Below, one piece after another: positions 1 to 64,000 of a DNA stretch of 64,000 nucleotides; the first letter of the stretch is position 1; each line of letters begins with the position of its first letter. The DNA lies in contig JAICQO010000012.1 in assembly GCA_025937835.1 (NCBI GenBank), positions 1 through 64,000 of the forward strand. Direction: 5' to 3'. The notes beneath the pieces were generated by a model. It saw only the letters and a program-made list of their open reading frames with translations. It searched no databases and was not told where the DNA came from. The stretch comes from Polyangiaceae bacterium (GTDB taxonomy: Bacteria; Myxococcota_A; Polyangia; Polyangiales; Polyangiaceae). The position numbers and the translations under genes are program-made.

Positions 1-1
1 C

Positions 2-1009
2 GACCGCGCCTCCACGCTCGGCGTCGAGCCGTTCGACATCGCTTCGACGCTCCAGCTCCTGGTCGGCGGCCTCAAGGTCTCGACCTTCGCCGAGCGCGGG
101 GAAGACTACGACATCCGGGCGCGCGCGCTGCGCGAGTACCGCGTGGATCAGCGCGGCCTGCTGATGACCGTGCCGTCGCGCACCGTCGGCTCCGTGCCGC
201 TCGAGTCGGTGACCAGCATCGCCGTCGGTACCGGCCCTTCGCGGATCGAGCGCCTGAACCGCCGACGTCAGGTCACGGTCTACTGCAACGTCGCACCGGG
301 AGTCGGCGAGAGCACGGTTTCCGCAGCTCTCACGCGGATCATCGGCGAGGAAAAGCTGCCGCCGGGCTACGTCGCGGCCCCGGCCGGCAACTCCCGAGAA
401 ACGGCCAGGACCGCCCGCGCCTTCGGCCTCGCTTTCGCCGCCTCGTTCGTCTTCATGTACCTGATCCTCGCGGCACAGTTCGAATCCTGGTTGCACCCGG
501 TGACGATCCTGATCTCGCTGCCGCTCACGGTGCCGTTCGCGCTGCTGTCGTTGCTGTTGTTCGGCCAGCAATTGACGCTCTTCTCGGCGCTCGGCCTGTT
601 GGTGCTGTTCGGCGTCGTGAAAAAGAACTCGATCCTTCAGATCGACCACACCCTCCACTTGAGAAGGGAGGGTCTGTCGCGCGCCGAGGCGATCCTGCAT
701 TCGAACCGCGACCGCTTGCGCCCGATCCTGATGACCACGATCGCGTTCGTGGCGGGGATGTTGCCGCTGGTGTTTTCCCGCGGTGTCGGCGCCGGAACCA
801 ACCGCGGCATCGCCGGCGTGGTCGTCGGCGGGCAGACATTTTCCCTGCTCTTGACGCTGCTCGCGACGCCCGTCATCTACTCGTTGTTCGACGATCTCGT
901 GGTCTATTGGCGGCGAAGGCGCTCCGGCTCGGCCTCGCGAAACAGCGCAGATGAACAGCACCCACCCAAGCCGGTCGCAGAAGCCGGAGCCGCTCCGAAC
1001 CAGGTCTGA
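2..1009 (+). CDS. RND-family efflux transporter permease, C-terminal part (5' end outside window)
   Basis: Inner-membrane proton-driven efflux pump subunit of the AcrB/HAE1 type; only the last 335 residues are present, and the frame is open to the window edge. Visible are the end of the second periplasmic porter region and then the last membrane block: a helix near FVFMYLILAAQFESW, a helix with PLTVPFAL, the segment GVVKKNSILQIDH that matches the conserved GxxxKNxIL motif of this family, and a final pair of helices containing RPILMTTIAF and GxxPLVFS. The substrate cannot be told from this fragment. The following PAP2 gene starts inside its 3' end (59-base overlap). Confidence 0.93.
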   Translation, partial: DRASTLGVEPFDIASTLQLLVGGLKVSTFAERGEDYDIRARALREYRVDQRGLLMTVPSRTVGSVPLESVTSIAVGTGPSRIERLNRRRQVTVYCNVAPGVGESTVSAALTRIIGEEKLPPGYVAAPAGNSRETARTARAFGLAFAASFVFMYLILAAQFESWLHPVTILISLPLTVPFALLSLLLFGQQLTLFSALGLLVLFGVVKKNSILQIDHTLHLRREGLSRAEAILHSNRDRLRPILMTTIAFVAGMLPLVFSRGVGAGTNRGIAGVVVGGQTFSLLLTLLATPVIYSLFDDLVVYWRRRRSGSASRNSADEQHPPKPVAEAGAAPNQV

Positions 1010-1721
1010 GTCGTTGCCCGAGCGCGCGCTGCGCTTCGTCAGGCGGCACCGCTGGAGCTTGCCGCTCTCGGGTCTGTCTGCGCTCTGTTTCGCCGAGCTC
1101 TCGAGCGAGCTTCGAGAAGGCGAGCTTCACGACTTCGACCGGCTCGTCTCCGAGGCCGTCACCGGTTCCCGTGGCTCTCTCGACTTTCTCATGTACTGGC
1201 TGACGCGGCTCGGTGACGGCGCGACGCTGACGGCCATCGTCGTGCTCACGGCGGCAGTCCTCGCCCTCGTGAAACACCGGCGAGAGGCCGCCTTCCTGAT
1301 CTTCGTGGGTACCGGCGCCGGCATGTGGAGCTTCCTCCTGAAGCAGCTCTTCCAGCGCGACCGACCCGAAGCCACGGAGCTCTACGTCATCTCCACCCCG
1401 AGCTCGTTCTCGTTTCCGAGCGGACACGCCTTCGGCTCCACCGCCGTGTTGCTGAGCCTGTTGCTCGTGGCGCGGGCGCTCGGCGTGCGCGGTGCGCGCC
1501 TGGCTCTTTCGACCGCTGTCACGTTCCTGGTCGTGGCTGGCGTGGCGACTTCGCGCGTCTACTTCGGGGTCCACTTTGCGTCGGACGTCGTCGGTGGCGT
1601 CCTTGGGGCGGCCGCGTGGGTCGCGCTGGTGACCGGCTTCTTCTACCCGGCAGCGTTGCCGGGTGAGCGGGCCAAGCAACCGCTGGGCGACGTCGTGGCT
1701 TCGGACGCGGCGCCCGAATGA
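951..1721 (+). CDS. PAP2-superfamily membrane phosphatase
   Basis: Probable lipid or polyprenyl phosphatase of the PAP2 (type 2 phosphatidic acid phosphatase) superfamily, 256 aa, inner membrane. All three phosphatase motifs are visible: KQLFQRDRP (KX6RP) near residue 130, PSGH near 155 and SRVYFGVHFASD (SRX5HX3D) near 200, with hydrophobic helices between them. The N-terminal 25 residues are polar and would be cytoplasmic. The substrate (phosphatidate, phosphatidylglycerophosphate or undecaprenyl diphosphate) is not determined by sequence. It overlaps the RND gene by 59 bases, so it is probably co-transcribed, and it ends in a strong hairpin shared with lon. Confidence 0.9.
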   Translation: MNSTHPSRSQKPEPLRTRSESLPERALRFVRRHRWSLPLSGLSALCFAELSSELREGELHDFDRLVSEAVTGSRGSLDFLMYWLTRLGDGATLTAIVVLTAAVLALVKHRREAAFLIFVGTGAGMWSFLLKQLFQRDRPEATELYVISTPSSFSFPSGHAFGSTAVLLSLLLVARALGVRGARLALSTAVTFLVVAGVATSRVYFGVHFASDVVGGVLGAAAWVALVTGFFYPAALPGERAKQPLGDVVASDAAPE

Positions 1722-1724
1722 AAA

Positions 1725-1750
1725 GACCCCGCCAGTTTCCCGGCGGGGTC
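1725..1750. terminator. Bidirectional hairpin terminator between PAP2 gene and lon
   Basis: Arms GACCCCGCC (1725-1733) and GGCGGGGTC (1742-1750) pair perfectly around an 8-nt loop. An A-run lies before the hairpin and TTTT after it (1755-1758), so it can work for both convergent genes. Confidence 0.8.
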
Positions 1751-1773
1751 TCGGTTTTCCCAGCGAGCGCGAC

Positions 1774-4212
<2,439 letters not shown>

Positions 4213-4517
4213 GCTCGGAACCTCATCATGTCACTGTCGCAAGTCGGCGCACACCCGGCAAAACGGGCAGAGTTTCGGACTTTTGCGGGGCGCTGGTTCG
4301 ACCCGGCTTTCGTGCACTGTCTACGGGTACGGTCACGAAAGGACCAACGTAACCACGTTCGCCAGCGCTTCCCCAGAGCCAATCGACGCGCGGGAGCGAC
4401 GCCTACACGCGGCCAGCGCCGATTGACCGCGTTTTCGCGGCTCGACCAGCTGGCCGATGCGCGGAATCACCAACTTTCCGGGGGCCCACACACGAGAGCC
4501 GGGCTCGAGCGCTGATC
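4213..4517. other. Intergenic region upstream of lon
   Basis: No gene seen. It must hold the lon promoter and the end of the esterase transcript. A small CCGCG-TTTT-CGCGG hairpin lies near 4428-4441. I saw no convincing CIRCE or sigma-32-like element. Confidence 0.4.
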
Positions 4518-5690
4518 TCAGAACTGCGAGAAGAACTTCCAGATCGCCTGCGGCTGCTCCGACCAGGTGTTGTGGCCGCCCGAGAACTCGCACCAGAAGG
4601 TCGGCGCGCTGCAGCCCTGATACTCGACGCACGGGCTCGGCATCACCGGCTGGGTTTGGGTTCCGCACTGGTTGCGCGCGAGGTACTTGTCGCGCGCCGC
4701 ACGACCACGAGCCGTCGTCACGAACGTGTCGTTGTTGCCGTGGAAGGCCATGATCGGCAGCGGCCGCGTGTACTTGTCCTCGCGCGGGATCACCTGCATA
4801 TCGCCGGAGCACGGTGCGATTGCACGGAACACGTCGAACTCGTAGCCGACCGCATAGGACATCATTCCCCCGAAGCTGAAGCCCGTCGAAAAGATCCTCT
4901 CTTGATCGATGCACAGGCCGGCCTGGATCTTGTCGAGCATCGCTTGCAAAAACTTCATGTCGCGACCGTTGGTGTTCCACCAACCGTTGCCGCTCGCCTC
5001 CTGGTTGCTGCCCTGCATGCCGTCCGGGGCGACGAAGATCGCGCTGCCGTTGGCGAGCGACTTGAGCCCGTTGTAGCCGCCCGACACGATGCCGTCCGCG
5101 TTGCCCCCGAGCGGGTGCCAGACGAAGACCAGCCGATACGGCTTGCTCGCGTCGTAGCCGCTCGGGACGTCGAGCACGTACTTGCGAGAAGCGCCGTCGA
5201 TCATCTCCGTAAAGTTGCCGCTCTTCAACGGGCTCGCGGAGCCGCAGCCGGGGCTGCCCTTGCCTTGCGACCCACCGGAGCCGCCGCCCGCGCCCGCGCT
5301 CGAGCCACCGGCGCCAGCGGCCGCGCCGCCTTTTCCTCCGTCGGCTCCGCCGGCGGGCGAGCCGCCCGCGGGTGCTCCGCTCGTTCCGGCCGTTCCGCCC
5401 GCCGTACCGCCAGACGCCATGCTTCCGCCGGTCGATGCACCACCGCTCGATGCACCACCGGTCGATGCACCGCCGGTCGTAGTGCCGCCCGTGGAGCTAC
5501 CGCCGGTCGTGGTCCCGCCCGTCGCGGTGCCTCCAGTCGTCCGGCCGCCCGTGGAAACGGAGCCCCCCGTCGTCATCGCGCCGCCGCTGCCGCCACCGTC
5601 ACCCTCGCTGCTCGAACAAGCGAGCGCGATTGGGACCACTGACAGAGCCGACAGCCAACGAAGTCCAGCACCAAGCTTCCAGCGATTCAT
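4518..5690 (-). CDS. Secreted esterase lipoprotein (CE1 / PHB-depolymerase-like), paralogue 1
   Basis: Predicted surface or periplasmic carbohydrate or polyester esterase. The start at 5690 is preferred because AGAGG lies just upstream and it gives a clean lipoprotein signal ending in the lipobox IALAC; the open frame extends further upstream without signal features. Residues about 25-120 are a low-complexity TTGGTSTGG/GGA linker, then a boundary SPGCG and a catalytic alpha/beta-hydrolase domain: nucleophile in GFSFGG, acid in HGNNDTF, His in SGGHNTW. The C-terminus has a Cys-rich YQGCSAPTFWC segment and ends in IWKFFSQF, shared with paralogues at 21.4, 22.8 and 27.6 kb. The substrate is unknown; feruloyl or acetyl-xylan esterase activity is typical of relatives. 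Confidence 0.86.
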   Translation of the reverse strand: MNRWKLGAGLRWLSALSVVPIALACSSSEGDGGGSGGAMTTGGSVSTGGRTTGGTATGGTTTGGSSTGGTTTGGASTGGASSGGASTGGSMASGGTAGGTAGTSGAPAGGSPAGGADGGKGGAAAGAGGSSAGAGGGSGGSQGKGSPGCGSASPLKSGNFTEMIDGASRKYVLDVPSGYDASKPYRLVFVWHPLGGNADGIVSGGYNGLKSLANGSAIFVAPDGMQGSNQEASGNGWWNTNGRDMKFLQAMLDKIQAGLCIDQERIFSTGFSFGGMMSYAVGYEFDVFRAIAPCSGDMQVIPREDKYTRPLPIMAFHGNNDTFVTTARGRAARDKYLARNQCGTQTQPVMPSPCVEYQGCSAPTFWCEFSGGHNTWSEQPQAIWKFFSQF

Positions 5691-5980
5691 CATTCCTCTG
5701 AGTTCCCGGACTGTGGATCGGCGAGTCCGGGACCGAGTAGGGGCAAAATGGCCCCCCGAGGGTTTCCGGTTGGATTTTTCTGCCCATAGGCGGGCGACGC
5801 GCGACGGATTGACGCGCGACGCCCCACTGCGAGCCCCTGAAAGTGGGTCATTGGGAAACACTCCTTAGTGCCGCCCGTGCCTGAATCTGCCCGGCTCGCG
5901 TCACTCTTCCCGCAACGGAATCACATCCGCGTCGATGGCAATTCGACGCGTCCCCTTGGCCAGCCACCCGAAAGGCCTCG

Positions 5981-6421
5981 ATGACACAAGCCCGCGCCAT
6001 CCTGAAACTACTCTTCTGTTTGATCGCGCTGTGCATTGCCACGTACGCGCCAGTGACCCACGGCGAGGAAGCCCAGCCGCTCGAGGTCACGGCAAAGCTC
6101 GTGGAGATCCCCTCCAAGTTCCCGCCGGATGATCTGTACGACTACGCCTACGTCATGCGTTACGAGGTGATCGGCGGCCCGATGGACAAGGCGCCGATCT
6201 TCGTCGCCCACTACAAGCCCCGCCGCCCGCGCTCGAAAATCGAAGGCAAGATGAAATCCTTCGTCGCCGGCAAGGTGCGGAGCTTCAACCAGGGGGACGT
6301 GCACAAGCTCAAGCTCTCGCCGGATCTGAAGAAGATCTGGAAAGGTCCGCTGGTCGACGAGTTCGCAGCGACCGACAAGAAGAGCGTTCGTTATTGGGCC
6401 TTGCTGGCTGATCCCGCGTGA
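5981..6421 (+). CDS. Small secreted protein of unknown function, first gene of the glycan locus
   Basis: 146 aa with an N-terminal signal peptide (LLFCLIALCIATYAPVTHG, probable cleavage before EEAQP). The mature part of about 120 residues has alternating charged and hydrophobic positions (predicted beta-rich) and a basic stretch YKPRRPRSKIEGK. I do not recognise the family. The start has AAAGG about 5 nt upstream. It opens a run of twelve same-direction genes, and its stop overlaps the GTG start of the next gene by 4 nt, so it should be translationally coupled to the outer-membrane barrel. A periplasmic or secreted accessory role in the locus is inference. Confidence 0.75.
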   Translation: MTQARAILKLLFCLIALCIATYAPVTHGEEAQPLEVTAKLVEIPSKFPPDDLYDYAYVMRYEVIGGPMDKAPIFVAHYKPRRPRSKIEGKMKSFVAGKVRSFNQGDVHKLKLSPDLKKIWKGPLVDEFAATDKKSVRYWALLADPA

Positions 6422-7488
6422 GCGTCTCCAAACAAAAACGCGCGAGCCGGCCCCCGCGCAAAGCCGGGTGGCTGTCTCCTCGATGGCTGCTGGCGATCTT
6501 CATCACCCTCGGGGCTTGCGCATTTTCTCCGCTGCTGGAGCGGGTCGCGCGCTCCGCATTGGAGCAACGCTTGCAAGCCGTCGCGGCCCGTGGCGCTTCG
6601 CCCGTCGAACGGCCGGCTCGGGTGTCGTTGCGAGTGGAGCAACTCGGGCCGCTGCTATCGAGCTGGGAGACGATCGGCGGCTGCGGTGCCGGGACCTCGT
6701 CCGGCGCCGGCGTGGGCGTGAAATGGATCGGCCGCAGCACGCGCGGCGGCCTGTTCAACGCCCAATTCATGGCCAGCTACCTCAGCTTCGACGAGGGCCA
6801 GAACTACACGAGCGGCTACAACCTGCTGCTCACGACGCAGCTCACGCGCGACCTGTCCGAGGACTGGAACGCGGGCGTGGTCGTGCCGTTTCTCTACAAG
6901 TACTACCGGGACTACTTCGACCTGGATCCGCCCGTGGACATGTCGAACGGCGGCTTCGGCGACATCAACCTGCTGCTCACCCGCAGGTTCGGTCCGATCA
7001 ACGCGACGGCCCTCACGCTGTCCGTCGGGCTACCCACGGGCACCTCCGACGCCACGTTCCGGAACGACCTCTTGAGCCAGGAGAAGCAACTCAGCCTCGG
7101 CCGGGCCACGGCTGGGCTGACGCTGGACCACACCTTCGACGAAGTCTGGGGGTTGATGGTGGCCGGCGCGAGCTTCAACTACCGGGGCGGCGAGAATGAC
7201 CTCGGTAGCTACCGTGCGCCGATGGCGAGCGCCTACTGGTATGGCGGCTATTTCCTGGGGCCGTTCGTGCCGTCGTTCGGGCTCTCCTTCACGCGCGCGT
7301 TCGGCTCGGACAAGGATCGCGGGCTCGAGCAGGAGACCGCGTTGAACATCGCGGCCGCGAACGCCGCGCTCGAGTGGTCGAACGACTACGTCGCGGTGCT
7401 AGCCGGCGGTTCCCTGCCCTACTCGCTGTTCGAGTTCGAGCAGCAGCCGTGGGTCGTGGCGCTCGGATTCTCCGTCTCCCCCTTCTGA
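6418..7488 (+). CDS. Outer-membrane beta-barrel protein
   Basis: 356 aa, GTG start in a GTGA overlap with the preceding gene. A basic N-terminus and one hydrophobic stretch (WLLAIFITLGACAF) serve as signal or anchor. From about residue 100 the chain is a series of alternating amphipathic strands rich in Tyr, Trp and Gly (for example NAGVVVPFLYKYYRDYF) and it ends in Phe (VSPF), the usual C-terminal signal for barrel insertion. It looks like the MetA/phenol-degradation-type or transporter-like barrels, about 12 strands. The place in the locus suggests a pore or surface element for a modified polysaccharide; this is inference. Confidence 0.72.
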   Translation: MSVSKQKRASRPPRKAGWLSPRWLLAIFITLGACAFSPLLERVARSALEQRLQAVAARGASPVERPARVSLRVEQLGPLLSSWETIGGCGAGTSSGAGVGVKWIGRSTRGGLFNAQFMASYLSFDEGQNYTSGYNLLLTTQLTRDLSEDWNAGVVVPFLYKYYRDYFDLDPPVDMSNGGFGDINLLLTRRFGPINATALTLSVGLPTGTSDATFRNDLLSQEKQLSLGRATAGLTLDHTFDEVWGLMVAGASFNYRGGENDLGSYRAPMASAYWYGGYFLGPFVPSFGLSFTRAFGSDKDRGLEQETALNIAAANAALEWSNDYVAVLAGGSLPYSLFEFEQQPWVVALGFSVSPF

Positions 7489-7491
7489 GCT

Positions 7492-9486
7492 GTGCGGATG
7501 ACCTGGCTCGCCTCGCCCGCCCCCCCGCGGTTCGCCCCGGCCTTTTACACGGCGCTGCTCGGGCTCACGGTGTTCCTGTGCGGCCTGTGCGCGTCGGTCG
7601 ACGGCGACATCTTCTGGCACCTCTCGGCCGGGCGCTGGATGTGGGCGGAGCGGGCGCTGCTCACGGTCGATCCGTTCTCTTCCGGCGCGGGAGGGCGGTC
7701 CTGGACCGACGTGCATTGGCTGTTTCAGCTCGGTGTTTACGCAGCGCACGCGCTCGGCGGGTTGCGCGGGCTGATCGTGCTGAAGGCCGCGTTGCTCGCG
7801 CTCGGCGTCGTGGTGCTTTCGTCCGCGGTGCGAGCGCGGGCCGGAGGTAGAGCCGCGCTGCTGTATGCGCTACTGGGGTCGGCGTCGCTGCTCGCGGCAC
7901 GCGAGTTCTTGCTGCTCCGCCCCGTGATCGTCAGCTTGCTGCTGCTCGCGGCCTTCTTTTACGTGCTCGAGCGCTTCCGGCGCGACGCGCGCTGGGCGGT
8001 GCTGGCGCCGCTGCCGCTGTTGCAGGTCGTCTGGTCGAACGTCCAGGGTCTCGCGCCGCTCGGAGTGGGGCTCGTGTCCGCCTACGCGGGCTCGTCTTTG
8101 CTCGTAGCGCGCTTCGGCCACTGCTCGTGGTTCCCCTTCGCTCGCGAAACCAAGGAACCCGAGAGCGCGCGACGCCTTGCCGTTGCGGCGGCCGCGGTCG
8201 CCCTCGCCTCGGCGATCACGCCGTACGGGCTCGCGGCGCTCGCGTTGCCGTGGCGCCTGTTCGGGCGTATCGCGCCCAACGCAGACGGCCTCTACGCGCT
8301 GAACATCGTCGAGAACGTGCCCCCGCTGGCGGTCGATCCGGCGTTGAACGCGCAGTTTTGGCACCTGAAGTGGTTCCTGGCGCTGGCCTTGCTCGCCCTC
8401 TCGCTCTCGCTCCGCCGGCTCGTCCTCAGTCAGCTGCTCGTGTTCGCGGGCCTGCTCGGGCTCGCGCTGCTGGCGAACCGCAACCTGCTTTTGTTCTACT
8501 GGTTGGGCGCGCCGATCGTCGCGCTCTGGCTGTCCGCGCCGCTGCGCCGCGCGGCGCTCTGGCTTCGCGACCGGCGCAGCGCGCGCGCAAGCGCGGTGTG
8601 GGGCGGGCGTGCAGCGCTGCTCGCGCTGACCTCGCTGTCGGGCGTGGTCGCGGCGCGTGAGCCGAGCCTCGACGCGCCCGCGCCGTTCCGCGTGCCGTCG
8701 AAGAGCGCCGAGCTCTTGCGCGGCCGACCGCCGGGCTCGGTGTTCGCGGCCGACCACTACGGCGGCTATCTGATCTGGACGCTGTTTCCCGCGCAGAGGC
8801 CGTACATCGACACGCGGCTCGTGCTGCGCTCGGCCGAAGAATTTCGAGAGTTCCTCGCGGTGATCGACGAGCCGCAGCGCTTCGACGCGTTCGACGCGCT
8901 TCACGGGTTCGGCGCGGTGGTGCTGCCCGCCGCGTTCCCGGATCGCTACCTGCCGCTGATCGCCCACCTGTACCGCCATCCACGCTGGAAGCTCGCGTAC
9001 ACCGACGGCAGCGAGGTGCTGTTCCTGCCGCGCGAAAACCCGGCCGAGCGCGGGGTGGAGCTCGGCGACGCGGCGACGCTGAGCTCGATCCGCGCCGAGC
9101 TCTCGGCGCGGTTCTCGGGCGAGCCGCGGATCGAGAGCGCGGCGCGGCGCTCGCTCGCGACGCTGGCGCTCTCGCTGTTCGAGTTCGACGCGGCCGAGCG
9201 CGCGTTGTCCGGTGACGACAGCCTCGAGGCCGAAGCGCTCCGGGCGCGAGCTCGGCTGCTCCGCGGCGACACGAAGGATGCCGAGCTGCGCGCCCGACGT
9301 GTGCTGGCGCAAAAGCCCGACGACGCCGGCAGCCTGAACCTGCTCGCGCTCGCGTCGCTCGAGCGCGGCGACCGCGACGGCGCGTTGAGCTTCCTTCGCC
9401 GCGCTGCGGACGCATCGCCCTTCGATGGAGAGACCGAAACACTTCTACGAAAGCTGGAGGTATCGGAACATGATCCGTCTCCCTGA
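7492..9486 (+). CDS. Polytopic GT-C-like membrane protein with C-terminal TPR repeats
   Basis: 664 aa. About ten hydrophobic helices fill residues 15-380. The first periplasmic loop has SVDGDIFWHLSAGRWM, an acidic loop-1 motif like those of GT-C (mannosyltransferase/ArnT-type) enzymes that use polyprenyl-linked sugars. A soluble region follows, and the last 110 residues form TPR-like helical pairs (LNLLALASLERGDRDGAL). The GTG at 7492 is two codons ahead of an ATG at 7498; either may be used. It sits 3 nt after the barrel gene and overlaps the next gene by 17 nt. Function as a glycosyltransferase is inferred from fold features only. Confidence 0.7.
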   Translation: MRMTWLASPAPPRFAPAFYTALLGLTVFLCGLCASVDGDIFWHLSAGRWMWAERALLTVDPFSSGAGGRSWTDVHWLFQLGVYAAHALGGLRGLIVLKAALLALGVVVLSSAVRARAGGRAALLYALLGSASLLAAREFLLLRPVIVSLLLLAAFFYVLERFRRDARWAVLAPLPLLQVVWSNVQGLAPLGVGLVSAYAGSSLLVARFGHCSWFPFARETKEPESARRLAVAAAAVALASAITPYGLAALALPWRLFGRIAPNADGLYALNIVENVPPLAVDPALNAQFWHLKWFLALALLALSLSLRRLVLSQLLVFAGLLGLALLANRNLLLFYWLGAPIVALWLSAPLRRAALWLRDRRSARASAVWGGRAALLALTSLSGVVAAREPSLDAPAPFRVPSKSAELLRGRPPGSVFAADHYGGYLIWTLFPAQRPYIDTRLVLRSAEEFREFLAVIDEPQRFDAFDALHGFGAVVLPAAFPDRYLPLIAHLYRHPRWKLAYTDGSEVLFLPRENPAERGVELGDAATLSSIRAELSARFSGEPRIESAARRSLATLALSLFEFDAAERALSGDDSLEAEALRARARLLRGDTKDAELRARRVLAQKPDDAGSLNLLALASLERGDRDGALSFLRRAADASPFDGETETLLRKLEVSEHDPSP

Positions 9487-10639
9487 TTATCTGAGCCGCC
9501 GAGCGATTCACCTGTCCGTGCTCGCGCTGACGATCGGCGCCTGCGGCGTGCAGGAACACGAGCAACCCCAGGAAACCAAGCTGGATACGCGGCCCAAGAT
9601 CGCCCCGCCGCCGCCCTCGACGGGCGGCATGACGGCCGGCCCGCCGGCGACGTCCGCCGGAGCCGGCGCGGGCGGCACGAGCTCGATGTCGGGCGGCGCT
9701 CCCAGCACGCTCGGCGGCTTCGGCCCCACCGCGGGCGGAATGGTCGCGGCGGGCGGCGGCGGCTCCGGCGGTATCCCGAGCGCGGGCGGCACGGGCGGTC
9801 TCGGGAGCTCCGGCGCACCGGCGACCGGCGGCGCCGCAGCGGCGACCGGCGGCAGCTCCGGGATCTTGGTCGACATCAACGGCACGATGCTGCCGAAGGA
9901 AGACGTGATCGGCTTCATCCACGTCGGGCACTCGAACATGGCCGGACGCACCGCGCGCCCCACCTCGGAGACCGCGTACTTCTTCGAAGACATCGACCTC
10001 CACGCCTGGATGTTCAAGAACGACCGCTGGGATCCGGCGCTCGAGCCCACGGCCGGAGACGCCGAGAACATGTCGTTCGGACGCGTGCTCGGCGGGCCGG
10101 GCACGGCGCTCGTGAAGCAAGCGGTCGCGCTCGCCCCCAACAAGTACTTCGTCTCGCTCGGCTGGGGCCGCGCTAGCGCGTACTGCTCGCAGTTTTTGCC
10201 CGGCGGCCTCTACTACGATCAGATGATCGCCGCGCCGAAGGCGCTGAAGGGCAAGATCACCTTCGCGGCCATCGTGGTGATGTTGGGCATCACCGAGCGC
10301 CACGGCACGTCGAGCGACATCAGCGCTTTCCCTCAGTGCGTGAATCAGCTAGTCACCGCCATTAGAAACGACGTCGGCGAGCCCAACTTGCCGCTGCTGA
10401 TGAGCGACTACGAAATGGAATCGACCGGGCGCGAGCTCGCGCCGGACGGCGAGTTCGGCAGCGCGATCATCCCGCAGATCCGCATGGTGCCGAGCGTGGT
10501 CTCCAACGCGGCGATCATCCCGACCGAGGACGTGGGCATGGAAGACGACCACCATTTCAACCTCACGGGTTATCGGACCTGGACCGGGCGCATTCTGTCG
10601 ATCATGCGCGAAAAGGGCTGGTTCCCCTGGGCACAGTGA
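9470..10639 (+). CDS. SGNH/SASA-type esterase lipoprotein
   Basis: 389 aa. The start at 9470 has GGAGG 9 nt upstream and gives a lipoprotein signal ending LTIGACG. Residues about 40-135 are a GG/GGxSG low-complexity linker. The catalytic domain resembles the SASA (sialate O-acetylesterase) branch of SGNH hydrolases: block I GHSNMAG (compare GQSNM), the middle conserved GITE, and block V DDHHFN with the Asp-x-x-His pair. A carbohydrate O-deacetylase is the likely activity. Placed directly before the MBOAT O-acyltransferase gene, it could trim or balance acetylation of the same glycan; this link is inference. Confidence 0.82.
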   Translation: MIRLPDYLSRRAIHLSVLALTIGACGVQEHEQPQETKLDTRPKIAPPPPSTGGMTAGPPATSAGAGAGGTSSMSGGAPSTLGGFGPTAGGMVAAGGGGSGGIPSAGGTGGLGSSGAPATGGAAAATGGSSGILVDINGTMLPKEDVIGFIHVGHSNMAGRTARPTSETAYFFEDIDLHAWMFKNDRWDPALEPTAGDAENMSFGRVLGGPGTALVKQAVALAPNKYFVSLGWGRASAYCSQFLPGGLYYDQMIAAPKALKGKITFAAIVVMLGITERHGTSSDISAFPQCVNQLVTAIRNDVGEPNLPLLMSDYEMESTGRELAPDGEFGSAIIPQIRMVPSVVSNAAIIPTEDVGMEDDHHFNLTGYRTWTGRILSIMREKGWFPWAQ

Positions 10640-10671
10640 GCCTCCGTTCGTTCTAGCCGCCTCGGTAGCAC

Positions 10672-12129
10672 GTGGTCTTTTCGAGCCAGATCTTCCTATT
10701 TTATTTCCTGCCCCTGGTGCTGGGGCTGTACTACCTCACGCCGTTTCGCGCGCGCACGCTGCTGATCGCGCTCGCGAGCTACGTGTTTTACGGCTGGGCC
10801 AACCCGCTCTGGGCCGTGATCATGTTCTTCGGCTCGAGCGTGGACTACGTCGCGGGCCGGCTGCTGCTGAGGCTGTCGGGCGTGCCGGACGAGGGCGGGC
10901 TGCCGCCGGTGATCGGGCCCGAGGTACCGCGGACGCGCGCCATGAAGGCCGTGCTCGTGACCTCGATCGTGATGAACCTGTCGCTGCTCGCGGTCTTCAA
11001 ATACACGGGCTTCGTCGCGGAGAACGTCAACGCGCTCGGGCGTGCGCTCGGGCTCGGGCGCGAGCTCTTGCCGGTGCTGCACCTGGTGCTGCCGGTCGGC
11101 ATCTCGTTCTACACGTTCAAGGCCATGAGCTACGTGATCGACGTGTATCGCGGCGAAGCCCGGCCGATGCGCGGGTTCACGGACTACATGTGCTTCGAGG
11201 CGTTCTTTCCGGACCTCGTGGCAGGCCCCATCATCCGCTACGCGGCGATCGAAGAGCAGATGCGCGTGCGCAGCCACACGCTCGACAAGTTCGCGCGCGG
11301 CGTCGCCTTCTTCTCGCTCGGCATGGCCAAGAAGATCCTGCTCGCGAACCCGATGGGCGACATAGCCGACGCCGCGTTCGCGGCTGGTCCGATGCGCGCG
11401 CACGACGCCTGGTTCGGGCTGTTCGGCTATGCGTTCCAGATCTACTTCGATTTCTCGGGCTACTCCGACATGGCCGTCGGGCTCGCGCTGATGCTGGGCT
11501 TCGTGCTGATCCAGAATTTCGACAGCCCCTACCGCGCCGAGAGCATCACCGACTTCTGGCGCCGCTGGCACATCAGCCTGTCCACCTGGCTCCGCGACTA
11601 TCTGTACATACCGCTCGGCGGAAATCGCAAGGGGCCGCTCCGCACCTACGTGAACCTGATGCTCGTGATGCTGCTCGGCGGCCTGTGGCACGGCGCGAGC
11701 TGGAACTTCGTGCTCTGGGGCGCGCTTCACGGCGGCATGTTGGCCGCGGAGCGCGCTGCCGGAAGGGGCGGACTCTACGGGCGCGTGCCGCGCTTCGTCC
11801 GGATCGGCCTGACCTTCGTCGTGGTCTGCCTGGGCTGGGTGTTTTTCCGGGCCGACACGCTCGGGACCTCGCTCGAATACTTTGCTTCACTGTTCGGCGT
11901 GGCCGACGTGAGCGGAGCCTCCGATGCCGTGGCAGGCGTTCTGTATACGCCGTACCACGCCTGCTTGTTCGTCACCGCCGCGGTCGTGGTCTGGGGCATG
12001 CCGACGACCTGGGCTTTCACCGAGCGGCTCTCGCTCCCGCGCGCCACGTCCGCGCTCGCGCTGCTGGGCCTGGCCGTGGTGCTGATGTGGACCCAGACGA
12101 CGAACCCGTTCCTCTACTTCCAGTTCTGA
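10672..12129 (+). CDS. MBOAT-family O-acyltransferase (AlgI-like)
   Basis: Membrane-bound O-acyltransferase that in alginate and related systems passes acetyl groups across the inner membrane to periplasmic SGNH transferases. 485 aa, GTG start, about 11 helices. Family signatures: FYGWANPLWA near 40, SFYTFKAMSYVIDVYRG near 145-161, FSGYSDMAVG near 261, DFWRRWHISLSTWLRDYLYI around 294-313, and the catalytic region LGGLWHGASW with His340 plus His353 in ALHGG. It is followed after 7 nt by an AlgJ-like gene, the standard MBOAT/SGNH pairing. Confidence 0.95.
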   Translation: MVFSSQIFLFYFLPLVLGLYYLTPFRARTLLIALASYVFYGWANPLWAVIMFFGSSVDYVAGRLLLRLSGVPDEGGLPPVIGPEVPRTRAMKAVLVTSIVMNLSLLAVFKYTGFVAENVNALGRALGLGRELLPVLHLVLPVGISFYTFKAMSYVIDVYRGEARPMRGFTDYMCFEAFFPDLVAGPIIRYAAIEEQMRVRSHTLDKFARGVAFFSLGMAKKILLANPMGDIADAAFAAGPMRAHDAWFGLFGYAFQIYFDFSGYSDMAVGLALMLGFVLIQNFDSPYRAESITDFWRRWHISLSTWLRDYLYIPLGGNRKGPLRTYVNLMLVMLLGGLWHGASWNFVLWGALHGGMLAAERAAGRGGLYGRVPRFVRIGLTFVVVCLGWVFFRADTLGTSLEYFASLFGVADVSGASDAVAGVLYTPYHACLFVTAAVVVWGMPTTWAFTERLSLPRATSALALLGLAVVLMWTQTTNPFLYFQF

Positions 12130-12136
12130 GGATCGC

Positions 12137-13453
12137 ATGAGCCGCCACGCTACCCAGGATCCGAGCACGCCGATCGCCGCGCACGTGGCCGGCCGCGGCG
12201 GGCCCACCGATCCCTCGCACGACGAGCGACTGCGGCGCGGGATCTTGTACACCGACGTGCGGCCGGGCGTCGCGCTGCTGCTCGTGGCGGCCTTCCTCGC
12301 GCTGATCGCGGCCATGCCGCTGCTCCAGCTCGGGCTCGAGAAAGCCAACGACGAGGAGCCGCTAATCCTCGGGCTCTTCGAGCACCTGCCGACCAACGAG
12401 CGGCTGCGGCAATTCGAGGACAGCCTCGAAGAGACCTCTTACGCGAAGAGCTACGTGCAGCCGAGGGCCCAGGCGCTGCTGACACGGTTCGGGCGCGCCG
12501 GCAACAAGAAGGCGGCGGTGGGCCACGAGGGCTTGCTCTACTACGTGCCGGGCATCACGCATGTCGCGGGCCCGGGCTTTCTGAGCTCGCACGCGATCGA
12601 CGGCCGCGAGCGCGGCGCGCGGCTCCGCGGCGGAGAGGTCCCGGCGGCCGATCCGCGGCCCGCGATCTTCGAATTTCGAGAGATGCTCGCCTCTCGCGGG
12701 ATCGAGCTCGTGCTGTTCCCGGTGCCGGACAAGGCGATGGTCGAGCCTCAGGGCCTGCACGCTCGCGAGGCTTCCCGGGTCGGCGCGCCGATCGCGAACA
12801 ACCCGGATTTCAGCGAGTTCGTCGGCGAGCTCCAGGCGCGGGGCGTGCGTGTGTTCGACCCCACTCCGAAAGTCCGCGCCGGCGAGCGCCGCTTCCTGCT
12901 GCAGGACACGCACTGGAACCCGCGCTGGATGGAGCAGGTCGCGCGGGAGCTCGCAGCCTTCGTCGCGCCCTCGCTGCCAGCCGCCCCTCTGCCGGGGTGG
13001 AAGCGCGTCGCCACCCGTGTCGAGCGCCTCGGCGACATCACGGACATGCTGAAGCTGCCTGAGCAACAGACTCTGTTCGCTGCCGAGTCGGTCACGCTCC
13101 AGACCGTGAAGAACGAGGACGACACGCTCTGGGAACCCGATCCGAAGTCCGACGTGCTGCTGCTGGGGGATAGCTTCACCAACGTCTTCTCGCTCGACTA
13201 CATGGGCTGGGGCGAGAGCGCCGGGCTCGCGCCGCAGCTGGCCTTCGCGCTCGGCCGCGGAATCGACGTCCTGGCGCAGAACGACGCGGGTGCGCACGCG
13301 ACCCGCAAGGCGCTCGAGAGCGAGCTCCGTGCGGGCGAAGCCCGGCTAGCGGGGAAAAAGCTCGTGATCTGGGAGTTTGCCGCGCGCGAGCTGTCGGTCG
13401 GCGATTGGAAGCACATCGACTGGTCGTTCGCTCGGCAGGGGGCCATGCCGTGA
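12137..13453 (+). CDS. AlgJ/AlgX-like SGNH O-acetyltransferase, membrane-anchored
   Basis: 438 aa type-II-like protein: basic cytoplasmic N-terminus, one helix at about 44-64, then a periplasmic SGNH domain of the alginate O-acetyltransferase class. The putative triad is visible: Asp257 and His259 in LLQDTHWN and Ser346 in LLLGDSFTN. The N-terminal part of the domain has GHEGLLYY, the usual entry motif of this class. It is predicted to take acetyl from the MBOAT partner and transfer it to a polysaccharide. Its TGA overlaps the GTG of the next gene (GTGA). Confidence 0.9.
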   Translation: MSRHATQDPSTPIAAHVAGRGGPTDPSHDERLRRGILYTDVRPGVALLLVAAFLALIAAMPLLQLGLEKANDEEPLILGLFEHLPTNERLRQFEDSLEETSYAKSYVQPRAQALLTRFGRAGNKKAAVGHEGLLYYVPGITHVAGPGFLSSHAIDGRERGARLRGGEVPAADPRPAIFEFREMLASRGIELVLFPVPDKAMVEPQGLHAREASRVGAPIANNPDFSEFVGELQARGVRVFDPTPKVRAGERRFLLQDTHWNPRWMEQVARELAAFVAPSLPAAPLPGWKRVATRVERLGDITDMLKLPEQQTLFAAESVTLQTVKNEDDTLWEPDPKSDVLLLGDSFTNVFSLDYMGWGESAGLAPQLAFALGRGIDVLAQNDAGAHATRKALESELRAGEARLAGKKLVIWEFAARELSVGDWKHIDWSFARQGAMP

Positions 13454-14409
13454 CCTCGTGGGTGCTCGTCACCGGCGCGGGCGGCGTGCTCGGGGAGCGG
13501 CTCGTGCGCGGCCTTCTCGGGCGAGGTTACCGCGTGCGCGGCCTGGTCCTGCCGTCGGACCCGGCTCGGGCGCGCCTCGAAGCGCTCGGCGCCGAGGTCG
13601 TCGAGGGGGACGTCTCGCGCGCGGACACGCTGCGCGGCGTCGCGACGGGCGTCGATACCGTGTTCCAACTCGCCGCGGTGATTCTTTCTCCCGAGCCGAG
13701 CGTGTTCCCGCGCGTGAACCGCGACGGCACGGCGAACGTGCTGAACGAAGCGCGAACCGCCGGCGTGTCGCATTTCATCTACGTCTCTTCGGCATCGGTC
13801 ACGTATCCCAAGCTCACACCGTACGCCCAGTCGAAGCTCGAGGCGGAAGAGCTGGTGCGTCGCGAGTCGGCCCTGGCCTGGACCATCGTTCGCCCGACGC
13901 TCGTGTACGACGAGCACGGGGGGCAAGAGTTCGTGCTCTTCCGGGAATACCTCGAGCGCTGGCCGTTGGTGTTCTTCATCGGCGACGGCAAGGCCAAGAA
14001 GCGCCCGGTGCTGAGTGACGATCTGGTAACCGGGCTGCTGGCGCTGCCGGACGCCGAGGTCAGCCACGGCAAGGTCTACAATTTCAGCGGCGGCGAGTCG
14101 ATTTGCATGCGTGAGCTCGCCGAGCTCATGCTGCTCCATCGCGGGATGCGCCGGCGCTTCGTGCACGTCCCCGTGCCGCTGTGCCGCGCGCTCGCATGGC
14201 TGCTCGGCGCCGTGCAGCGGCGACCGCTGCTCACCCCGAGCTCGATCGCCGGCATCGTCCACGACGCCGACCTCGATCCGTCCGAGGCGACGCGCGAGCT
14301 CGGGTACCGGCCGCTCGGGGTACGCGCGGGTTTCGCGCGCTGTTTTCCATTGGTCGAGGGCCGCCGAGCCGCAGCCCTCGTCCGCGACATCCAAAGGAAC
14401 GAAGCATGA
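13450..14409 (+). CDS. NAD(P)-dependent epimerase/dehydratase (extended SDR)
   Basis: 319 aa, GTG start in a 4-nt overlap; an upstream in-frame ATG (13405) would lie inside the previous gene and precede the Rossmann strand, so it is not used. Nucleotide-binding TGAGGVLG (10-17 region), DVFQLAA-type strand, active-site Ser in YVSSAS and YAQSK as the YxxxK pair. It resembles nucleoside-sugar epimerases and 3-beta-HSD-like SDRs. The substrate is unknown; the neighbours argue for a nucleotide- or lipid-linked sugar. The next gene overlaps its stop (ATGA). Confidence 0.86.
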   Translation: MTSWVLVTGAGGVLGERLVRGLLGRGYRVRGLVLPSDPARARLEALGAEVVEGDVSRADTLRGVATGVDTVFQLAAVILSPEPSVFPRVNRDGTANVLNEARTAGVSHFIYVSSASVTYPKLTPYAQSKLEAEELVRRESALAWTIVRPTLVYDEHGGQEFVLFREYLERWPLVFFIGDGKAKKRPVLSDDLVTGLLALPDAEVSHGKVYNFSGGESICMRELAELMLLHRGMRRRFVHVPVPLCRALAWLLGAVQRRPLLTPSSIAGIVHDADLDPSEATRELGYRPLGVRAGFARCFPLVEGRRAAALVRDIQRNEA

Positions 14410-15440
14410 ACCACGATTTTCTCGGCAAAGGGCTGCTCCTCGCTTTCGCTCTCGGCAGCCTCGCGGGCTGCGGTGCCCTGTCCGGCGCACCGCCGAAGGG
14501 CTCCGAGGAAGCGCCCGAGCAAGAAGAAGCCGCGGCGATGCGCGCGATCGGAGCCAAGGTCCCCGGCACCATCGTCTGGTCGAGCTCGCGCATCGGGAAT
14601 CACGACCTGTTCACGATGAAGACCGACGGCACCGACGTGACAGCGATCACCAAGGGCGACGAGGTCGACTGGTTCCCGCGCTTCTCCCCCGACGGCTCGA
14701 AGATCCTGTTCTCGCGCAGCAAGAAGGGCTGGGTCAGCGAGCGGGACGCGAACGACAGCGACAAGTGGGACGTCTACACGGTGAACCCGGACGGCTCGGA
14801 GCTCGTGAAATGGGCCGAGAACGCCAGCTGGGCGAGCTGGGTCTCGAACGACGAGATCGTGTTCGTCCGCGGCAGCAAGATCCTGCGCAAGAAGGGCACG
14901 GACGGAGCAGAGACGGAGCTGATGGACGGCAAGGGCGTCTCGGAGCTCGACGGCGCGCTGTTGCAGCAACCGGGCCTGTCCGCAGACGGAAAGTTCATCG
15001 CGATCACGCTGCGCGGCTCGATGCGCGAGACCGGCATCTGGGACATCGAGAAGAAGACCTGGACCAAGACCGGCCTCGGCTGTCAGGTCGCCTGGACCCC
15101 GGACGGCTCGGAAATTTACTGGGTGAACCCGAGCGGAAACGGCGGCAGTGAGGTGTTTCGCATGCCGATCGCGGACGGCAAACCTCAAAAAGAGCTCTCC
15201 GACGACGAGCTCGCGTTCATGGACCTGCCCGGGCGTCGTTCGCACGAGTACTTCCCGCAGCTCTCGGCGGACGGCAAATGGCTGGTGTGGGGGGCTACGC
15301 AGCGCGGCCACGACCACGACATCGCCGATTACGAAATTTATCTGTGGGAGGTCGGGACGCCGGCCGAGCGCGCGGTGCGGCTCAGCTACCACTCCGGGAA
15401 CGACCGCTGGCCGGATCTCTTCATCTCGGGCGCTCGATGA
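14406..15440 (+). CDS. PD40/TolB-like beta-propeller lipoprotein
   Basis: 344 aa with signal LAFALGSLAGC (lipobox LAGC) followed by a short acidic linker. The rest is a set of WD40-like PD40 blades, seen as repeated motifs such as RFSPDGSKILFSR, NPDGSELV, LSADGKFIAI, TPDGSEIYWV and LSADGKWLVW. Such propellers bind proteins or glycans in the periplasm. No enzymatic motif seen. Coupled to both neighbours through ATGA overlaps, which ties it to the glycan enzymes; it may be a scaffold. Confidence 0.85.
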   Translation: MNHDFLGKGLLLAFALGSLAGCGALSGAPPKGSEEAPEQEEAAAMRAIGAKVPGTIVWSSSRIGNHDLFTMKTDGTDVTAITKGDEVDWFPRFSPDGSKILFSRSKKGWVSERDANDSDKWDVYTVNPDGSELVKWAENASWASWVSNDEIVFVRGSKILRKKGTDGAETELMDGKGVSELDGALLQQPGLSADGKFIAITLRGSMRETGIWDIEKKTWTKTGLGCQVAWTPDGSEIYWVNPSGNGGSEVFRMPIADGKPQKELSDDELAFMDLPGRRSHEYFPQLSADGKWLVWGATQRGHDHDIADYEIYLWEVGTPAERAVRLSYHSGNDRWPDLFISGAR

Positions 15441-16540
15441 GCTCCGCCACGCCGCGACGGATCGCCGTGCTCGGCGCGGGCGGGTTCATCGGCTCGCACC
15501 TCGTACCGGCGCTGCTCGCTCGCTTCGATTGCTCGGTCGAGGCCATCGACACGGACCTGTCCAAGCTCGGCGCGCACGATCCGCGGCTCCAGCGCCGCCT
15601 GTCTCGCATTCAGGAGCCGGGCCTGATCGACGACGTCGCGCGCCGCTCTGACCTGATCGTCTCGCTGACGGCGCTGTGCACGCCGGCGCTCTACAACACC
15701 GATCCGCTGGCGGTGATCGACGCCAGCTACAACGATCTGGTCCCGGTCGTCCAGAGCGCCGCCCGCGAGCGGGCGCGGCTCATCCACCTCTCCACCTGTG
15801 AGGTCTACGGGCGCCGGGCGCTCGATCTCGAGGGACGCGCCATGGAGCGCATGAGCGAGCACGAGACCGCGCTGTTTCTCGGTCCGGTCGATCGCGAACG
15901 CTGGACCTACGCCTGCGCGAAGCAGCTGCTCGAGCGTGTGATCTGGGCCTACGGCTCGCGCGGTGAGCTCGATTTCACGATCGTGCGGCCGTTCAACGTG
16001 GTCGGGGCTCGCATGGACTTCTTGCCGGGCATCGACGGGATCGGTGTACCGCGGGTGCTGGCCTCGTTCATGAACGCGTTGCTCCGGGACCAGCCGCTCG
16101 AGTTGGTGGATGGCGGCCGGCAGCGCCGCTCCTTCATCGCCGTCGAGGAGTTCGTCGAGGGGGTGGTGCGGATCGTGGCGCGGCCTGAGGTCGCGAACGG
16201 TCGTATTTTCAACCTCGGCAACCCTCGGAACGACGTCAGCATCCGCACGCTCGCCGAGGAGCTCGCGAGCGCCTACCGCGCCCGCGAACCCGGGGCACGC
16301 TTCGCGGGGTTCCGCGAGGTGAGCGCCGAAAGCTTTTACGGCCCGGGTTACGACGACACGAGCGAGCGCATCCCCGAGCTCAGCCAGGCCGAAGCGCTGC
16401 TCGAGTTCCGGCCCAGCGTGACGCTCTCGGAGATGCTGCCCGGCATCATCGACGACTACGTGCGGCGCTATGCCCCGCGGATCGCCCTCGCCAGCGCCGA
16501 CGCCGCGCCGGCGCCGCAGAGGGAGGCAGTGCTCGCGTGA
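15437..16540 (+). CDS. ArnA-like NAD-dependent UDP-sugar decarboxylase/epimerase
   Basis: 367 aa extended SDR most like the dehydrogenase/decarboxylase domain of ArnA (UDP-glucuronate C-4'' decarboxylase). Features: GAGGFIGSHL near 13-22, STCEVYG, RWTYACAKQLLERVIWAYG containing the Tyr-x3-Lys pair, RPFNVVGARMD, and near the C-terminus SERIPEL, whose Arg aligns with the ArnA catalytic Arg region. The active-site Ser of the ArnA STSEVYG motif is Cys here while the Glu is kept. The formyltransferase domain of ArnA is absent. Start chosen at the ATGA overlap. A UDP-pentose or 4-keto-pentose product is inference. Confidence 0.86.
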   Translation: MSSATPRRIAVLGAGGFIGSHLVPALLARFDCSVEAIDTDLSKLGAHDPRLQRRLSRIQEPGLIDDVARRSDLIVSLTALCTPALYNTDPLAVIDASYNDLVPVVQSAARERARLIHLSTCEVYGRRALDLEGRAMERMSEHETALFLGPVDRERWTYACAKQLLERVIWAYGSRGELDFTIVRPFNVVGARMDFLPGIDGIGVPRVLASFMNALLRDQPLELVDGGRQRRSFIAVEEFVEGVVRIVARPEVANGRIFNLGNPRNDVSIRTLAEELASAYRAREPGARFAGFREVSAESFYGPGYDDTSERIPELSQAEALLEFRPSVTLSEMLPGIIDDYVRRYAPRIALASADAAPAPQREAVLA

Positions 16541-17259
16541 GCCTCGCGATCGTCCTCCCGGCCTTCGATGCGGAGCGCCACCTCGGCCAGGTGCTCGACC
16601 GCATCGCGCAGACGGCGTTGCCCGAGCTGTCGGCGATGATCGTGGTGGACGACGGCAGCCACGACGGCACGCGCGCTCTGGCCGAAGCTCGCGCCCGAGC
16701 CGACTCGCGGCTCGAGCTCGTGGTGCGCCCGCGGAACGGCGGCTACGGCGCCGCGATGAAGGACGGGCTCACGCGCGCCCGCGAGCGCGGCGCCCAGCAC
16801 GTCGCCTGTGTGCACGCCGATGGCCAATACAGCCCCGAGGCCCTGCCGCGGCTGCTCTCGATCCTGCGAGACCAGCAGCTCGATCTACTCCAGGGCTCGC
16901 GCATCGCCGGCGGAGGCGCGCTGTCCGGCGGGATGCCCCTTTACAAGCTCGTCGGCAACGCCCTGCTCAATCGCCTCGAAAATCTCACGTTGGGGCTCGG
17001 ATTCAGCGACTACCACAGCGGGTACCTCGTCTACGGCCCACGCGCCCTGTCGACGCTGCCCTTCCGGAGCTTGTCGGACAGCTTCGACTTCGATCTGGAG
17101 GTGCTGGCCTCTGCGCGCGCGCGCGGCCTCGCGGTCGCCGAAGCGCCGATCCCGACGCACTACGGCGACGAAGTCTCCCACCTGAACCCGCTCGGTTACG
17201 GCCTGCGCGTGCTGCGCGTCCTCTACAACTATCGCCGAGGCTCGTATGATCCGATTTGA
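16537..17259 (+). CDS. Family 2 glycosyltransferase (polyprenyl-phosphate sugar synthase type)
   Basis: 240 aa GT-A fold enzyme: IVLPAFDAERHL at the start, VVDDGSHDGT near 30-40, NGGYGAAMKDG near 68-78 and the metal-binding HADGQYSPE near 92-100, followed by LLQGSRIAGG. This pattern matches dolichyl/undecaprenyl-phosphate mannose or ArnC-type synthases, but without the C-terminal membrane helices. It probably makes a lipid-linked monosaccharide at the inner membrane. GTG start overlaps the ArnA-like gene stop; the next gene starts 14 nt before its end. Confidence 0.9.
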   Translation: MSLAIVLPAFDAERHLGQVLDRIAQTALPELSAMIVVDDGSHDGTRALAEARARADSRLELVVRPRNGGYGAAMKDGLTRARERGAQHVACVHADGQYSPEALPRLLSILRDQQLDLLQGSRIAGGGALSGGMPLYKLVGNALLNRLENLTLGLGFSDYHSGYLVYGPRALSTLPFRSLSDSFDFDLEVLASARARGLAVAEAPIPTHYGDEVSHLNPLGYGLRVLRVLYNYRRGSYDPI

Positions 17260-19294
17260 GCGCACCGCCGCTGCATTGGTCCTGTCGTGTGTGGGGCTCG
17301 CGCTCTCCTGCGGGCGGGGCAACGCGCGTTTCCCATGGCCGGCCGAGGCGAACACCCTGCCGAGTGAGCACGCCGAGGTCAGCACCCTGAATCCGGGCTA
17401 CTCGCGGCTGAAATCCCGCGTCCTCGTGCGCGAGGTAAAAAAGCCGACGCGCGCCGCGCTCGACTACGCAGCCTACCACCAGAATTTCATGATCTCGGAT
17501 CCCGAGCCCGAGGGTCTGGCCGAGGCCACGCAACCCCCGGACGTGGCCAGGCCGTTCGATGGAGCCGTAGACCAGAAGACAATGACGCCGGACCTCCAAG
17601 CCACGCCGCTGAGCGAGGCGGAACGAGGTCGGCCGCTGTCGGTCGCGCCGCTGCTCGAGTACCTCGCCGCCTCGAAAGTCGAGGGCGTCGACGCCCTCGA
17701 GGAGCTCGCGAGCAGCGTTCGCGAAGAGTCGTGGGGTCTGCCGACGCAGCCCGGAGTCATGACCCAGAGCGCGAGCGAGCTGTATCTGCACGAGGCGGGG
17801 AACGCCCCGCCCGAGCTGTGGCTGAAGATCGAGTTTCAGCCCTGGTTTCAGGGCCTCGGGCGCTTGCCCGACCAGGACGGCGATGGTTTTCCCGAGGTCT
17901 ACGCGCGCGCGAGCCAGGCCTCGCTCACGCCGGAGCTAATCGGAGCAATCCGCGACGACTACGCCGGCAAGCTGCTCGGTCCGGAAGAGGTGAAGAGCTG
18001 GGCGAACCGCCTGGCTTCGTACTGGTACCCCTCGTTCAACACCGATCTGGTTCCGCCCTCTGCCACGTTCCCGGACGCGAGCACCGAGCCCGAGATCAAG
18101 GCCGAGCTCGAAGGCCGAGTCTACGAGAAGCCGACGATCGTAATGCGCGGCAAGCCGCAGGGCGTGCCGACCTACGCGGTCTTTTTGGTGCGTGAGGCCG
18201 GCGCGGCCGGCAGCGCAGGCGACAGCAAGGACCAGAACCAGAAGCCCCTGGCTCTCCCCAAAACCAAGCCGAGCCCCTCTGCGGCCGCGCTGCGGCCCGT
18301 GCTCGAGGCGGAGGTGGCGGCGCATGGCGGTTCGTACGAAGCCTGGGCCAAGGAGCTGGCGCCGCTCCACGAGCGGATCCGCGAGCGCCTCCGCAAGACC
18401 CCGAAAGCCGTGAAGGCGCTCGAGGGCAACGACGGGTTCTTGTTCTTCAGGCAGAGCCTCTCGTTCGTGGTGAGCGGAGACATCGAGCGCCAGCGCCGCG
18501 GCAAGAACCCGATGCCCGTGATCGTCGAGTTCAAGCGAGAGCTCGAGGCCCGCGGCGTGGATTTTCTGTTCGTGCCCGTGCCGACCAAGGCCGAGGTCTT
18601 CCCGGATCGCCTGGACGAGGCCGGCAAGGCCCTCGTCGGCAAGCCGATTCAGCCTTATTTCCGCAAGTTCCTCGCGAGTTTGTCAGCGGCCGGCGTCGAG
18701 GTCGTGGATCTGCTGCCGGCATTCCTCGCCGCCCGCCGCGAAAAGGCGAGCGGGCTCGAGCCCATCTACCAACGCCAGGACACCCACTGGACCGACCGCG
18801 GTCTGCGGATGGCGGCAGAGCTGCTCGCGACGCGCCTGAAGAAGTACCCGTGGTACACGGCGCTCGGGCCCCACGCCCGCCGCTACTCCGTGAAGGAGAC
18901 CTCGTTCGAGCGCTTCGGCGATCTGCACTCGCGGCTACCCGAAGCCAGAAAGAGCAAGTACCAGCCGGAGAAGCTGCGCGCCGAGCAAGTGCTCGCGCCG
19001 GGCGGCGGCTTCTACGAGGACGACGAGCAGAGCCCGATCGTGGTCCTCGGTGACAGCTACACGGGCGTCTATCAGCTGATGGACGCCGAACACGCCGGGC
19101 TGTCGGCTCACCTCGCCCGAGCCGTCGGCTACCCGGCGGACCTGGTGATGAGCTATGGCGGCGGCCCGAACGTGCGCAACAAGCTGCTCCGCCGGGGCAA
19201 GGAAGCGCTCGAGACCAAGCGGCTCGTGATCTGGGTGATGACGGCGCGCGATCTGTACGACTACTGGGAAGATTGGGAGCCGCTCGGGCCGTGA
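17246..19294 (+). CDS. Large AlgX/AlgJ-like SGNH lipoprotein with long N-terminal extension
   Basis: 682 aa. N-terminal signal with lipobox-like ALSC (Cys22). Residues about 25-385 are not recognisable as a known domain; a stretch near 320-345 is Lys/Pro rich. The C-terminal SGNH domain begins at GNDGFLFF and holds the predicted triad Asp512 and His514 in QRQDTHW and Ser604 in VLGDSYTG. It is the second protein of this class in the locus, as AlgX is to AlgJ. The extension could bind the polymer. Overlaps upstream by 14 nt and downstream by 4 nt. Confidence 0.87.
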   Translation: MIRFERTAAALVLSCVGLALSCGRGNARFPWPAEANTLPSEHAEVSTLNPGYSRLKSRVLVREVKKPTRAALDYAAYHQNFMISDPEPEGLAEATQPPDVARPFDGAVDQKTMTPDLQATPLSEAERGRPLSVAPLLEYLAASKVEGVDALEELASSVREESWGLPTQPGVMTQSASELYLHEAGNAPPELWLKIEFQPWFQGLGRLPDQDGDGFPEVYARASQASLTPELIGAIRDDYAGKLLGPEEVKSWANRLASYWYPSFNTDLVPPSATFPDASTEPEIKAELEGRVYEKPTIVMRGKPQGVPTYAVFLVREAGAAGSAGDSKDQNQKPLALPKTKPSPSAAALRPVLEAEVAAHGGSYEAWAKELAPLHERIRERLRKTPKAVKALEGNDGFLFFRQSLSFVVSGDIERQRRGKNPMPVIVEFKRELEARGVDFLFVPVPTKAEVFPDRLDEAGKALVGKPIQPYFRKFLASLSAAGVEVVDLLPAFLAARREKASGLEPIYQRQDTHWTDRGLRMAAELLATRLKKYPWYTALGPHARRYSVKETSFERFGDLHSRLPEARKSKYQPEKLRAEQVLAPGGGFYEDDEQSPIVVLGDSYTGVYQLMDAEHAGLSAHLARAVGYPADLVMSYGGGPNVRNKLLRRGKEALETKRLVIWVMTARDLYDYWEDWEPLGP

Positions 19295-20109
19295 GGCGCC
19301 GCACGCTGCTCGCGCTGCCCGCAGCCCTCGCTTGCAGCCGCCCCGAGCCGCGCCAAAGCTCCGGCGACCCGTTGCTCGCGATCGGCGCCGAGCTCGGCGA
19401 AATCGACGCGGCTGACCAAGCGTTCGCGAGCGCCGAGCTCGCGCGGATCGCCAGCCGCGCCCGAGACGCGCTGCGCGTCACGAGCGAGCCGCTCGCGAAC
19501 CAGATCGCCCGGTTGAGCCGGCTGCTCTTCGAGGAGCTCGGCTTCGAGCGCGAGATCGAATCGACCGCGCTCTCGTTCGTGCTCTTACCGCTCGTGCTGC
19601 GCAGCCGCCGCGGGAGCTGCGTCGGGCTCGGGAGCCTGTACCTCGCGCTCGCGCCGCGGCTCGGGCTTTCGCTCTCGGGGGTGTTGCGGCCAGGGCACTT
19701 TCACGTCCGCGCTTCGGGCGCCGGAGCGCCTTCGAATTTCGAGCTGTTGCGCCGGGGCGAGCTCATGCCCGAAGACTGGTACCGGACCAAGTACCCGGCG
19801 AGCGCTCGAGCGCGCGCCTACGGACGAGCGCTGACGACGGCCGAGGTTCGCGGCGTGGTCGCGTTCAACGTCGGCAACGAGCGCCAGCGACAACGGCAAC
19901 TGGAGCCCGCGCGTCGCGCCTACCAGCGCGCCGTCGAGCTGATCCCGGATCTGGCCGAAGCACACGCGAGCCTCGGCGCGGTGCTGCACCTTTTGGGCGA
20001 CCTCGAGGCCGCCGAACAGGCCTATGCCAATGCCCGCCGCGTCGATCCCGAGTTGAAGGGGCTCGCGAACAACCTTTCGCTCTTGGAACACGAACGGGGC
20101 GCCCGCTGA
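19291..20109 (+). CDS. SirB1/transglutaminase-like lipoprotein with TPR tail
   Basis: 272 aa, GTG start in a GTGA overlap. Lipoprotein signal LLALPAALAC. Residues about 60-165 match the SirB1 N-terminal transglutaminase-like region, with the Cys in RRGSCVGLGSLYLALA and His in LRPGHFHVR that would form the Cys-His pair. Residues about 185-265 are TPR repeats (AEAHASLGAVLHLLGDLEAA). Last gene of the 12-gene run; 11 nt separates its stop from a convergent gene. Catalytic activity is not certain. Confidence 0.8.
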   Translation: MRRRTLLALPAALACSRPEPRQSSGDPLLAIGAELGEIDAADQAFASAELARIASRARDALRVTSEPLANQIARLSRLLFEELGFEREIESTALSFVLLPLVLRSRRGSCVGLGSLYLALAPRLGLSLSGVLRPGHFHVRASGAGAPSNFELLRRGELMPEDWYRTKYPASARARAYGRALTTAEVRGVVAFNVGNERQRQRQLEPARRAYQRAVELIPDLAEAHASLGAVLHLLGDLEAAEQAYANARRVDPELKGLANNLSLLEHERGAR

Positions 20110-20120
20110 GCAGAGCCCGG

Positions 20121-21278
20121 CTACTGGTCCATGTTCTTTTGCTGGATGTTCCAGCCGTCGTCGGTGCAGAGCTTGCACGAGGCGCCGTAGAACCAGGAGC
20201 GCAGCGAGTCGTCCGCCATCAGGTGCACGCGCATCCACGCCGTGACCGCGGCGTAAACCGGGCTCGGCGTGCTGCCGCGGCTCATCCAGCTGCCGTGATC
20301 GGCGCTGATGTACTCCGCATACATGGCCGGCAGGTCCGTCACTGAATCGAGCGCGTTTTGCGCGCCGTCGCAACTGACGATGTCGTCCATTCCGCCGCAG
20401 AAGAACATCGCCGGACCGTGGAGGTTGCGCTGCGGCATGGCTCCCTCGATCGGCACATTGGTGGTGATGTGGCTGTCGCCCGACGCCTGGCTCGTGGCCA
20501 CGGCACCCTGCGAGTGCCCGGTCGCGCCGATGTGCGTGACGTCGAGGTGATGGTAAAGCGGGCTCGCCGGATCCTCGTTCTGCTCGAGCATCCATTCCAC
20601 GCCGACCACCATCGGCCTCGGGTTGCCGCGCGCGACGTTCTTACTGTTCGAGGCGATCACTACGAAGCCGTGCGAGGCGAACAAGTTGAGCAGCGAGCCG
20701 TAGAGGTTCGGCGTCGAGCCCGTGCCGTTGCCCCAGGTGATCACCGGATGACAGAGCCCGTTCGGGCTCAGTTCCTTCGGCCTGAACAACGTGAATTTCG
20801 GCACGACGCCGTCTTCGGCCTCGCCCGCCTCCGGGCCCACTTCGTTTTCGGTGACGGTCTCGTACGGTCCCTTTGCGGCGGGATCGGCGGCGGGCCAGGG
20901 CCCCACCGTGCAGCCGCCGGGTGTCGAGACCGAACCCCCCTGCGCGGTCGAGCCGCCGCTCTGCGTGCTGCCCGCGCTGGCGCCTCCGGGCGGCGGATTG
21001 CCAGTGCCGCCGCGGCCCGAGCCGCTGGCTCCACCGCTCACCGAGCCGCTGGCAGCGCCCTCCGGAGTACTGCTGACTCCGCCGAAGCTGCTAGCGCCTC
21101 CCGTCGCGCTCGCGACTAGGCCTCCGGTGTTGGCAAGCCCTCCGCTCGCTGCGCCGCCGCTGGGTGACGGAGGCGGCGCCGGAGTTTCGCCGTCTGCGTC
21201 CGAGCTCCCGCAGGCCGCCACCAGCGCCGCGCCAAGGACAATCGCGTGAGCGGCGAAATTTTTCGTGGATTTCGACAT
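20121..21278 (-). CDS. Secreted alpha/beta-hydrolase lipoprotein (polyester/chlorophyllase-like)
   Basis: 385 aa. Lipobox LVAACG near residue 20, low-complexity GGASSGG linker to about 120, then a cutinase/PET-hydrolase- or chlorophyllase-like alpha/beta-hydrolase: nucleophile in ATGHSQGA, acid region in CGGMDDIV, His in SADHGSWM. An oxyanion-side segment is WGNGTGS. It ends with a Cys pair GASCKLCTDDGW. GAGG 6 nt before ATG supports the start. It shares the linker style but not the C-terminal signature of the CE1-like paralogues nearby, so it is a separate subfamily. Substrate unknown. Confidence 0.84.
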   Translation of the reverse strand: MSKSTKNFAAHAIVLGAALVAACGSSDADGETPAPPPSPSGGAASGGLANTGGLVASATGGASSFGGVSSTPEGAASGSVSGGASGSGRGGTGNPPPGGASAGSTQSGGSTAQGGSVSTPGGCTVGPWPAADPAAKGPYETVTENEVGPEAGEAEDGVVPKFTLFRPKELSPNGLCHPVITWGNGTGSTPNLYGSLLNLFASHGFVVIASNSKNVARGNPRPMVVGVEWMLEQNEDPASPLYHHLDVTHIGATGHSQGAVATSQASGDSHITTNVPIEGAMPQRNLHGPAMFFCGGMDDIVSCDGAQNALDSVTDLPAMYAEYISADHGSWMSRGSTPSPVYAAVTAWMRVHLMADDSLRSWFYGASCKLCTDDGWNIQQKNMDQ

Positions 21279-21357
21279 GACGCCTCGCGCTCGGGACCTA
21301 CGAGAGCAGTCGCGGCGCGGGGCGAAACTGGTTCAGAAAACGGCTGCAGAGCAGACG

Positions 21358-22605
21358 CTATTTGAGACCACTGAAGAAGGACCAGATGTTTGCAGCGGTC
21401 GTCGAATTGATCGTGTGGTTGAAGTTTCCGATGCACCAGACGACGGGGCTCTGTTCCGGACAGCCGTCGTAGCTCGTGCAACCGCTGAACGAGGACTTGC
21501 CCGCCATTTGGCAAGCGTTTCTATCGCGCCAGAAGTCGCGGCTGCCTTCCCCGTTGTCGATCGTCACGATGTCGTCGGCCGTCCCGTGGTGAATCATGAT
21601 CGCGGGCTTGGCGTTGGCATTCGTGCACCCCATCGGCCCGCCGCCGGCCACGGGGGCGAAACCGCGGAACCAATCCGGGTGCTCGCACGCGAGGGCATTG
21701 GTGAAGAACCCGCCCATGCTGAAGCCGGAGATGAACTCGCGACTCGGGTCCACGCAATACTTCTCTTCGATATCCGTCTTCAGCGCCTGGATGAACTCGT
21801 AATTTGCGGCGTTGGCTCCCCAGGTGGACTTCAAGACCATGTCACCCCAGTGCGAGACATCGCCCGGCGGTGGCCCTTCTCCCTGCGGAAGAACGGTGAT
21901 GGCTTTGCCGTTGGAGCGCGACGTGAAGTTGAAGAGGTCGACGACCGCGACGTTGTTCATGTCGAAGCCGTGCACACCGAACACGAGCGAAAGCGGCGTC
22001 TGGCCGTCGTTCTCGGGAACGTCGAGCAGGTAATAGCGGGTGGCTCCTGCGATCTGCATCGTTTGCTGAGTCCTGCGGTTGGGCCGCGCCGTGGTCTTGC
22101 CGCAGCCAGGCGAGCGCGTGCTCGGGGCGCCTCCGCCCGCACCCCCGCTGCCAGCCGCACCACCACTGGCACCGCCGCCCGCACCTCCCAGCGCGCCACC
22201 AGCTCCGGCTGCGCCGCCTGGGTTCGGCGCCGCTCCGCCCGCACCGCTCGTTCCAGCGCTGGCCCCGCCCATCGCGGTCATTCCCCCGGTGGGCGCGCCG
22301 CCTGCGGCCGTTCCGCCCGTCGCGGCACCGCCCGTCGTGCCCCCCGAAGCCGCTACGGCACCGCCCGTTGCGGGAGCCATGCCGCCGGTAGCCTGGAAGG
22401 TGCCGCCGGTTGCCATGGCCGAGCCGCCGGTCGCAGCAGCGCCCGCCTTGCCTCCCGCAGCTGCGCCCCCGCTCCCACCGCCGACGACGTCGCTATTGGG
22501 CGTGGAGTCGTCCGAACAGCTACTGACGCACACCACGAACAGGGCAATCACGGGAACCGCGGCGACCGACTGCGCGAGCAAAGAGCGATGTTGCTCCAGA
22601 ACCAT
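21358..22605 (-). CDS. Secreted esterase lipoprotein (CE1 / PHB-depolymerase-like), paralogue 2
   Basis: 415 aa. Signal with lipobox VSSC, preceded by a good GGAGAGG ribosome site. Very long GG-A/T/G linker (about 35-170) whose codons form imperfect short repeats (ATGG, AGGA). Boundary RSPGCGKTTARP, then the hydrolase: VFGVHGFDMNN, nucleophile in GFSMGGFF, acid in HGTADDIV, His in NFNHTINS. C-terminal SFSGC..YDGC..VVWC cysteines and IWSFFSGLK match paralogue 1. Likely exported polysaccharide or polyester esterase. Confidence 0.86.
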   Translation of the reverse strand: MVLEQHRSLLAQSVAAVPVIALFVVCVSSCSDDSTPNSDVVGGGSGGAAAGGKAGAAATGGSAMATGGTFQATGGMAPATGGAVAASGGTTGGAATGGTAAGGAPTGGMTAMGGASAGTSGAGGAAPNPGGAAGAGGALGGAGGGASGGAAGSGGAGGGAPSTRSPGCGKTTARPNRRTQQTMQIAGATRYYLLDVPENDGQTPLSLVFGVHGFDMNNVAVVDLFNFTSRSNGKAITVLPQGEGPPPGDVSHWGDMVLKSTWGANAANYEFIQALKTDIEEKYCVDPSREFISGFSMGGFFTNALACEHPDWFRGFAPVAGGGPMGCTNANAKPAIMIHHGTADDIVTIDNGEGSRDFWRDRNACQMAGKSSFSGCTSYDGCPEQSPVVWCIGNFNHTINSTTAANIWSFFSGLK

Positions 22606-22836
22606 GGCAAGCCTCTCCTTTCCTCGCGCTCCACTAGGGTGCTTTGGCGAGGCCCGGCGTCGATGCCGACGGCGCGGGTGATTGCCCCTCTAATACTCAG
22701 CAATCATCGTCGCAACGCGAAAGCGTCGCGACTATCCGTGACTTCGTCGCGGCACCGCCAAATCACGCCGAGTTGCGCGTTGAGCGATGGATTCCCGCTC
22801 GACCCCCCACTGCGCAGTCCGCTCTCGGTCGTGGGG

Positions 22837-24012
22837 CTACAGCGCCTTGAAGAAGTTCCAGAATGCGGACGGCGCCCAATCGTCCTGACGGGCGTGGCCC
22901 TTCCCGGAGGTCTGACACCAATGCACGGGGTAGCCGGCCTTGCAGCCCTGGTAGGCCTTGCAAGGGGACGGATCGACGTCCGTCGCCGCAGCGGCCTTGT
23001 CGCACATGTTCTGAGTGAGGTGGCGATCGCGCGCGCGCTCGTCGTCCGCGATCTTGTTGTCGTTGTCGTTGGTGTCGTGCAGGAAAATCCGCGCGACGGG
23101 CACGCCGCACTTGCCGTTCGACGATTCGCCGCCAGCGACGGTGGCAGCACCACGAATGACCTCGGAGCGAATGCACGTCAGCTGATTGGCCAGCCACGAA
23201 CCGCTGCTGTAGCCAACGACGAACACGCGGCTTTCGTCGGCACAGAAGCGCGCCTTGACGTCCGCCACCATCGAATCGAAGAACGCCACGTCCTTGCCGT
23301 TGGCGCCCGCGTCCCAGCACGTGCCCGAAGCCGAACCGGTGCCACGCACCAAGATCGCGTCGCTGCCGCTGGCTTTCTCGATCGGTACGTTGTTGGTGCC
23401 GCCGCTGCAGCCGTGCAGCAACATGACGACGGGATAAGCGCGCGACTCGTCGTAACCGCTGGGCAAGCGCACCGAGTACGGCCGGTTCGCACCGCCGGTC
23501 ATGACCATGGATTCGACCCACTGGTTTTGGGTTTGGGTCGTCGTCATCCCGCAACCAGCGCTGGGCTTCGAGCCTGGCCCTCCCCCCGCTGCGCCGGCGC
23601 TACCGGATGAACCAGCAGCACCGGCGCTCGCCGCCCCACCGCTCGCACTCCCTCCGCTAGCGGCGCCGCCCTTGCCGGCGCCTCCACTCGGAGCGCCCGC
23701 CGTCGTGGAGCCGCCCTTGCCGGCGCCGCCGCTCGGGGTTCCGCCCGCGCTGGTCCCTCCCGTCGACGAGCCACCGTTGGACTGAGCAGTACCGCCGGTC
23801 GCGCCGCCCGTTGGCCGAGCGCCGCCCGTGGAAGCGCCGCTCATCGAGGAAGCGCCACCGGTCGCGCGCGATCCGCCGGTCGAGCCGCCGCTGCCGGTCT
23901 GCGCCGGGGTTCCGCCCGCTCCCGGATTATCCGACGCCTCGTCGGAGCAACCGAGCAAGAGCGCCGGCAACGAAGCGGCGACGCCCACCAAGACGCAGAG
24001 TCGTAGATTCAT
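22837..24012 (-). CDS. Secreted esterase lipoprotein (CE1 / PHB-depolymerase-like), paralogue 3
   Basis: 391 aa. Lipobox LLLGC, then a GGA/STGG linker to about 150 and a boundary SAGCGMTTTQ. Hydrolase domain: VVMLLHGCSGGTNN, nucleophile in VGYSSGSWLAN, acid in LHDTNDNDN, His in GKGHARQDDW. C-terminal CKAYQGC...HWC and FWNFFKAL are as in the other paralogues. The HGC motif near the oxyanion hole is typical of feruloyl-esterase/PHB-depolymerase relatives. It lies 46 nt after the DUF1552 gene in the same direction and may be part of that operon. Confidence 0.86.
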   Translation of the reverse strand: MNLRLCVLVGVAASLPALLLGCSDEASDNPGAGGTPAQTGSGGSTGGSRATGGASSMSGASTGGARPTGGATGGTAQSNGGSSTGGTSAGGTPSGGAGKGGSTTAGAPSGGAGKGGAASGGSASGGAASAGAAGSSGSAGAAGGGPGSKPSAGCGMTTTQTQNQWVESMVMTGGANRPYSVRLPSGYDESRAYPVVMLLHGCSGGTNNVPIEKASGSDAILVRGTGSASGTCWDAGANGKDVAFFDSMVADVKARFCADESRVFVVGYSSGSWLANQLTCIRSEVIRGAATVAGGESSNGKCGVPVARIFLHDTNDNDNKIADDERARDRHLTQNMCDKAAAATDVDPSPCKAYQGCKAGYPVHWCQTSGKGHARQDDWAPSAFWNFFKAL

Positions 24013-24058
24013 GGGTCGCCGATCAATACCATCGCTCGGTGCGCGCGTCGCGCCCCGA

Positions 24059-25489
24059 CTAGACCTTCATGCCCGCGAGCTCGCCGGAGCCGTCGATCGT
24101 CGGCGGGCTGCCAGTGCCTCGCGCGGCGGCGGCCATGATCGTGTTCAGGATTTTGGCGTTCGCCGCGCCGCCCGCGTCGATGAACGTTCCCTGACGCAAG
24201 TATCCGCCGCCGTTGCCCCAGATGATCATCGGCACGCCGCGGCTCGAGTGCGAGGGGCCGTCAGCGATGGTGTTGGTCCAGATCAGCTGCGTGTTGTTCT
24301 CGAGACCATGCGCCTTGAAAGCGTCCATGCCGACGAGCAGCGACTTCATGCGGATCACGTCGATCTCGGCGTGCGCGGCCTCGGCCGTCGGATCGTTGCC
24401 GGACTGAGCGTCCGACTTCATGCGGTGGCTGAGCTGGTGGAAGGTCCAGCCGTAGTTCTTGTTGGACGGGACGTCGTACATCGTCCCGTCGGTGCCGTCT
24501 CCCCACTGCAGGGTGGCGACTGCGTTGTAGTTGCAGCCGAAGGCCACCGCCATGATCTGCATGTGCAGCTTGACGTACTCCTCCATCTGCGCGCCCTTGA
24601 AGGCGAAGCCGCTCTTGAAGGCCTCGTATTTATCGGCTGGCAACCCCTCCGTGGAGCACATGGCGCCCACAGTCGGCATCATCTCGTTGCCGAGGTCGTC
24701 CATCTTCACTTCGATGTCGCGGATGGCTTGAAAGTGCTGGTCCAGCCGCAGCTTGTCCGCCCCGCTCATCGCGGAGTGGTTCATCAGGCCGTTCAGCTCT
24801 TCGCGCACCAGATCGTTCACGCTCTTTCGGCGGTTGGCGAGCTCCTGCGCGGCGTTGGTGGTGGGCGTCGTGGGCGTGGTGGGCGAGGTCGTGCCGCCGC
24901 CGGAGCCCGCGAGCCCCACGACCTTCGAATACAGGATGTACGGGTTCGCGTCGGCCGCGCGCACCTGGCCCGCACCGCCGCCTTTGAACGAGATGCGCTC
25001 GGCGATGTAACCCTTCATGCCCGAATACAGCGCCAGGGGGTCCTTTCCGAGCGCTTTACCGAGCAGCGTGTCCGCGGACGGCCCGGAAGAGAACGCGCCG
25101 TTGCCCGTCGAGCCCGGCTTGACACCGGTCAGCGTCTGCACGCAGCCCTCGGCGTGGCCGCAGCCCTGCACCCCCATCGGGTAGTTGATGCCCTTGATGA
25201 ACAGCAGGTTCGGCGCGTGGGGCGCGAGCACGGCGGTCGCCACGTCGCCGGCGCCCGCGAGCCCGGCAGTCGTCAGCGCGCCGGTGGCTCCGGGGAAGAA
25301 ACGCTTGGCCACGACGCCGTTCTGAGCCACGACGAAGAACGTGAAGACCGGCGCGCCGTCCGCGGCCCACGCCGAGCGGCTCGGCATGCCTTCGAGGAAC
25401 GGCAAGCCCACGGCGACGGCGCCCGCGCCGCGCAAGAACGCGCGACGGTTCACGACGCGCCGGTTCAGAGCGATACCCTTGAACATCAC
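24059..25489 (-). CDS. DUF1552-family exported protein (Tat signal)
   Basis: 476 aa. N-terminal twin-arginine signal NRRAFLRGAGAVAVGLPF, so it is probably exported folded with a cofactor or metal. The body matches the DUF1552 family of Planctomycetes and Myxococcota: FVVAQNGVVAKRFFP, SADTLLGKAL, a middle helical region, TLQWGDGTDG, and near the end GPSHSSRGVPMIIWGNGGGYL, which recalls alkaline-phosphatase-fold DUF1501/1552 proteins. A short SPTTPTTPTT insert is variable. Its ATG overlaps the stop of the DUF1592 gene (ATGA), so the two are a translational unit. Biochemical role unknown. Confidence 0.9.
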   Translation of the reverse strand: MMFKGIALNRRVVNRRAFLRGAGAVAVGLPFLEGMPSRSAWAADGAPVFTFFVVAQNGVVAKRFFPGATGALTTAGLAGAGDVATAVLAPHAPNLLFIKGINYPMGVQGCGHAEGCVQTLTGVKPGSTGNGAFSSGPSADTLLGKALGKDPLALYSGMKGYIAERISFKGGGAGQVRAADANPYILYSKVVGLAGSGGGTTSPTTPTTPTTNAAQELANRRKSVNDLVREELNGLMNHSAMSGADKLRLDQHFQAIRDIEVKMDDLGNEMMPTVGAMCSTEGLPADKYEAFKSGFAFKGAQMEEYVKLHMQIMAVAFGCNYNAVATLQWGDGTDGTMYDVPSNKNYGWTFHQLSHRMKSDAQSGNDPTAEAAHAEIDVIRMKSLLVGMDAFKAHGLENNTQLIWTNTIADGPSHSSRGVPMIIWGNGGGYLRQGTFIDAGGAANAKILNTIMAAAARGTGSPPTIDGSGELAGMKV

Positions 25490-27231
25490 TGGTTACCTCC
25501 GAAGCGCGTCCGGAACGCGTCACGTTTGACGAGCTCGACCATTACCTGCTTCACCGAGGCCTGGCTCGCGCTGACCGCGGAGAGCTCGGCGAGCAGCGGC
25601 ATGTCGGCCTCGACGATGTTGCGCTGCAGGGCGTAGCTCGCGAGCCGCTTCGAGTAACACAGGTGGCTCTGCTCGCTCTCGGCCAGCACCTGCATCAACT
25701 CGGTCGCGTCCGCGTAGGACTTCTTCCCGTCGGTGAAGTTGAAGGCGCCGCTGGCGTCGATCGTCAGCATGTCCGACCCGTTCTTTTCGGTCGTGCGGTA
25801 GGCGCCCATGCCGTCGAAGTTCTCGAACGCGAAACCCAGCGGGTTGATCATGTCGTTGTGGCAGGCGGTGCCGCAACCCTTGGTGTGCCCGTCCACGCGC
25901 ATGCGGTTGGTCTCGCCCGGCTTCACGTCGGGCAACGGCGGCAGAACGCCCGCGAACACACCGAGCGGCGCGCACAGCACGTCGAGCGACATCGTCACAC
26001 CCCGATGAATCGGATCGGGCGAGTCGTTGTGAGCGTTCAACATCAAAAACGGCAGCTGCGTGAAGTAGCCGACGCGACCCGGCCCGAGCTCGCGCTCTTC
26101 GAAGCCGCTGCTCGGTGCCGCGGCGCCCCCGTAGAGCGGAGCCATGCGCGAGGTGACGAAGCCCTTGGTCGACAAGAAAATGTCGCGAACCCCCTGGCCG
26201 CTCGTGAACACTCGATCGAAGAACAGGTACGCGCTCTCTGCGAGGTCCGCGTTGATCGCCGGATCGTAGTTCGCGACGCCGACCTTGCTGAGCTCTGCAA
26301 ACTTGTTGAAGCGCAGGAACTGGCCGTGGAACTTGCGCATCACGGCCTTCGCCGCGGGGTCCTCGAGCAACTTTTGCGCGAGCGCCGCGGCGCCTTCCGC
26401 CGTGTCGAGCTTGCCGCTGCCCGCGGCCGCGTCGAGCAGCGCGTCGTCGGGACCCGAGTCGCGAAGCCAGAGCGAGAGCTTGGCCGCGATCTCGTAGGAG
26501 CTCAGCGGAGCGCCGGGCGGGCTGAGCTCGGTGCGGTAGAGAAAGTGCGGCGACTGAAGCATCGCTTCCAGGACCAGCCCGGCGCCCTTGGCGAACGCGC
26601 TGAGCGTCCCGGACGCCGACGCCGCCGAGTCGAACAGCTTCTGATACGCAGCGGTCTCGGCGGTCGTCAGCGGACGCCGGTAGATGCGCCGTCCTACCGT
26701 CTTGATGAAGCCCGCGCCGTCCGTACCCGAATAGAGCTTGCCGAGCAGCGCAGCGTCCGACGACACCTGTGCGGCCAACGCTTCGGCTGCAGCCTGGTAG
26801 TCCGACCACGCGCGGCTATCGACGTCGAGCAAGAGCTCGTTGTTGTTGAAGTCCGTGGTGCCGGCCACCGCGGACTGGAAGTTCTCCGCGTTGGTCGGCG
26901 GAGACGGCAGCGAAAGCGCACTCTGTACGCTCTTCGACCACTGATCGTTGGTCAGACGCACGACTCGGTAGTGCGTCGCTGGGCCGTCGAACTTCATCCT
27001 TCCGGCTTGCGTCGGCGTCGTGGGAGGCGCCGTGGGTGCGGTGGGAGCGCCCGTGGGCGTGCCGCTCGGCTGGCTCGGGTTGTTCGGCGCCGTGGGATTG
27101 CCGGGGCTCGTGGGGTTCTCGGGCGAGCTCGGATCAGCGGTTGAAAGCTCGTCCGGACTCGTGATGGTCCCGGTGCACCCGACGCCCACCGAGAGAGTGA
27201 GTGCCGCCAAACGGAAGAATTTTGCGTGCAT
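25486..27231 (-). CDS. DUF1592-family lipoprotein (DUF1587/1592/1588/1585-type)
   Basis: 581 aa. The start at 27231 gives a lipoprotein signal (LTLSVGVGC); the frame is open further upstream without signal features. A Pro/Thr/Asn linker with NPTSPGNPTAPN repeats (about 30-75) leads to the DUF1595/1592 region (YRRPLTTAETAAYQKLF, QSPHFLYRTE, LSLWLRDSGPDDALLDAA, FHGQFLRFNKF), DUF1588 (HRGVTMSLDVLCAPLG) and DUF1585 (NIVEADMPLLAEL). A Cys453-x3-Cys457-His458 motif (CGTACHNDMINPLGF) takes the place where family members show a cytochrome-c-like CxxCH. Partner of the DUF1552 gene. Function unknown; export and redox role are inference. Confidence 0.88.
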   Translation of the reverse strand: MHAKFFRLAALTLSVGVGCTGTITSPDELSTADPSSPENPTSPGNPTAPNNPSQPSGTPTGAPTAPTAPPTTPTQAGRMKFDGPATHYRVVRLTNDQWSKSVQSALSLPSPPTNAENFQSAVAGTTDFNNNELLLDVDSRAWSDYQAAAEALAAQVSSDAALLGKLYSGTDGAGFIKTVGRRIYRRPLTTAETAAYQKLFDSAASASGTLSAFAKGAGLVLEAMLQSPHFLYRTELSPPGAPLSSYEIAAKLSLWLRDSGPDDALLDAAAGSGKLDTAEGAAALAQKLLEDPAAKAVMRKFHGQFLRFNKFAELSKVGVANYDPAINADLAESAYLFFDRVFTSGQGVRDIFLSTKGFVTSRMAPLYGGAAAPSSGFEERELGPGRVGYFTQLPFLMLNAHNDSPDPIHRGVTMSLDVLCAPLGVFAGVLPPLPDVKPGETNRMRVDGHTKGCGTACHNDMINPLGFAFENFDGMGAYRTTEKNGSDMLTIDASGAFNFTDGKKSYADATELMQVLAESEQSHLCYSKRLASYALQRNIVEADMPLLAELSAVSASQASVKQVMVELVKRDAFRTRFGGNQ

Positions 27232-27620
27232 CGAGGAACGCCCTTTCGGCTGCAGTTCACGCCCGCGGGTTACGCCGCGCAGCAAGCAGTGCATTTCCAA
27301 CACCCCAATCTGTCTAGAAATCGACGCGACACGTCTCTGTTGCGTCGAAATCACTTCTCGAGCGCTTGGAAGGAAACTGATCTAACTACTGTTGTGCCGC
27401 ACACCACTTCACTCCGAGGAGTGATTCGTAAAGACCCATTCGATCCCGAAGTGAACTGCTGATGATCGCGACGGACTTCGGAGATCGATCCGGACTCGCT
27501 GCTCGAGATGAGGCAGCCCGGCTCGCGAAACGGTCCGCCCGGGAGCGCCTCTCGGGGTCGGACCAATTTCGCTTACGACGGAAATCCCCCAACGGTGCCA
27601 CTGCTAGCGTGGGTCCCCTC
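27232..27620. promoter_or_regulatory. Divergent intergenic region (DUF1592 operon / esterase paralogue 4)
   Basis: 389 bases without a gene, lower in GC than the neighbours. It must carry promoters for both directions. A small palindrome CACTCC-GA-GGAGTG lies at 27410-27423. No sigma-54 or known operator consensus recognised. Confidence 0.45.
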
Positions 27621-28889
27621 ATGTCGTTCGAACTCATCCCTCGCCGCAGGAACGCCTTGTCACTGAAGAAGCTCGCTCGCTCTTCCGCCCCCGCGCTGCT
27701 CACTCTGGCGGCAACATTGCCCTCTGGCTGTTCGGCGGAGCCCTCGCCCTCTTCAGCCCCGGGTATGGAGACTCAGACGGGCGGCGCTCCGACCACGGGT
27801 GGCGCGCCCGCTACCGGTGGCATGCTCTCCGTTACTGGAGGAGCGCCCGTTACGGGTGGCGCGCCCGCTACCGGTGGCACCTCGACCGGCGGCGCGTCGA
27901 GCTCAGGCTCCGCAACGTCGGGCGGCGTCGGAGGCTCCGGAGGCACCTCGAGTAGCGGCGGCGCTCCGGTCACGAGCAGCGGCGGCAAGGCTACCGCGGG
28001 AGCGGGCGGAGGCACCGCAGGACAAGCTGGCGCTTCGGGAGGTCTCGGCGGCGTGGGCGCTGGAGGCTCTGGCGGAGCTGCCGCAGGAGGCTCGGCAGGC
28101 GGCGCAACCGGCAAGGCGATGGCCGAGCCGAGCAGCGGCTGCGGTAAGTCGGGCCCTCAAACGGGCAGCTCCGGCAGCCCGCTGATGGTGTCGGGGCACC
28201 AGTATTACGTGAAGCTGCCGACCGGCTACGACGCCAGCAAATCCTATCCGGCGATCTTCGTCTTCAATCCCACCAACAATCCCATCGACTGGGCCGAGAA
28301 GAACGCAGGCTTCGAAGGCTCTGGCCCGAAGGAAGCCTGGATCCGCATCTATCCGCATCCAGCAAACCCCCAGAACGGCTGGGGCGCCAACGACGTGTCG
28401 TTCTTCCAGCCGCTGTACGACCAGATCACGGGTAGCTTCTGCGTGGACAAGGCGCGCGTGTTCGCCACCGGCGAGAGCTCCGGCGGCGATTTCTCGAGTA
28501 TTCTGGGCTGCGAGCACGCCGACAAGCTACGCGCGGTGGCGCCGTGCGCGACCAAGAACGTCGGCCAGTATCCGCTCAACGCGAGCCAACGAAAGTGCAC
28601 GGGTCAGGTGACCTCCGTCGTCATTCACGGCAAGAACGACAGCGTGGTGGGTCCCGAGAATGGCCCGAAGACTCGCGACTTCTACGTCGCTTTGAATCAT
28701 TGCCAGATGACGACGATGCCGGTGAGCGGATACACCGACACGCTCTCGAACTGCTTAATGCACCAGGGCTGCGACGCGGGGTTCCCGGTGTACTGGTGTC
28801 AGCACACCGATCCCAACTACAGCAACACCAACCACGGCTGGCCCGCGTTCGCGCCCAAGTTCATCTGGTCGCTGTTCTCCACGTACTAG
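27621..28889 (+). CDS. Secreted esterase lipoprotein (CE1 / PHB-depolymerase-like), paralogue 4
   Basis: 422 aa. ATG at 27621 gives a basic N-region and lipobox LPSGC; the frame is open 53 codons upstream without support. A GGAPATGG-type linker with near-identical repeats (about 40-165) is followed by the boundary SSGCGKSG. Domain: FVFNPTNN in place of the usual HG oxyanion segment, nucleophile in TGESSGGDF, acid in HGKNDSVV, His in NTNHGWP. C-terminal NCLMHQGC..VYWC and FIWSLFSTY match the other paralogues. Oriented opposite to the other three. The absent HG oxyanion motif may mean altered activity. Confidence 0.84.
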   Translation: MSFELIPRRRNALSLKKLARSSAPALLTLAATLPSGCSAEPSPSSAPGMETQTGGAPTTGGAPATGGMLSVTGGAPVTGGAPATGGTSTGGASSSGSATSGGVGGSGGTSSSGGAPVTSSGGKATAGAGGGTAGQAGASGGLGGVGAGGSGGAAAGGSAGGATGKAMAEPSSGCGKSGPQTGSSGSPLMVSGHQYYVKLPTGYDASKSYPAIFVFNPTNNPIDWAEKNAGFEGSGPKEAWIRIYPHPANPQNGWGANDVSFFQPLYDQITGSFCVDKARVFATGESSGGDFSSILGCEHADKLRAVAPCATKNVGQYPLNASQRKCTGQVTSVVIHGKNDSVVGPENGPKTRDFYVALNHCQMTTMPVSGYTDTLSNCLMHQGCDAGFPVYWCQHTDPNYSNTNHGWPAFAPKFIWSLFSTY

Positions 28890-28937
28890 ACGCGTTCGCC
28901 TGAGCGGACCGCTTTCGCGGGTGCTACAGGGGACGGC

Positions 28938-29870
28938 GTGCGCGCTGTCTTTTTCGGGACCCCCCAGATCGCCGTGACCGCGCTGCGTGCGCTGACGCGG
29001 ATCGCCGAAGTCGTCGGCGTGGTGTGCCAGCCGGATCGGCCAGCTGGCCGCGGTTTGTCGCTGAAGGCGCCCGAGGTGAAGCTCGCCGCGCTGGAGCTCG
29101 GGCTCGAGGTGACGCAGCCGACGCGCGTGCGTGACGGCGCGCTCGAGGCGTGGCTTCGCGAACGACGGCCGGACGTCGCGCTCGTGCTCGCCTACGGTCG
29201 GATCTTGCCGCGCGGCGTGCTGGATGCGCCGGCGCGCGGCTGCGTCAATCTGCACGCTTCGTTGCTGCCGGCGTACCGCGGCGCCGCACCGATCCAGTGG
29301 TCGATCATCCGCGGCGAGACGGCGACCGGCATCTCGCTGATGCAGATGGACGAGGGCCTCGACAGCGGCCCAGTCTATCTGAAGCGCTCGCTACCGATCG
29401 GACCGGACGAGACCTCGGGCGAGCTCGCGGCGCGGCTGGCGGAGCTCGCCGCCGAGGTCACGCTCGAGGCGCTGTCCAAGGTCGTGAGGGGCGAGCTCGC
29501 GGCCGAGCCGCAAGACGAAACGCGCGTCACGTTGGCGCCGCCGCTCGAGCGCTCCCACGGCATCATCGATTGGAGCCAGTCGTCGCAGAGCATTCACGAC
29601 CTCGTTCGCGGGCTCTCTCCGCGGCCGTCGGCGTTCACGACCGCGGCCGGACAGCGGTTGCGTGTCGCAGCGACGCGGCTCGCCTCGCCCGTGCCCGTGC
29701 TCGAGCCGGGCACGGTCCGCGTCGAGCGCCCGCGCGTGCTGGTCGGCACCGGCGACGGCGCGCTCGAGCTCGTGCGTGCCCAGCTCGAAGGCAAGCGCGA
29801 GCTCGTCGCGCTCGACCTCGTGAACGGCCGGGCCCTCGCCGACGCTCAGGTGCTCGGCGGAAGCAGCTGA
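28938..29870 (+). CDS. fmt: Methionyl-tRNA formyltransferase
   Basis: Transfers formyl from 10-formyl-THF to initiator Met-tRNA for translation initiation; cytoplasmic. 310 aa, usual length. N-terminal formyltransferase fold: VFFGTPQIAV, AYGRILP, the folate/catalytic region NLHASLLPAYRGAAPIQW with catalytic Asn-His, then GISLMQMDEGLDSGP. The C-terminal OB-fold tRNA-binding domain starts near residue 205 (IIDWSQSSQSIHDLVRGLSP). GTG start. The usual partner def (peptide deformylase) is not adjacent; the next gene overlaps its stop by one base (TGATG). Confidence 0.95.
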   Translation: MRAVFFGTPQIAVTALRALTRIAEVVGVVCQPDRPAGRGLSLKAPEVKLAALELGLEVTQPTRVRDGALEAWLRERRPDVALVLAYGRILPRGVLDAPARGCVNLHASLLPAYRGAAPIQWSIIRGETATGISLMQMDEGLDSGPVYLKRSLPIGPDETSGELAARLAELAAEVTLEALSKVVRGELAAEPQDETRVTLAPPLERSHGIIDWSQSSQSIHDLVRGLSPRPSAFTTAAGQRLRVAATRLASPVPVLEPGTVRVERPRVLVGTGDGALELVRAQLEGKRELVALDLVNGRALADAQVLGGSS

Positions 29871-30463
29871 TGTCGCACGAGGCCGGGGGCGGCAAAGGCG
29901 CTGAGTTCCTCGCGGAGCTCTCGCGCGAGTTTCCCGCGTTCCGCGTCGTGTACAAACGCGACAGCGCGTTGTGCCGGGCGATCCACGCTGCGTTGTTGCT
30001 CGTCACGTTCGGCGGCCAGCGCGTGTTCGTGAACGGCTACTACACGGTGATCGGCGACACGCTCTACGTGCCCGACTCTTGGGACCAGCTCGACGACGAC
30101 GAGCGTGTGATCCTGCTCCGCCACGAGCGCGTTCACCTGCGGCAGCGCCGACGCTACGGAAGCGTGGGCATGGCGCTCCTCTACCTCCTGCCGTTCTTAC
30201 CGCTCGGCCTTGCGTACGGCCGAGCCCGCATCGAATGGGAGGCGTACCGCGAGACGCTCCGGGCCACCTTCGAGCTGAAAGGCCGCGCCGCGGCCTTCGA
30301 CCCCGAGCTGCGGCGCCGGATCGTGCGGCGTTTTACCGGCCCGGACTACGGCTGGATGTGGCCGTTTCGTAGGGGGGTGGAGCGCTGGTACGACAGCTGG
30401 CTGGCCGAGCTCGACCGGGGCCCCGCGGCCCCGCCCAAGGACTCCGCCGCTCGCGACGTCTGA
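29870..30463 (+). CDS. Small membrane-associated protein with HExxH motif (putative metallopeptidase)
   Basis: 197 aa. Residues 81-90 read ILLRHERVHL, containing His85-Glu86-x-x-His89, the zincin HExxH zinc site. A hydrophobic hairpin follows (about 100-117, ALLYLLPFLPLGLAYG), then IEWEAYRE with Glu122/Glu124 as possible third zinc ligands. The arrangement is like small bacterial zincins of the M48/M56-like type, but I do not recognise the exact family. Coupled to fmt by a TGATG junction. Substrate unknown. Confidence 0.72.
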   Translation: MSHEAGGGKGAEFLAELSREFPAFRVVYKRDSALCRAIHAALLLVTFGGQRVFVNGYYTVIGDTLYVPDSWDQLDDDERVILLRHERVHLRQRRRYGSVGMALLYLLPFLPLGLAYGRARIEWEAYRETLRATFELKGRAAAFDPELRRRIVRRFTGPDYGWMWPFRRGVERWYDSWLAELDRGPAAPPKDSAARDV

Positions 30464-30746
30464 CGTTGCACGCCCTTGGAAAATTTCGAACCGAGCGCTC
30501 GACGGCCGGCGTCGCGCCAAGCCCCGGTCCAAGGCGCAAAAAGGGCGTCGCCCACCGGCAAAAATGACCAATAGACCCGCGCACCAAACCGACCCGGTAC
30601 TAGCCAAATTCTATGAGAATGATAAAACGGTGCCCCCTTGGACCGGACCGAAACGTGGGAGCTCACGTCTCGTCGCGGGCCCTTTCGAAGACCACGCCAG
30701 GGTTGACGCACCGGCTTCGCGTCACCCCGGCACCACGAGGCCGATT

Positions 30747-32057
30747 GTGAAGATCTCCTGCCCCGCCTGTTCAGCGAAGTACTCGATTGCGGACGACAAG
30801 GTCCAGGAGCGCCTGGCCAAGATCCGGTGCCGCAAGTGCGGCGCAACGATCGTGATCGACGGCAAAACCTCGCCGCCGAACGTCTACACCGCGGCAGGCG
30901 ACTCTGCGGAGGTCTCGGCGCCGCCCGCGGCTTCCGCTGCCGCCGACGGAGGAACGGAGTACTCGATCGATTTCGGTGAGGGGGATCAGCGCAGCCTGCC
31001 TCTGCGTGAAATCGTCAGCGCCTACAAGGCCGGACAGATCACCACGGAGACCTACGTGTGGGCCGACGGCTTCACCGATTGGAAGCCGCTCTCGGAGGTG
31101 CCGGAGCTGATGTCCGCGGTGAGCGGCGGCGCCACCGCCACGCCCGCCCCTTGGGACGCACGCCCGACGGCCCAGCGCAGCTCGCAGCTGCCGCGCACCA
31201 CGCAGGCGGCGCGCACCGGCACCAATCGCCCCTCCGGCGATCTGTTCGGCGGCGTGAGCCGCGCAGGCAACGAAGACGACGTGGCGACCAGCGCGCCCGA
31301 GCAACCGTCCGGCGGCGGCAGCGGCACCGGCGCTCGCAACGAGTCGTCGGTGTTGTTCTCGCTGAGCGCGCTGACCTCGGCTGCGCAGAATCAGCGGCCC
31401 TCCGCGCGGCCACCGACCGCGAGCTCGTCGAAAGACGACTCGGGCCTGATCGACCTGAAGGCGCTCACCGCCGCGGCGGTGAAGTCGGACACTGGCGCGA
31501 TGGCCATGCCGGCGGTTCCCGCCGTAGCTCCCCTGGCCTCGCCGCTCGGCGTGCCCGCGCCACTCGGTGGCTTCGGCTCTCCGCTCGGCGGCGCGGGCAC
31601 CACCGGAGTGGATCTCGAACCGAAGAAGAGCAAGACGCCGATCATCATCGCGGCGCTGCTGTGCGTCGGCATGCTGGCCGTCGCGGCGGCCATCGCGCTC
31701 AAGCCGGCTCCTCCTCCGCCGCCTGCCCCGGTCGTGATCGCGGCACCGCCGGCGCCCACCCCCGCGCCCACGCCCGAGCCAATCGCGGCAGCGCCGCCGG
31801 CCACGGGCACCGCGGAAGCCTCGGCGGCTCCGGAATCGAGCGCCAAGCCCGCGCCGGTCGCGCGAAGCGGCTCGGGGCGCTCGGCGCCGCGCACCAGCGG
31901 CAAGAGCACCAGCGGCAAGAGCACCAGCACGAGCTCGGGCGCATCGACGAAGAAGGATGAGCCGAAGAGCGCGCCCGCGGCGCCGAAGAGCAGCAACTGC
32001 GGCTGCGGCCCTGCCGACTTGCAGTGCGCGATGCGCTGCGCCTCCAAGAAGAAGTAA
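30747..32057 (+). CDS. Zinc-ribbon (MJ0042-type) / GYF-2 domain membrane protein
   Basis: 436 aa. GTG start at 30747 places the zinc ribbon at the very N-terminus (CPACSAKYSIADDKV ... CRKCG); the frame is open further upstream without homology. A GYF-2/DUF4339 domain follows (about 70-120, EYSIDFGEGDQRSLPLREI ... WADGFTDWKPLSEV). Then a long disordered Ala/Pro/Ser region, one membrane helix near 355-372 (IIIAALLCVGMLAVAAA), a Pro-rich stretch and a Lys/Ser tail ending in a Cys-rich CGCGPADLQCAMRC. Zinc-ribbon plus GYF architectures are frequent in Myxococcota and some act in motility and signalling. A T/A-rich segment near 30600-30630 may hold the promoter. Confidence 0.85.
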   Translation: MKISCPACSAKYSIADDKVQERLAKIRCRKCGATIVIDGKTSPPNVYTAAGDSAEVSAPPAASAAADGGTEYSIDFGEGDQRSLPLREIVSAYKAGQITTETYVWADGFTDWKPLSEVPELMSAVSGGATATPAPWDARPTAQRSSQLPRTTQAARTGTNRPSGDLFGGVSRAGNEDDVATSAPEQPSGGGSGTGARNESSVLFSLSALTSAAQNQRPSARPPTASSSKDDSGLIDLKALTAAAVKSDTGAMAMPAVPAVAPLASPLGVPAPLGGFGSPLGGAGTTGVDLEPKKSKTPIIIAALLCVGMLAVAAAIALKPAPPPPPAPVVIAAPPAPTPAPTPEPIAAAPPATGTAEASAAPESSAKPAPVARSGSGRSAPRTSGKSTSGKSTSTSSGASTKKDEPKSAPAAPKSSNCGCGPADLQCAMRCASKKK

Positions 32058-32092
32058 CCGAGCAGCAGCGCTCCCACGGAGCGCAAAACCGA

Positions 32093-32121
32093 ACAGCGCC
32101 GTTCCTCGAGAACGGCGCTGT
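32093..32121 (+). terminator. Hairpin terminator after the zinc-ribbon/GYF gene
   Basis: Perfect 12-bp arms ACAGCGCCGTTC (32093-32104) and GAACGGCGCTGT (32110-32121), 5-nt loop, followed by CGTTT. It separates this gene from the convergent FecR-like gene. Confidence 0.8.
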
Positions 32122-32180
32122 CGTTTGGTGCGGCCGCGGCTACGCGCTCCGCGACGCCCCTCGCTGGGCCCGCCTGCTAC

Positions 32181-33338
32181 CTACGGCGACGAGCGGCGCG
32201 TGGACGAGTCGCTGAGCGCCGTGGAGCGCGCTTCGTCCCGAGCGAAGCCCGAAGCGTGGCGCGCCAGATAGCGCCGGGCCTCGGCGGCAGCGCGCGTCGC
32301 GTCTCCGAGCCGCGTCAGCGCGCGCATGCGTTCGATGCGAGCTTCTTCCGCGAGCTTTCCGCTGGGGAACTTGCCGAGCAGGGCGCCGAACAGCTCCACC
32401 GCCGAGCGATCGTCCCCGCGGTTCCGCGCCTCCACGGCCTGGGAGAACATGCGGTTCTCTTCACCGAGCGAGCTCGAATCGCTGCTCGACGCGGACGCCG
32501 CCGAGCGACGAGCGCCGTGACGCTGCGGGCGCACCGAAGTCGCCTCGCCCGGGCGCGCCCTGGCCGGGACCGCGGCCTCGCGCGCCGGCTCCGGCTTCAC
32601 TGCGGAGGACCAATTCTGTCCGGTCGTGACGAACGCGCGTTCGCCGCGGTGCAGGACGGAAACGGTGCCCTCGGTGACCGCAACCCGCGTGACGCCCACG
32701 CCCGACGACGAGTCCACGCTGACCGAGAAGATGGTGCCGTGCACGACGACCTCGGAGTCCGGCGTCTCGACCACGACGATGCGGCGCGAGTCCGGGCGGC
32801 GCTCGACGCGCAGCTCGACCCGGCCCGCGGCGAGCCGCAAGCGCTCTTCTGCGGGCGATGCCGCGGCGAGCTTCACCTGCGTCGCCGGCGCCACTTCCAC
32901 GTCGCTGCGCTCGGTGCGGAGGCGCGCCAAACCGTCGGCGGCGGTGCTCAGGGCGTCACCCACCTCGATGCCAGCCTGCTCACCCGGGGCCACCACCTGC
33001 GAACGGCCGGCGTGCGTGACCACCAGCGTGCCGCTGACGTTGCGGACCGTTGCGGCGCCCTTGGCTTCGAGCTGCGACGCGGAGCGCGGGGCGTCCGAGT
33101 CGCTGAAGCCGCGCACCGCGAAGCCGACGCCGAGCGCCACCACGGCCGCGGCAGCAAACGAGAACCACCGCGCGCGGCGGACGCGCTGCTCACGCAGGTG
33201 CGGCACGTGGCGGATGCCACGGCCGAGCGCCTCGACCACCCGCTCGCGCCGAGCGGCGACCACGTCTGCCGGCTCCGGCGGAACACGCTCGCTGCCGAGC
33301 TCGCGCAGAAGCGTGTCGGGATCGCGGAACGCGCTCAC
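32181..33338 (-). CDS. FecR-domain membrane protein with TPR tail (probable anti-sigma factor)
   Basis: 385 aa. Cytoplasmic N-terminus of about 57 residues, one membrane helix (about 58-77, FSFAAAAVVALGVGFAV), then a periplasmic FecR domain (GEQAGIEVGDALSTAADGLARLRT, VVVETPDSEVVVHGTIFSV). A disordered Arg/Ala/Ser linker leads to a C-terminal TPR/YbgF-like region (AVELFGALLGKFPSGKLAEEA). The start overlaps the sigma factor stop (ATGA), so it is most likely the regulator of that sigma factor, sensing from the periplasm. The classical N-terminal zinc anti-sigma motif is not seen. Confidence 0.86.
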   Translation of the reverse strand: MSAFRDPDTLLRELGSERVPPEPADVVAARRERVVEALGRGIRHVPHLREQRVRRARWFSFAAAAVVALGVGFAVRGFSDSDAPRSASQLEAKGAATVRNVSGTLVVTHAGRSQVVAPGEQAGIEVGDALSTAADGLARLRTERSDVEVAPATQVKLAAASPAEERLRLAAGRVELRVERRPDSRRIVVVETPDSEVVVHGTIFSVSVDSSSGVGVTRVAVTEGTVSVLHRGERAFVTTGQNWSSAVKPEPAREAAVPARARPGEATSVRPQRHGARRSAASASSSDSSSLGEENRMFSQAVEARNRGDDRSAVELFGALLGKFPSGKLAEEARIERMRALTRLGDATRAAAEARRYLARHASGFARDEARSTALSDSSTRRSSP

Positions 33339-34018
33339 TGTGTCCCTCCACGGCGGCGCCCGGGAGCCGCGCTCGCGGTATCGAGCCGCTTGTACAGCTC
33401 GCGCCTGCCGCGCACCAGGCGGGACTGCGCAGCTGCCACCGAGACGCGCATCATCAGCGCGATCTCGGCCAGCTCGTGTCCGAGCACGTCGTGCAGGAAC
33501 ACGGTCTGAGATTGTTCGGGTCGCATCGACACCAACTGTTTACGTACCCGGTCGAGCTCAACCCGTGCCGAAGCCGCGCCTTCCGTGTCGATTCTCGCGG
33601 GCACGGACGCGCCGTCGATGCTCGCTTCTCGATCGAGCACGCGCCGCTCGCGGCGGCGGGAGCGCAGCGAATTGAACCCGACGTGGCTCGCGATGCTCGA
33701 GGCCCATGTCTTCAGGCTGCATGCTCGCGCATACGATCGGCGACTCAGAGTAACGATGATCTGCTCGAAAACGGACTGGACCAGATCGTCGTGGTCGGCC
33801 TCGCGCCGGCCGAAGACGCGGAACAGCGTATGATCCACGACGCCTACCAAACGGTCGTACAGGAGCCCCGCCACGCGGTGGTCGCCCCGCTGGACCGCCT
33901 CGATGAGCTCCTCATCGGTGGGGGCCGGGGCTTGGCCCTCGTTGCCCCCCGTGAGGAGGCGCAGCGTGGGCCGATCGGTTCCGGTAGCGCGTTGGATCAC
34001 GGGTGGTGCTTTCCCCAT
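33335..34018 (-). CDS. ECF-type RNA polymerase sigma factor
   Basis: 227 aa. Region sigma-2 at about 35-105 (DEELIEAVQRGDHRVAGLLYDR ... ADHDDLVQSVFEQII), linker with an Arg-rich stretch, and sigma-4 at about 155-210 (LVSMRPEQSQTVFLHDVLGHELAEIA followed by the recognition helix VSVAAAQSRLVRGRREL). Regions sigma-1 and sigma-3 are missing, as in ECF sigmas. Co-expressed with the FecR-like protein. The divergent Cys-rich lipoprotein starts 48 nt away and is a plausible target. Confidence 0.93.
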   Translation of the reverse strand: MGKAPPVIQRATGTDRPTLRLLTGGNEGQAPAPTDEELIEAVQRGDHRVAGLLYDRLVGVVDHTLFRVFGRREADHDDLVQSVFEQIIVTLSRRSYARACSLKTWASSIASHVGFNSLRSRRRERRVLDREASIDGASVPARIDTEGAASARVELDRVRKQLVSMRPEQSQTVFLHDVLGHELAEIALMMRVSVAAAQSRLVRGRRELYKRLDTASAAPGRRRGGTQ

Positions 34019-34065
34019 GGTAACCCGCCGCCTGGCCAGCAGGCAGCCGGAATCGAGAGGTCGCT

Positions 34066-34734
34066 ATGCTAGCGTTCAGGGGCATGACTGCGGTTCGAAA
34101 GCTGCGAGGAGCCGGATTGACGGCTTTTATCGCGTCTTTCCTGGCAATCAATTGCGGGGATGAGGAGTTCGATCTCCTGCCGGTCGAGCAGGAAAATGCG
34201 AGGGGTGGCTCGGCAACCGCCGGCGAAGCCAACAACGGGGGTCTCGGGCTAGTCTCCCCGCCGCCGGAAACGGGTGGAGCTCCGACGGGAGGGCGAGTGA
34301 GCAGCGGCGGGCGAGGTCCCACGGGCGGCACCGCCAGCGGCGGGCGCGGCGGTACGTCTTCCGGCCCCCCCTGCGTCGCGCCCGCCTGCTGTACCAAGCA
34401 TGATGATTGCAGCGGGACGCGGCCGTACTGCCTCGTAGATAGAGTCTGCCACGAGTGTTACGTGATGGCCGACGATCGCAGCACGGTGGGTTGCGGCGAG
34501 AACGAGGTCTGCGGCGCGGGCTACCGCTGCTACCCGGGGTGCGTGACCGGGCCGTGTCCCGACGGGTTGAAATGCGCCTCGCGCACCGCGCCGTGCGTCG
34601 AGTGTCTGACTGACGAAGACTGCGCCGACAAAGAGCCGCGGAACTTGTGCTTGTTCAACGGCTGCGTGAGCTGCCGGACGGACGCGGACTGTCCCGCCTT
34701 CAAGACCTGCAGCGCATTCAACACCTGCGTTTGA
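34066..34734 (+). CDS. Cys-rich lipoprotein with repeated CxxDxDC-type modules
   Basis: 222 aa. Lipobox LAINC near residue 31, then a GG/TGG linker (about 45-100) and a Cys-rich part of about 120 residues with repeated C-x(2-3)-DxDC/ECLTDEDC and CxxGxxC patterns, as in Polyangia surface proteins with disulfide-bonded modules. The first ATG has GAGAGG 5 nt upstream; an alternative ATG is at 34084. It diverges from the ECF sigma gene. Function unknown; no catalytic motif. Confidence 0.78.
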   Translation: MLAFRGMTAVRKLRGAGLTAFIASFLAINCGDEEFDLLPVEQENARGGSATAGEANNGGLGLVSPPPETGGAPTGGRVSSGGRGPTGGTASGGRGGTSSGPPCVAPACCTKHDDCSGTRPYCLVDRVCHECYVMADDRSTVGCGENEVCGAGYRCYPGCVTGPCPDGLKCASRTAPCVECLTDEDCADKEPRNLCLFNGCVSCRTDADCPAFKTCSAFNTCV

Positions 34735-34743
34735 GTCGCATAC

Positions 34744-35736
34744 TCAACGCAACCGGAATCGGATCCCGGCCTCGCCCGCGTAGCGCAGCATTCCGTCGGT
34801 GCCGAGCGAGCGGCTCTCGACGCGCACGTTGGTGCTGCCGAACATCAGGGCCAGATCGCCGCCGGCGAAGAAGCCGAAGGTGGCGCTGGGCATCCACGCC
34901 AGCGTGGTCCCCGCGCCGATGCCTCCGAGCCAGCGCGTGTCGGCTTCGGCCGCGCTGCGGCGCTCGGCGCGCGCCGCGAAATACTCGGCCCGGCCGTCGA
35001 GCGCGACGCCGAATTCGACGCGTTCTCCGCCGAAGCCCACGCCGAGGCCCGCCGACATCGTGATCCACTGGGCGCGCAGCTCCTCGACCCCGCTCGGGCG
35101 CTCGAGATAGCGCAGCGTGATCTGCGCGCGCAGCGGGTCCGGCAGCTGGACCTCGCCGCGCACCAGGCCGCCGAAGCGGACCTCGTCGAAGGCGGGTCCG
35201 AGCGAGGCGCCCACGTCGAGCCGGCCGCGCGCGCGGCCGAACGCTGGCTCGTATTCGGTTGCCGCGCCGTCGCTGCTCGCCGGTCCGTTGCCCTCCTCCC
35301 CATCAGCCGCTTTCGGTTGCTCCGACTCGCGCTGCCTCGCCTTCTCCACCGGCGTGGTCTTGGGCGCGGCTTCCGCGGAGTTCGGCGTTCGTTGGGTTTC
35401 GGATTCCGTGCTCGGTGCCTCTTCGTTGGCGAGCGTGCCGACGACGAAGCCGACGGCGCGCCAGCGTTCGAGCAGGTCGTCTCTGTTGGGGTCGAACTCG
35501 AGGGTGCGGGTGCGCCACTCGGAGTGCCCTTCCCGCCGGAGGCCGACCTCCACGAGCGCGCGCGCCTGGCCCTGCCAGGTGACGATCGCTACCGCAGAGG
35601 TGCCGCTGCCGCCGACGTCCGCGGCCAGCGTGCATTCGCCGCCGCGCTTGGCTCGCGTGCACGCAGCGAGCAACACCGCGACGTTCTCCTTGGGAGAGTC
35701 GGGAGGCGCGATTTCGACCGCTACCGGCAGCACCAT
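34744..35736 (-). CDS. Protein of unknown function with outer-membrane-like C-terminal domain
   Basis: 330 aa. The first 110 residues form a small alpha/beta-like segment (VAVEIAPPDSPKENVAVLLAAC) without a clear signal peptide, followed by a Glu/Ser/Thr/Pro linker (about 105-165). The C-terminal half alternates short amphipathic strands (FGGLVRGEVQLPDPL, WITMSAGLGVGFGGERVEFG) and ends in FRLR, like a small barrel. Start is 3 nt after the stop of the HEAT-repeat gene, so they are co-translated. I do not recognise the family. Confidence 0.68.
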   Translation of the reverse strand: MVLPVAVEIAPPDSPKENVAVLLAACTRAKRGGECTLAADVGGSGTSAVAIVTWQGQARALVEVGLRREGHSEWRTRTLEFDPNRDDLLERWRAVGFVVGTLANEEAPSTESETQRTPNSAEAAPKTTPVEKARQRESEQPKAADGEEGNGPASSDGAATEYEPAFGRARGRLDVGASLGPAFDEVRFGGLVRGEVQLPDPLRAQITLRYLERPSGVEELRAQWITMSAGLGVGFGGERVEFGVALDGRAEYFAARAERRSAAEADTRWLGGIGAGTTLAWMPSATFGFFAGGDLALMFGSTNVRVESRSLGTDGMLRYAGEAGIRFRLR

Positions 35737-35739
35737 GAC

Positions 35740-38187
35740 TCAGTCGCCGAACAGCGCCGGGACGTTCAACTCGAGCTCCCCGTCCGGCAGACCGATTTCG
35801 TACACCGCGCCGCGCCGATCGGCGACACCGTGGCGCACCAGGCCGTCGGGGCGGAGCAGCGCGAAGGGTGCCCTGGGCGTGGGCACGGCTTCGCCGACCG
35901 GAACCACGTAGACAAGCGAGCGCTCGCGGCCGCTACCCGGCCGCGCGGGCGCTGCGCTGCAGGCGACGGCCACGGCGCCATCGGGCTCCTCCGAGACGCA
36001 ACGCCGGAGGGCACGCCGGTCTTCTGCGCTCGACCGGACGTCGCGAACCAGCTCCACCGCCGCGCGCCGCACTTGCGCGCTCGGATCGTCCGAGACCAGG
36101 CGGCGCTCGGGCTGGTCGGGGCAACGCGCTGACACCAGGCGCAGCCCGGACAACGCGCTCGCCCGCAGCGAGGAGCGGCGCGACCCGAGCTCACGGCACA
36201 ACACGGGAGCCGCATCGAGCTTCTCGGACAGCGCGATCCGCGCGTAGGCGCTGATCGCGTTGGCGGCCGCGCTCGAATCGCGATCGCCGAACGCGCGCTC
36301 CAGCAACGGTAGCTCGGCCCGAGAACCCACGGCGCCGAGCGCCCACAGCGCGTTGCTGCGCACCCCCGGGTCGGGGTCGGCGGCGAGCCGCTGCAGGCGT
36401 TTTCGCGCTCCGGCGTCGGAGGCCGAGACCTCGGCGACCTTGCGGCGGTCCGCCGGATCGGCACGCTTCGAGAGCGCGTCGAGCAGACCGCGCGCCGCCG
36501 CGGGAGGTGCCCGCCCGAGCACCTCGATCAGGGCGTCGCGCTCGGCGTCGCGGCTGTGCTCGAGGGCGCGCTGCAAGCGAGCGAAGAGCTCCGGCGATTC
36601 TTGTTTGGCGAAGGCACCCGACAGCGCGAGCGCCAGCGCTTGTCGATCCTCCGCCTCGGCGCGCTCGAGCCGGTCGAGCAGCAGCGGCGCGCTCGCGGGC
36701 GAGCCGTGCTCGCGCAGCGCGAGCGCCGCCGCCAGCCGGACCGCGGGTTCGCGATCGGACAGCGCCCGCCACAGCACCGGGCGCGTCGTGTCGGTAGCGA
36801 TCGAACCGAGCGCGGACAGCGCCGTCACGCGCAGGTCCAGATCGTCGGCGCGGTCGGCGATCGGGCCCAGCAGCGTCGCTGCCCTCGGTGAGCCGGTGCG
36901 GCCGAGCAGCTTCAAGAGCTCGATGCGATCCGTTCGGCGCCCGCGAGCGGCGCCGAACGCGCGTATCAGCGGCTCCACGGCTCGCCCGTCTGGCAGCCGC
37001 GGATCGAGCAGCTTGGCCGCCGCCGAGAGCGCGCTCTTTCGCAGCACCGGATCCTCGCTGTCGAGCTGTTCGAGGACCAGTAACAGCGCGTCCGGATGCC
37101 CGCTCTCGGCCAGCGCGGTCAGCGCGGTGGCGCGGCTCACCCGCCCTCTCCGCACGGCATCCCGCAGCACCGGGCCCGCGTCGCGGCCGCCCGCGCGCGA
37201 AAGCGCGAGCGCGCAGCCGTCCGCGCGCTCGCGTCGAGGCTCGCTGCCGAGGCATGCCGAGAGCGGGCCGACGGCGCTCGCACCGATCCGCCCGAGCGCC
37301 GTCACCAGCGCCTCCTGCTCCTCCGGGCGCTCGCCGAGCTGCTTGATCAGCGCGGCGACCGCGTCCGCGTCGCCGATCGCCGCGAGCGCCCGAATGGCTG
37401 CGCGGCGGCCCCGATTCGAAGGCTCCCCTCCGAGCAGCGCCGCAACGCTGGGCGTGGCGGCGGGGTCCGCGAGCGCCCCGAGCGCGCCGAGCGCAGCCAC
37501 GCGCACCGCCTCGTCGGCGTCGCGCAAGAGCAGCACGAGCGCGCTCTCGGCGCGTCGATCGCCGATCTCACCGAGCGCCCTCGCGACGACGCGCCGCACC
37601 TCCGGCCGCGGATCTTCGATCTTCGAGACCAAGGGCACGACCGCGCGAACGTCGCCCAGCCGCGAGAGCGCGCGAATCACGCTGGTTTCGACCTCCACGG
37701 CCGAGTCGTCCAGCCTGCCGAGCAAGCCCACTACGGCCTCGGGCGCGGCGGAGCGGCCGAGCGCCGTCGCCGCGGCGGAACGCACCGAGGGCTCGACGTC
37801 CGAGAGCGCTCGCGTCAACGGCGCGATCGTACGGGCGGAAGGGGCCGTCGCCAAAAGCTCGATGGCTTCGAGCCGGAGCCGCGGATCCGGATCGGTGAGC
37901 CAGCCCATCACCCGCTCTCCGAATCCCGGGAGCCCGAGCGCTCGCGCGGCGGAAGCCGCAGATAGTCGGACCTCGACGTCCGGATCGTCGAACGCCCGCC
38001 CCAGCAGGCGCTGGGCGACGCGTTCACCGAGCTCGGCGAGCCTGCCGGCCGCGCGGCGGCGGACCTCGACGTCGGTCGCGCCGAGGTCGCGCTCGATCCG
38101 GTTCACCTCGCTCGGCCACAGCAGCGCCTCGGCGGTGCCAGCCGAGAGGCACAGGGCGAGCAGCGCTGAGAAGAAGCGGCGCGACAT
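35740..38187 (-). CDS. Exported HEAT-repeat protein
   Basis: 815 aa. Signal peptide (FFSALLALCLSAGTAEA) followed by about 20 HEAT/PBS-lyase-type helical repeats from residue 30 to 730, for example DVEVRRRAAGRLAELGERV, DPDVEVRLSAASAARALG, DPRLRLEAIELLATA. The last 80 residues are different (RERSLVYVVPVGEAVPTPRA) and may be a small beta domain. It is a periplasmic binding or scaffold protein by architecture; no enzyme motif. It lies 42 nt after the CDP-alcohol phosphatidyltransferase gene in the same direction. Confidence 0.88.
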   Translation of the reverse strand: MSRRFFSALLALCLSAGTAEALLWPSEVNRIERDLGATDVEVRRRAAGRLAELGERVAQRLLGRAFDDPDVEVRLSAASAARALGLPGFGERVMGWLTDPDPRLRLEAIELLATAPSARTIAPLTRALSDVEPSVRSAAATALGRSAAPEAVVGLLGRLDDSAVEVETSVIRALSRLGDVRAVVPLVSKIEDPRPEVRRVVARALGEIGDRRAESALVLLLRDADEAVRVAALGALGALADPAATPSVAALLGGEPSNRGRRAAIRALAAIGDADAVAALIKQLGERPEEQEALVTALGRIGASAVGPLSACLGSEPRRERADGCALALSRAGGRDAGPVLRDAVRRGRVSRATALTALAESGHPDALLLVLEQLDSEDPVLRKSALSAAAKLLDPRLPDGRAVEPLIRAFGAARGRRTDRIELLKLLGRTGSPRAATLLGPIADRADDLDLRVTALSALGSIATDTTRPVLWRALSDREPAVRLAAALALREHGSPASAPLLLDRLERAEAEDRQALALALSGAFAKQESPELFARLQRALEHSRDAERDALIEVLGRAPPAAARGLLDALSKRADPADRRKVAEVSASDAGARKRLQRLAADPDPGVRSNALWALGAVGSRAELPLLERAFGDRDSSAAANAISAYARIALSEKLDAAPVLCRELGSRRSSLRASALSGLRLVSARCPDQPERRLVSDDPSAQVRRAAVELVRDVRSSAEDRRALRRCVSEEPDGAVAVACSAAPARPGSGRERSLVYVVPVGEAVPTPRAPFALLRPDGLVRHGVADRRGAVYEIGLPDGELELNVPALFGD

Positions 38188-38229
38188 GGATCCGAACCTG
38201 CGCCAATCGCGGCGCGGGCTCGGAGCGTA

Positions 38230-39153
38230 TCACGTCACGACACCCATCTCTCGAAATGCGGCCTCGGAGGCGCGGCGCTGGCGCGGCCGCAAATAGCCGT
38301 AAAACACAAGATTCAGCACGACCAGGCGAAACGCCAGGTAGTACTCGACCACGCCGAGCCCGATCGTCACGCTCATCCCGAACACCAGCGAGCCGAAGCC
38401 GAACCAGCCCCGCCAGATGCGCATCAGCCCGCCCGCGTGCTCACGATAGATGCGCGCGCGCTCCTGATTGAAGCTCGGCAGACGAGACAGCTCGGCGCTG
38501 ATCGGATCGAAACGCCGGATGTAGTCGGTCTGCGATTTTACGTAGAAGAGGTAGATCGACCAGCACCCCCGCACGAGCCAAGACTGCCGGGGGCGGAGCT
38601 CGTCGAAGCGCTTTTTCGCCTGCTCGTAGCTCTCGCCCTCCTGGTACTTTTCGTGAGTGAGCCGCAGGAAAACGTTCTTGAAGTGGTCGTAGCTCGAGGT
38701 GTGGAACGAGCCGGTCACGATCGTGACGAGGGCCAGCGCCACCGCGACCGCGCCGCGCCAGAGCGGAGGGTTGAACTCTCGAAAGAGGATGTACGTTCCC
38801 CCGCCCACGGCGGCCGTGGACACCACCAGATCTGCCACTCCGTCGAGCATGCGACCGAAGGCCGAGGACGTACCGCGCAGGCGTGCCAGCTGCCCGTCCG
38901 CGCAGTCGAACACCGCCGAAGAAAATAGGGCGACCCCGGCCAGCCCGAGGTGCTGCGGATAAGCCCAGATCATCGCGTAGGCCGAGACCAGCCCGAGCGC
39001 GATCGACACCATCGTGATCGCGTTCGGGCTCACGGGCAGCGGCAAGGCGGCGCGCGCCAGCAGGTAGGCGAGCGGGCGGTGCACCCAGACGTCGATCGGC
39101 TCCTCGACCTCCAGGGGCTTCAGGCTCTTCCAGTAGCCTTCCCAGAACTTCAT
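38230..39153 (-). CDS. CDP-alcohol phosphatidyltransferase family protein
   Basis: Integral membrane enzyme that joins a CDP-activated group to an alcohol with release of CMP. 307 aa. The signature is complete: Asp83, Asp86-Gly87, Ala90-Arg91, Gly100, Asp104, Asp108 (VFDCADGQLARLRG then FGRMLDGVAD). About six helices surround it; residues 155-235 form an unusually long polar loop (KFDELRPRQSW type). The neighbour supplies a CDP-inositol-type nucleotidyltransferase domain, so inositol phospholipid or di-inositol phosphate synthesis is the best guess; CDP-diacylglycerol-dependent action is the alternative. Confidence 0.9.
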   Translation of the reverse strand: MKFWEGYWKSLKPLEVEEPIDVWVHRPLAYLLARAALPLPVSPNAITMVSIALGLVSAYAMIWAYPQHLGLAGVALFSSAVFDCADGQLARLRGTSSAFGRMLDGVADLVVSTAAVGGGTYILFREFNPPLWRGAVAVALALVTIVTGSFHTSSYDHFKNVFLRLTHEKYQEGESYEQAKKRFDELRPRQSWLVRGCWSIYLFYVKSQTDYIRRFDPISAELSRLPSFNQERARIYREHAGGLMRIWRGWFGFGSLVFGMSVTIGLGVVEYYLAFRLVVLNLVFYGYLRPRQRRASEAAFREMGVVT

Positions 39154-39206
39154 GGCTGGCCGCGCCGTTTACGCCGGGAAAGCCAGCCGACCGCCGCCGC
39201 CCGCAA

Positions 39207-41123
39207 TCACTCCGCGTCGCCGAGCTGCGCCGACAAGAAGGGCCGCGGGCTGCGCAACAGGCTCTTCTGCGTCACGCGCTCGAACGCCGCCACGCAGCGC
39301 GCGTTCTGCTCCGGCGTGCCGACCGTGACGCGCACGGCCGTGCGGCTCTCGTGGTGTACCCCGAGTGACCGCACCAGCACGCCCTCGGCGAGCAAGAGCG
39401 AAACCCAGGTCTCGGCCTTGAGCTCGGTCGCGGACACGTCCACCAGCACGAAGTTGCCGTCGCTCTTCAGCGGGCGCAGGCCCGAGATGCGTCCGAGCTT
39501 CTCGCGCAGCTCTTCACGGGCGGCGCGCAGGGTGCCGAGGCGCTGCGATTGCTCGGCCTCGTCGTCGAGCGCAGCGCTCGCCGCCGCGATCACCAGCGCC
39601 GGGATGTTCCACGGAACCTTCACGCGGCTGAGCAGGCGCGTGACCACCGGGTGCGCCAGCGCGTAGCCGAGGCGCAGGCCGGCCAGGCCGTAGGCCTTGG
39701 AAAACGTGCGCAGCACGATCGCGTTCGGGAACTTGCGGATCAAGTAGGAGAACGACTCGCCCTCCCCGAACTCGACGTAGGCCTCGTCGATCACGGTCGG
39801 CAGGCCTAGCCCCAGAATCCGGCACAGGGCCTGCTCGGAGATCGAGCCGCCGGTCGGGTTGTTGGGCGTGCACAGGAAGATCACCTTCGTGCGCTCGGTC
39901 ACCGCGCGGAGCAGCGCCAGGATGTCGTGCTCGTGATCCTCCGTCATCGGCACCAGCACCGGAATGCCGCCGTGCGTGCGCGTGCGCGCCTCGTACATGC
40001 TGAAGGTGGGCACGCTGAGCAACACCTCTTCGCCCGGCGCGACGAAGGTGCGGATCACGACGTCGATGAGCTCGGTCGAGCCGGCGCCGAACAGCACGCT
40101 GCCGGTCTCGAGCTCCTCGCGCTCGGCGACCTTCTGCGCCAGCTCCTCGGTGCCGCCAGGGTACAGGTTGCCGCGCAGGGCGGCCTCGAGGATCGCGTTC
40201 ACCACGCGCGGGCTCGGCGCGAACGGGCTCTCGTTCGACATCATGCGCACGGCGCCCTTCTTCTCGGCGAGCGCGAAGTGCGACTCGTTGTAGGGGGTCG
40301 CGGCGCGCACCCAGCTCGGCGCGAACGCCTCGAGCGCCTCGGGGTTCATCGCCGTGGGCTGAGCGGAGCCCGGCTCGTCGCCGAGATCGTCTCCGAAGAC
40401 CCGCAGCATGGCCTCGGCGCGGTCGAGCGCGGGGCGGGTATCCACGTCGATCCAGCGGGCGTCGCCCACGTCCACGCCGAAGAACTGGCCGCGGCGGGCC
40501 AGGGCCGCCACGCCTTCGCTGAGCGAGCAGTCGCCGCGCTCGGCGTCGAGCCGCGAAAGCTCGTCGAGCAGCGCGGGGCCGATCCGGAACACGCCGGTGT
40601 CGATCGCGTTGTAGGCGTCGAGCTCCTTGCCGATCTCGGCGATGTGCGCGCGCTCGACGCGCACCTTGGTCGCGTCGTCGAGGTCGAAGCAGCGCTCGAT
40701 GTCGTAGTCCACCCCGAGGCCGCAGGCCCCTTCGGGCAGATCGTAGGCGAGCAGGCGCCGCACGAGATCCGGCGAGTACAGGTGATCGGACATCGTCAGC
40801 ACGCACTCGCGATCGATGAACTTGCGAGCGGCGAGCAACGAGACGCCGTTCTTCTGGTGGTAGCGCGAGTTGTGCACGAACTTGAGCTCGAGGCCGAGGC
40901 TCGGCTCGCTAGACAGCACGCGGCGCAAGCGCTCGCCGTCGTGTCCGGTGATGATCACGGCTTCCCGGATCCCCGAAGCTTCGAGCGCGCGGATCACGCG
41001 CACGATCAACGCCACACCCAACACCGGGCGCAGCGGCTTCGGCAACTCGTCGTCACCTTCGCGCAGTCGGGAGCCAGTCCCCGCTGCGAGGATGACTGCT
41101 CGGGTCACGCGTCGTTCCGTCAT
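39207..41123 (-). CDS. Bifunctional nucleotidyltransferase (IPCT-like) / HisC-like PLP aminotransferase fusion
   Basis: 638 aa with two enzyme domains. Residues about 1-240 are a sugar-phosphate-type nucleotidyltransferase: RAVILAAGTGSRLREG, ITGHDGERL, NGVSLLAA, MSDHLYSP, DDATKVRVE and EIGKELDAYNAIDTGVF, a pattern I associate with L-myo-inositol-1-phosphate cytidylyltransferase. Residues about 265-630 are a fold-type I PLP enzyme of the histidinol-phosphate aminotransferase group: NESPFAPSPRV, YPGGTEEL, TPNNPTGG, IDEAYVEF, and Schiff-base Lys476 in RTFSKAYGLAGLR. Start chosen at 41123 just before the first strand; an upstream in-frame start (41168) adds 15 basic residues. Next gene follows after 53 nt. 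Confidence 0.9.
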   Translation of the reverse strand: MTERRVTRAVILAAGTGSRLREGDDELPKPLRPVLGVALIVRVIRALEASGIREAVIITGHDGERLRRVLSSEPSLGLELKFVHNSRYHQKNGVSLLAARKFIDRECVLTMSDHLYSPDLVRRLLAYDLPEGACGLGVDYDIERCFDLDDATKVRVERAHIAEIGKELDAYNAIDTGVFRIGPALLDELSRLDAERGDCSLSEGVAALARRGQFFGVDVGDARWIDVDTRPALDRAEAMLRVFGDDLGDEPGSAQPTAMNPEALEAFAPSWVRAATPYNESHFALAEKKGAVRMMSNESPFAPSPRVVNAILEAALRGNLYPGGTEELAQKVAEREELETGSVLFGAGSTELIDVVIRTFVAPGEEVLLSVPTFSMYEARTRTHGGIPVLVPMTEDHEHDILALLRAVTERTKVIFLCTPNNPTGGSISEQALCRILGLGLPTVIDEAYVEFGEGESFSYLIRKFPNAIVLRTFSKAYGLAGLRLGYALAHPVVTRLLSRVKVPWNIPALVIAAASAALDDEAEQSQRLGTLRAAREELREKLGRISGLRPLKSDGNFVLVDVSATELKAETWVSLLLAEGVLVRSLGVHHESRTAVRVTVGTPEQNARCVAAFERVTQKSLLRSPRPFLSAQLGDAE

Positions 41124-41240
41124 AGGCAAGCTTCTCTTTCGTCGCACTCGTGTAAGCGCTACTCGCACTTAGCATGTGGTCTGACAACCCGGCAAATCCT
41201 TTTAGAGTCGCGCACTTAACCCACAAATTGCGTGTGAGGC

Positions 41241-41261
41241 CGTTGCCACACTGTGGCAACG
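41241..41261. repeat. Inverted repeat upstream of the fusion gene
   Basis: CGTTGCCAC (41241-41249) and GTGGCAACG (41253-41261) pair perfectly around ACT. An extra GCAAC half-site follows at about 41264-41268. It lies in a 226-base non-coding gap between the two minus-strand nucleotidyltransferase genes. It may be an operator for the fusion gene or a terminator for the upstream gene; there is no T-run. Confidence 0.55.
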
Positions 41262-41349
41262 CTGCAACATGAGTGTTCGCGGGGTTAGCTCGGTATCCCA
41301 CCTCGAATTACACCCGAGGCGGTATCCGTTGTCGGCAGTGCGTCGCCGT

Positions 41350-42084
41350 CTACGCACCTGACGCCAGCAAGGCACGGGCGTGCTCCAGGTCTTCGAAGGT
41401 GTCGACCTCCGTCCATTTCAGGTCGCCGACCTCGAGCGCGACGGCTCGGAGAGCACCTCGCGCGACCAGCTCCGAGTACACGTCTTCGTAATACAAACCC
41501 ACTTCGCCGCGGGCGACGTGCGCGTCGATCGCAGCGAGCACGAGCTCACCGCCGCGCGCGCTCAGCCACTCGACGCCGATCGTCTCCGCGTCGGCCGAAG
41601 CCAGCGGAATACCCTTGCCGAACTCGAGGACGCGCGCGCCGTCGAGCCGCACTTTCATGGCCTCCGCGTCGCGCGGCCGCTTCGAATCCACGAGCACCAC
41701 CAGATCCGCGTCGGACTCGAGCGCGACCAAACGCGAAAGCAACGCGGGCTCGAACACCACGTCACCGTCGAGCTTCACGAACGCGCCGTCGATTGCCGGG
41801 CGGCACAGCGCGAGCGAAACGCTGTTCTGCGTGCTGTCGAAGCGCTCGTTCCTGCAGAACTCGAGCCGATCCGCGAAGGCAGCGAGCTCGCGTCGCAGGC
41901 CGTCCTCGCGGTAGCCCGTCGCCAGCACGAGCTTCTGAGCGCCGTGGCTCGAAAGCAGCCGACAAGCGCGGCCGACGATGGTTTCGGCGCCGACGCTGAC
42001 CAGCGCTTTCGGGCGATCGTCCGTGATGGGACGCAGGCGCGAGCCGACGCCGGCAGCGAGGATGACCGCGGTCTCGAGATTCAC
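41350..42084 (-). CDS. Nucleotidyltransferase (LicC/PntC-like cytidylyltransferase type)
   Basis: 244 aa, GTG start. Single NTP-transferase domain: AVILAAGVGSRLRPITDDRPKA, VLATGYREDGL, FDSTQNSVSLAL, KLDGDVVFEPALL, VDTFEDLEHA. The NSVSL and KLDGDV segments resemble choline-phosphate, inositol-phosphate and phosphonate cytidylyltransferases more than glucose-1-phosphate enzymes. It stands next to the related fusion protein and diverges from myo-inositol-phosphate synthase (132 nt). The alcohol phosphate it activates is not determined. Confidence 0.86.
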   Translation of the reverse strand: MNLETAVILAAGVGSRLRPITDDRPKALVSVGAETIVGRACRLLSSHGAQKLVLATGYREDGLRRELAAFADRLEFCRNERFDSTQNSVSLALCRPAIDGAFVKLDGDVVFEPALLSRLVALESDADLVVLVDSKRPRDAEAMKVRLDGARVLEFGKGIPLASADAETIGVEWLSARGGELVLAAIDAHVARGEVGLYYEDVYSELVARGALRAVALEVGDLKWTEVDTFEDLEHARALLASGA

Positions 42085-42185
42085 GGGGCGCTTGTTAGCG
42101 TCGCGAACGGGTCTTTTCGAGCATTATTTTCGCGAGCCGTTTCGGGCTCTCGCACGCGCATTACGCACCTGGCCCGGTTGCGGCA

Positions 42186-42201
42186 CGGCACGCCGCTTGC
42201 T
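42186..42201 (+). promoter_or_regulatory. Candidate sigma-54 promoter of the inositol-phosphate synthase gene
   Basis: CGGCACG-N4-TTGCT matches the -24/-12 consensus TGGCACG-N4-TTGCA at all but the first and last base; GG and GC are exactly 12 nt apart. The start of transcription would fall near 42211, only about 6 nt before the ATG. No enhancer-binding protein site identified. Confidence 0.35.
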
Positions 42202-42216
42202 ACCACGCCGCGCGTA

Positions 42217-43530
42217 ATGCAGCGACCCCAAACCGTTACTCCGCCCCAAGGCAAACTCGGCGTGCTGCTCCCCGGCATGGGCGCCGTCTCCACGACGTTC
42301 ATCGCCGGCTGCCTCCTTAGCCGCCGAGGCCTCGCTCGTCCGATCGGCTCTCTCACCCAGACGGGTACGATCCGCCTCGGCAAGCGCACCGACGGGCGTT
42401 CGCCGAAGATCGCCGACTTCGCACCGCTCGCGAAGCTCGAGGATCTGGTCTTCGGAGGTTGGGATTTGTATCCCGACACCGCTTACGCAGCAGCCGCCAA
42501 CGCCAACGTTCTCGAGTCCCGGCACCTCGATCCGATCAAGGACGAGCTGTCCGCGATTCAGCCGATGTCTGCCGCCTTCTATCCCGAGTACGTGAAGCGG
42601 CTGTCCGGCCCGAACGTGAAGAAGGCCGCTTCCAAGTTCGAGATGGTCGAGCAGATCCGCGAGGACATCCGTCGCTTCATGAAGCAGAACGACTGCTCGC
42701 GCGCGGTCGCGGTCTGGTGCGGCTCCACGGAAATCTACCTCGAGCCGGGTCCGGCCCATCAGACCATCGCGTCCTTCGAGAAGGCCCTTCGCGAGAACGA
42801 TCCGACGATCTCGAACTCGATGCTCTACGCCTGGGCGCTCTTGAAGGAGGGCGTACCCTTCGCCAATGGCGCGCCGAACCTGACGGTGGACATCCCGGCG
42901 GTGCACGAGCTCGCCCGCGAGACGCAGACGCCGATCTCGGGCAAGGATTTCAAGACCGGCCAGACCCTGATGAAGACCATCCTCGCGCCTGGTTTCAAGG
43001 CCAGGATGATCGGCATGCGCGGCTGGTTCAGCACCAACATCCTCGGCAACCGTGACGGCGAGGTGCTGGACGACCCGGACAACTTCAAGTCCAAAGAGGT
43101 CAGCAAGCTCGGCGTGCTCGAGCAGATTTTGCAGCCCGAGATCCACAAGGAGCTCTACGGGGACCTCTATCACAAGGTCCGTATCAACTATTACCCGCCC
43201 GCTGGCGACGCCAAAGAGGGCTGGGATAATATCGATATCTTCGGCTGGCTCGGCTACCCGATGCAGATCAAGGTCGATTTCCTGTGCCGCGACTCCATCC
43301 TCGCGGCGCCGCTGGTCCTCGACCTGGCGCTGTTCATGGACCTGGCGCGCCGCGCGGGCTTCCGCGGCGTTCAGGAGTGGCTGAGCTTCTACTTCAAGAG
43401 CCCGATGACCGCGCCCGGTCTCTATCCGGAGCACGACCTGTTCATTCAGTCGATGAAGTTGAAGAACACGCTCCGGTGGATGATGGGCGAAGAGCTCATC
43501 ACGCACCTCGGACACGAGTACTACGACTGA
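42217..43530 (+). CDS. ino1: myo-Inositol-phosphate synthase
   Basis: Converts glucose-6-phosphate to 1L-myo-inositol 1-phosphate with bound NAD; cytoplasmic. 437 aa, the size of the Bacteroidetes-type enzymes rather than the longer eukaryotic or shorter actinobacterial ones. NAD-binding GVLLPGMGAVSTTF at 14-27; catalytic region FSTNILGNRDGEVLDDP then NFKSKEVSK around 268-300 with the conserved Lys residues; C-terminal FIQSMKLKNTLRWMMGEE. The start is set at the first ATG before the Rossmann strand; the frame is open upstream through antisense sequence. It provides the inositol-phosphate for the divergent nucleotidyltransferase genes. Confidence 0.94.
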   Translation: MQRPQTVTPPQGKLGVLLPGMGAVSTTFIAGCLLSRRGLARPIGSLTQTGTIRLGKRTDGRSPKIADFAPLAKLEDLVFGGWDLYPDTAYAAAANANVLESRHLDPIKDELSAIQPMSAAFYPEYVKRLSGPNVKKAASKFEMVEQIREDIRRFMKQNDCSRAVAVWCGSTEIYLEPGPAHQTIASFEKALRENDPTISNSMLYAWALLKEGVPFANGAPNLTVDIPAVHELARETQTPISGKDFKTGQTLMKTILAPGFKARMIGMRGWFSTNILGNRDGEVLDDPDNFKSKEVSKLGVLEQILQPEIHKELYGDLYHKVRINYYPPAGDAKEGWDNIDIFGWLGYPMQIKVDFLCRDSILAAPLVLDLALFMDLARRAGFRGVQEWLSFYFKSPMTAPGLYPEHDLFIQSMKLKNTLRWMMGEELITHLGHEYYD

Positions 43531-43538
43531 AAGGGAGA

Positions 43539-43564
43539 CGGGGGAGCGGGCAGCCGTTCCCCCG
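43539..43564 (+). terminator. Hairpin after the inositol-phosphate synthase gene
   Basis: Arms CGGGGGAGCGG and CCGTTCCCCCG around a GCAG loop, one G-T wobble, starting 9 nt after the stop codon. No T-run, so termination is likely but not certain. Confidence 0.55.
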
Positions 43565-43610
43565 CCGTAGCCCGACGTCTGCTCGAGGGACGAAACACCG
43601 AAAAATCCAC

Positions 43611-43652
43611 GGACAAGTGGACGGACAGCTGTCCGCACGCGGACACTCGTCC
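43611..43652. repeat. Nested palindrome in a convergent intergenic region
   Basis: A perfect 14-bp palindrome CGGACAGCTGTCCG (43622-43635) lies inside outer arms GGACAAGTG (43611-43619) and CACTCGTCC (43644-43652; one mismatch). It is 17 nt from the end of the next minus-strand gene. Confidence 0.6.
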
Positions 43653-43668
43653 GCCATGAAACAATCAC

Positions 43669-44283
43669 TCACGGTTCGAAGAACGCCGAGACACAGCGTT
43701 GTTCGCGACACAGGGCCGCCTGATGCATGGGCGGCTCGACACGACAATTCGTCGGTGGCGGCTCTCCGCCGCACCACCGCAGGTCGATCTCGTCGAGCGC
43801 GGCCGCGCTGACGGCAATGAACCTCGCCCGGTCGCCGCCGCAACATTCGTTGGCCCGCAGCGTGCAATCACTGGCGCTCTCGCATTCCGTGAACTCTGGC
43901 CTCGAGAGGTCGAATACGTGACACGCCTGGTGTTCGCACGCGGGCACCAGGTACGGGTTCGATTCGCGGAAGCACTCCGCGCAGGGCTCGCTCGAAGCAG
44001 CGCAGGACTCTCGAAACGCCTCGAGCTCGACGCGCGACAGTGGGATGGCCTCCTCGCGGCTCAGCGCGCCGCAGGCTGCACAACACGGAGCTGCCACGAC
44101 GCAGTCCGCATTGCTGCGGCACAGCCCGTTGGCCGGCGGCGGGTCGGAGGGTGCGCTCGCGGTGGGTTCGGGTTCGGGTTCGGGTTCGGGCTGCTGGGGC
44201 TCGGGTGGCGGATCGCGGTCCGCCCGTCCGCCGCAAGCCGCGAGCGACGCAGCCAGAAACACGAACAGCGGCCAGCGTTTCAC
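43669..44283 (-). CDS. Cys-rich lipoprotein with Pro-Glu repeat
   Basis: 204 aa, GTG start in a GTGA overlap with the VWA gene. Lipobox SLAACGG. A PEPEPEPEP tract is encoded by a GGTTCG/CGAACC hexanucleotide repeat (about 44163-44195). The mature domain has about 16 Cys in patterns such as NADCVVAAPCCAACG, CAECF, SASDCTLRANECCGGDRARF, typical of disulfide-bonded secreted proteins. Last gene of a four-gene minus-strand operon. Function unknown. Confidence 0.8.
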   Translation of the reverse strand: MKRWPLFVFLAASLAACGGRADRDPPPEPQQPEPEPEPEPTASAPSDPPPANGLCRSNADCVVAAPCCAACGALSREEAIPLSRVELEAFRESCAASSEPCAECFRESNPYLVPACEHQACHVFDLSRPEFTECESASDCTLRANECCGGDRARFIAVSAAALDEIDLRWCGGEPPPTNCRVEPPMHQAALCREQRCVSAFFEP

Positions 44284-46481
44284 GCGAGCCCCGCCCTTCG
44301 CCGCTCGATCCAGTGCCAGCCGAGCGCGCAGGCCGCGACGAGCGCCCAGGCCCAGGCGGGCACGATCGGCGTCACCTCGCGCAGCGTCGCGACCTCCGTC
44401 GGCGGCGGCTTGGGTAAAGAGCCGGCGGCTGATTTGGTGACGAAGCGCCCGCCGCTGAGCTTCGCGATGCGCTCGAGGCGCGCAGCGTCGGGGCGCGTGT
44501 CGCTCCACGCGGGGCCGCCGCGCTCGCACGCGAAGTCGAAGCGCGTGGGCGGCGATTTTCCGACGCGTGCGTGAGCACTGTAACCCCCGGGCGTGAACGG
44601 ACCAACCTCGACCACCAGGCTGCCCGATGCCGGCATCGGCGCGCGGTGAACGCTCGGCTTCGCCTCGTTCACGCCGAGCGGCTCGACGACGAGCTCGAGC
44701 TCGCCTTCGGTGCCCGGCAAGCGCGTGACCTCGAGCTTGGCTTTTTGTCCGGCCACGCACGGCTCGGCCAGACGCACGCGCGCAGCCTCGTAGCGCGGAT
44801 CGCGCATCAGCCAGCCGAGCAAGCCGTCCCACAGGGCGCCGTAGGCGCGGCCCGCGGTGCGCTCGGCGAATTCGCTGAACGCGAGCTCATGGGTGCCGTC
44901 CACGGCGAGAGCGATGCTGCGACCGTCGCCCGCGTCGCCGAGCGCGAGCACGGGCATCGGACCCCCGCCCTTCGTCGAACGATCCGGGTGCTCCCAGAGC
45001 ACGATCGAACCGTCGCGCGCGGCCCCGAGCGTGTTGGAGCCGACCATTCGCGGCAAATCCTCCGAAACCAGCTCGCGCAGCGGCAAGAGCGGGGGGGCAA
45101 CCCGCCCGACCGCCGTGTAACGCGGCACGAACTCGCCGAGATCGAAAGGGCGGGTGGGCTCGCCGATCTCGACCGGCAGCACGCGCTCGAGCGGCGAGCG
45201 CGCATAACCGCCGCCGCCGAACGACGAGGGCCCGCCGACCATGATCAGCCCGCCTCCGGCGCGGACATAGCGTTCGAGAGCGGGCAGATGCTGAGCCAGC
45301 CGGTAGGTGACGGCGTCGATGTCCTGCAGCACCACGGCGTCGAAGCTCGGCAGATGCTCGGTGAAGAGCTCGTCCACCGGGAACGGGATCAGCGCCAGCT
45401 CCGAGTCGTCGCTGGTCATCGGCGTGTCGTCGTCGGTGCGCAGAATGAAGAACGCCACGAGATCGACGGACTCGTCGGCCTTCAGCCAGCGCCTGAGCGA
45501 GCGCACGTCGTAGGTGGGGCGGCCCGCGACGTGCAACAACCGCACACGCTGCCGCGCCACGTTGAAGGTCACGATCCGCCGGTCATTTTCCGGAACCGCG
45601 TCGCCCTCGGGCGCAGTGGTCACGACCTCGACGATGCGCGGTCCGGCGCGGTCGAGCGTGATCGACAGCTCGAGCGTCGCGGACGGAGCGCCGGCGAGCT
45701 TGGCCACGCCGGACGCCAACACCGCCGGCGGCTCGCCCTGACGCAGCTCGCGCACTTCCACCGGCAGCTCGTTGCATTCGAGCCCGCCCGAGCAGGCGAT
45801 CTCGATCCTGAGCGCGAGCGGCTGGTGCGCGACCGCGGCGCCCGCGGTTTGCAGGGCTCGCACCGCCGCGTCCGGCGGCTCGCGCTCGGTGACGAGCACG
45901 GTGTGGATGGGCACGCCGAGCTCGCCGACCAGCCGCGATAGCTCTGCATCGCGCAGGTTCGGCAGCGGACGTGTCAGCCGCCCGTCGCTCACCACGACCA
46001 CGGCCTCCGGCCGCTCGCCGCCCGCACGCGAGAGCGCGCCGAGCGCCGCGACCAGATCGCTGTCGTCACCCCGTGTCGGCCCCAGGGCGTCGAGCGAGAG
46101 CGGGGTCGGCTCGCCCTCGGCAAAACCGAGCACCGAGATGCGTGCGTCGGACATGCCCTGGCGCACGGCTCGAGCCGCGTCACGCGCCGCGATCTCGCGC
46201 GTGCTCTTGCCGTCGGGCAGCAGCATCCGGCGCGAGCGATCGACCAGCATCACCACGCGCGCGCCGACCAGGCTCGCCTCGGCCTGCACGCGCACCGGCC
46301 GAAGCAGCGCCAGGGCCAGCAACAACAAGGCCAAACAACCGCTGAGCGTGACCAGCCGGGCGCCGGCGCCGCGCAGGCGCAGCTCCACCAACAACAGCAC
46401 GAACGCGAGCGCGAACAGCCCGCCGCCGGCAACGAGCAGGGCCTGGCTCACGTCTTCGGCGAAGGAGAAGCGCGCGGACAT
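44280..46481 (-). CDS. Membrane protein with VWA-like and glutamine-amidotransferase-like domains
   Basis: 733 aa. Two N-terminal membrane helices (about 14-30 and 42-60), a von Willebrand A-like domain (ARVVMLVDRSRRMLLPDG, where the MIDAS motif DxSxS is DRSRR and so altered; VVVVSDGRLTRP), a beta domain, then a class-I glutamine-amidotransferase-like domain (RRWLKADESVDLVAFFILR, VVLQDIDAVT, GGGLIMVGGPSSFGGGG) and a C-terminal helix before ERRRAGLA. This is the BatA/YegL-like architecture seen in Planctomycetes and Myxococcota next to DUF4159 proteins. Start directly follows the DUF4159 stop. Confidence 0.86.
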   Translation of the reverse strand: MSARFSFAEDVSQALLVAGGGLFALAFVLLLVELRLRGAGARLVTLSGCLALLLLALALLRPVRVQAEASLVGARVVMLVDRSRRMLLPDGKSTREIAARDAARAVRQGMSDARISVLGFAEGEPTPLSLDALGPTRGDDSDLVAALGALSRAGGERPEAVVVVSDGRLTRPLPNLRDAELSRLVGELGVPIHTVLVTEREPPDAAVRALQTAGAAVAHQPLALRIEIACSGGLECNELPVEVRELRQGEPPAVLASGVAKLAGAPSATLELSITLDRAGPRIVEVVTTAPEGDAVPENDRRIVTFNVARQRVRLLHVAGRPTYDVRSLRRWLKADESVDLVAFFILRTDDDTPMTSDDSELALIPFPVDELFTEHLPSFDAVVLQDIDAVTYRLAQHLPALERYVRAGGGLIMVGGPSSFGGGGYARSPLERVLPVEIGEPTRPFDLGEFVPRYTAVGRVAPPLLPLRELVSEDLPRMVGSNTLGAARDGSIVLWEHPDRSTKGGGPMPVLALGDAGDGRSIALAVDGTHELAFSEFAERTAGRAYGALWDGLLGWLMRDPRYEAARVRLAEPCVAGQKAKLEVTRLPGTEGELELVVEPLGVNEAKPSVHRAPMPASGSLVVEVGPFTPGGYSAHARVGKSPPTRFDFACERGGPAWSDTRPDAARLERIAKLSGGRFVTKSAAGSLPKPPPTEVATLREVTPIVPAWAWALVAACALGWHWIERRRAGLA

Positions 46482-47240
46482 TCAGCGGCGCAGGCCTGCG
46501 CGTCGCCGCATCAGCCACGGCGCGTGCACCTGGTCGTCCTTGTAGTCGGAACAAAGCACGTACATCGCGAGGTTCACGGCCAGGCGGATCGCGCGTTCGC
46601 GCTGCATGTTTCCGCCTGGAACCTCGAAGGCCCAGGTCTCGCCGACCCGCGACAGCGCGCCCAGCAGATCGGTGCCGACGAACACGGCCTGCGCCATTTT
46701 TCCGCGCAAAATCGCCTCGATCGAGCCCGTGCCCGGCGCGCGCCCGTATGGCCGATCCAGGATGTAGAAGGTCTTGTAGACGACGTGTGAAGGGTCGAGG
46801 CGAACCGGCGGGGACTCGGGCAAGACGCGCGCGAGCTCACGCCGCGCCGAGCGCGCGAACGCGCCGGCCTCGGGCGCCGAGTCGTCGACCAGGAGCAAGC
46901 CGCCGAGAGCGAAGAAACGCGAGAGCCCCCGGACTTCCGAGCTGCTCAAGCTTCCGACGTCGGAGTCACCCGCCCAGATTGCGAACGGCTCCGCGCACAA
47001 GTCCGGGCGATCGGCGTTGACGCGCCCTGCCACGAGCCGCGCCGGCGCGCTGGTGCGCCGCACGAGCTCCCACGACCAACGCGCCGCGCCCGTCTCGCGC
47101 CCTCTCAGATTCTGGCGAGCGCCGGCAGATAGGAGCCGCGGATTGAACGCGGAAGCTTCGCCGAATGCGCCGGCCGGGCTCGGGAAAAACGCCGACAGCG
47201 CCGCGAGCCCCAGCGCCGAGCGTCTCGAAAATTCGGTCAT
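46482..47240 (-). CDS. DUF4159-family exported protein
   Basis: 252 aa. Signal of Tat type (SRRSALGLAALSAFFP). The body matches DUF4159: GLSRFFALGGLLLVDDS, RRELARVLPESPPVRLDPSHVVYKT region, RPYGRAPGTGSIEAILRGKM, MQRERAIRLAVNLAMYVLCSDYKDDQ. DUF4159 proteins accompany VWA/amidotransferase-like membrane proteins, as here. Start at 47240 in an ATGA overlap with the upstream lipoprotein gene; the open frame extends upstream but only over that gene. Confidence 0.87.
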   Translation of the reverse strand: MTEFSRRSALGLAALSAFFPSPAGAFGEASAFNPRLLSAGARQNLRGRETGAARWSWELVRRTSAPARLVAGRVNADRPDLCAEPFAIWAGDSDVGSLSSSEVRGLSRFFALGGLLLVDDSAPEAGAFARSARRELARVLPESPPVRLDPSHVVYKTFYILDRPYGRAPGTGSIEAILRGKMAQAVFVGTDLLGALSRVGETWAFEVPGGNMQRERAIRLAVNLAMYVLCSDYKDDQVHAPWLMRRRAGLRR

Positions 47241-47866
47241 CTGAGATCCTCGATCCGCCACACCCCGAGCTCGCGACGGAGCTTCACGACGTGCCCGCCG
47301 GACAGCTCGACCTCGGCGCGATCGCCCTGCACGCGCACGTCGAGCGTCTCGGGATCCTCGAGCCCGCGCACCAGCGCCTCCCAGTCGCTCTCGAGCGCGG
47401 TCTGCGTGTCTTGCGAGAGCACGCGCAGCAGAGCCTGGTAGCTGCGCCGCGCGAGGGCCTTGCGTAGTGCGCCGAGGGCCTCCGCCGGGGAGCGGGGCGC
47501 GGCCGGTAGCGCATCCGCCGAGCCGACCTTGAACACGCCGTCGTCGCTGAGGTCGAGCACGGCGCTCTCGCCGTCGGCGTAGTGCACCTCGGCCACGGCC
47601 TCGACCTCCACGTTCGCCCCCTGGAGCGCCTTGGCGCTCCGCGAGAGCTCGGCCTTGGTCTCGCGTACCAGTCTGCGAGTACCATCGCGGCCGAGATCGC
47701 GCTTCGAGCGCTTCGAGAGCAAAGCGTAGAGGGCGTCGGCGTCTCCGCTTTCGGCCGCGGCCGCGTAGGCTCGCACCGCCGGCATCGGATCGGCGACGCG
47801 CGGGCGCGCACAGGCCGCGACCAACGTCAGGCCGAAGATCCAGACGGTGATGCGGGCCGCGGGCAT
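47237..47866 (-). CDS. Lipoprotein of unknown function (NTF2/DUF4440-like)
   Basis: 209 aa. Lipobox LVAAC. The mature part has two similar halves of about 80 residues, each with helix-rich starts (VRAYAAAAESGDADALYALLSKRSKR; GALRKALARRSYQALLRVLS) followed by strands, as in NTF2-like or DUF4878 domains. First gene of the operon with DUF4159, VWA and Cys-rich lipoprotein; all four junctions overlap or abut. No catalytic residues recognised. Confidence 0.78.
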   Translation of the reverse strand: MPAARITVWIFGLTLVAACARPRVADPMPAVRAYAAAAESGDADALYALLSKRSKRDLGRDGTRRLVRETKAELSRSAKALQGANVEVEAVAEVHYADGESAVLDLSDDGVFKVGSADALPAAPRSPAEALGALRKALARRSYQALLRVLSQDTQTALESDWEALVRGLEDPETLDVRVQGDRAEVELSGGHVVKLRRELGVWRIEDLR

Positions 47867-47939
47867 GCCCCGCGGACGCTACCATGCAGCCGCGCCGCCG
47901 ACCTGGTGTGCGACGCGCGGTTCCATTAACGTGGAGCCC

Positions 47940-48449
47940 ATGCCGCTTTCGGCTCGGCTCCGGCCGGCCCATCTGCTGGCGCTCGGGCTGGCAAGCCCGG
48001 GCTGCAGCGCAGCGCCAATGCGCGCTCCCCACCCCGCTCAGCCTCTCGACGAGCAGCGCGCCGCGGCCTGGATCGCCCAGACGTTTCGAAGCGAAGGACA
48101 CACGACCGGGCCCGCCACCGACCTCGCCCTGTCGGCTCGCGCCACGCTGCGCGCCGACGTGATCGACGGCAGCGGGAAGCTCGGCGTCGCCTACCTCACC
48201 CGCCCCGAGCGCGCGCGGCTCGGCCGCGAGCTACCGGTCCACCACGAAGACCAGGGCGACCAGCTCGTGATCGTCGCAGCTCACGGTGTGTCCGGGACCG
48301 CGCACGTGCTGGTGCTGTACGACTACGACTACCTCGACGACGAAGAGCGCGGCCCGCACCGCGAGCAGACGAGCATCACCTCCAAGCTCAAGCTGCGGCG
48401 GGACGTGCTCGACTTCCTGACCTGTGCCAAAACGGAGTGCTGGCGATGA
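47940..48449 (+). CDS. Lipoprotein of unknown function
   Basis: 169 aa. ATG at 47940 with GGAG 4 nt upstream gives a signal with lipobox ASPGC. The mature domain (about 145 aa) has a strand pattern with DLALSARATLRADVIDGSGKLGVAYLT and LVLYDYDYLDDEERGPHREQTSI; it ends CAKTECWR. I do not recognise it. Divergent from the DUF4159 operon (73 nt) and overlapping the next small membrane gene (ATGA). Confidence 0.75.
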   Translation: MPLSARLRPAHLLALGLASPGCSAAPMRAPHPAQPLDEQRAAAWIAQTFRSEGHTTGPATDLALSARATLRADVIDGSGKLGVAYLTRPERARLGRELPVHHEDQGDQLVIVAAHGVSGTAHVLVLYDYDYLDDEERGPHREQTSITSKLKLRRDVLDFLTCAKTECWR

Positions 48450-48691
48450 GTGACACGACCCCGGACACCGATCTTCGCACTCGGCCTCGCCGCGCCGGCA
48501 ACGCGCGCACGCTGCTGATGGTGGCGGGCCCGTTCCTCGCCGCGGGCATCGCTCTCGCGGCGATCGGCGACGCGGAAATCGGTCGCTGGCTCGTGGTCGC
48601 CGGAGCCGTGGGGCTGCTGCTCGGGCTGCACCGCTACGGGCGGCTCGGCGCCGATCCACCGATCGATTTCGGCACAGATCCGAGCGCCTGA
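48446..48691 (+). CDS. Small two-helix membrane protein
   Basis: 81 aa. Polar N-terminus (20 aa), two hydrophobic helices (LLMVAGPFLAAGIALAAI and LVVAGAVGLLLGLH), short polar tail. Start in an ATGA overlap with the lipoprotein gene, so they are expressed together. No known family recognised. Confidence 0.72.
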   Translation: MSDTTPDTDLRTRPRRAGNARTLLMVAGPFLAAGIALAAIGDAEIGRWLVVAGAVGLLLGLHRYGRLGADPPIDFGTDPSA

Positions 48692-48693
48692 CA

Positions 48694-48719
48694 CGCCGCG
48701 GCGCAGCAAAGCCGCGGCG
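48694..48719 (+). terminator. GC-rich hairpin after the small membrane gene
   Basis: Arms CGCCGCGGC (48694-48702) and GCCGCGGCG (48711-48719) around an 8-nt loop, 3 nt after the stop. No T-run. The 290-base stretch to the next gene contains no ORF of note; two GAA(A)TTTCGG copies occur near 48768-48797. Confidence 0.5.
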
Positions 48720-48985
48720 CGAATGAGTCGCAGCGTTTCAGCGCGAGACTACCGGCACATCTCTTGCTTGAAATTTCGGGCACTCTCGAATTTCGGCGAG
48801 TTCGACGCGACGGAATTCGCGGCATTTCTGGGCCGTCCAGCGTTCACTCTGTGCGGCGAGGTGTGCTAGAAGCTCACAATGAGCCGAGGGCTTATTGGGC
48901 TGCCGCAGCGCGCGCAGCGCGGTGGTGCTGAACGCCTAGTGGCGACATCACCGGCAGCACATCTTGATGAGCGGAGTAGCAACTC

Positions 48986-51076
48986 GTGAGCGACACCGTC
49001 GAACCGAAGCAGGTCGAGACCACGGAAGCAAAGGATGCGGGCTCGTTCGCGTCGCTGCAGACGCCCCTGACGCGACCCGGTGTGCAAGACACACCGCGCA
49101 CGCTCACGGGCATTGCGCCGCTCCGTGACCAGGCCGACTCAGCCGCCGTGCTGCGCCTCCCGCAAGAGGACGAGGAACACACTCCGACCGGTACCGGCGA
49201 TCGCGTGTCCGGCGAGCTGACGAAGTTGGATCCTGCCGCCGCGCTCGGTGACGCGACCGACAACGACGACGAACCGACCACGGTGTTCTCGACGCTGTTC
49301 CCCGAGCTCGCGCCGAAGCGCGTTTCGGTCCCGTCCGTTCCGCCCCCTCCGCGCCCCGCCGCGGGCTCCAAGGTCCCGCCTCCGCTCTCCGCGACGCAGA
49401 GCGCCGCGCCGCCGCCCTCCGCCATCGCCGAGGCGGAAGAGATCGCCGCGACCGAAGCCGACTCGGAAGACCCCGAGACCGGATCGCCGACTCAGGAAGC
49501 ACAGATCCTCGACTTCGCGCTGCAGAAGCTGTCGCGCAGCGAGCCGACGCCGAGCCCGTTGCTCGGCACGGTTCCACCTCCCCCCGCGCCGCCGCTCAAG
49601 AGCGCGCCCCCGCCGCTGCCTTCGCGCACGAGCGCCGCCCCGTCGGGCTTGTCCGTGCCGCCTCCTCCCTCGCCGCCATTCAAGAGCGTCGCGCCGCCGG
49701 TTCCATCGCGACGCAGCGCGCCTGCACCGGTCGCGCCGGGCGCCGGTGTCGACGGCGAAAAGGGCACCGACGCGCTGCTCGCGCTGGCCTCGTCGCCGTC
49801 GAAGGCTCCCATCCCGCCCGCGCCTCGGTCGGTGGCGGTACCCGCCGTGTCGCTTCCCCTGCCGCGGCCGCTCGAGCGCGCGACGGATCCGAGCGCGCGC
49901 ACCGTGATGGCGTCCAACTCGAGCGACGCGCCGTGGTCGACCTCGCCCACGCGCCCCGCTCAGAGTGGCAGCCGCTCGCTCGTGAAGAGCGCGGTCGTGA
50001 TCTTCGCGCTGAGCGCGCTGGCGACGGTGTTGGTGTTGCGCTTGTTCACGGGCGGCGACGGCTCTGCCTCCGTGACCGCGGTGGACTCCGAGAATCGCCC
50101 GGTCGAGCAAGCCCAGGTGCTGGTGGACGGCAAGGTCGTGTGCAGCACGCTGCCCTGCTCGCTCGAAAACCTCGAGGCGGGCAAGCACCGCATCTCGGTG
50201 CAAGCTGGCCAGCTCCAGTCACCGGAGCAGATCGTTGCGATCCGCTCGGGGAAGGAGTCGCAGGTCACTTTTTCGCTCAGCAGCGCCGCAGGCACCGCCG
50301 GTCTGCACGTGCGCGTGCCCCCGGCGCCGGGCCTCCACGTATTCATCGACGGTGAGGACAAGGGCGAGGTCCCGGTCACGCTGGGCGGCCTCGTCGCCGG
50401 TGACGTCACGCTCAAGATCGCCGGCAGCCCGCTGTACGCGCCCTTCTCGCAGACCGTCTCGCTCAAGCCGGACACCACGGTCACGTTCGAGCCCAAGCTC
50501 GTGCCGCTGAAGGCCATGATCACGATCCGCCCCGGCGACAACGCGCAGGGCGCCTTCGTCGAGGTGGTCGGCGGCGACAAGCGCCAGGCGCTGTTCGAGC
50601 TACCGGCCAAGGTCGAGGTCGCTCCGGGCGCCACTTACAAGGTCCGCGCGACGCGCCGCGGCTACCGCGACTTCGACGCCGAGGTCGCGTTCTCCGAAAC
50701 GGAAGCCGAGAAAGAAGTGCGGGTCGACCTCGATCCCACCGGCAGCGCCGCGCCCGCGCGAGCTCCGGCCGTGTCGGCACCCACCGGCAAGGCACCGCCG
50801 CCGGCCGCGCTCGCAGCGGCGATCGCGCCGAACGCGCCGGCGACCCCCGCAACGCCCGCTCCGACGGTCGCAGCGGGCAGCGGCACGCTCAACATCAACT
50901 CGATTCCGATCTCGAACGTGCTGGTCGACGGTCGCCCCGTCGGCCCCACGCCGCGGCAGATGTCCGTGCCAGCCGGCAAGCACTCGGTCACGTTCGTGCA
51001 CCCCACACTCGGCCGCAAGTCGATCACCGTCAACGTCAACGCCGGCAAGACGGCCCTGGCCGCCACCAAGTTCTGA
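48986..51076 (+). CDS. PEGA-domain membrane protein with Pro-rich cytoplasmic region
   Basis: 696 aa, GTG start. Residues 1-330 are disordered and Pro/Ala/Ser rich with SAPPPLPSRTSAAP-type repeats. One membrane helix at about 333-351 (SAVVIFALSALATVLVLRLF). The outer part has PEGA-like beta domains: VTAVDSENRPVEQAQVLVDGK, VFIDGEDKGEVPVTLGGL and the C-terminal NINSIPISNVLVDGRPVG, each with the typical xxVDGxxxGxTP pattern. PEGA proteins in Myxococcota often accompany Ser/Thr kinases. No kinase is in this window. Confidence 0.87.
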   Translation: MSDTVEPKQVETTEAKDAGSFASLQTPLTRPGVQDTPRTLTGIAPLRDQADSAAVLRLPQEDEEHTPTGTGDRVSGELTKLDPAAALGDATDNDDEPTTVFSTLFPELAPKRVSVPSVPPPPRPAAGSKVPPPLSATQSAAPPPSAIAEAEEIAATEADSEDPETGSPTQEAQILDFALQKLSRSEPTPSPLLGTVPPPPAPPLKSAPPPLPSRTSAAPSGLSVPPPPSPPFKSVAPPVPSRRSAPAPVAPGAGVDGEKGTDALLALASSPSKAPIPPAPRSVAVPAVSLPLPRPLERATDPSARTVMASNSSDAPWSTSPTRPAQSGSRSLVKSAVVIFALSALATVLVLRLFTGGDGSASVTAVDSENRPVEQAQVLVDGKVVCSTLPCSLENLEAGKHRISVQAGQLQSPEQIVAIRSGKESQVTFSLSSAAGTAGLHVRVPPAPGLHVFIDGEDKGEVPVTLGGLVAGDVTLKIAGSPLYAPFSQTVSLKPDTTVTFEPKLVPLKAMITIRPGDNAQGAFVEVVGGDKRQALFELPAKVEVAPGATYKVRATRRGYRDFDAEVAFSETEAEKEVRVDLDPTGSAAPARAPAVSAPTGKAPPPAALAAAIAPNAPATPATPAPTVAAGSGTLNINSIPISNVLVDGRPVGPTPRQMSVPAGKHSVTFVHPTLGRKSITVNVNAGKTALAATKF

Positions 51077-51117
51077 TCGCTCCCGTCGCAGACACGTGAG
51101 CTCGGCTTCCCAGATTC

Positions 51118-51133
51118 TTGACTGGTCGGTCCT
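51118..51133. promoter_or_regulatory. TetR-type operator upstream of the regulator gene
   Basis: TTGAC-N6-GTCCT, same half-site and spacing as the site before the SDR gene (51780-51795). It lies 11 nt before the GTG of the TetR gene, consistent with autoregulation. Confidence 0.55.
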
Positions 51134-51144
51134 AAAATGCGACT

Positions 51145-51738
51145 GTGCCCGGCGTGGCAGGTCGTCCGCGCGGTTTCGACGAGCAGGAGGTGCTGAACCG
51201 CGCCATGGCCGTGTTCTGGCAAAAGGGCTTCGATGCGACCGGGATCGCGGAGCTCGAGAGCGCGACCGGCCTGGGTCGTCAGAGCCTGTACGGCGCGTTC
51301 GGCGACAAGCGCGCGCTGTTCTCGAAGGTCGTCGAGCACTACTTCGAGCGGGTGGTGGAACCGGGGTTGGTTGCGGTGCTGGACGCGCCCGGCTCCGCGC
51401 GCGCAAACCTCGAGCGCGCCTTCACGAGCTGGGAAGAGACGGCCCTGGCCCGCGACTTCAACGGCTGCCTCGTCGGCAATTCGGTCTCGGAGCTCGGGCT
51501 GCGCGATCCGGAAATTGCCGGCGTGTTGCAGCGCAAGTTCCAGCTCATGGAAGAAGCGCTGTGCCGCACCGTGCGCCGCGCGCAGGCGGCCGGTGAAGTG
51601 AACGCCAAGCTCGACGCGCGCGCCACGGCGCGGGCGCTGCTCACGACCGCGCAAGGTCTGGCGGTCGTCGTGCGCGTCAGCCGCGACAGGGCCTTCGTGC
51701 AAAACGTGATCAGCGCCGCCCGGCGGCTGCTCGACTGA
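51145..51738 (+). CDS. TetR-family transcriptional regulator
   Basis: 197 aa, GTG start. N-terminal helix-turn-helix about 5-55 (DEQEVLNRAMAVFWQKGFDATG then GLGRQSLYGAFGDKRALF), C-terminal TetR_C ligand/dimer domain with FNGCLVGNSVSELG and RAQAAGEVNAK, as in AcuR/LmrA-like regulators. The ligand is unknown. It is followed after 70 nt by an SDR gene; matching operator-like sites precede both, so it probably represses itself and the oxidoreductase. Confidence 0.92.
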   Translation: MPGVAGRPRGFDEQEVLNRAMAVFWQKGFDATGIAELESATGLGRQSLYGAFGDKRALFSKVVEHYFERVVEPGLVAVLDAPGSARANLERAFTSWEETALARDFNGCLVGNSVSELGLRDPEIAGVLQRKFQLMEEALCRTVRRAQAAGEVNAKLDARATARALLTTAQGLAVVVRVSRDRAFVQNVISAARRLLD

Positions 51739-51779
51739 CGCTGTTTTTCCGAGCGCCGGTCTTCTCCCGTGCGCTTTTA

Positions 51780-51795
51780 TTGACCAATTAGTCAA
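51780..51795. promoter_or_regulatory. TetR-type operator upstream of the SDR gene
   Basis: TTGACCAATTAGTCAA, a near-perfect 16-bp palindrome (5-bp arms TTGAC/GTCAA), 13 nt before the SDR ATG. Confidence 0.65.
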
Positions 51796-51808
51796 GAAAG
51801 AACCCATC

Positions 51809-52573
51809 ATGACGAACCTCGAAGATTTCAGGCTTTCCGGGAAAACGGCGCTCATCACCGGCGGCACGAGCGGCATCGGCCGGGCGAGCGCGGAGCTGTT
51901 TCACGCCGCCGGCGCGCGCGTGGCGATCACCGGGCGCGACCCGGACACGCTGTCGCGCGCGCGCCGCGAGCTGCCGGAGGAGCTGCTCGTGCTCGAGGCA
52001 GACGTGACCTCGGCGAGCGACACGGCAAAGCTCGCGCGCGAGCTCGAGCAGCGCTTCGGCGGCCTCGACGTGTTGTTCCTGAACGCGGGCATCGCCCGGC
52101 TCGCTCCGTTCGAGAGCTCGGACGAGGCGAGCTTCGACGCGCAGTTTGCGATCAACGTGAAGGGGCCGTTCTTCACGCTGCAGAAGCTGCTGCCGCTGCT
52201 GCGTCCTGGCGCGTCCGTGATCTTGAATACGTCGGTTGCCGATTTGAAAGGCTCCCCCGGGCTGTCCATCTACGCCGCGACCAAGGGCGCGATCGCCTCG
52301 CTCGTGCGAACGCTGTCGCTCGAGCTCGCGCCGCGCAAGATCCGCGTGAACTCACTGTCTCCAGGTCCGACCCACACCGCGATCCAGACCAAATTCGGGT
52401 TGCCCGCGGAGGCGCAGGCGGCGGTCGAACGCGATTTTTCGGCGAAGATCCCGCTCGGCCGCTTCGGCGACGCGCGCGAGACGGCGCGAGCCGCGCTGTT
52501 TCTGGCGAGCGCCGCTTCGTCGTTCGTCACCGGGACGGAGCTCCCCGTGGACGGGGGTTTGCTCGTCGCCTGA
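51809..52573 (+). CDS. SDR-family NAD(P)-dependent oxidoreductase
   Basis: 254 aa classical short-chain dehydrogenase. Cofactor motif TGGTSGIGRAS (18-28 region), LNAGIAR, catalytic Ser in LNTSVADL (Asn-Thr-Ser), YAATKG as YxxxK, and C-terminal SFVTGTELPVDGG. Arg after the second strand (TGRDPD) suggests NADP(H). Substrate unknown; it resembles the many small-molecule detoxifying SDRs paired with TetR regulators. Confidence 0.92.
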   Translation: MTNLEDFRLSGKTALITGGTSGIGRASAELFHAAGARVAITGRDPDTLSRARRELPEELLVLEADVTSASDTAKLARELEQRFGGLDVLFLNAGIARLAPFESSDEASFDAQFAINVKGPFFTLQKLLPLLRPGASVILNTSVADLKGSPGLSIYAATKGAIASLVRTLSLELAPRKIRVNSLSPGPTHTAIQTKFGLPAEAQAAVERDFSAKIPLGRFGDARETARAALFLASAASSFVTGTELPVDGGLLVA

Positions 52574-52580
52574 GCTTGGC

Positions 52581-53435
52581 TCAGGTCTCGCTGCGAAGGA
52601 CTGCGACGCCGGTGCCCTTGCCCAGGCCCGGCGTCGACACGAACGCCGCTCCGAACTCGCGGCCCGTGATTTCGAGCTCGATCTTCACCGGCGTCTTGGC
52701 TTCGGTCTTGACTAAGGCCTGCCGTTCGACGGTCTGCGCGTTCACCTCGGGCGTAATCGGCGCGCCGAAGGCCTTGCCGTCCACGACCACGAACACGTAC
52801 ACGAGCGGCTCCTTGCCGTCCTGCTCGAGGCTCGAGCGGATCTGGCTTCGCAGCTGGTTTTCCAGACGGTAGGCGTACGCAGAGAACGACCAGCCCGTCA
52901 CGTACATCCCCTTCACGGCGCCCGCTGCGCCGACGGGCTGTGCCGCCAGCCACTGCGCGTCCTTGCGACCCCGCACTCCCGAGGCCTCGTCCATGGCGCC
53001 ACGCGTCTCGACGAACTGACCGGCGAGCGCCCGCGAGATCTCGGGGAACGCCTGCAACAGGTTCTTGCCTGCGAGGGCGTCGTGTTCCTGGTCGCTGCGG
53101 ATGACGTTGCCCTTGCCATCGACGAGCGCGAAGAACGTGCTCTTCGCCACGCGCAGATCCTGGACTTTGGCGCGCGTCTTCTCGAGCTGCTCGAGCGCCG
53201 CCGTTGCGTCCTGGAACTCGCCGGCTTCGAAGTAAGCCTGGAGCAGCCGTGCACCCGCCGGCATCCCCGTCCGCACCTCGCTGAGATCCGTCTCGACTGC
53301 CTTGGCGAGAAACGCAGCGTGCTCGCTGGCCTTCTCTGCGCTCACGGCGCTCGACTTCTTGCAACCGCTCGTAGCCGTAGCGGCCGCCACGGCCAGCGTC
53401 AGCGACACGAAGACCCGTTTCGCAGTGCTCAACAT
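52581..53435 (-). CDS. Lipoprotein with Cache-like sensor domain
   Basis: 284 aa. The start at 53435 gives lipobox ATSGC; a 65-codon longer frame exists upstream but has no signal character. The mature region starts with a helix (AAFLAKAVETDLSEV), then a PAS/Cache-like core: FFALVDGKGNVIRSDQEHDALAGKNL, GAVKGMYVTGWSFSAYAYRLE, FVVVDGKAFGAP. Such domains bind small ligands outside the membrane; here no signalling output domain is fused, which is unusual. Convergent with the SDR gene (7 nt) and divergent from the EAL gene. Confidence 0.75.
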   Translation of the reverse strand: MLSTAKRVFVSLTLAVAAATATSGCKKSSAVSAEKASEHAAFLAKAVETDLSEVRTGMPAGARLLQAYFEAGEFQDATAALEQLEKTRAKVQDLRVAKSTFFALVDGKGNVIRSDQEHDALAGKNLLQAFPEISRALAGQFVETRGAMDEASGVRGRKDAQWLAAQPVGAAGAVKGMYVTGWSFSAYAYRLENQLRSQIRSSLEQDGKEPLVYVFVVVDGKAFGAPITPEVNAQTVERQALVKTEAKTPVKIELEITGREFGAAFVSTPGLGKGTGVAVLRSET

Positions 53436-53885
53436 CGCAGGAGAGCATACCCAAGCCTTCACGTCCGCGCTGGAACCTGCGAAAACCCGGGCAAATGATC
53501 CCGCTTTTCCTGGCTGCGGCACCGAGGTACCGACAGGTGCGACAGTCACTCCCCCAAGTGACTTTGAAACAATCGGACAGGCTGAGCGCACGCGGCAACG
53601 CTTGCGCATTGCAAATCTGCACGACGCCACGTCACCACGAAGATGAATCAGCCACGAGCACGATGTAGGCCGAACACGATCGTCGTGACGCGCTCACCGC
53701 GCCGTCGCGCGTGAGCGCGAGACTCGCGTCTTCGCTTCCTTGAAGGAACGCGCGTTGGCTGTTACCTTCTTGAGTTGAGAGTCGGCGCGCTTACTTGGCA
53801 GCGCACCGAGAGAACCAGGTTGTTCGTGCGCGCGCGACATACGCCCCCGGCATTCGAGCCGTTAGAAGCAGGAGGACCGACCGCC
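53436..53885. other. Divergent intergenic region with three inverted repeats
   Basis: 450 bases. No gene seen. Contains AGTCACT-N6-AGTGACT (53544-53563), CGCGCTCAC-N13-GTGAGCGCG (53689-53719) and the odd palindrome TTCCTTGAAGGAA (53736-53748). Any of them could be regulator sites for the lipoprotein or the EAL gene. Confidence 0.55.
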
Positions 53886-54641
53886 GTGCATTCTGCGCGC
53901 AGCGGCACCCGCGACTCCCAGCTCGCGCTCGAAGGCCTCGTCTCGCTCGAAGATCTGAGCGTCGTGTTCCAGCCAATCGTGAGCCTGAACAACGGCCAGC
54001 TGTTCGCTTACGAGGCGCTCGCTCGCTGCAGCCGTGCGGCGCTACGGAACCCGATGGTGTTGTTCGAGCGCGCCGTGACCGCGGGCTGCGCGGGGCGCTT
54101 GGGCCGAATGATCCGCGAGCTTGCGATCTCCGTCAGCGCCGGCACGCCCCTGTTCCTGAACGTGCATCCGCAGGAGCTGCAGGAAGCCTGGCTCGTGCGC
54201 CCCGACGATCCGCTCTACGCGCACGACCACGACGTGTACCTGGAGGTCACCGAGTCGGTGCCCCTCACGCACTATCAACTGTGCATCGACGTTCTGCGCG
54301 AGCTCCGCGCCCGCGGCGGCGTTCGCCTGGTCGTGGACGACCTCGGCGCCGGCTACTCGAACCTGAAGCGGATCGCCGATCTCGAACCCAAGATCGTGAA
54401 GCTCGACCGTGGGCTGATCAGCGGCGTGGATCAGAGCCCGCGGCAGCGCCGGCTGGTCGCGAGCGTCGTGCAATTGTGCGTGGACCTCGAGGCCGAGGTC
54501 GTGGCGGAAGGCATCGAGACCGAAGACGAGTTCCGTGCGCTCGCCGACACCGGGGCGCATTACGGCCAGGGTTACCTGTTCGCGCGCCCGAGCTATCCGA
54601 TGCCCGCCATCACCTGGCCGCCGAGCGCCGCCGTCGTCTGA
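53886..54641 (+). CDS. Stand-alone EAL-domain protein (cyclic-di-GMP phosphodiesterase type)
   Basis: 251 aa single-domain EAL protein, predicted to hydrolyse or bind c-di-GMP in the cytoplasm. Key motifs kept: YEALAR (EAL), LNVHP (metal Asn), LEVTES, VVDDLGAGYSNL (DDFGxGYS), KIVKLDR and AEGIET, so catalysis is possible; Phe of DDFG is Leu. GTG at 53886 is preferred because AGGAGG lies 10 nt before it and the EAL domain begins shortly after; a TTG at 53775 would add 37 residues without domain. No input domain. Confidence 0.86.
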   Translation: MHSARSGTRDSQLALEGLVSLEDLSVVFQPIVSLNNGQLFAYEALARCSRAALRNPMVLFERAVTAGCAGRLGRMIRELAISVSAGTPLFLNVHPQELQEAWLVRPDDPLYAHDHDVYLEVTESVPLTHYQLCIDVLRELRARGGVRLVVDDLGAGYSNLKRIADLEPKIVKLDRGLISGVDQSPRQRRLVASVVQLCVDLEAEVVAEGIETEDEFRALADTGAHYGQGYLFARPSYPMPAITWPPSAAVV

Positions 54642-54647
54642 GCGGTC

Positions 54648-55298
54648 CTAGACGGCGCCCAGCACCGCGTCGATGTGGCCGGGGACGCGCACGCCGCGCC
54701 AGGCCTGTTCGATCTTACCGTCCGCGCCGACCACGAACGTGCTGCGCTCGACGCCCATGTATTCGCGCCCGTAGTTCTTCTTCTTCACCCACACTCCGTA
54801 CGCCTCACACAGCTTCCTTTCGGTGTCGGCGAGCAGCGGGAACGTGAGCTCGTACTTCTTCCGGAAGCGTTCATGCGAGGCCTGGTTATCGGGGCTCACG
54901 CCCAGCACCTTCACGCCCTTCGCGCCGAAGCGCGGCAGCGAGTCGCGAAAGCCGCAAGCTTGCATGGTGCAGCCGGTGGTGTCGTCCTTCGGGTAGAAGT
55001 AGAGAACGTACGGCTTCCCCTTCAGCGACTGGGAGGTCACGGTCTGTCCCCGATCGTCCGTGAGCGAGAAGCTCGGTGCCTTGTCGCCGACCGCGACGCG
55101 CCCGCCGACAGCCGCTTTCTCCGCCTTGCCGAGCTTCGCGGTGGGCGACTTCGCAGCGGCCCGTTTGGCTCTCCGCTTCGGCGCGAGCTCTTTCGCACTC
55201 GCTTTGATGGAGCTCTTCGATGTGCTCGGTTTGACGGCCTGCGACTTCTTCGCGGGGCTCGCGGGTTTCTTGGCTGGACCAGTCTTCTTGCTCGCCAT
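54648..55298 (-). CDS. bcp: Peroxiredoxin Bcp with Lys/Ala-rich N-terminal tail
   Basis: 216 aa. Residues about 67-216 are a bacterioferritin-comigratory-type peroxiredoxin that reduces peroxides: DKAPSFSLTDDRG, YVLYFYPKDDTTGCTMQACGFRD with peroxidatic Cys110 and resolving Cys115 (C-x4-C), ERSTFVVGADGKI. The first 64 residues are Lys/Ala/Ser/Pro rich (KKPASPAKKSQ, KRRAKRAAAKSP), like histone H1 tails and not part of known Bcp (about 150 aa). This suggests DNA binding or nucleoid association. Convergent with the EAL gene (6 nt). Confidence 0.93.
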   Translation of the reverse strand: MASKKTGPAKKPASPAKKSQAVKPSTSKSSIKASAKELAPKRRAKRAAAKSPTAKLGKAEKAAVGGRVAVGDKAPSFSLTDDRGQTVTSQSLKGKPYVLYFYPKDDTTGCTMQACGFRDSLPRFGAKGVKVLGVSPDNQASHERFRKKYELTFPLLADTERKLCEAYGVWVKKKNYGREYMGVERSTFVVGADGKIEQAWRGVRVPGHIDAVLGAV

Positions 55299-55447
55299 CG
55301 GTGTTCTCGCGGTTCGGTTCGGCGGAGATTAACACCTGAGCGCGCGAACCTGGCAGTTCGGGTGGGGCCTTCGCTCTTGTCCCGCGGAGCGGTTCGGCTA
55401 AAGTCCGGGGCCTCGCGGATCCCCGCATTTTTCACGGAGCGACGAAG

Positions 55448-55936
55448 TTGGACTTACCGGATGCAGGCCTGTATCGCAGCACGCAACCCATGCCCGGCCA
55501 CGAGGACGAGTTCCCCGCGGACGTGCTCGTCTTCATCGGTCAGTCGACCAACGGCGGCGGCAAGTTCGCCGTGCGTCCGGCCGAGAACCGCCGCAACCGC
55601 TGGTTCTGGCGTGAGCCGACCACGCCGCTGCGCTCCCCCACCTGGGCCAAGACGTTGAAGGCGCTGCCCTCCGAAGGGTTCTACACCTTGCCGGAGACGC
55701 TCGAGTTCGAGGGCGGCGGTCGCTGGGTCAAGAACGCGATCGTCGAGCTCGGCTACAACGAGAAGGGCCAGGGCATCGTGTTCGTCGGCGAGTGGCGCGA
55801 AGAAGGCAGCGAGAACGCGCTGTACTTCAGCCAGCGCGGCATGCTGATCAGCGACGACCTGTTGGCGCGCCTGGTGTGGGCGCCGATCTTGCCGGTGAAG
55901 AACGAAGCGTCGGGCGGCACCGGCGCCGCGCGCTGA
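55448..55936 (+). CDS. Conserved hypothetical protein
   Basis: 162 aa, probable TTG start with GGAG 8 nt upstream; the first in-frame ATG is at residue 15. Soluble, with RNRWFWREPTTPL, ALPSEGFYTLPE and LYFSQRGMLISDDLLARL. It looks like a compact alpha/beta protein; no signal peptide, no known family that I can name. Ends before a bidirectional hairpin shared with sodB. Confidence 0.68.
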   Translation: MDLPDAGLYRSTQPMPGHEDEFPADVLVFIGQSTNGGGKFAVRPAENRRNRWFWREPTTPLRSPTWAKTLKALPSEGFYTLPETLEFEGGGRWVKNAIVELGYNEKGQGIVFVGEWREEGSENALYFSQRGMLISDDLLARLVWAPILPVKNEASGGTGAAR

Positions 55937-55948
55937 AGCGCGAACCGA

Positions 55949-55977
55949 CCGTGGGCTGCCGCTGAGACAGCCCACGG
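55949..55977. terminator. Bidirectional hairpin between the hypothetical gene and sodB
   Basis: Arms CCGTGGGCTG (55949-55958) and CAGCCCACGG (55968-55977) pair perfectly around a 9-nt loop, between convergent stops. Confidence 0.65.
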
Positions 55978-55990
55978 TTCGGCTTCTCGC

Positions 55991-56572
55991 CTACTTCTTC
56001 AGGTTCTTCGCGACGAAGTCCCAGTTCACGAGCTTGTCGAGGAACGCCTCGAGGAAGCCCTTGCGGTTGTTTCGGTGGTCCAGGTAATACGCGTGCTCCC
56101 ACACGTCGGCGGTGAGCAGCGGGACCGATTGGGTGGTAAGCGGGGTTTCCGCGTTCGGCGTGTCCATGAACTTCGCCTTGCCGCCGTCGAGCACCAGCCA
56201 GACGTAGCCGGAGCCGAAGCGCCCCATGCCCTGGTTCACGAACGCGGTGCGGAACGTATCCCAGCCGCCGAGGCCGTTGATGAGATCCGCCACGTCGCCG
56301 GCGGGGGGCTGACCGCCGCCGCCCGGCTTCATGCCGTCCCAGAAGAAGGTGTGGTTCCAGACCTGGGCTGCGTTGTTGAAGACCGCTCCAGAGCTGGTGC
56401 GGATCACCTCCACCAGTGATTTCTGCGCATCGGGCTTGTCACCGATCAGCTCCTTGAGCTTGGTCATGTAGCCCTTGTGGTGCTTCTCGTAGTGAAACTC
56501 GAGCGTCTCTTGTTTCATCACGGGCTCGAGCGCGTTCTTCGCGTACGGAAGCGGCGCCACCTCAAAATCCAT
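55991..56572 (-). CDS. sodB: Superoxide dismutase, Fe type
   Basis: Converts superoxide to oxygen and peroxide; cytoplasmic. 193 aa, usual length. Start set at 56572: AGGAG lies 8 nt upstream and the protein begins with FEVAPLPYAKNALEP as in the family. Metal ligands His27, His74 (VWNHTFFW), Asp156 and His160 (DVWEHAYYLDH). FNNAAQVWNHTFFW, with Gln in the N-terminal half, points to the iron rather than the manganese form. Confidence 0.95.
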   Translation of the reverse strand: MDFEVAPLPYAKNALEPVMKQETLEFHYEKHHKGYMTKLKELIGDKPDAQKSLVEVIRTSSGAVFNNAAQVWNHTFFWDGMKPGGGGQPPAGDVADLINGLGGWDTFRTAFVNQGMGRFGSGYVWLVLDGGKAKFMDTPNAETPLTTQSVPLLTADVWEHAYYLDHRNNRKGFLEAFLDKLVNWDFVAKNLKK

Positions 56573-56880
56573 AGCGTTCTCCTTTTTCTCTCGCTGTCGT
56601 GACGCGAGCCGGCGCTTCGGGGCGCAGCGGCCCGCGTCTAGAGGAAGCGAAATGTCCGACCGAAGCCGCGCGCTGTCAATGCGCTTCGCTTGGTCACCGA
56701 CGCGCAACGAAAGCGGAAATTCGGCCCACGTGGATCAGGGTGGAAACCTCGCGCGAGTGGTACTAGGGAATGGGCCTCGTTCGCCGGGGCGGCACGCGCC
56801 GCTCCCCACGCGCTTAGCTCTCGTCCGGTCACCCGCAAGGCCCGGACAGATCCCAACCGTCAGTCGCTCTAGAGGTCACC
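56573..56880. other. Divergent intergenic region between sodB and the dehydrogenase gene
   Basis: 308 bases. No gene with support. Must contain promoters in both directions; no recognisable operator. Confidence 0.4.
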
Positions 56881-57813
56881 GTGTCAAAAACCGTCCTTCT
56901 CGCTACCGAAAAGCCGTTCTCTGCCTCCGCCCGCAACGAGGTCGTCGCGATCATCGAGCAGGCCGGTTACAAGCCCGTCGTCCTCGAGTCCTACAAGGGC
57001 AAAGCACCGCTCATCGAGGCGCTCGCCAGCGCCGACGCCGCGATCATCCGCAGCGACATCTTCGACGCCGAGGTGCTGGGCGCGGCGCCCAACCTGAAGC
57101 TCGTCGTGCGCGCGGGCGCCGGCTACGACAACATCGATGTCGCCACGGCCAAGGCCAAGAACATCGCGGTCATGAACACGCCCGGGCAGAACGCCAACGC
57201 GGTCGCCGAGCTCGTGTTCGGCATGATGATCTATCAGGCCCGCGGCAAGTTCAACGGCAAGACCGGCAGCGAGATCCGCGGCAAGACCATCGGCCTCCAC
57301 GCCTTTGGCGCGGTCGGCCGCGCCGTTGCGGCGATCGCCAAGGGCTTTGCGATGCCGGTGGTGGCCTTCGACCCGTTCGTTAAGCCGGAAGCGTTCCAGC
57401 AAGCGGGGGTGGAAGCCGTGTCGAGCGTGGAAGAGCTCTACCGCCGCTCGAACTTCGTGTCGCTCCACGTGCCGGCCACCGCCGAGACCAAGAACTCGAT
57501 CGGCAAGAAGCTCCTGTCGCTGCTCCCGCAGGGCGGCACCCTGATCAACACCGCCCGGAAAGAGGTCATCAACGAGGCCGAGCTGCTCGAGCAGTTCGAG
57601 GCTCGCAAGGACTTCCGCTACCTGTCGGACATCGCGCCGACCGACGCCACCGCGGCCACGATCAAGGAAAAGTACGCGGACAAGGTCTACTTCACCCCCG
57701 TCAAGATGGGCGCGCAGACGGAAGAGGCGAACGTGAACGCGGGCCTGGCCGCCGCCCGCCAGATCGTCGGCTTCTTCGAGCGCGGCGAGAAGCAGTTCGT
57801 CGTCAACAAGTAG
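56881..57813 (+). CDS. serA: D-3-phosphoglycerate dehydrogenase-like 2-hydroxyacid dehydrogenase (Lys-type)
   Basis: 310 aa, GTG start. NAD-linked oxidation of 3-phosphoglycerate, first step of serine synthesis, by family. VVRAGAGYDNIDV near 78-90, NTPGQNANAVAEL near 99-111, dinucleotide fold GLHAFGAVGRAV near 138-149, NTARKEVINEAELL near 223-236. The catalytic His of the usual TPHxGA is Lys275 (FTPVKMGAQTEEAN), which matches the short type IIIK enzymes known from Entamoeba histolytica. No ACT or ASB regulatory domain, so no serine feedback site. Confidence 0.88.
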   Translation: MSKTVLLATEKPFSASARNEVVAIIEQAGYKPVVLESYKGKAPLIEALASADAAIIRSDIFDAEVLGAAPNLKLVVRAGAGYDNIDVATAKAKNIAVMNTPGQNANAVAELVFGMMIYQARGKFNGKTGSEIRGKTIGLHAFGAVGRAVAAIAKGFAMPVVAFDPFVKPEAFQQAGVEAVSSVEELYRRSNFVSLHVPATAETKNSIGKKLLSLLPQGGTLINTARKEVINEAELLEQFEARKDFRYLSDIAPTDATAATIKEKYADKVYFTPVKMGAQTEEANVNAGLAAARQIVGFFERGEKQFVVNK

Positions 57814-58120
57814 GCTCGCGCTCCGGTCGCAGCCGCCGCGCAGTCGTCTCCCTAGGGGCGCGCGCGGCGGCCGTGGCGAGCGCCCGAGCTCGTCTCCGAT
57901 CGGAACATCCAGAACGCGCGGCCCACTCGGCCGGACCCGGCCCCCAAGCAAACACCTACGCGAAGGTGACTTGACGCTTTGCGGAAGCGCTCGAGACATC
58001 TGGAACTCGCGATGAAAATCGGGCAATAGGCACGACGCTCGGGCGATTCCCGAGCTCGAAAATGACTCGTTCCGATTGTTCGTGTCGTCCGTCCTCACGG
58101 GGCGGACGTTGGAGGCTTGC
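57814..58120. other. Intergenic region with GC-rich inverted repeat
   Basis: 307 bases without gene. GCCGCCGCGC (57832-57841) and GCGCGGCGGC (57862-57871) could pair with a 20-nt loop as a weak terminator after the dehydrogenase gene. Rest unassigned. Confidence 0.4.
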
Positions 58121-59227
58121 GTGTTGAAACGATCTCTGTTGGCTGGTTGTGCGACGATCTTGATGGCAGTGGCGTGCGGGGACGATGAAGAGACGGGGCC
58201 GGGCCCGAGCGACATGACCGAAAGCGGGGGTTCTTCGGGCAGCGCAGGAGCCGGCGGTGAACCGACCGTCGCAGCCGGAGCGGGCGGCACGGTCGAGGTG
58301 GCGGGCGGCGCTGGCGGCGAACCCGCGGTCGGCGAAGCGGGCTCGGGCGGTGGCGGTGAGGTGCTCGAGCCGCTCGCGGCGCGCGGCAAGTACCTGGTCG
58401 ATCACGTGATCGCGTGTTCCGACTGTCACACGCCGCGCAACGAGATGGGCGCGCCGATCGCCGAGATGTATATGGCCGGCGTCGAGTGCTTCGTGGAGCT
58501 GCCGACGGGTGAGTGCCTCCACTCGCGGAACCTGACCAACGACGAGACCGGCCTCAAGAACCGCAGCGACGACGAGATCAAGACGATGATCCGCGACGGC
58601 ATCCGGCCGAGTGCCACCGGCGACGAGGCGCTGCACCCGATCATGCCGTACTACGTGTTCGCGAACACCAAGGACGAGGACCTCGACGCCATCGTCGCCT
58701 ACCTCCGGACCATCCCCGCGGTCGAGCACGCGCTGCCGCGCAGCGACGAATTCTTCGCGGTGGAAGCGCCCGCCAACCCGATCGATCCGGACACGATCCC
58801 GATGCCAGGCGAGGATTACCCGGAGTTCGAGAGCGCCGTTCGCGGCCGCTACCTCGCGACGCAGTCGGGCCTGTGCATCGAGTGTCACACGCCGCACGAA
58901 CAAGCCGCCACGGTGCTCGATCCGGACAAGTACTTCCAGGGCGGCGAGGAGTTCGACCTGGGCCTGCCCGCGATCCCCGTCTCCAAGAACCTCACCTCCG
59001 ACGCCGCCACCGGCCTCGGTGAGTGGTCCGTGGAAGAGATCGTGGCGGCGATGAAGAACGCGGTCGACAAGAACGGAGACGGCCTGTGCCCGCCCATGCC
59101 CGCAGGCCCGATGGCGGCCTACGGCGGCCTCACCGACGACGACGCGCTCGACATCGCGCACTACCTCAAGTCCCTGCCCGCGATCGAAAACGAGGTCGCC
59201 GACATGTGCACCTGGCCTCCGATGTGA
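58121..59227 (+). CDS. Diheme cytochrome c lipoprotein
   Basis: 368 aa. GTG at 58121 has GGAGG 5 nt upstream and gives lipobox MAVAC; an upstream TTG has no support. A GG/AGG linker (about 25-80) is followed by two cytochrome c domains with heme sites Cys99-SD-Cys102-His103 and Cys252-IE-Cys255-His256, and Met-containing segments (HPIMPYY; CPPMPAGPM) as likely axial ligands. Periplasm-facing electron carrier. The next gene, 4 nt away, encodes a second diheme protein. Confidence 0.9.
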   Translation: MLKRSLLAGCATILMAVACGDDEETGPGPSDMTESGGSSGSAGAGGEPTVAAGAGGTVEVAGGAGGEPAVGEAGSGGGGEVLEPLAARGKYLVDHVIACSDCHTPRNEMGAPIAEMYMAGVECFVELPTGECLHSRNLTNDETGLKNRSDDEIKTMIRDGIRPSATGDEALHPIMPYYVFANTKDEDLDAIVAYLRTIPAVEHALPRSDEFFAVEAPANPIDPDTIPMPGEDYPEFESAVRGRYLATQSGLCIECHTPHEQAATVLDPDKYFQGGEEFDLGLPAIPVSKNLTSDAATGLGEWSVEEIVAAMKNAVDKNGDGLCPPMPAGPMAAYGGLTDDDALDIAHYLKSLPAIENEVADMCTWPPM

Positions 59228-59231
59228 GTCG

Positions 59232-60290
59232 ATGATCGAGCCTCGTTCCAAGAGGCTTCTCGCCGTCTGTGCCTTGGCCGCTGCATGCGGCGAGGGCAGC
59301 GGCGAGAAGCCGAACGAGCCAAGCCCGGAGGCCGAGGTCCCGGAGAGCGTCGAGCCCTACCCTCGCCCGGACTACGCGCTCTTGTCCGAAACCGGGCTGT
59401 ACGCAGAGCTCGAGGCCGAAGAGCTGGCGCCCGGCGTCCAGGCCTTCGCCCCCGAATTTACGCTCTGGTCCGACGCGGCCGCCAAACGCAGGTGGGTACG
59501 CCTCCCCGTCGGGGCGAGCATCGACACCAGCGACCCGGATCGCTGGCAAATGCCGGTCGGCACCAAATTCTGGAAAGAGTTTTCGAAGGACGGCGTCCGC
59601 GTCGAGACCCGGCTGATCGAGCGCTTCGGCGAGGGCCCGAGCGACTACTTGATGGCCGCGTTCGTCTGGCGTGACGACGACAGCGACGCCGAGGTCGTGA
59701 TCGGCGGCGGCGGCCAGAGCGACGTCCGCGGCACCGCCCACGACGTCCCTTCGGAGAAGCAATGCCGCGCCTGCCACAACGGCGAGCCCGGCCGCATCCT
59801 CGGCTTCAGCGCCCTACAACTCGCCCACGACGGCCCAGGGCTCACCCTCTCCGAGCTGACGAACGAGGAGCGCCTGAGCGCCGCCGTCGAAATCGGCGGC
59901 GGATCCATCACTCCTACGGGTGACACGGCCACCCGCGACGCGCTCGGCTACCTGCACGCCAACTGCGGCCATTGCCACAACCTCAACGGTACGGCCTGGC
60001 CCGACACGCAAATGGTGTTGCGGCTGGCGCTCGCCGAGCAGGAGCTCGAAGACAGCGAGCTCTTCCAGTCCGTGGTCGGCCGCCGCATGCAGTACTTCCG
60101 CGACACGGCCGTCACCCACCGCGTCCTCCCGGGAAACCCCGACGAGAGCGGCCTGCTCGTCCGCATGCAGCGCCGCGGCCCGAAGGAGCAAATGCCGCCC
60201 CTCGGCACCGAAATCGTGGACGAAGGCGGGGTCGCGGCCGTCCGGCAGTGGATCTCGAACCTGCCCGCCGATCTGCCGATCGAAGACTGA
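59232..60290 (+). CDS. Diheme cytochrome c lipoprotein of the SO_2930 type
   Basis: 352 aa. Lipobox ALAAAC. The N-terminal 130 residues (LWSDAAAKRRWVRLPVG, MPVGTKFWKEFSKDG) match the non-heme domain of SO_2930-type cytochromes, followed by heme sites Cys178-RA-Cys181-His182 and Cys245-GH-Cys248-His249. In such proteins it is thought to act with a partner; the preceding cytochrome is the candidate. A decayed copy of its last 35 codons lies 1.7 kb downstream. Confidence 0.87.
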   Translation: MIEPRSKRLLAVCALAAACGEGSGEKPNEPSPEAEVPESVEPYPRPDYALLSETGLYAELEAEELAPGVQAFAPEFTLWSDAAAKRRWVRLPVGASIDTSDPDRWQMPVGTKFWKEFSKDGVRVETRLIERFGEGPSDYLMAAFVWRDDDSDAEVVIGGGGQSDVRGTAHDVPSEKQCRACHNGEPGRILGFSALQLAHDGPGLTLSELTNEERLSAAVEIGGGSITPTGDTATRDALGYLHANCGHCHNLNGTAWPDTQMVLRLALAEQELEDSELFQSVVGRRMQYFRDTAVTHRVLPGNPDESGLLVRMQRRGPKEQMPPLGTEIVDEGGVAAVRQWISNLPADLPIED

Positions 60291-60323
60291 CTCAGCAACC
60301 CGGACCGACCGGGCCCGAGCGGC

Positions 60324-61784
60324 CTAGCCGCCCACCGCGACCGGGTCCTCGCACAGTTCCACCGCCGCCGTGCAGGCCTCCGCGTACGGCGCGTCGACCA
60401 GGAAAGTCTCGCCCCTCGAGGTGCAGCGGCACCGCACGCCGTCATCCCCCTCTGCGCAGGTGATATTCATACCGCCGCCGGCAAGGCTCACCACCGGCTG
60501 ATCTATGAGCAGTGCCGGTCCCGCGCAAATTCGCTGCATCGTACAGGAGCCGTTGTCCTCACGCACGTTGACTGGCCGGTTCGTGCAGGTCGCCGTCCCC
60601 GTAGGCACGAACTCCACCGGTGGAGCGCAATACGGCACCCACTTCCGGCAAGCACCGGCATCCTCGCCCTGGGTTGGCTCGCCGTTGAAGAAGTAAGCCC
60701 ACTTCGCGCCGTTCGACGTCGCAGACGACAGACACTCGCAGTATCCGTCCTCATCGCACTCGATCATCGGATCGTAGAGCGCGAAAATCCCGGGTTCGAG
60801 CTCCGCAACGCACTCCGCTTCGCCGCGACACACGTTGTCCAGGTAGTCCGGGTACGCATCGGTGACGACGCAATCCTCTTGCCCCGTCGGCTCGGGATTC
60901 GGCTCGTCGCAGCGCTCGAAGAGCTGCTCGCACGCAGCGGCGGGCCCCACGCCCTCGACCCGGTAGCGATTGCCCGTATCGCACCGGCACGAAAGCGGAG
61001 TCCCAGAGCAGATCACGAACTGTCGGCGAGTCACCTTTCCCGAGACACGGGTGCTTGGATCCGCGCTGAGCTCGCAGCGCTGCCGAGTCTCGCAAGCGGT
61101 CGGCGAGCTCTGCTGAAGCTCGAGCTCGCACTGCTCTTCTCCGCTGAAAATGTCGTCCTCGCCCGTGAGAAAGAGGTTGGCGGCCGACTGGCAAACACGG
61201 GGCCCGACGAGCCCGGTGATTTCGAGCGGAGCCGCCTCCGTGAACGCGCTGTGGCATTCCCACGCCCCGCTCGCGCGCAGGTTGCACGAGATCGATTCCT
61301 GCCCCGCACAGTCAAGATCCAGACTGCACCCGCTCGCGCCCATCGTTTGTGAGCGGACCGTGCAGCCATCCGGCGGATGCCACGGTGGCAACTCCGGCGT
61401 CGCTCCGCCTTCCCCGCCTTCGCCGGAGTTGGCGCCCGCGCCCGCTTCCCCGCCTTCGGCGGAGTTGGCGCCCGCGCCCGCTTCACCGCCTTCGCCCGGC
61501 TTGGCGCCCGTTCCGGAGCTGCCCCCGGAGCTCGCGCCCGCGTGGCAAGCGCCGCCTGTTACCGGAGGCTCACCCGCGCCGCCGCCTTCGCCACCGATGA
61601 CGCCGCCAGTTCCCGCTCCGGCTCCGCCATTTCCGCCGAATGGCGCGCTGCCTCCGCTCTCCGTTTGCTCCGAGCCTTGTCCGCCCTGTCCCGCCTCGCC
61701 GTCGCCCGGCTCGCCGCTTTCGTCGGGCGTACACGCAGACACGATGATGAACGACAACCCCAGTACACAACCGATTTCCCGCAT
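60324..61784 (-). CDS. Large Cys-rich lipoprotein with tandem repeats
   Basis: 486 aa. Lipobox IVSAC. Linker of GG/EGG type (about 25-140) including a 12-residue tandem repeat GEGGEAGAGANS. The mature part of about 350 residues has more than 30 Cys in roughly five modules, e.g. QTMGASGCSLDLDCAG, CQSAANLFL, CSGTPLSCRCDTG, CECLSSATSNG, CTMQRICAGP. Disulfide-rich surface or adhesive protein by appearance; no catalytic motif. Inserted between the cytochrome gene and its duplicated 3' remnant. Confidence 0.83.
   Translation of the reverse strand: MREIGCVLGLSFIIVSACTPDESGEPGDGEAGQGGQGSEQTESGGSAPFGGNGGAGAGTGGVIGGEGGGAGEPPVTGGACHAGASSGGSSGTGAKPGEGGEAGAGANSAEGGEAGAGANSGEGGEGGATPELPPWHPPDGCTVRSQTMGASGCSLDLDCAGQESISCNLRASGAWECHSAFTEAAPLEITGLVGPRVCQSAANLFLTGEDDIFSGEEQCELELQQSSPTACETRQRCELSADPSTRVSGKVTRRQFVICSGTPLSCRCDTGNRYRVEGVGPAAACEQLFERCDEPNPEPTGQEDCVVTDAYPDYLDNVCRGEAECVAELEPGIFALYDPMIECDEDGYCECLSSATSNGAKWAYFFNGEPTQGEDAGACRKWVPYCAPPVEFVPTGTATCTNRPVNVREDNGSCTMQRICAGPALLIDQPVVSLAGGGMNITCAEGDDGVRCRCTSRGETFLVDAPYAEACTAAVELCEDPVAVGG
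61410..61510. repeat. 36-bp tandem repeat inside the Cys-rich lipoprotein gene
   Basis: Two nearly identical 36-bp units (61410-61445 and 61446-61481) and a third, diverged partial unit to about 61510. In frame (12 codons), so copy changes would alter linker length without frameshift. Confidence 0.75.
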
Positions 61785-61873
61785 GGCAATTACCCCTTTC
61801 CGGCCCCGTATATCACAGCTAGCTCATGAGCGCCGATTAGAGTTTGGCCGCGACCCATAGCCTTCATCCGAAT

Positions 61874-61985
61874 GAGCAATGTTACCCTCCGTAGCGAAAT
61901 CATGGAGGAAGGTGGCCTCGGCGCCGTCCGGCAAAGGATCTAAACCCCGCCCCGCCGCCGATCTGCCGATTCCATGACTGACTCA
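61874..61985 (+). pseudogene. Decayed copy of the 3' end of the diheme cytochrome gene
   Basis: From GAGCAA through GACTGACTCAGC this stretch aligns with 60187-60297, the last 35 codons and first bases after the stop of the SO_2930-type cytochrome gene. GAAATC-TGGA-GAAGG, GCCGTCCGGCA, GGATCT and CGCCGATCTGCCGAT are shared in order. The copy has small indels and an in-frame TAA, so it is non-coding. Confidence 0.78.
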
Positions 61986-62318
61986 GCGACGCGCGCGCTC
62001 GAGCTCCACCGCGAGCGCCTGCTCGAAAGCCTCCGGGTCCGTGTAGATGCGCATCAGATCCCCGAGCTCTCCGAAGTTTCGCACCAGCTTGGCCGTGATC
62101 TGCACGAACGGCGAGCCCGTCAGCATGTACACCCCGCGCAGCGCGTTGCGGTGTCGAGCCAACCAGCGGCACCACTCCGCGCTCACCTCGATCGTCACGC
62201 CGCGTGATTGCTTGGCATCGACGAACAGACTCAGCGCTCCCCCGCGCAGATCGTTCTCGAGCTCCTCGAACGGAGCCGCCCCGCATGCCCAGAACCTTAA
62301 GGAACGCCCGCCCGGCAA
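61983..62318 (-). CDS. STAS/SpoIIAA-like small protein, probably 5'-truncated
   Basis: 111 aa if the TTG at 62318 is used. FVDAKQSRGVTIEVSAEW, RHRNALRGVYMLTGSPFVQ and LGDLMRIYTDPEAFEQAL look like the small STAS-like proteins common in Myxococcota. The usual N-terminal strand is missing and the ORF runs into an inverted-repeat element at its 5' end, with no ATG or ribosome site, so the original start may be lost. Its stop overlaps the cytochrome remnant. Confidence 0.5.
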   Translation of the reverse strand: MPGGRSLRFWACGAAPFEELENDLRGGALSLFVDAKQSRGVTIEVSAEWCRWLARHRNALRGVYMLTGSPFVQITAKLVRNFGELGDLMRIYTDPEAFEQALAVELERARR

Positions 62319-62424
62319 GTTTGCGGTTTTGGCGAGGCTTTCGCGAGCACCGGAGCGGAGCGTAGGTGGCTACGTGAGCACCGGAGCGCAGCGAAAACGA
62401 AGCCAAAACCCAAAATCGCCGGGC
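62310..62424. repeat. Nested inverted-repeat (REP/MITE-like) element
   Basis: Outer arms GCCCGGC (62310-62316) / GCCGGGC (62418-62424) and GGTTTTGGC (62325-62333) / GCCAAAACC (62402-62410). Inside are two direct copies of GAGCACCGGAGCG (62345-62357 and 62376-62388) flanking a CGTAG-GTGG-CTACG hairpin (62361-62374). It is non-coding and separates the STAS-like gene from the glycosyltransferase gene. Confidence 0.7.
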
Positions 62425-62460
62425 GTGGTGGAAGCTAAAGATACCGGGGATGGCGGCTGA

Positions 62461-63780
62461 TCATACGCTGAGCAGGGGGCTCGGCGGGGGCGGCGGCGAA
62501 AGCTCCGGACGCGGAGCCCTGCCGAGCACGTGCTCATACACGCTGATGCTGCGCTTGGCCTTGGCCTCCCAGGTGAACTCGTCGCGGATGCGCTCGCGGC
62601 AAGCGTCGCTCATCGGCAGCCAGCGATCCGGCTTGGCCACGAGCTCGGAGACGATCCGATCGATCTGCCGCGCGGTGATCTCGGCCGACTCGAGAGGCAG
62701 CCGGAAGCCCGTCCGGTCATCGACGATCTCCGCGGGCCCGCCGTACGCCATCACGATTGGCACCACCCCGAGCGCCATGCCCTCGACCACGACGCCACCG
62801 CCGAACTCGCGGATCGACGGGAACACCTGCAAATGGGCCTGCCCGAGCAAGCGCAGCGTGTCCTTGTGCTCGAGCCAGCCGTGAAAGGTGGTCTGCGCGC
62901 CGATGCCCTCTTCGCGCACGATCCGCTCGAGGTAAGCGCGCTCCGGGCCGTCGCCCAGGATGTCGAACACGACGTCGCCGCGCTTGATCGCCGGAGCGAG
63001 CCCGCGAATCGCCACGTCCGCGCATTTGTACGGCGTGAGCCGCCCCACGAACACCGCGCGCAGCGGCTTGGTCAGGGGCCCTCGCGACTCGCGGCTGACC
63101 GTGGTCTCGAGGATGCCGTTCTCCGGCAGGTAGAAGCAGCGCGACCGGTGTCGCTCGGGGATCTCGTCCCAGGTGGCGCGAGATGCGACGAGCAGCGCCG
63201 CCGCGTCGCGCCAGGTCGCGGACAGGAACGGCGCGTGCTGATAGACGCTGCGAAAACGGTTCACGAGCTCGCGCTCTTTCTGGAGCGCGTTGGCGTAGCC
63301 CTTCGGCCAGGGCAGGCCGCCGTTGATCGGACCGAGCACGAACGGCACCCGCGCCCGCGACAAGCGCTTGGTGATCGGGCTCGACACGACCGGGCTGACC
63401 GGCGTGATCCGATGCACGACGTCGAACTCTCCGCCTTCGATGCGCTTTCCGAGCAGCTGCCAGGTGAGCCGCTCGAACAACCAGTAGAACGGGATGCCGA
63501 CGGCCGTGAACATTTGGGTGGTGTGGTCCGACCTCAGCACCCGATGCGTGAACCAGACCTTGAGCTTCTCGTAGTTCGCGAGGCGGATGAACGTGACGCG
63601 ATCCCTCGGCCAGGACGAGCGCTCGATGGCGGGCTCGTTCATCTCGTGGGTGACGAGGTGGACGTCCGCGTTCTTCGACAGTGCAAAAGCGTGACTCCAC
63701 CCGACCAGCGGCCCGCTCACCCACTCCGGGTTGCAGAGCTCGGCCAGCACCAAGGCGCGGATCCGGGGCGCGTTCGACAT
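62461..63780 (-). CDS. Family 4 (GT-B) glycosyltransferase
   Basis: 439 aa. Two Rossmann-like halves: N-terminal (ALVLAELCNPEWVSGPLVGWSHAF, FDVVHRITPVSP) and C-terminal with RAVFVGRLTPYKCADVAIRG, ILGDGPERAYLERI, LQVFPSIREFGGGVVVEGMALG and the ExxxxxE-type nucleotide-sugar site (EFGGGVVVE), then GGPAEIV. Retaining sugar transferase acting in the cytoplasm on an envelope or storage glycan. Ends with a Pro-rich tail. No other glycan gene is directly adjacent. Confidence 0.92.
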   Translation of the reverse strand: MSNAPRIRALVLAELCNPEWVSGPLVGWSHAFALSKNADVHLVTHEMNEPAIERSSWPRDRVTFIRLANYEKLKVWFTHRVLRSDHTTQMFTAVGIPFYWLFERLTWQLLGKRIEGGEFDVVHRITPVSPVVSSPITKRLSRARVPFVLGPINGGLPWPKGYANALQKERELVNRFRSVYQHAPFLSATWRDAAALLVASRATWDEIPERHRSRCFYLPENGILETTVSRESRGPLTKPLRAVFVGRLTPYKCADVAIRGLAPAIKRGDVVFDILGDGPERAYLERIVREEGIGAQTTFHGWLEHKDTLRLLGQAHLQVFPSIREFGGGVVVEGMALGVVPIVMAYGGPAEIVDDRTGFRLPLESAEITARQIDRIVSELVAKPDRWLPMSDACRERIRDEFTWEAKAKRSISVYEHVLGRAPRPELSPPPPPSPLLSV

Positions 63781-63942
63781 CGGGCACGACTATAGCCGCG
63801 TTTTGTGAGGCTGCAGGCTGCGCGAGGCGAGCAAAGGAAGTCACCATGGCCCGACGAGCGCACGGCTGCGAAGCGCCTGCTCGAGGTGCCTTCGGGTTTG
63901 GCGCGAGCGGCCCCGGCAGGCTAGTCTTCGCCGAGTCCCGCG

Positions 63943-64000
63943 ATGGCCAAGCTGCTCCTGATGTCCGTCGTTTTCGTCACCGCCGCGTTGCCCGCGTACA
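63943..64000 (+). CDS. Start of an exported or membrane protein (cut by window end)
   Basis: ATG at 63943 opens a frame to the window end, encoding a hydrophobic N-terminus (MAKLLLMSVVFVTAALPAY) that looks like a signal peptide or first membrane helix. Only 19 residues are visible, so the product cannot be named. The 160 bases before it hold the divergent promoter region with the glycosyltransferase gene. Confidence 0.45.
   Translation, partial: MAKLLLMSVVFVTAALPAY

Follow-up and report, generated by a model that had tools for sequence, protein, structure and literature searches.

Twelve genes at positions 5981-20109 of the window, the 64,000-nucleotide stretch of Polyangiaceae DNA analysed here, form a compact and conserved locus. 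Our best reading, which we place slightly above even probability, is that they are a portable cassette for the synthesis and acylation of an envelope glycoconjugate that contains a pentose. In this scheme g9 would convert UDP-glucuronate to UDP-apiose and/or UDP-xylose, and g10, which is translationally coupled to g9, would place the pentose on polyprenyl phosphate. On the periplasmic side, g3 would then move the lipid-linked sugar to an envelope acceptor. The MBOAT protein g5 could use its C-terminal Tyr482 to pass a cytoplasmic acyl group, probably acetyl, to g6 and g11, the SGNH proteins that would esterify the glycan. The esters could be removed by g4 or a GDSL hydrolase, and g1, g2, g8 and g12 may act as envelope partners. 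The whole set would behave as a cassette, with its gene order kept at different sites in the chromosome and, in this genome, a place between lon and fmt. The lack of a flippase in the locus counts against this reading.

All twelve genes lie on the + strand and are tightly packed. Re-reading the sequence confirms the six 4-nt overlaps named in the original prediction (g1/g2, g6/g7, g7/g8, g8/g9, g9/g10 and g11/g12), and the overlaps that it gave as 14-17 nt are those of g10/g11 (14 nt) and g3/g4 (17 nt). Short gaps separate g2/g3 (3 nt), g4/g5 (32 nt) and g5/g6 (7 nt). Start positions were corrected for g4 (9470), g7 (13450, GTG), g8 (14406), g9 (15437) and g12 (19291, GTG). A weak promoter/terminator scan finds one sigma-70-like promoter inside the unit against 0.9 expected, which is no excess.

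Pfam bears out the domains proposed earlier, namely SASA (g4), MBOAT (g5), two AlgJ/AlgX-like SGNH proteins (model ALGX in g6 and g11), two extended SDRs (g7 and g9) and a GT2 (g10). It also identifies PD40 in g8 and Transglut_core2 with TPR in g12. The g8 propeller lipoprotein and the g12 domain pair with its lipobox were absent from the earlier reading, and a clear lipobox is present in four proteins (g4, g8, g11 and g12). Among the 12 cassette proteins, the scan, which covers the locus only, finds neither a Wzx/Wzy flippase and polymerase nor an alginate or cellulose polymer synthase, in agreement with the statement that synthase, polymerase and flippase are absent from the locus.

Several of the proteins are likely to lie in or near the envelope. 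The first gene, g1 (5981..6421), encodes a family-less exported protein of 146 aa that is highly conserved (up to 80% identity) and always found near the cluster. The product of g2 (6418..7488) has an N-terminal hydrophobic segment and resembles an outer-membrane barrel, a prediction made from sequence only; in most lineages the cluster includes an orthologue of it. Neither g1 nor g2 matches a Pfam or NCBIfam model. The protein encoded by g8 (14406..15440) is a PD40/TolB-like beta-propeller lipoprotein, and the g12 lipoprotein (19291..20109) combines Transglut_core2, with conserved C110 and H136, and TPR repeats. The extended SDR encoded by g7 (13450..14409) keeps its YxxxK motif and is a putative sugar reductase or epimerase.

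The product of g9 (15437..16540) was originally called ArnA-like. That it is a sugar SDR holds, but it is nearer to UDP-apiose/UDP-xylose synthases and has their catalytic cysteines. Its best PDB match is Arabidopsis AXS1 (6h0n; 282 bits vs 197 bits for ArnA), with identities of 41% to AXS1 and 33% to ArnA. In a tree, the cluster g9 proteins form a single clade (99/99) beside AXS1, apart from ArnA and UXS, and the fork that parts AXS1 and cluster g9 from ArnA has moderate support (86/78). ArnA was rejected as the nearest label for g9 on the basis of these bit scores and this placement. The 367-aa g9 protein also differs from ArnA in having one SDR domain, no formyltransferase domain and the AXS cysteine.

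Window g9 has equivalents of all six of AXS Cys100, Cys140, Glu141, Arg182, Tyr185 and Arg341 (C81, C121, E122, R155, Y158 and R311), and we take the five beyond Cys100 to have roles in catalysis as well. In cluster-type g9 homologues the Cys100 equivalent is present in 27 of 27 (23 complete alignment rows and four further), while the Cys140 position varies, with 20 homologues having Cys, four Ala (Sorangium, G279 and G283) and three Ser; rows L143 and L144 are repeats of loci already counted in this tally. ArnA carries Ala where AXS has Cys100, and the aligned ArnA crystal form has Ala at the Cys140 position, where the wild-type enzyme presumably has Ser. The clade and the catalytic residues suggest that g9 makes UDP-apiose and/or UDP-xylose from UDP-glucuronate, and UDP-glucose-dehydrogenase-family proteins encoded elsewhere in the genome could supply this substrate. 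Members in which Ala or Ser replaces Cys140 may make only UDP-xylose.

With g11 as the signature of carriers, a full or contig-split copy is found in 15 of the 193 genomes sampled from the class. AXS-like proteins scoring >220 bits occur in 15 of these 15 carriers and in 3 of the 178 non-carriers (Fisher p = 1e-19, uncorrected for relatedness). Among the three exceptions, G028 has cluster genes on fragments, G008 has a g9-g10-g7 trio and one is solitary. In G188, a UAS-like gene stands alone outside the cassette, with an aminotransferase-like gene after it (L136:9489-12784). The G008 locus (L135:9586-15826) is a reduced version whose UAS-like enzyme has Ala at the Cys100 position. Its trio is accompanied by a PMT_2 and TPR GT-C protein and a PD40 protein, and acylation genes are not nearby. 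The GT-C protein there is a different one, and this arrangement provides an independent link between a UAS-like enzyme, a GT2 and a GT-C.

The GT2 encoded by g10 (16537..17259; 240 aa) resembles the polyprenyl-phosphate sugar synthases PpgS, DPM synthase and ArnC. It contains no hydrophobic segment and lacks membrane helices, whereas ArnC has them at its C terminus, and a His replaces the first Asp of the DPM synthase DxD motif. Its family points to pentose transfer onto polyprenyl phosphate as the probable reaction. UDP-apiose is chemically labile, so tight coupling between g9 and g10 would suit such a pathway.

The candidate GT-C enzyme g3 (7492..9486, starting at 7492 or 7498) matches no GT-C family in Pfam, and a sequence search against solved structures gives only TPR matches among the matches listed. 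A structure prediction was therefore made. With the resulting AlphaFold2 model (pLDDT 83.5), g3 matches GT-C enzymes overall at VIA Z scores of 15-26, including 26 to STT3A, 22 to PglB, 17 to PMT and 17 to ArnT. The match spans about 340-484 residues and is followed by the TPR domain. The original GT-C call is thus upheld by predicted structure despite the lack of a Pfam match. While g3 appears to share its fold with STT3/PglB, PMT and ArnT, sequence identity in the structural alignments is ~10-13%, and g3 differs from these enzymes by its C-terminal TPR domain and by having no Pfam GT-C family. Six residues are invariant (D39, H43, H75, R143, E274 and N275). D39 corresponds to the conserved acidic residue of the first periplasmic loop, and we infer that it is catalytic. 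If the predicted fold is correct, then g3 may act on the periplasmic side, where a lipid-linked sugar would serve as donor for some acceptor. The match to the model is one of fold only, not of acceptor or donor, and an STT3-like fold could also mean transfer of a lipid-PP-oligosaccharide.

The grouping of a UDP-GlcA-decarboxylase-type SDR with a polyprenyl GT2 and a GT-C recalls ArnA/ArnC/ArnT. Pfam finds no ArnB aminotransferase among the 12 cassette proteins, however, and the acylation module is extra relative to Arn lipid A modification.

This module centres on g5 (10672..12129), an AlgI/PatA-type MBOAT with His340 in a WHG motif that is conserved in the alignment. Its C-terminal sequence FLYFQF, which includes Tyr482, conforms to the acyl-shuttle motif FXYXXF; in PatA, the Tyr of this motif becomes acetylated (PMC12148441). 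The form F[LI]YF[QRI]F is found in 19 of 20 aligned rows, and the exception lies at the end of a contig and seems to contain a frame error. The D-H-S triads are intact in both g6 (12137..13453; D257, H259 and S346), an AlgJ-like membrane-anchored SGNH acyltransferase, and g11 (17246..19294; D512, H514 and S604), a lipoprotein in which an uncharacterised N-terminal domain precedes an AlgJ/AlgX SGNH domain. The predicted fold of g11 matches AlgJ (Z 25) and AlgX (Z 22) over the SGNH domain; the N-terminal domain, searched as part of whole g11 only, has no convincing fold match. The product of g4 (9470..10639) is a SASA-type carbohydrate esterase lipoprotein that keeps the GHSNM serine motif and DxHH. 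These motifs and triads are consistent with an acyl relay that would run from g5 to g6 and g11.

Such a relay would resemble alginate AlgI-AlgJ-AlgX and PatA-PatB in the catalytic His and C-terminal FXYXXF shuttle Tyr of the MBOAT and in SGNH partners with a D-H-S triad and the AlgJ/AlgX fold. It differs from these systems in that g11, a lipoprotein, has an additional N-terminal domain and in that the genes are tied to sugar-nucleotide and GT-C genes. In contrast to alginate and cellulose loci, the cassette has no synthase, polymerase or export porin. Both the lipid-linked-sugar logic and the pairing of an AlgI-type MBOAT with AlgJ/AlgX-type SGNH proteins in the original prediction are supported.

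Variant MBOAT/AlgX operons occur at L035:2697-8719, L037:2194-6061 and L046:941-6976. In all three, the MBOAT operon also encodes an acyl carrier protein and an LnmK-like acyltransferase/decarboxylase, and in L035 and L046 a ligase and another carrier protein lie opposite. The window cassette is without the carrier-protein and LnmK-like genes of this group. Because these genes stand beside the MBOAT gene, a group other than acetyl may be transferred there, and the donor is likely to be ACP-borne and possibly non-acetyl. Of the earlier description as an envelope-glycan acetylation locus, acylation is supported, but acetyl is an assumption in view of this one related group.

The gene-order comparison suggested at the outset reveals strong synteny. 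At g11 loci, the neighbours g5-g12 follow one order, with g1 and a g2-g4 module nearby. The window order g1-g12 is kept in Sorangium cellulosum So0157-2, in a second Sorangium genome and in the congeners G279 and G283. Families further away in Myxococcota retain the majority of the genes, in some cases as two opposed units. In L033 and L034, from other families, g2-g4 is divergent from g5-g12, and in L065 the genes are divided between two convergent operons, a GDSL hydrolase adjoins the GT-C gene and the SASA protein is not seen at the locus. Diverged sets are present in Fibrobacterota, in one Chitinivibrionales genome and one Fibrobacter genome. The 4-nt overlaps of g9/g10 and g11/g12 are kept in 14 of 15 and 9 of 12 loci, respectively, with the window counted in each case. 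Since they persist between proteins of ~45-65% identity, these overlaps are beyond chance. A reading in which the orthologues are merely scattered is ruled out by the synteny. The prediction of one expression unit fits the gene layout here and in Polyangiaceae but not in the other families, where g2-g4 is a separate opposed module; the operon therefore appears to be a fusion of separable modules.

The position of the cassette varies. In the window, lon (1774..4212, - strand) and fmt (28938..29870, + strand) are separated by a 24.7-kb insert that contains the cassette, whereas they are ~280 bp apart in the congener G187 and adjacent in four further family genomes. The insertion rests on one MAG contig. 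Contamination of this contig was ruled out; lon is 93-94% identical to that of G187, which argues that the contig is genuine, and both flanks are those of the family. Within the order, only 5 of 184 genomes have the cassette. Its location in the other four is either distant from lon or on a separate contig; G279 and G283 have a site in common, and the flanks in the two Sorangium genomes differ from that site and from each other. Transfer of the cassette is the simplest reading of the site, tree and identity data. Vertical inheritance with repeated loss and rearrangement seems to us improbable. It would fit the grouping of the window copy with other Polyangiaceae copies in a concatenated-core tree, though that placement has a support of only 71%. 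Against it, the same tree groups the G279 and G283 copies with Sorangium at 100% to the exclusion of the window copy, the cluster proteins of congeners are 47-76% identical while their Lon proteins are 92% identical, and the lon-fmt site is empty in relatives.

The same 24.7-kb insert contains esterases with Gly/Ser/Thr-rich linkers that flank the cassette on both sides. Three are PHB-depolymerase-like (4518-5861, 21358-22605 and 22837-24012), and one resembles a PET-hydrolase-like family (20121-21278). A DUF1552 and DUF1592/1595/1588/1585/1587 gene pair (24059-26997) is also inside the insert. Elsewhere in the window, at 38230-43530, is an inositol-phospholipid-like locus with myo-inositol-1-phosphate synthase, a CDP-alcohol phosphatidyltransferase and inositol-phosphate cytidylyltransferase-like proteins, one of them fused to a HisC-like aminotransferase.

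The pentose and its acceptor can each be read in more than one way. A more specific version of the best reading, which we offer tentatively, is a dedicated bacterial apiosylation pathway in which UDP-apiose would feed polyprenyl phosphate directly and then a new TPR-tailed GT-C that modifies an envelope acceptor, with MBOAT/SGNH acylation; the cassette would have spread in Myxococcota and diverged in Fibrobacterota. The same machinery could instead produce an acylated xyloside or keto-pentoside and no apiose, if the g9 product is UDP-xylose or UDP-4-keto-pentose only. Known UDP-apiose synthases yield UDP-xylose too (PMC5607165), in several g9 members Ala or Ser replaces the Cys140 equivalent, and a U4kpxs-type NCBIfam model scores 254 bits on g9, below its cut-off of 294. 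We nonetheless consider this restriction unlikely: AXS1 is the closest solved relative of g9, and all cluster members have Cys100, which ArnA lacks and which PMC12820599 describes as key for proton transfer and ring opening.

With regard to the acceptor, two readings are compatible with the best one. The GT-C may be a protein or lipid glycosyltransferase, so that the locus would be a protein O-glycosylation or glycolipid system and the acyl groups would go onto the glycoprotein or glycolipid rather than a polymer. The top fold matches of g3 to oligosaccharyltransferases and protein mannosyltransferases, its TPR domain and the lack of a polymer synthase in the locus all favour this possibility, to which we assign less than even probability, as GT-C folds are silent on the acceptor and ArnT matches as well (Z 17). 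Somewhat unlikely in our estimation is decoration of an exopolysaccharide made elsewhere, in the style of alginate or cellulose acetylation, with the sugar genes giving side chains. Such a role would agree with the occurrence of the AlgI/AlgJ/AlgX set together with an outer-membrane-type protein and with the presence of two SGNH proteins, as in alginate (PMC4148444). However, no link to a synthase is seen in the loci read, and the cassette moves without one.

Apiose was long held to be plant-only. The two papers in which UDP-apiose synthases were discovered in bacteria report that the flanking genes are not conserved and give the role of apiose as unknown (PMC5607165, PMC6193724). By their description, the published bUAS are thus set apart from the enzyme here, with no conserved operon in contrast to a conserved 12-gene cassette. 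The X. pisi system has a GT90 apiosyltransferase and a GT2 xylosyltransferase, and acylation or GT-C genes are not reported for it. A search of the open-access literature for apiose together with Sorangium or Myxococcota found no paper on the topic. The parts of the cassette are each of a known kind, and the open-access literature searched yielded no account of them together as a conserved cassette. A UDP-apiose-synthase-like enzyme occurs here in a conserved, translationally coupled pathway of the cultured genus Sorangium, together with a candidate sugar transferase, a GT-C and acylation enzymes. The pathway would give the MBOAT/SGNH acyl relay a new setting, and its presence in cultured Sorangium makes bacterial use of apiose or xylose directly testable.
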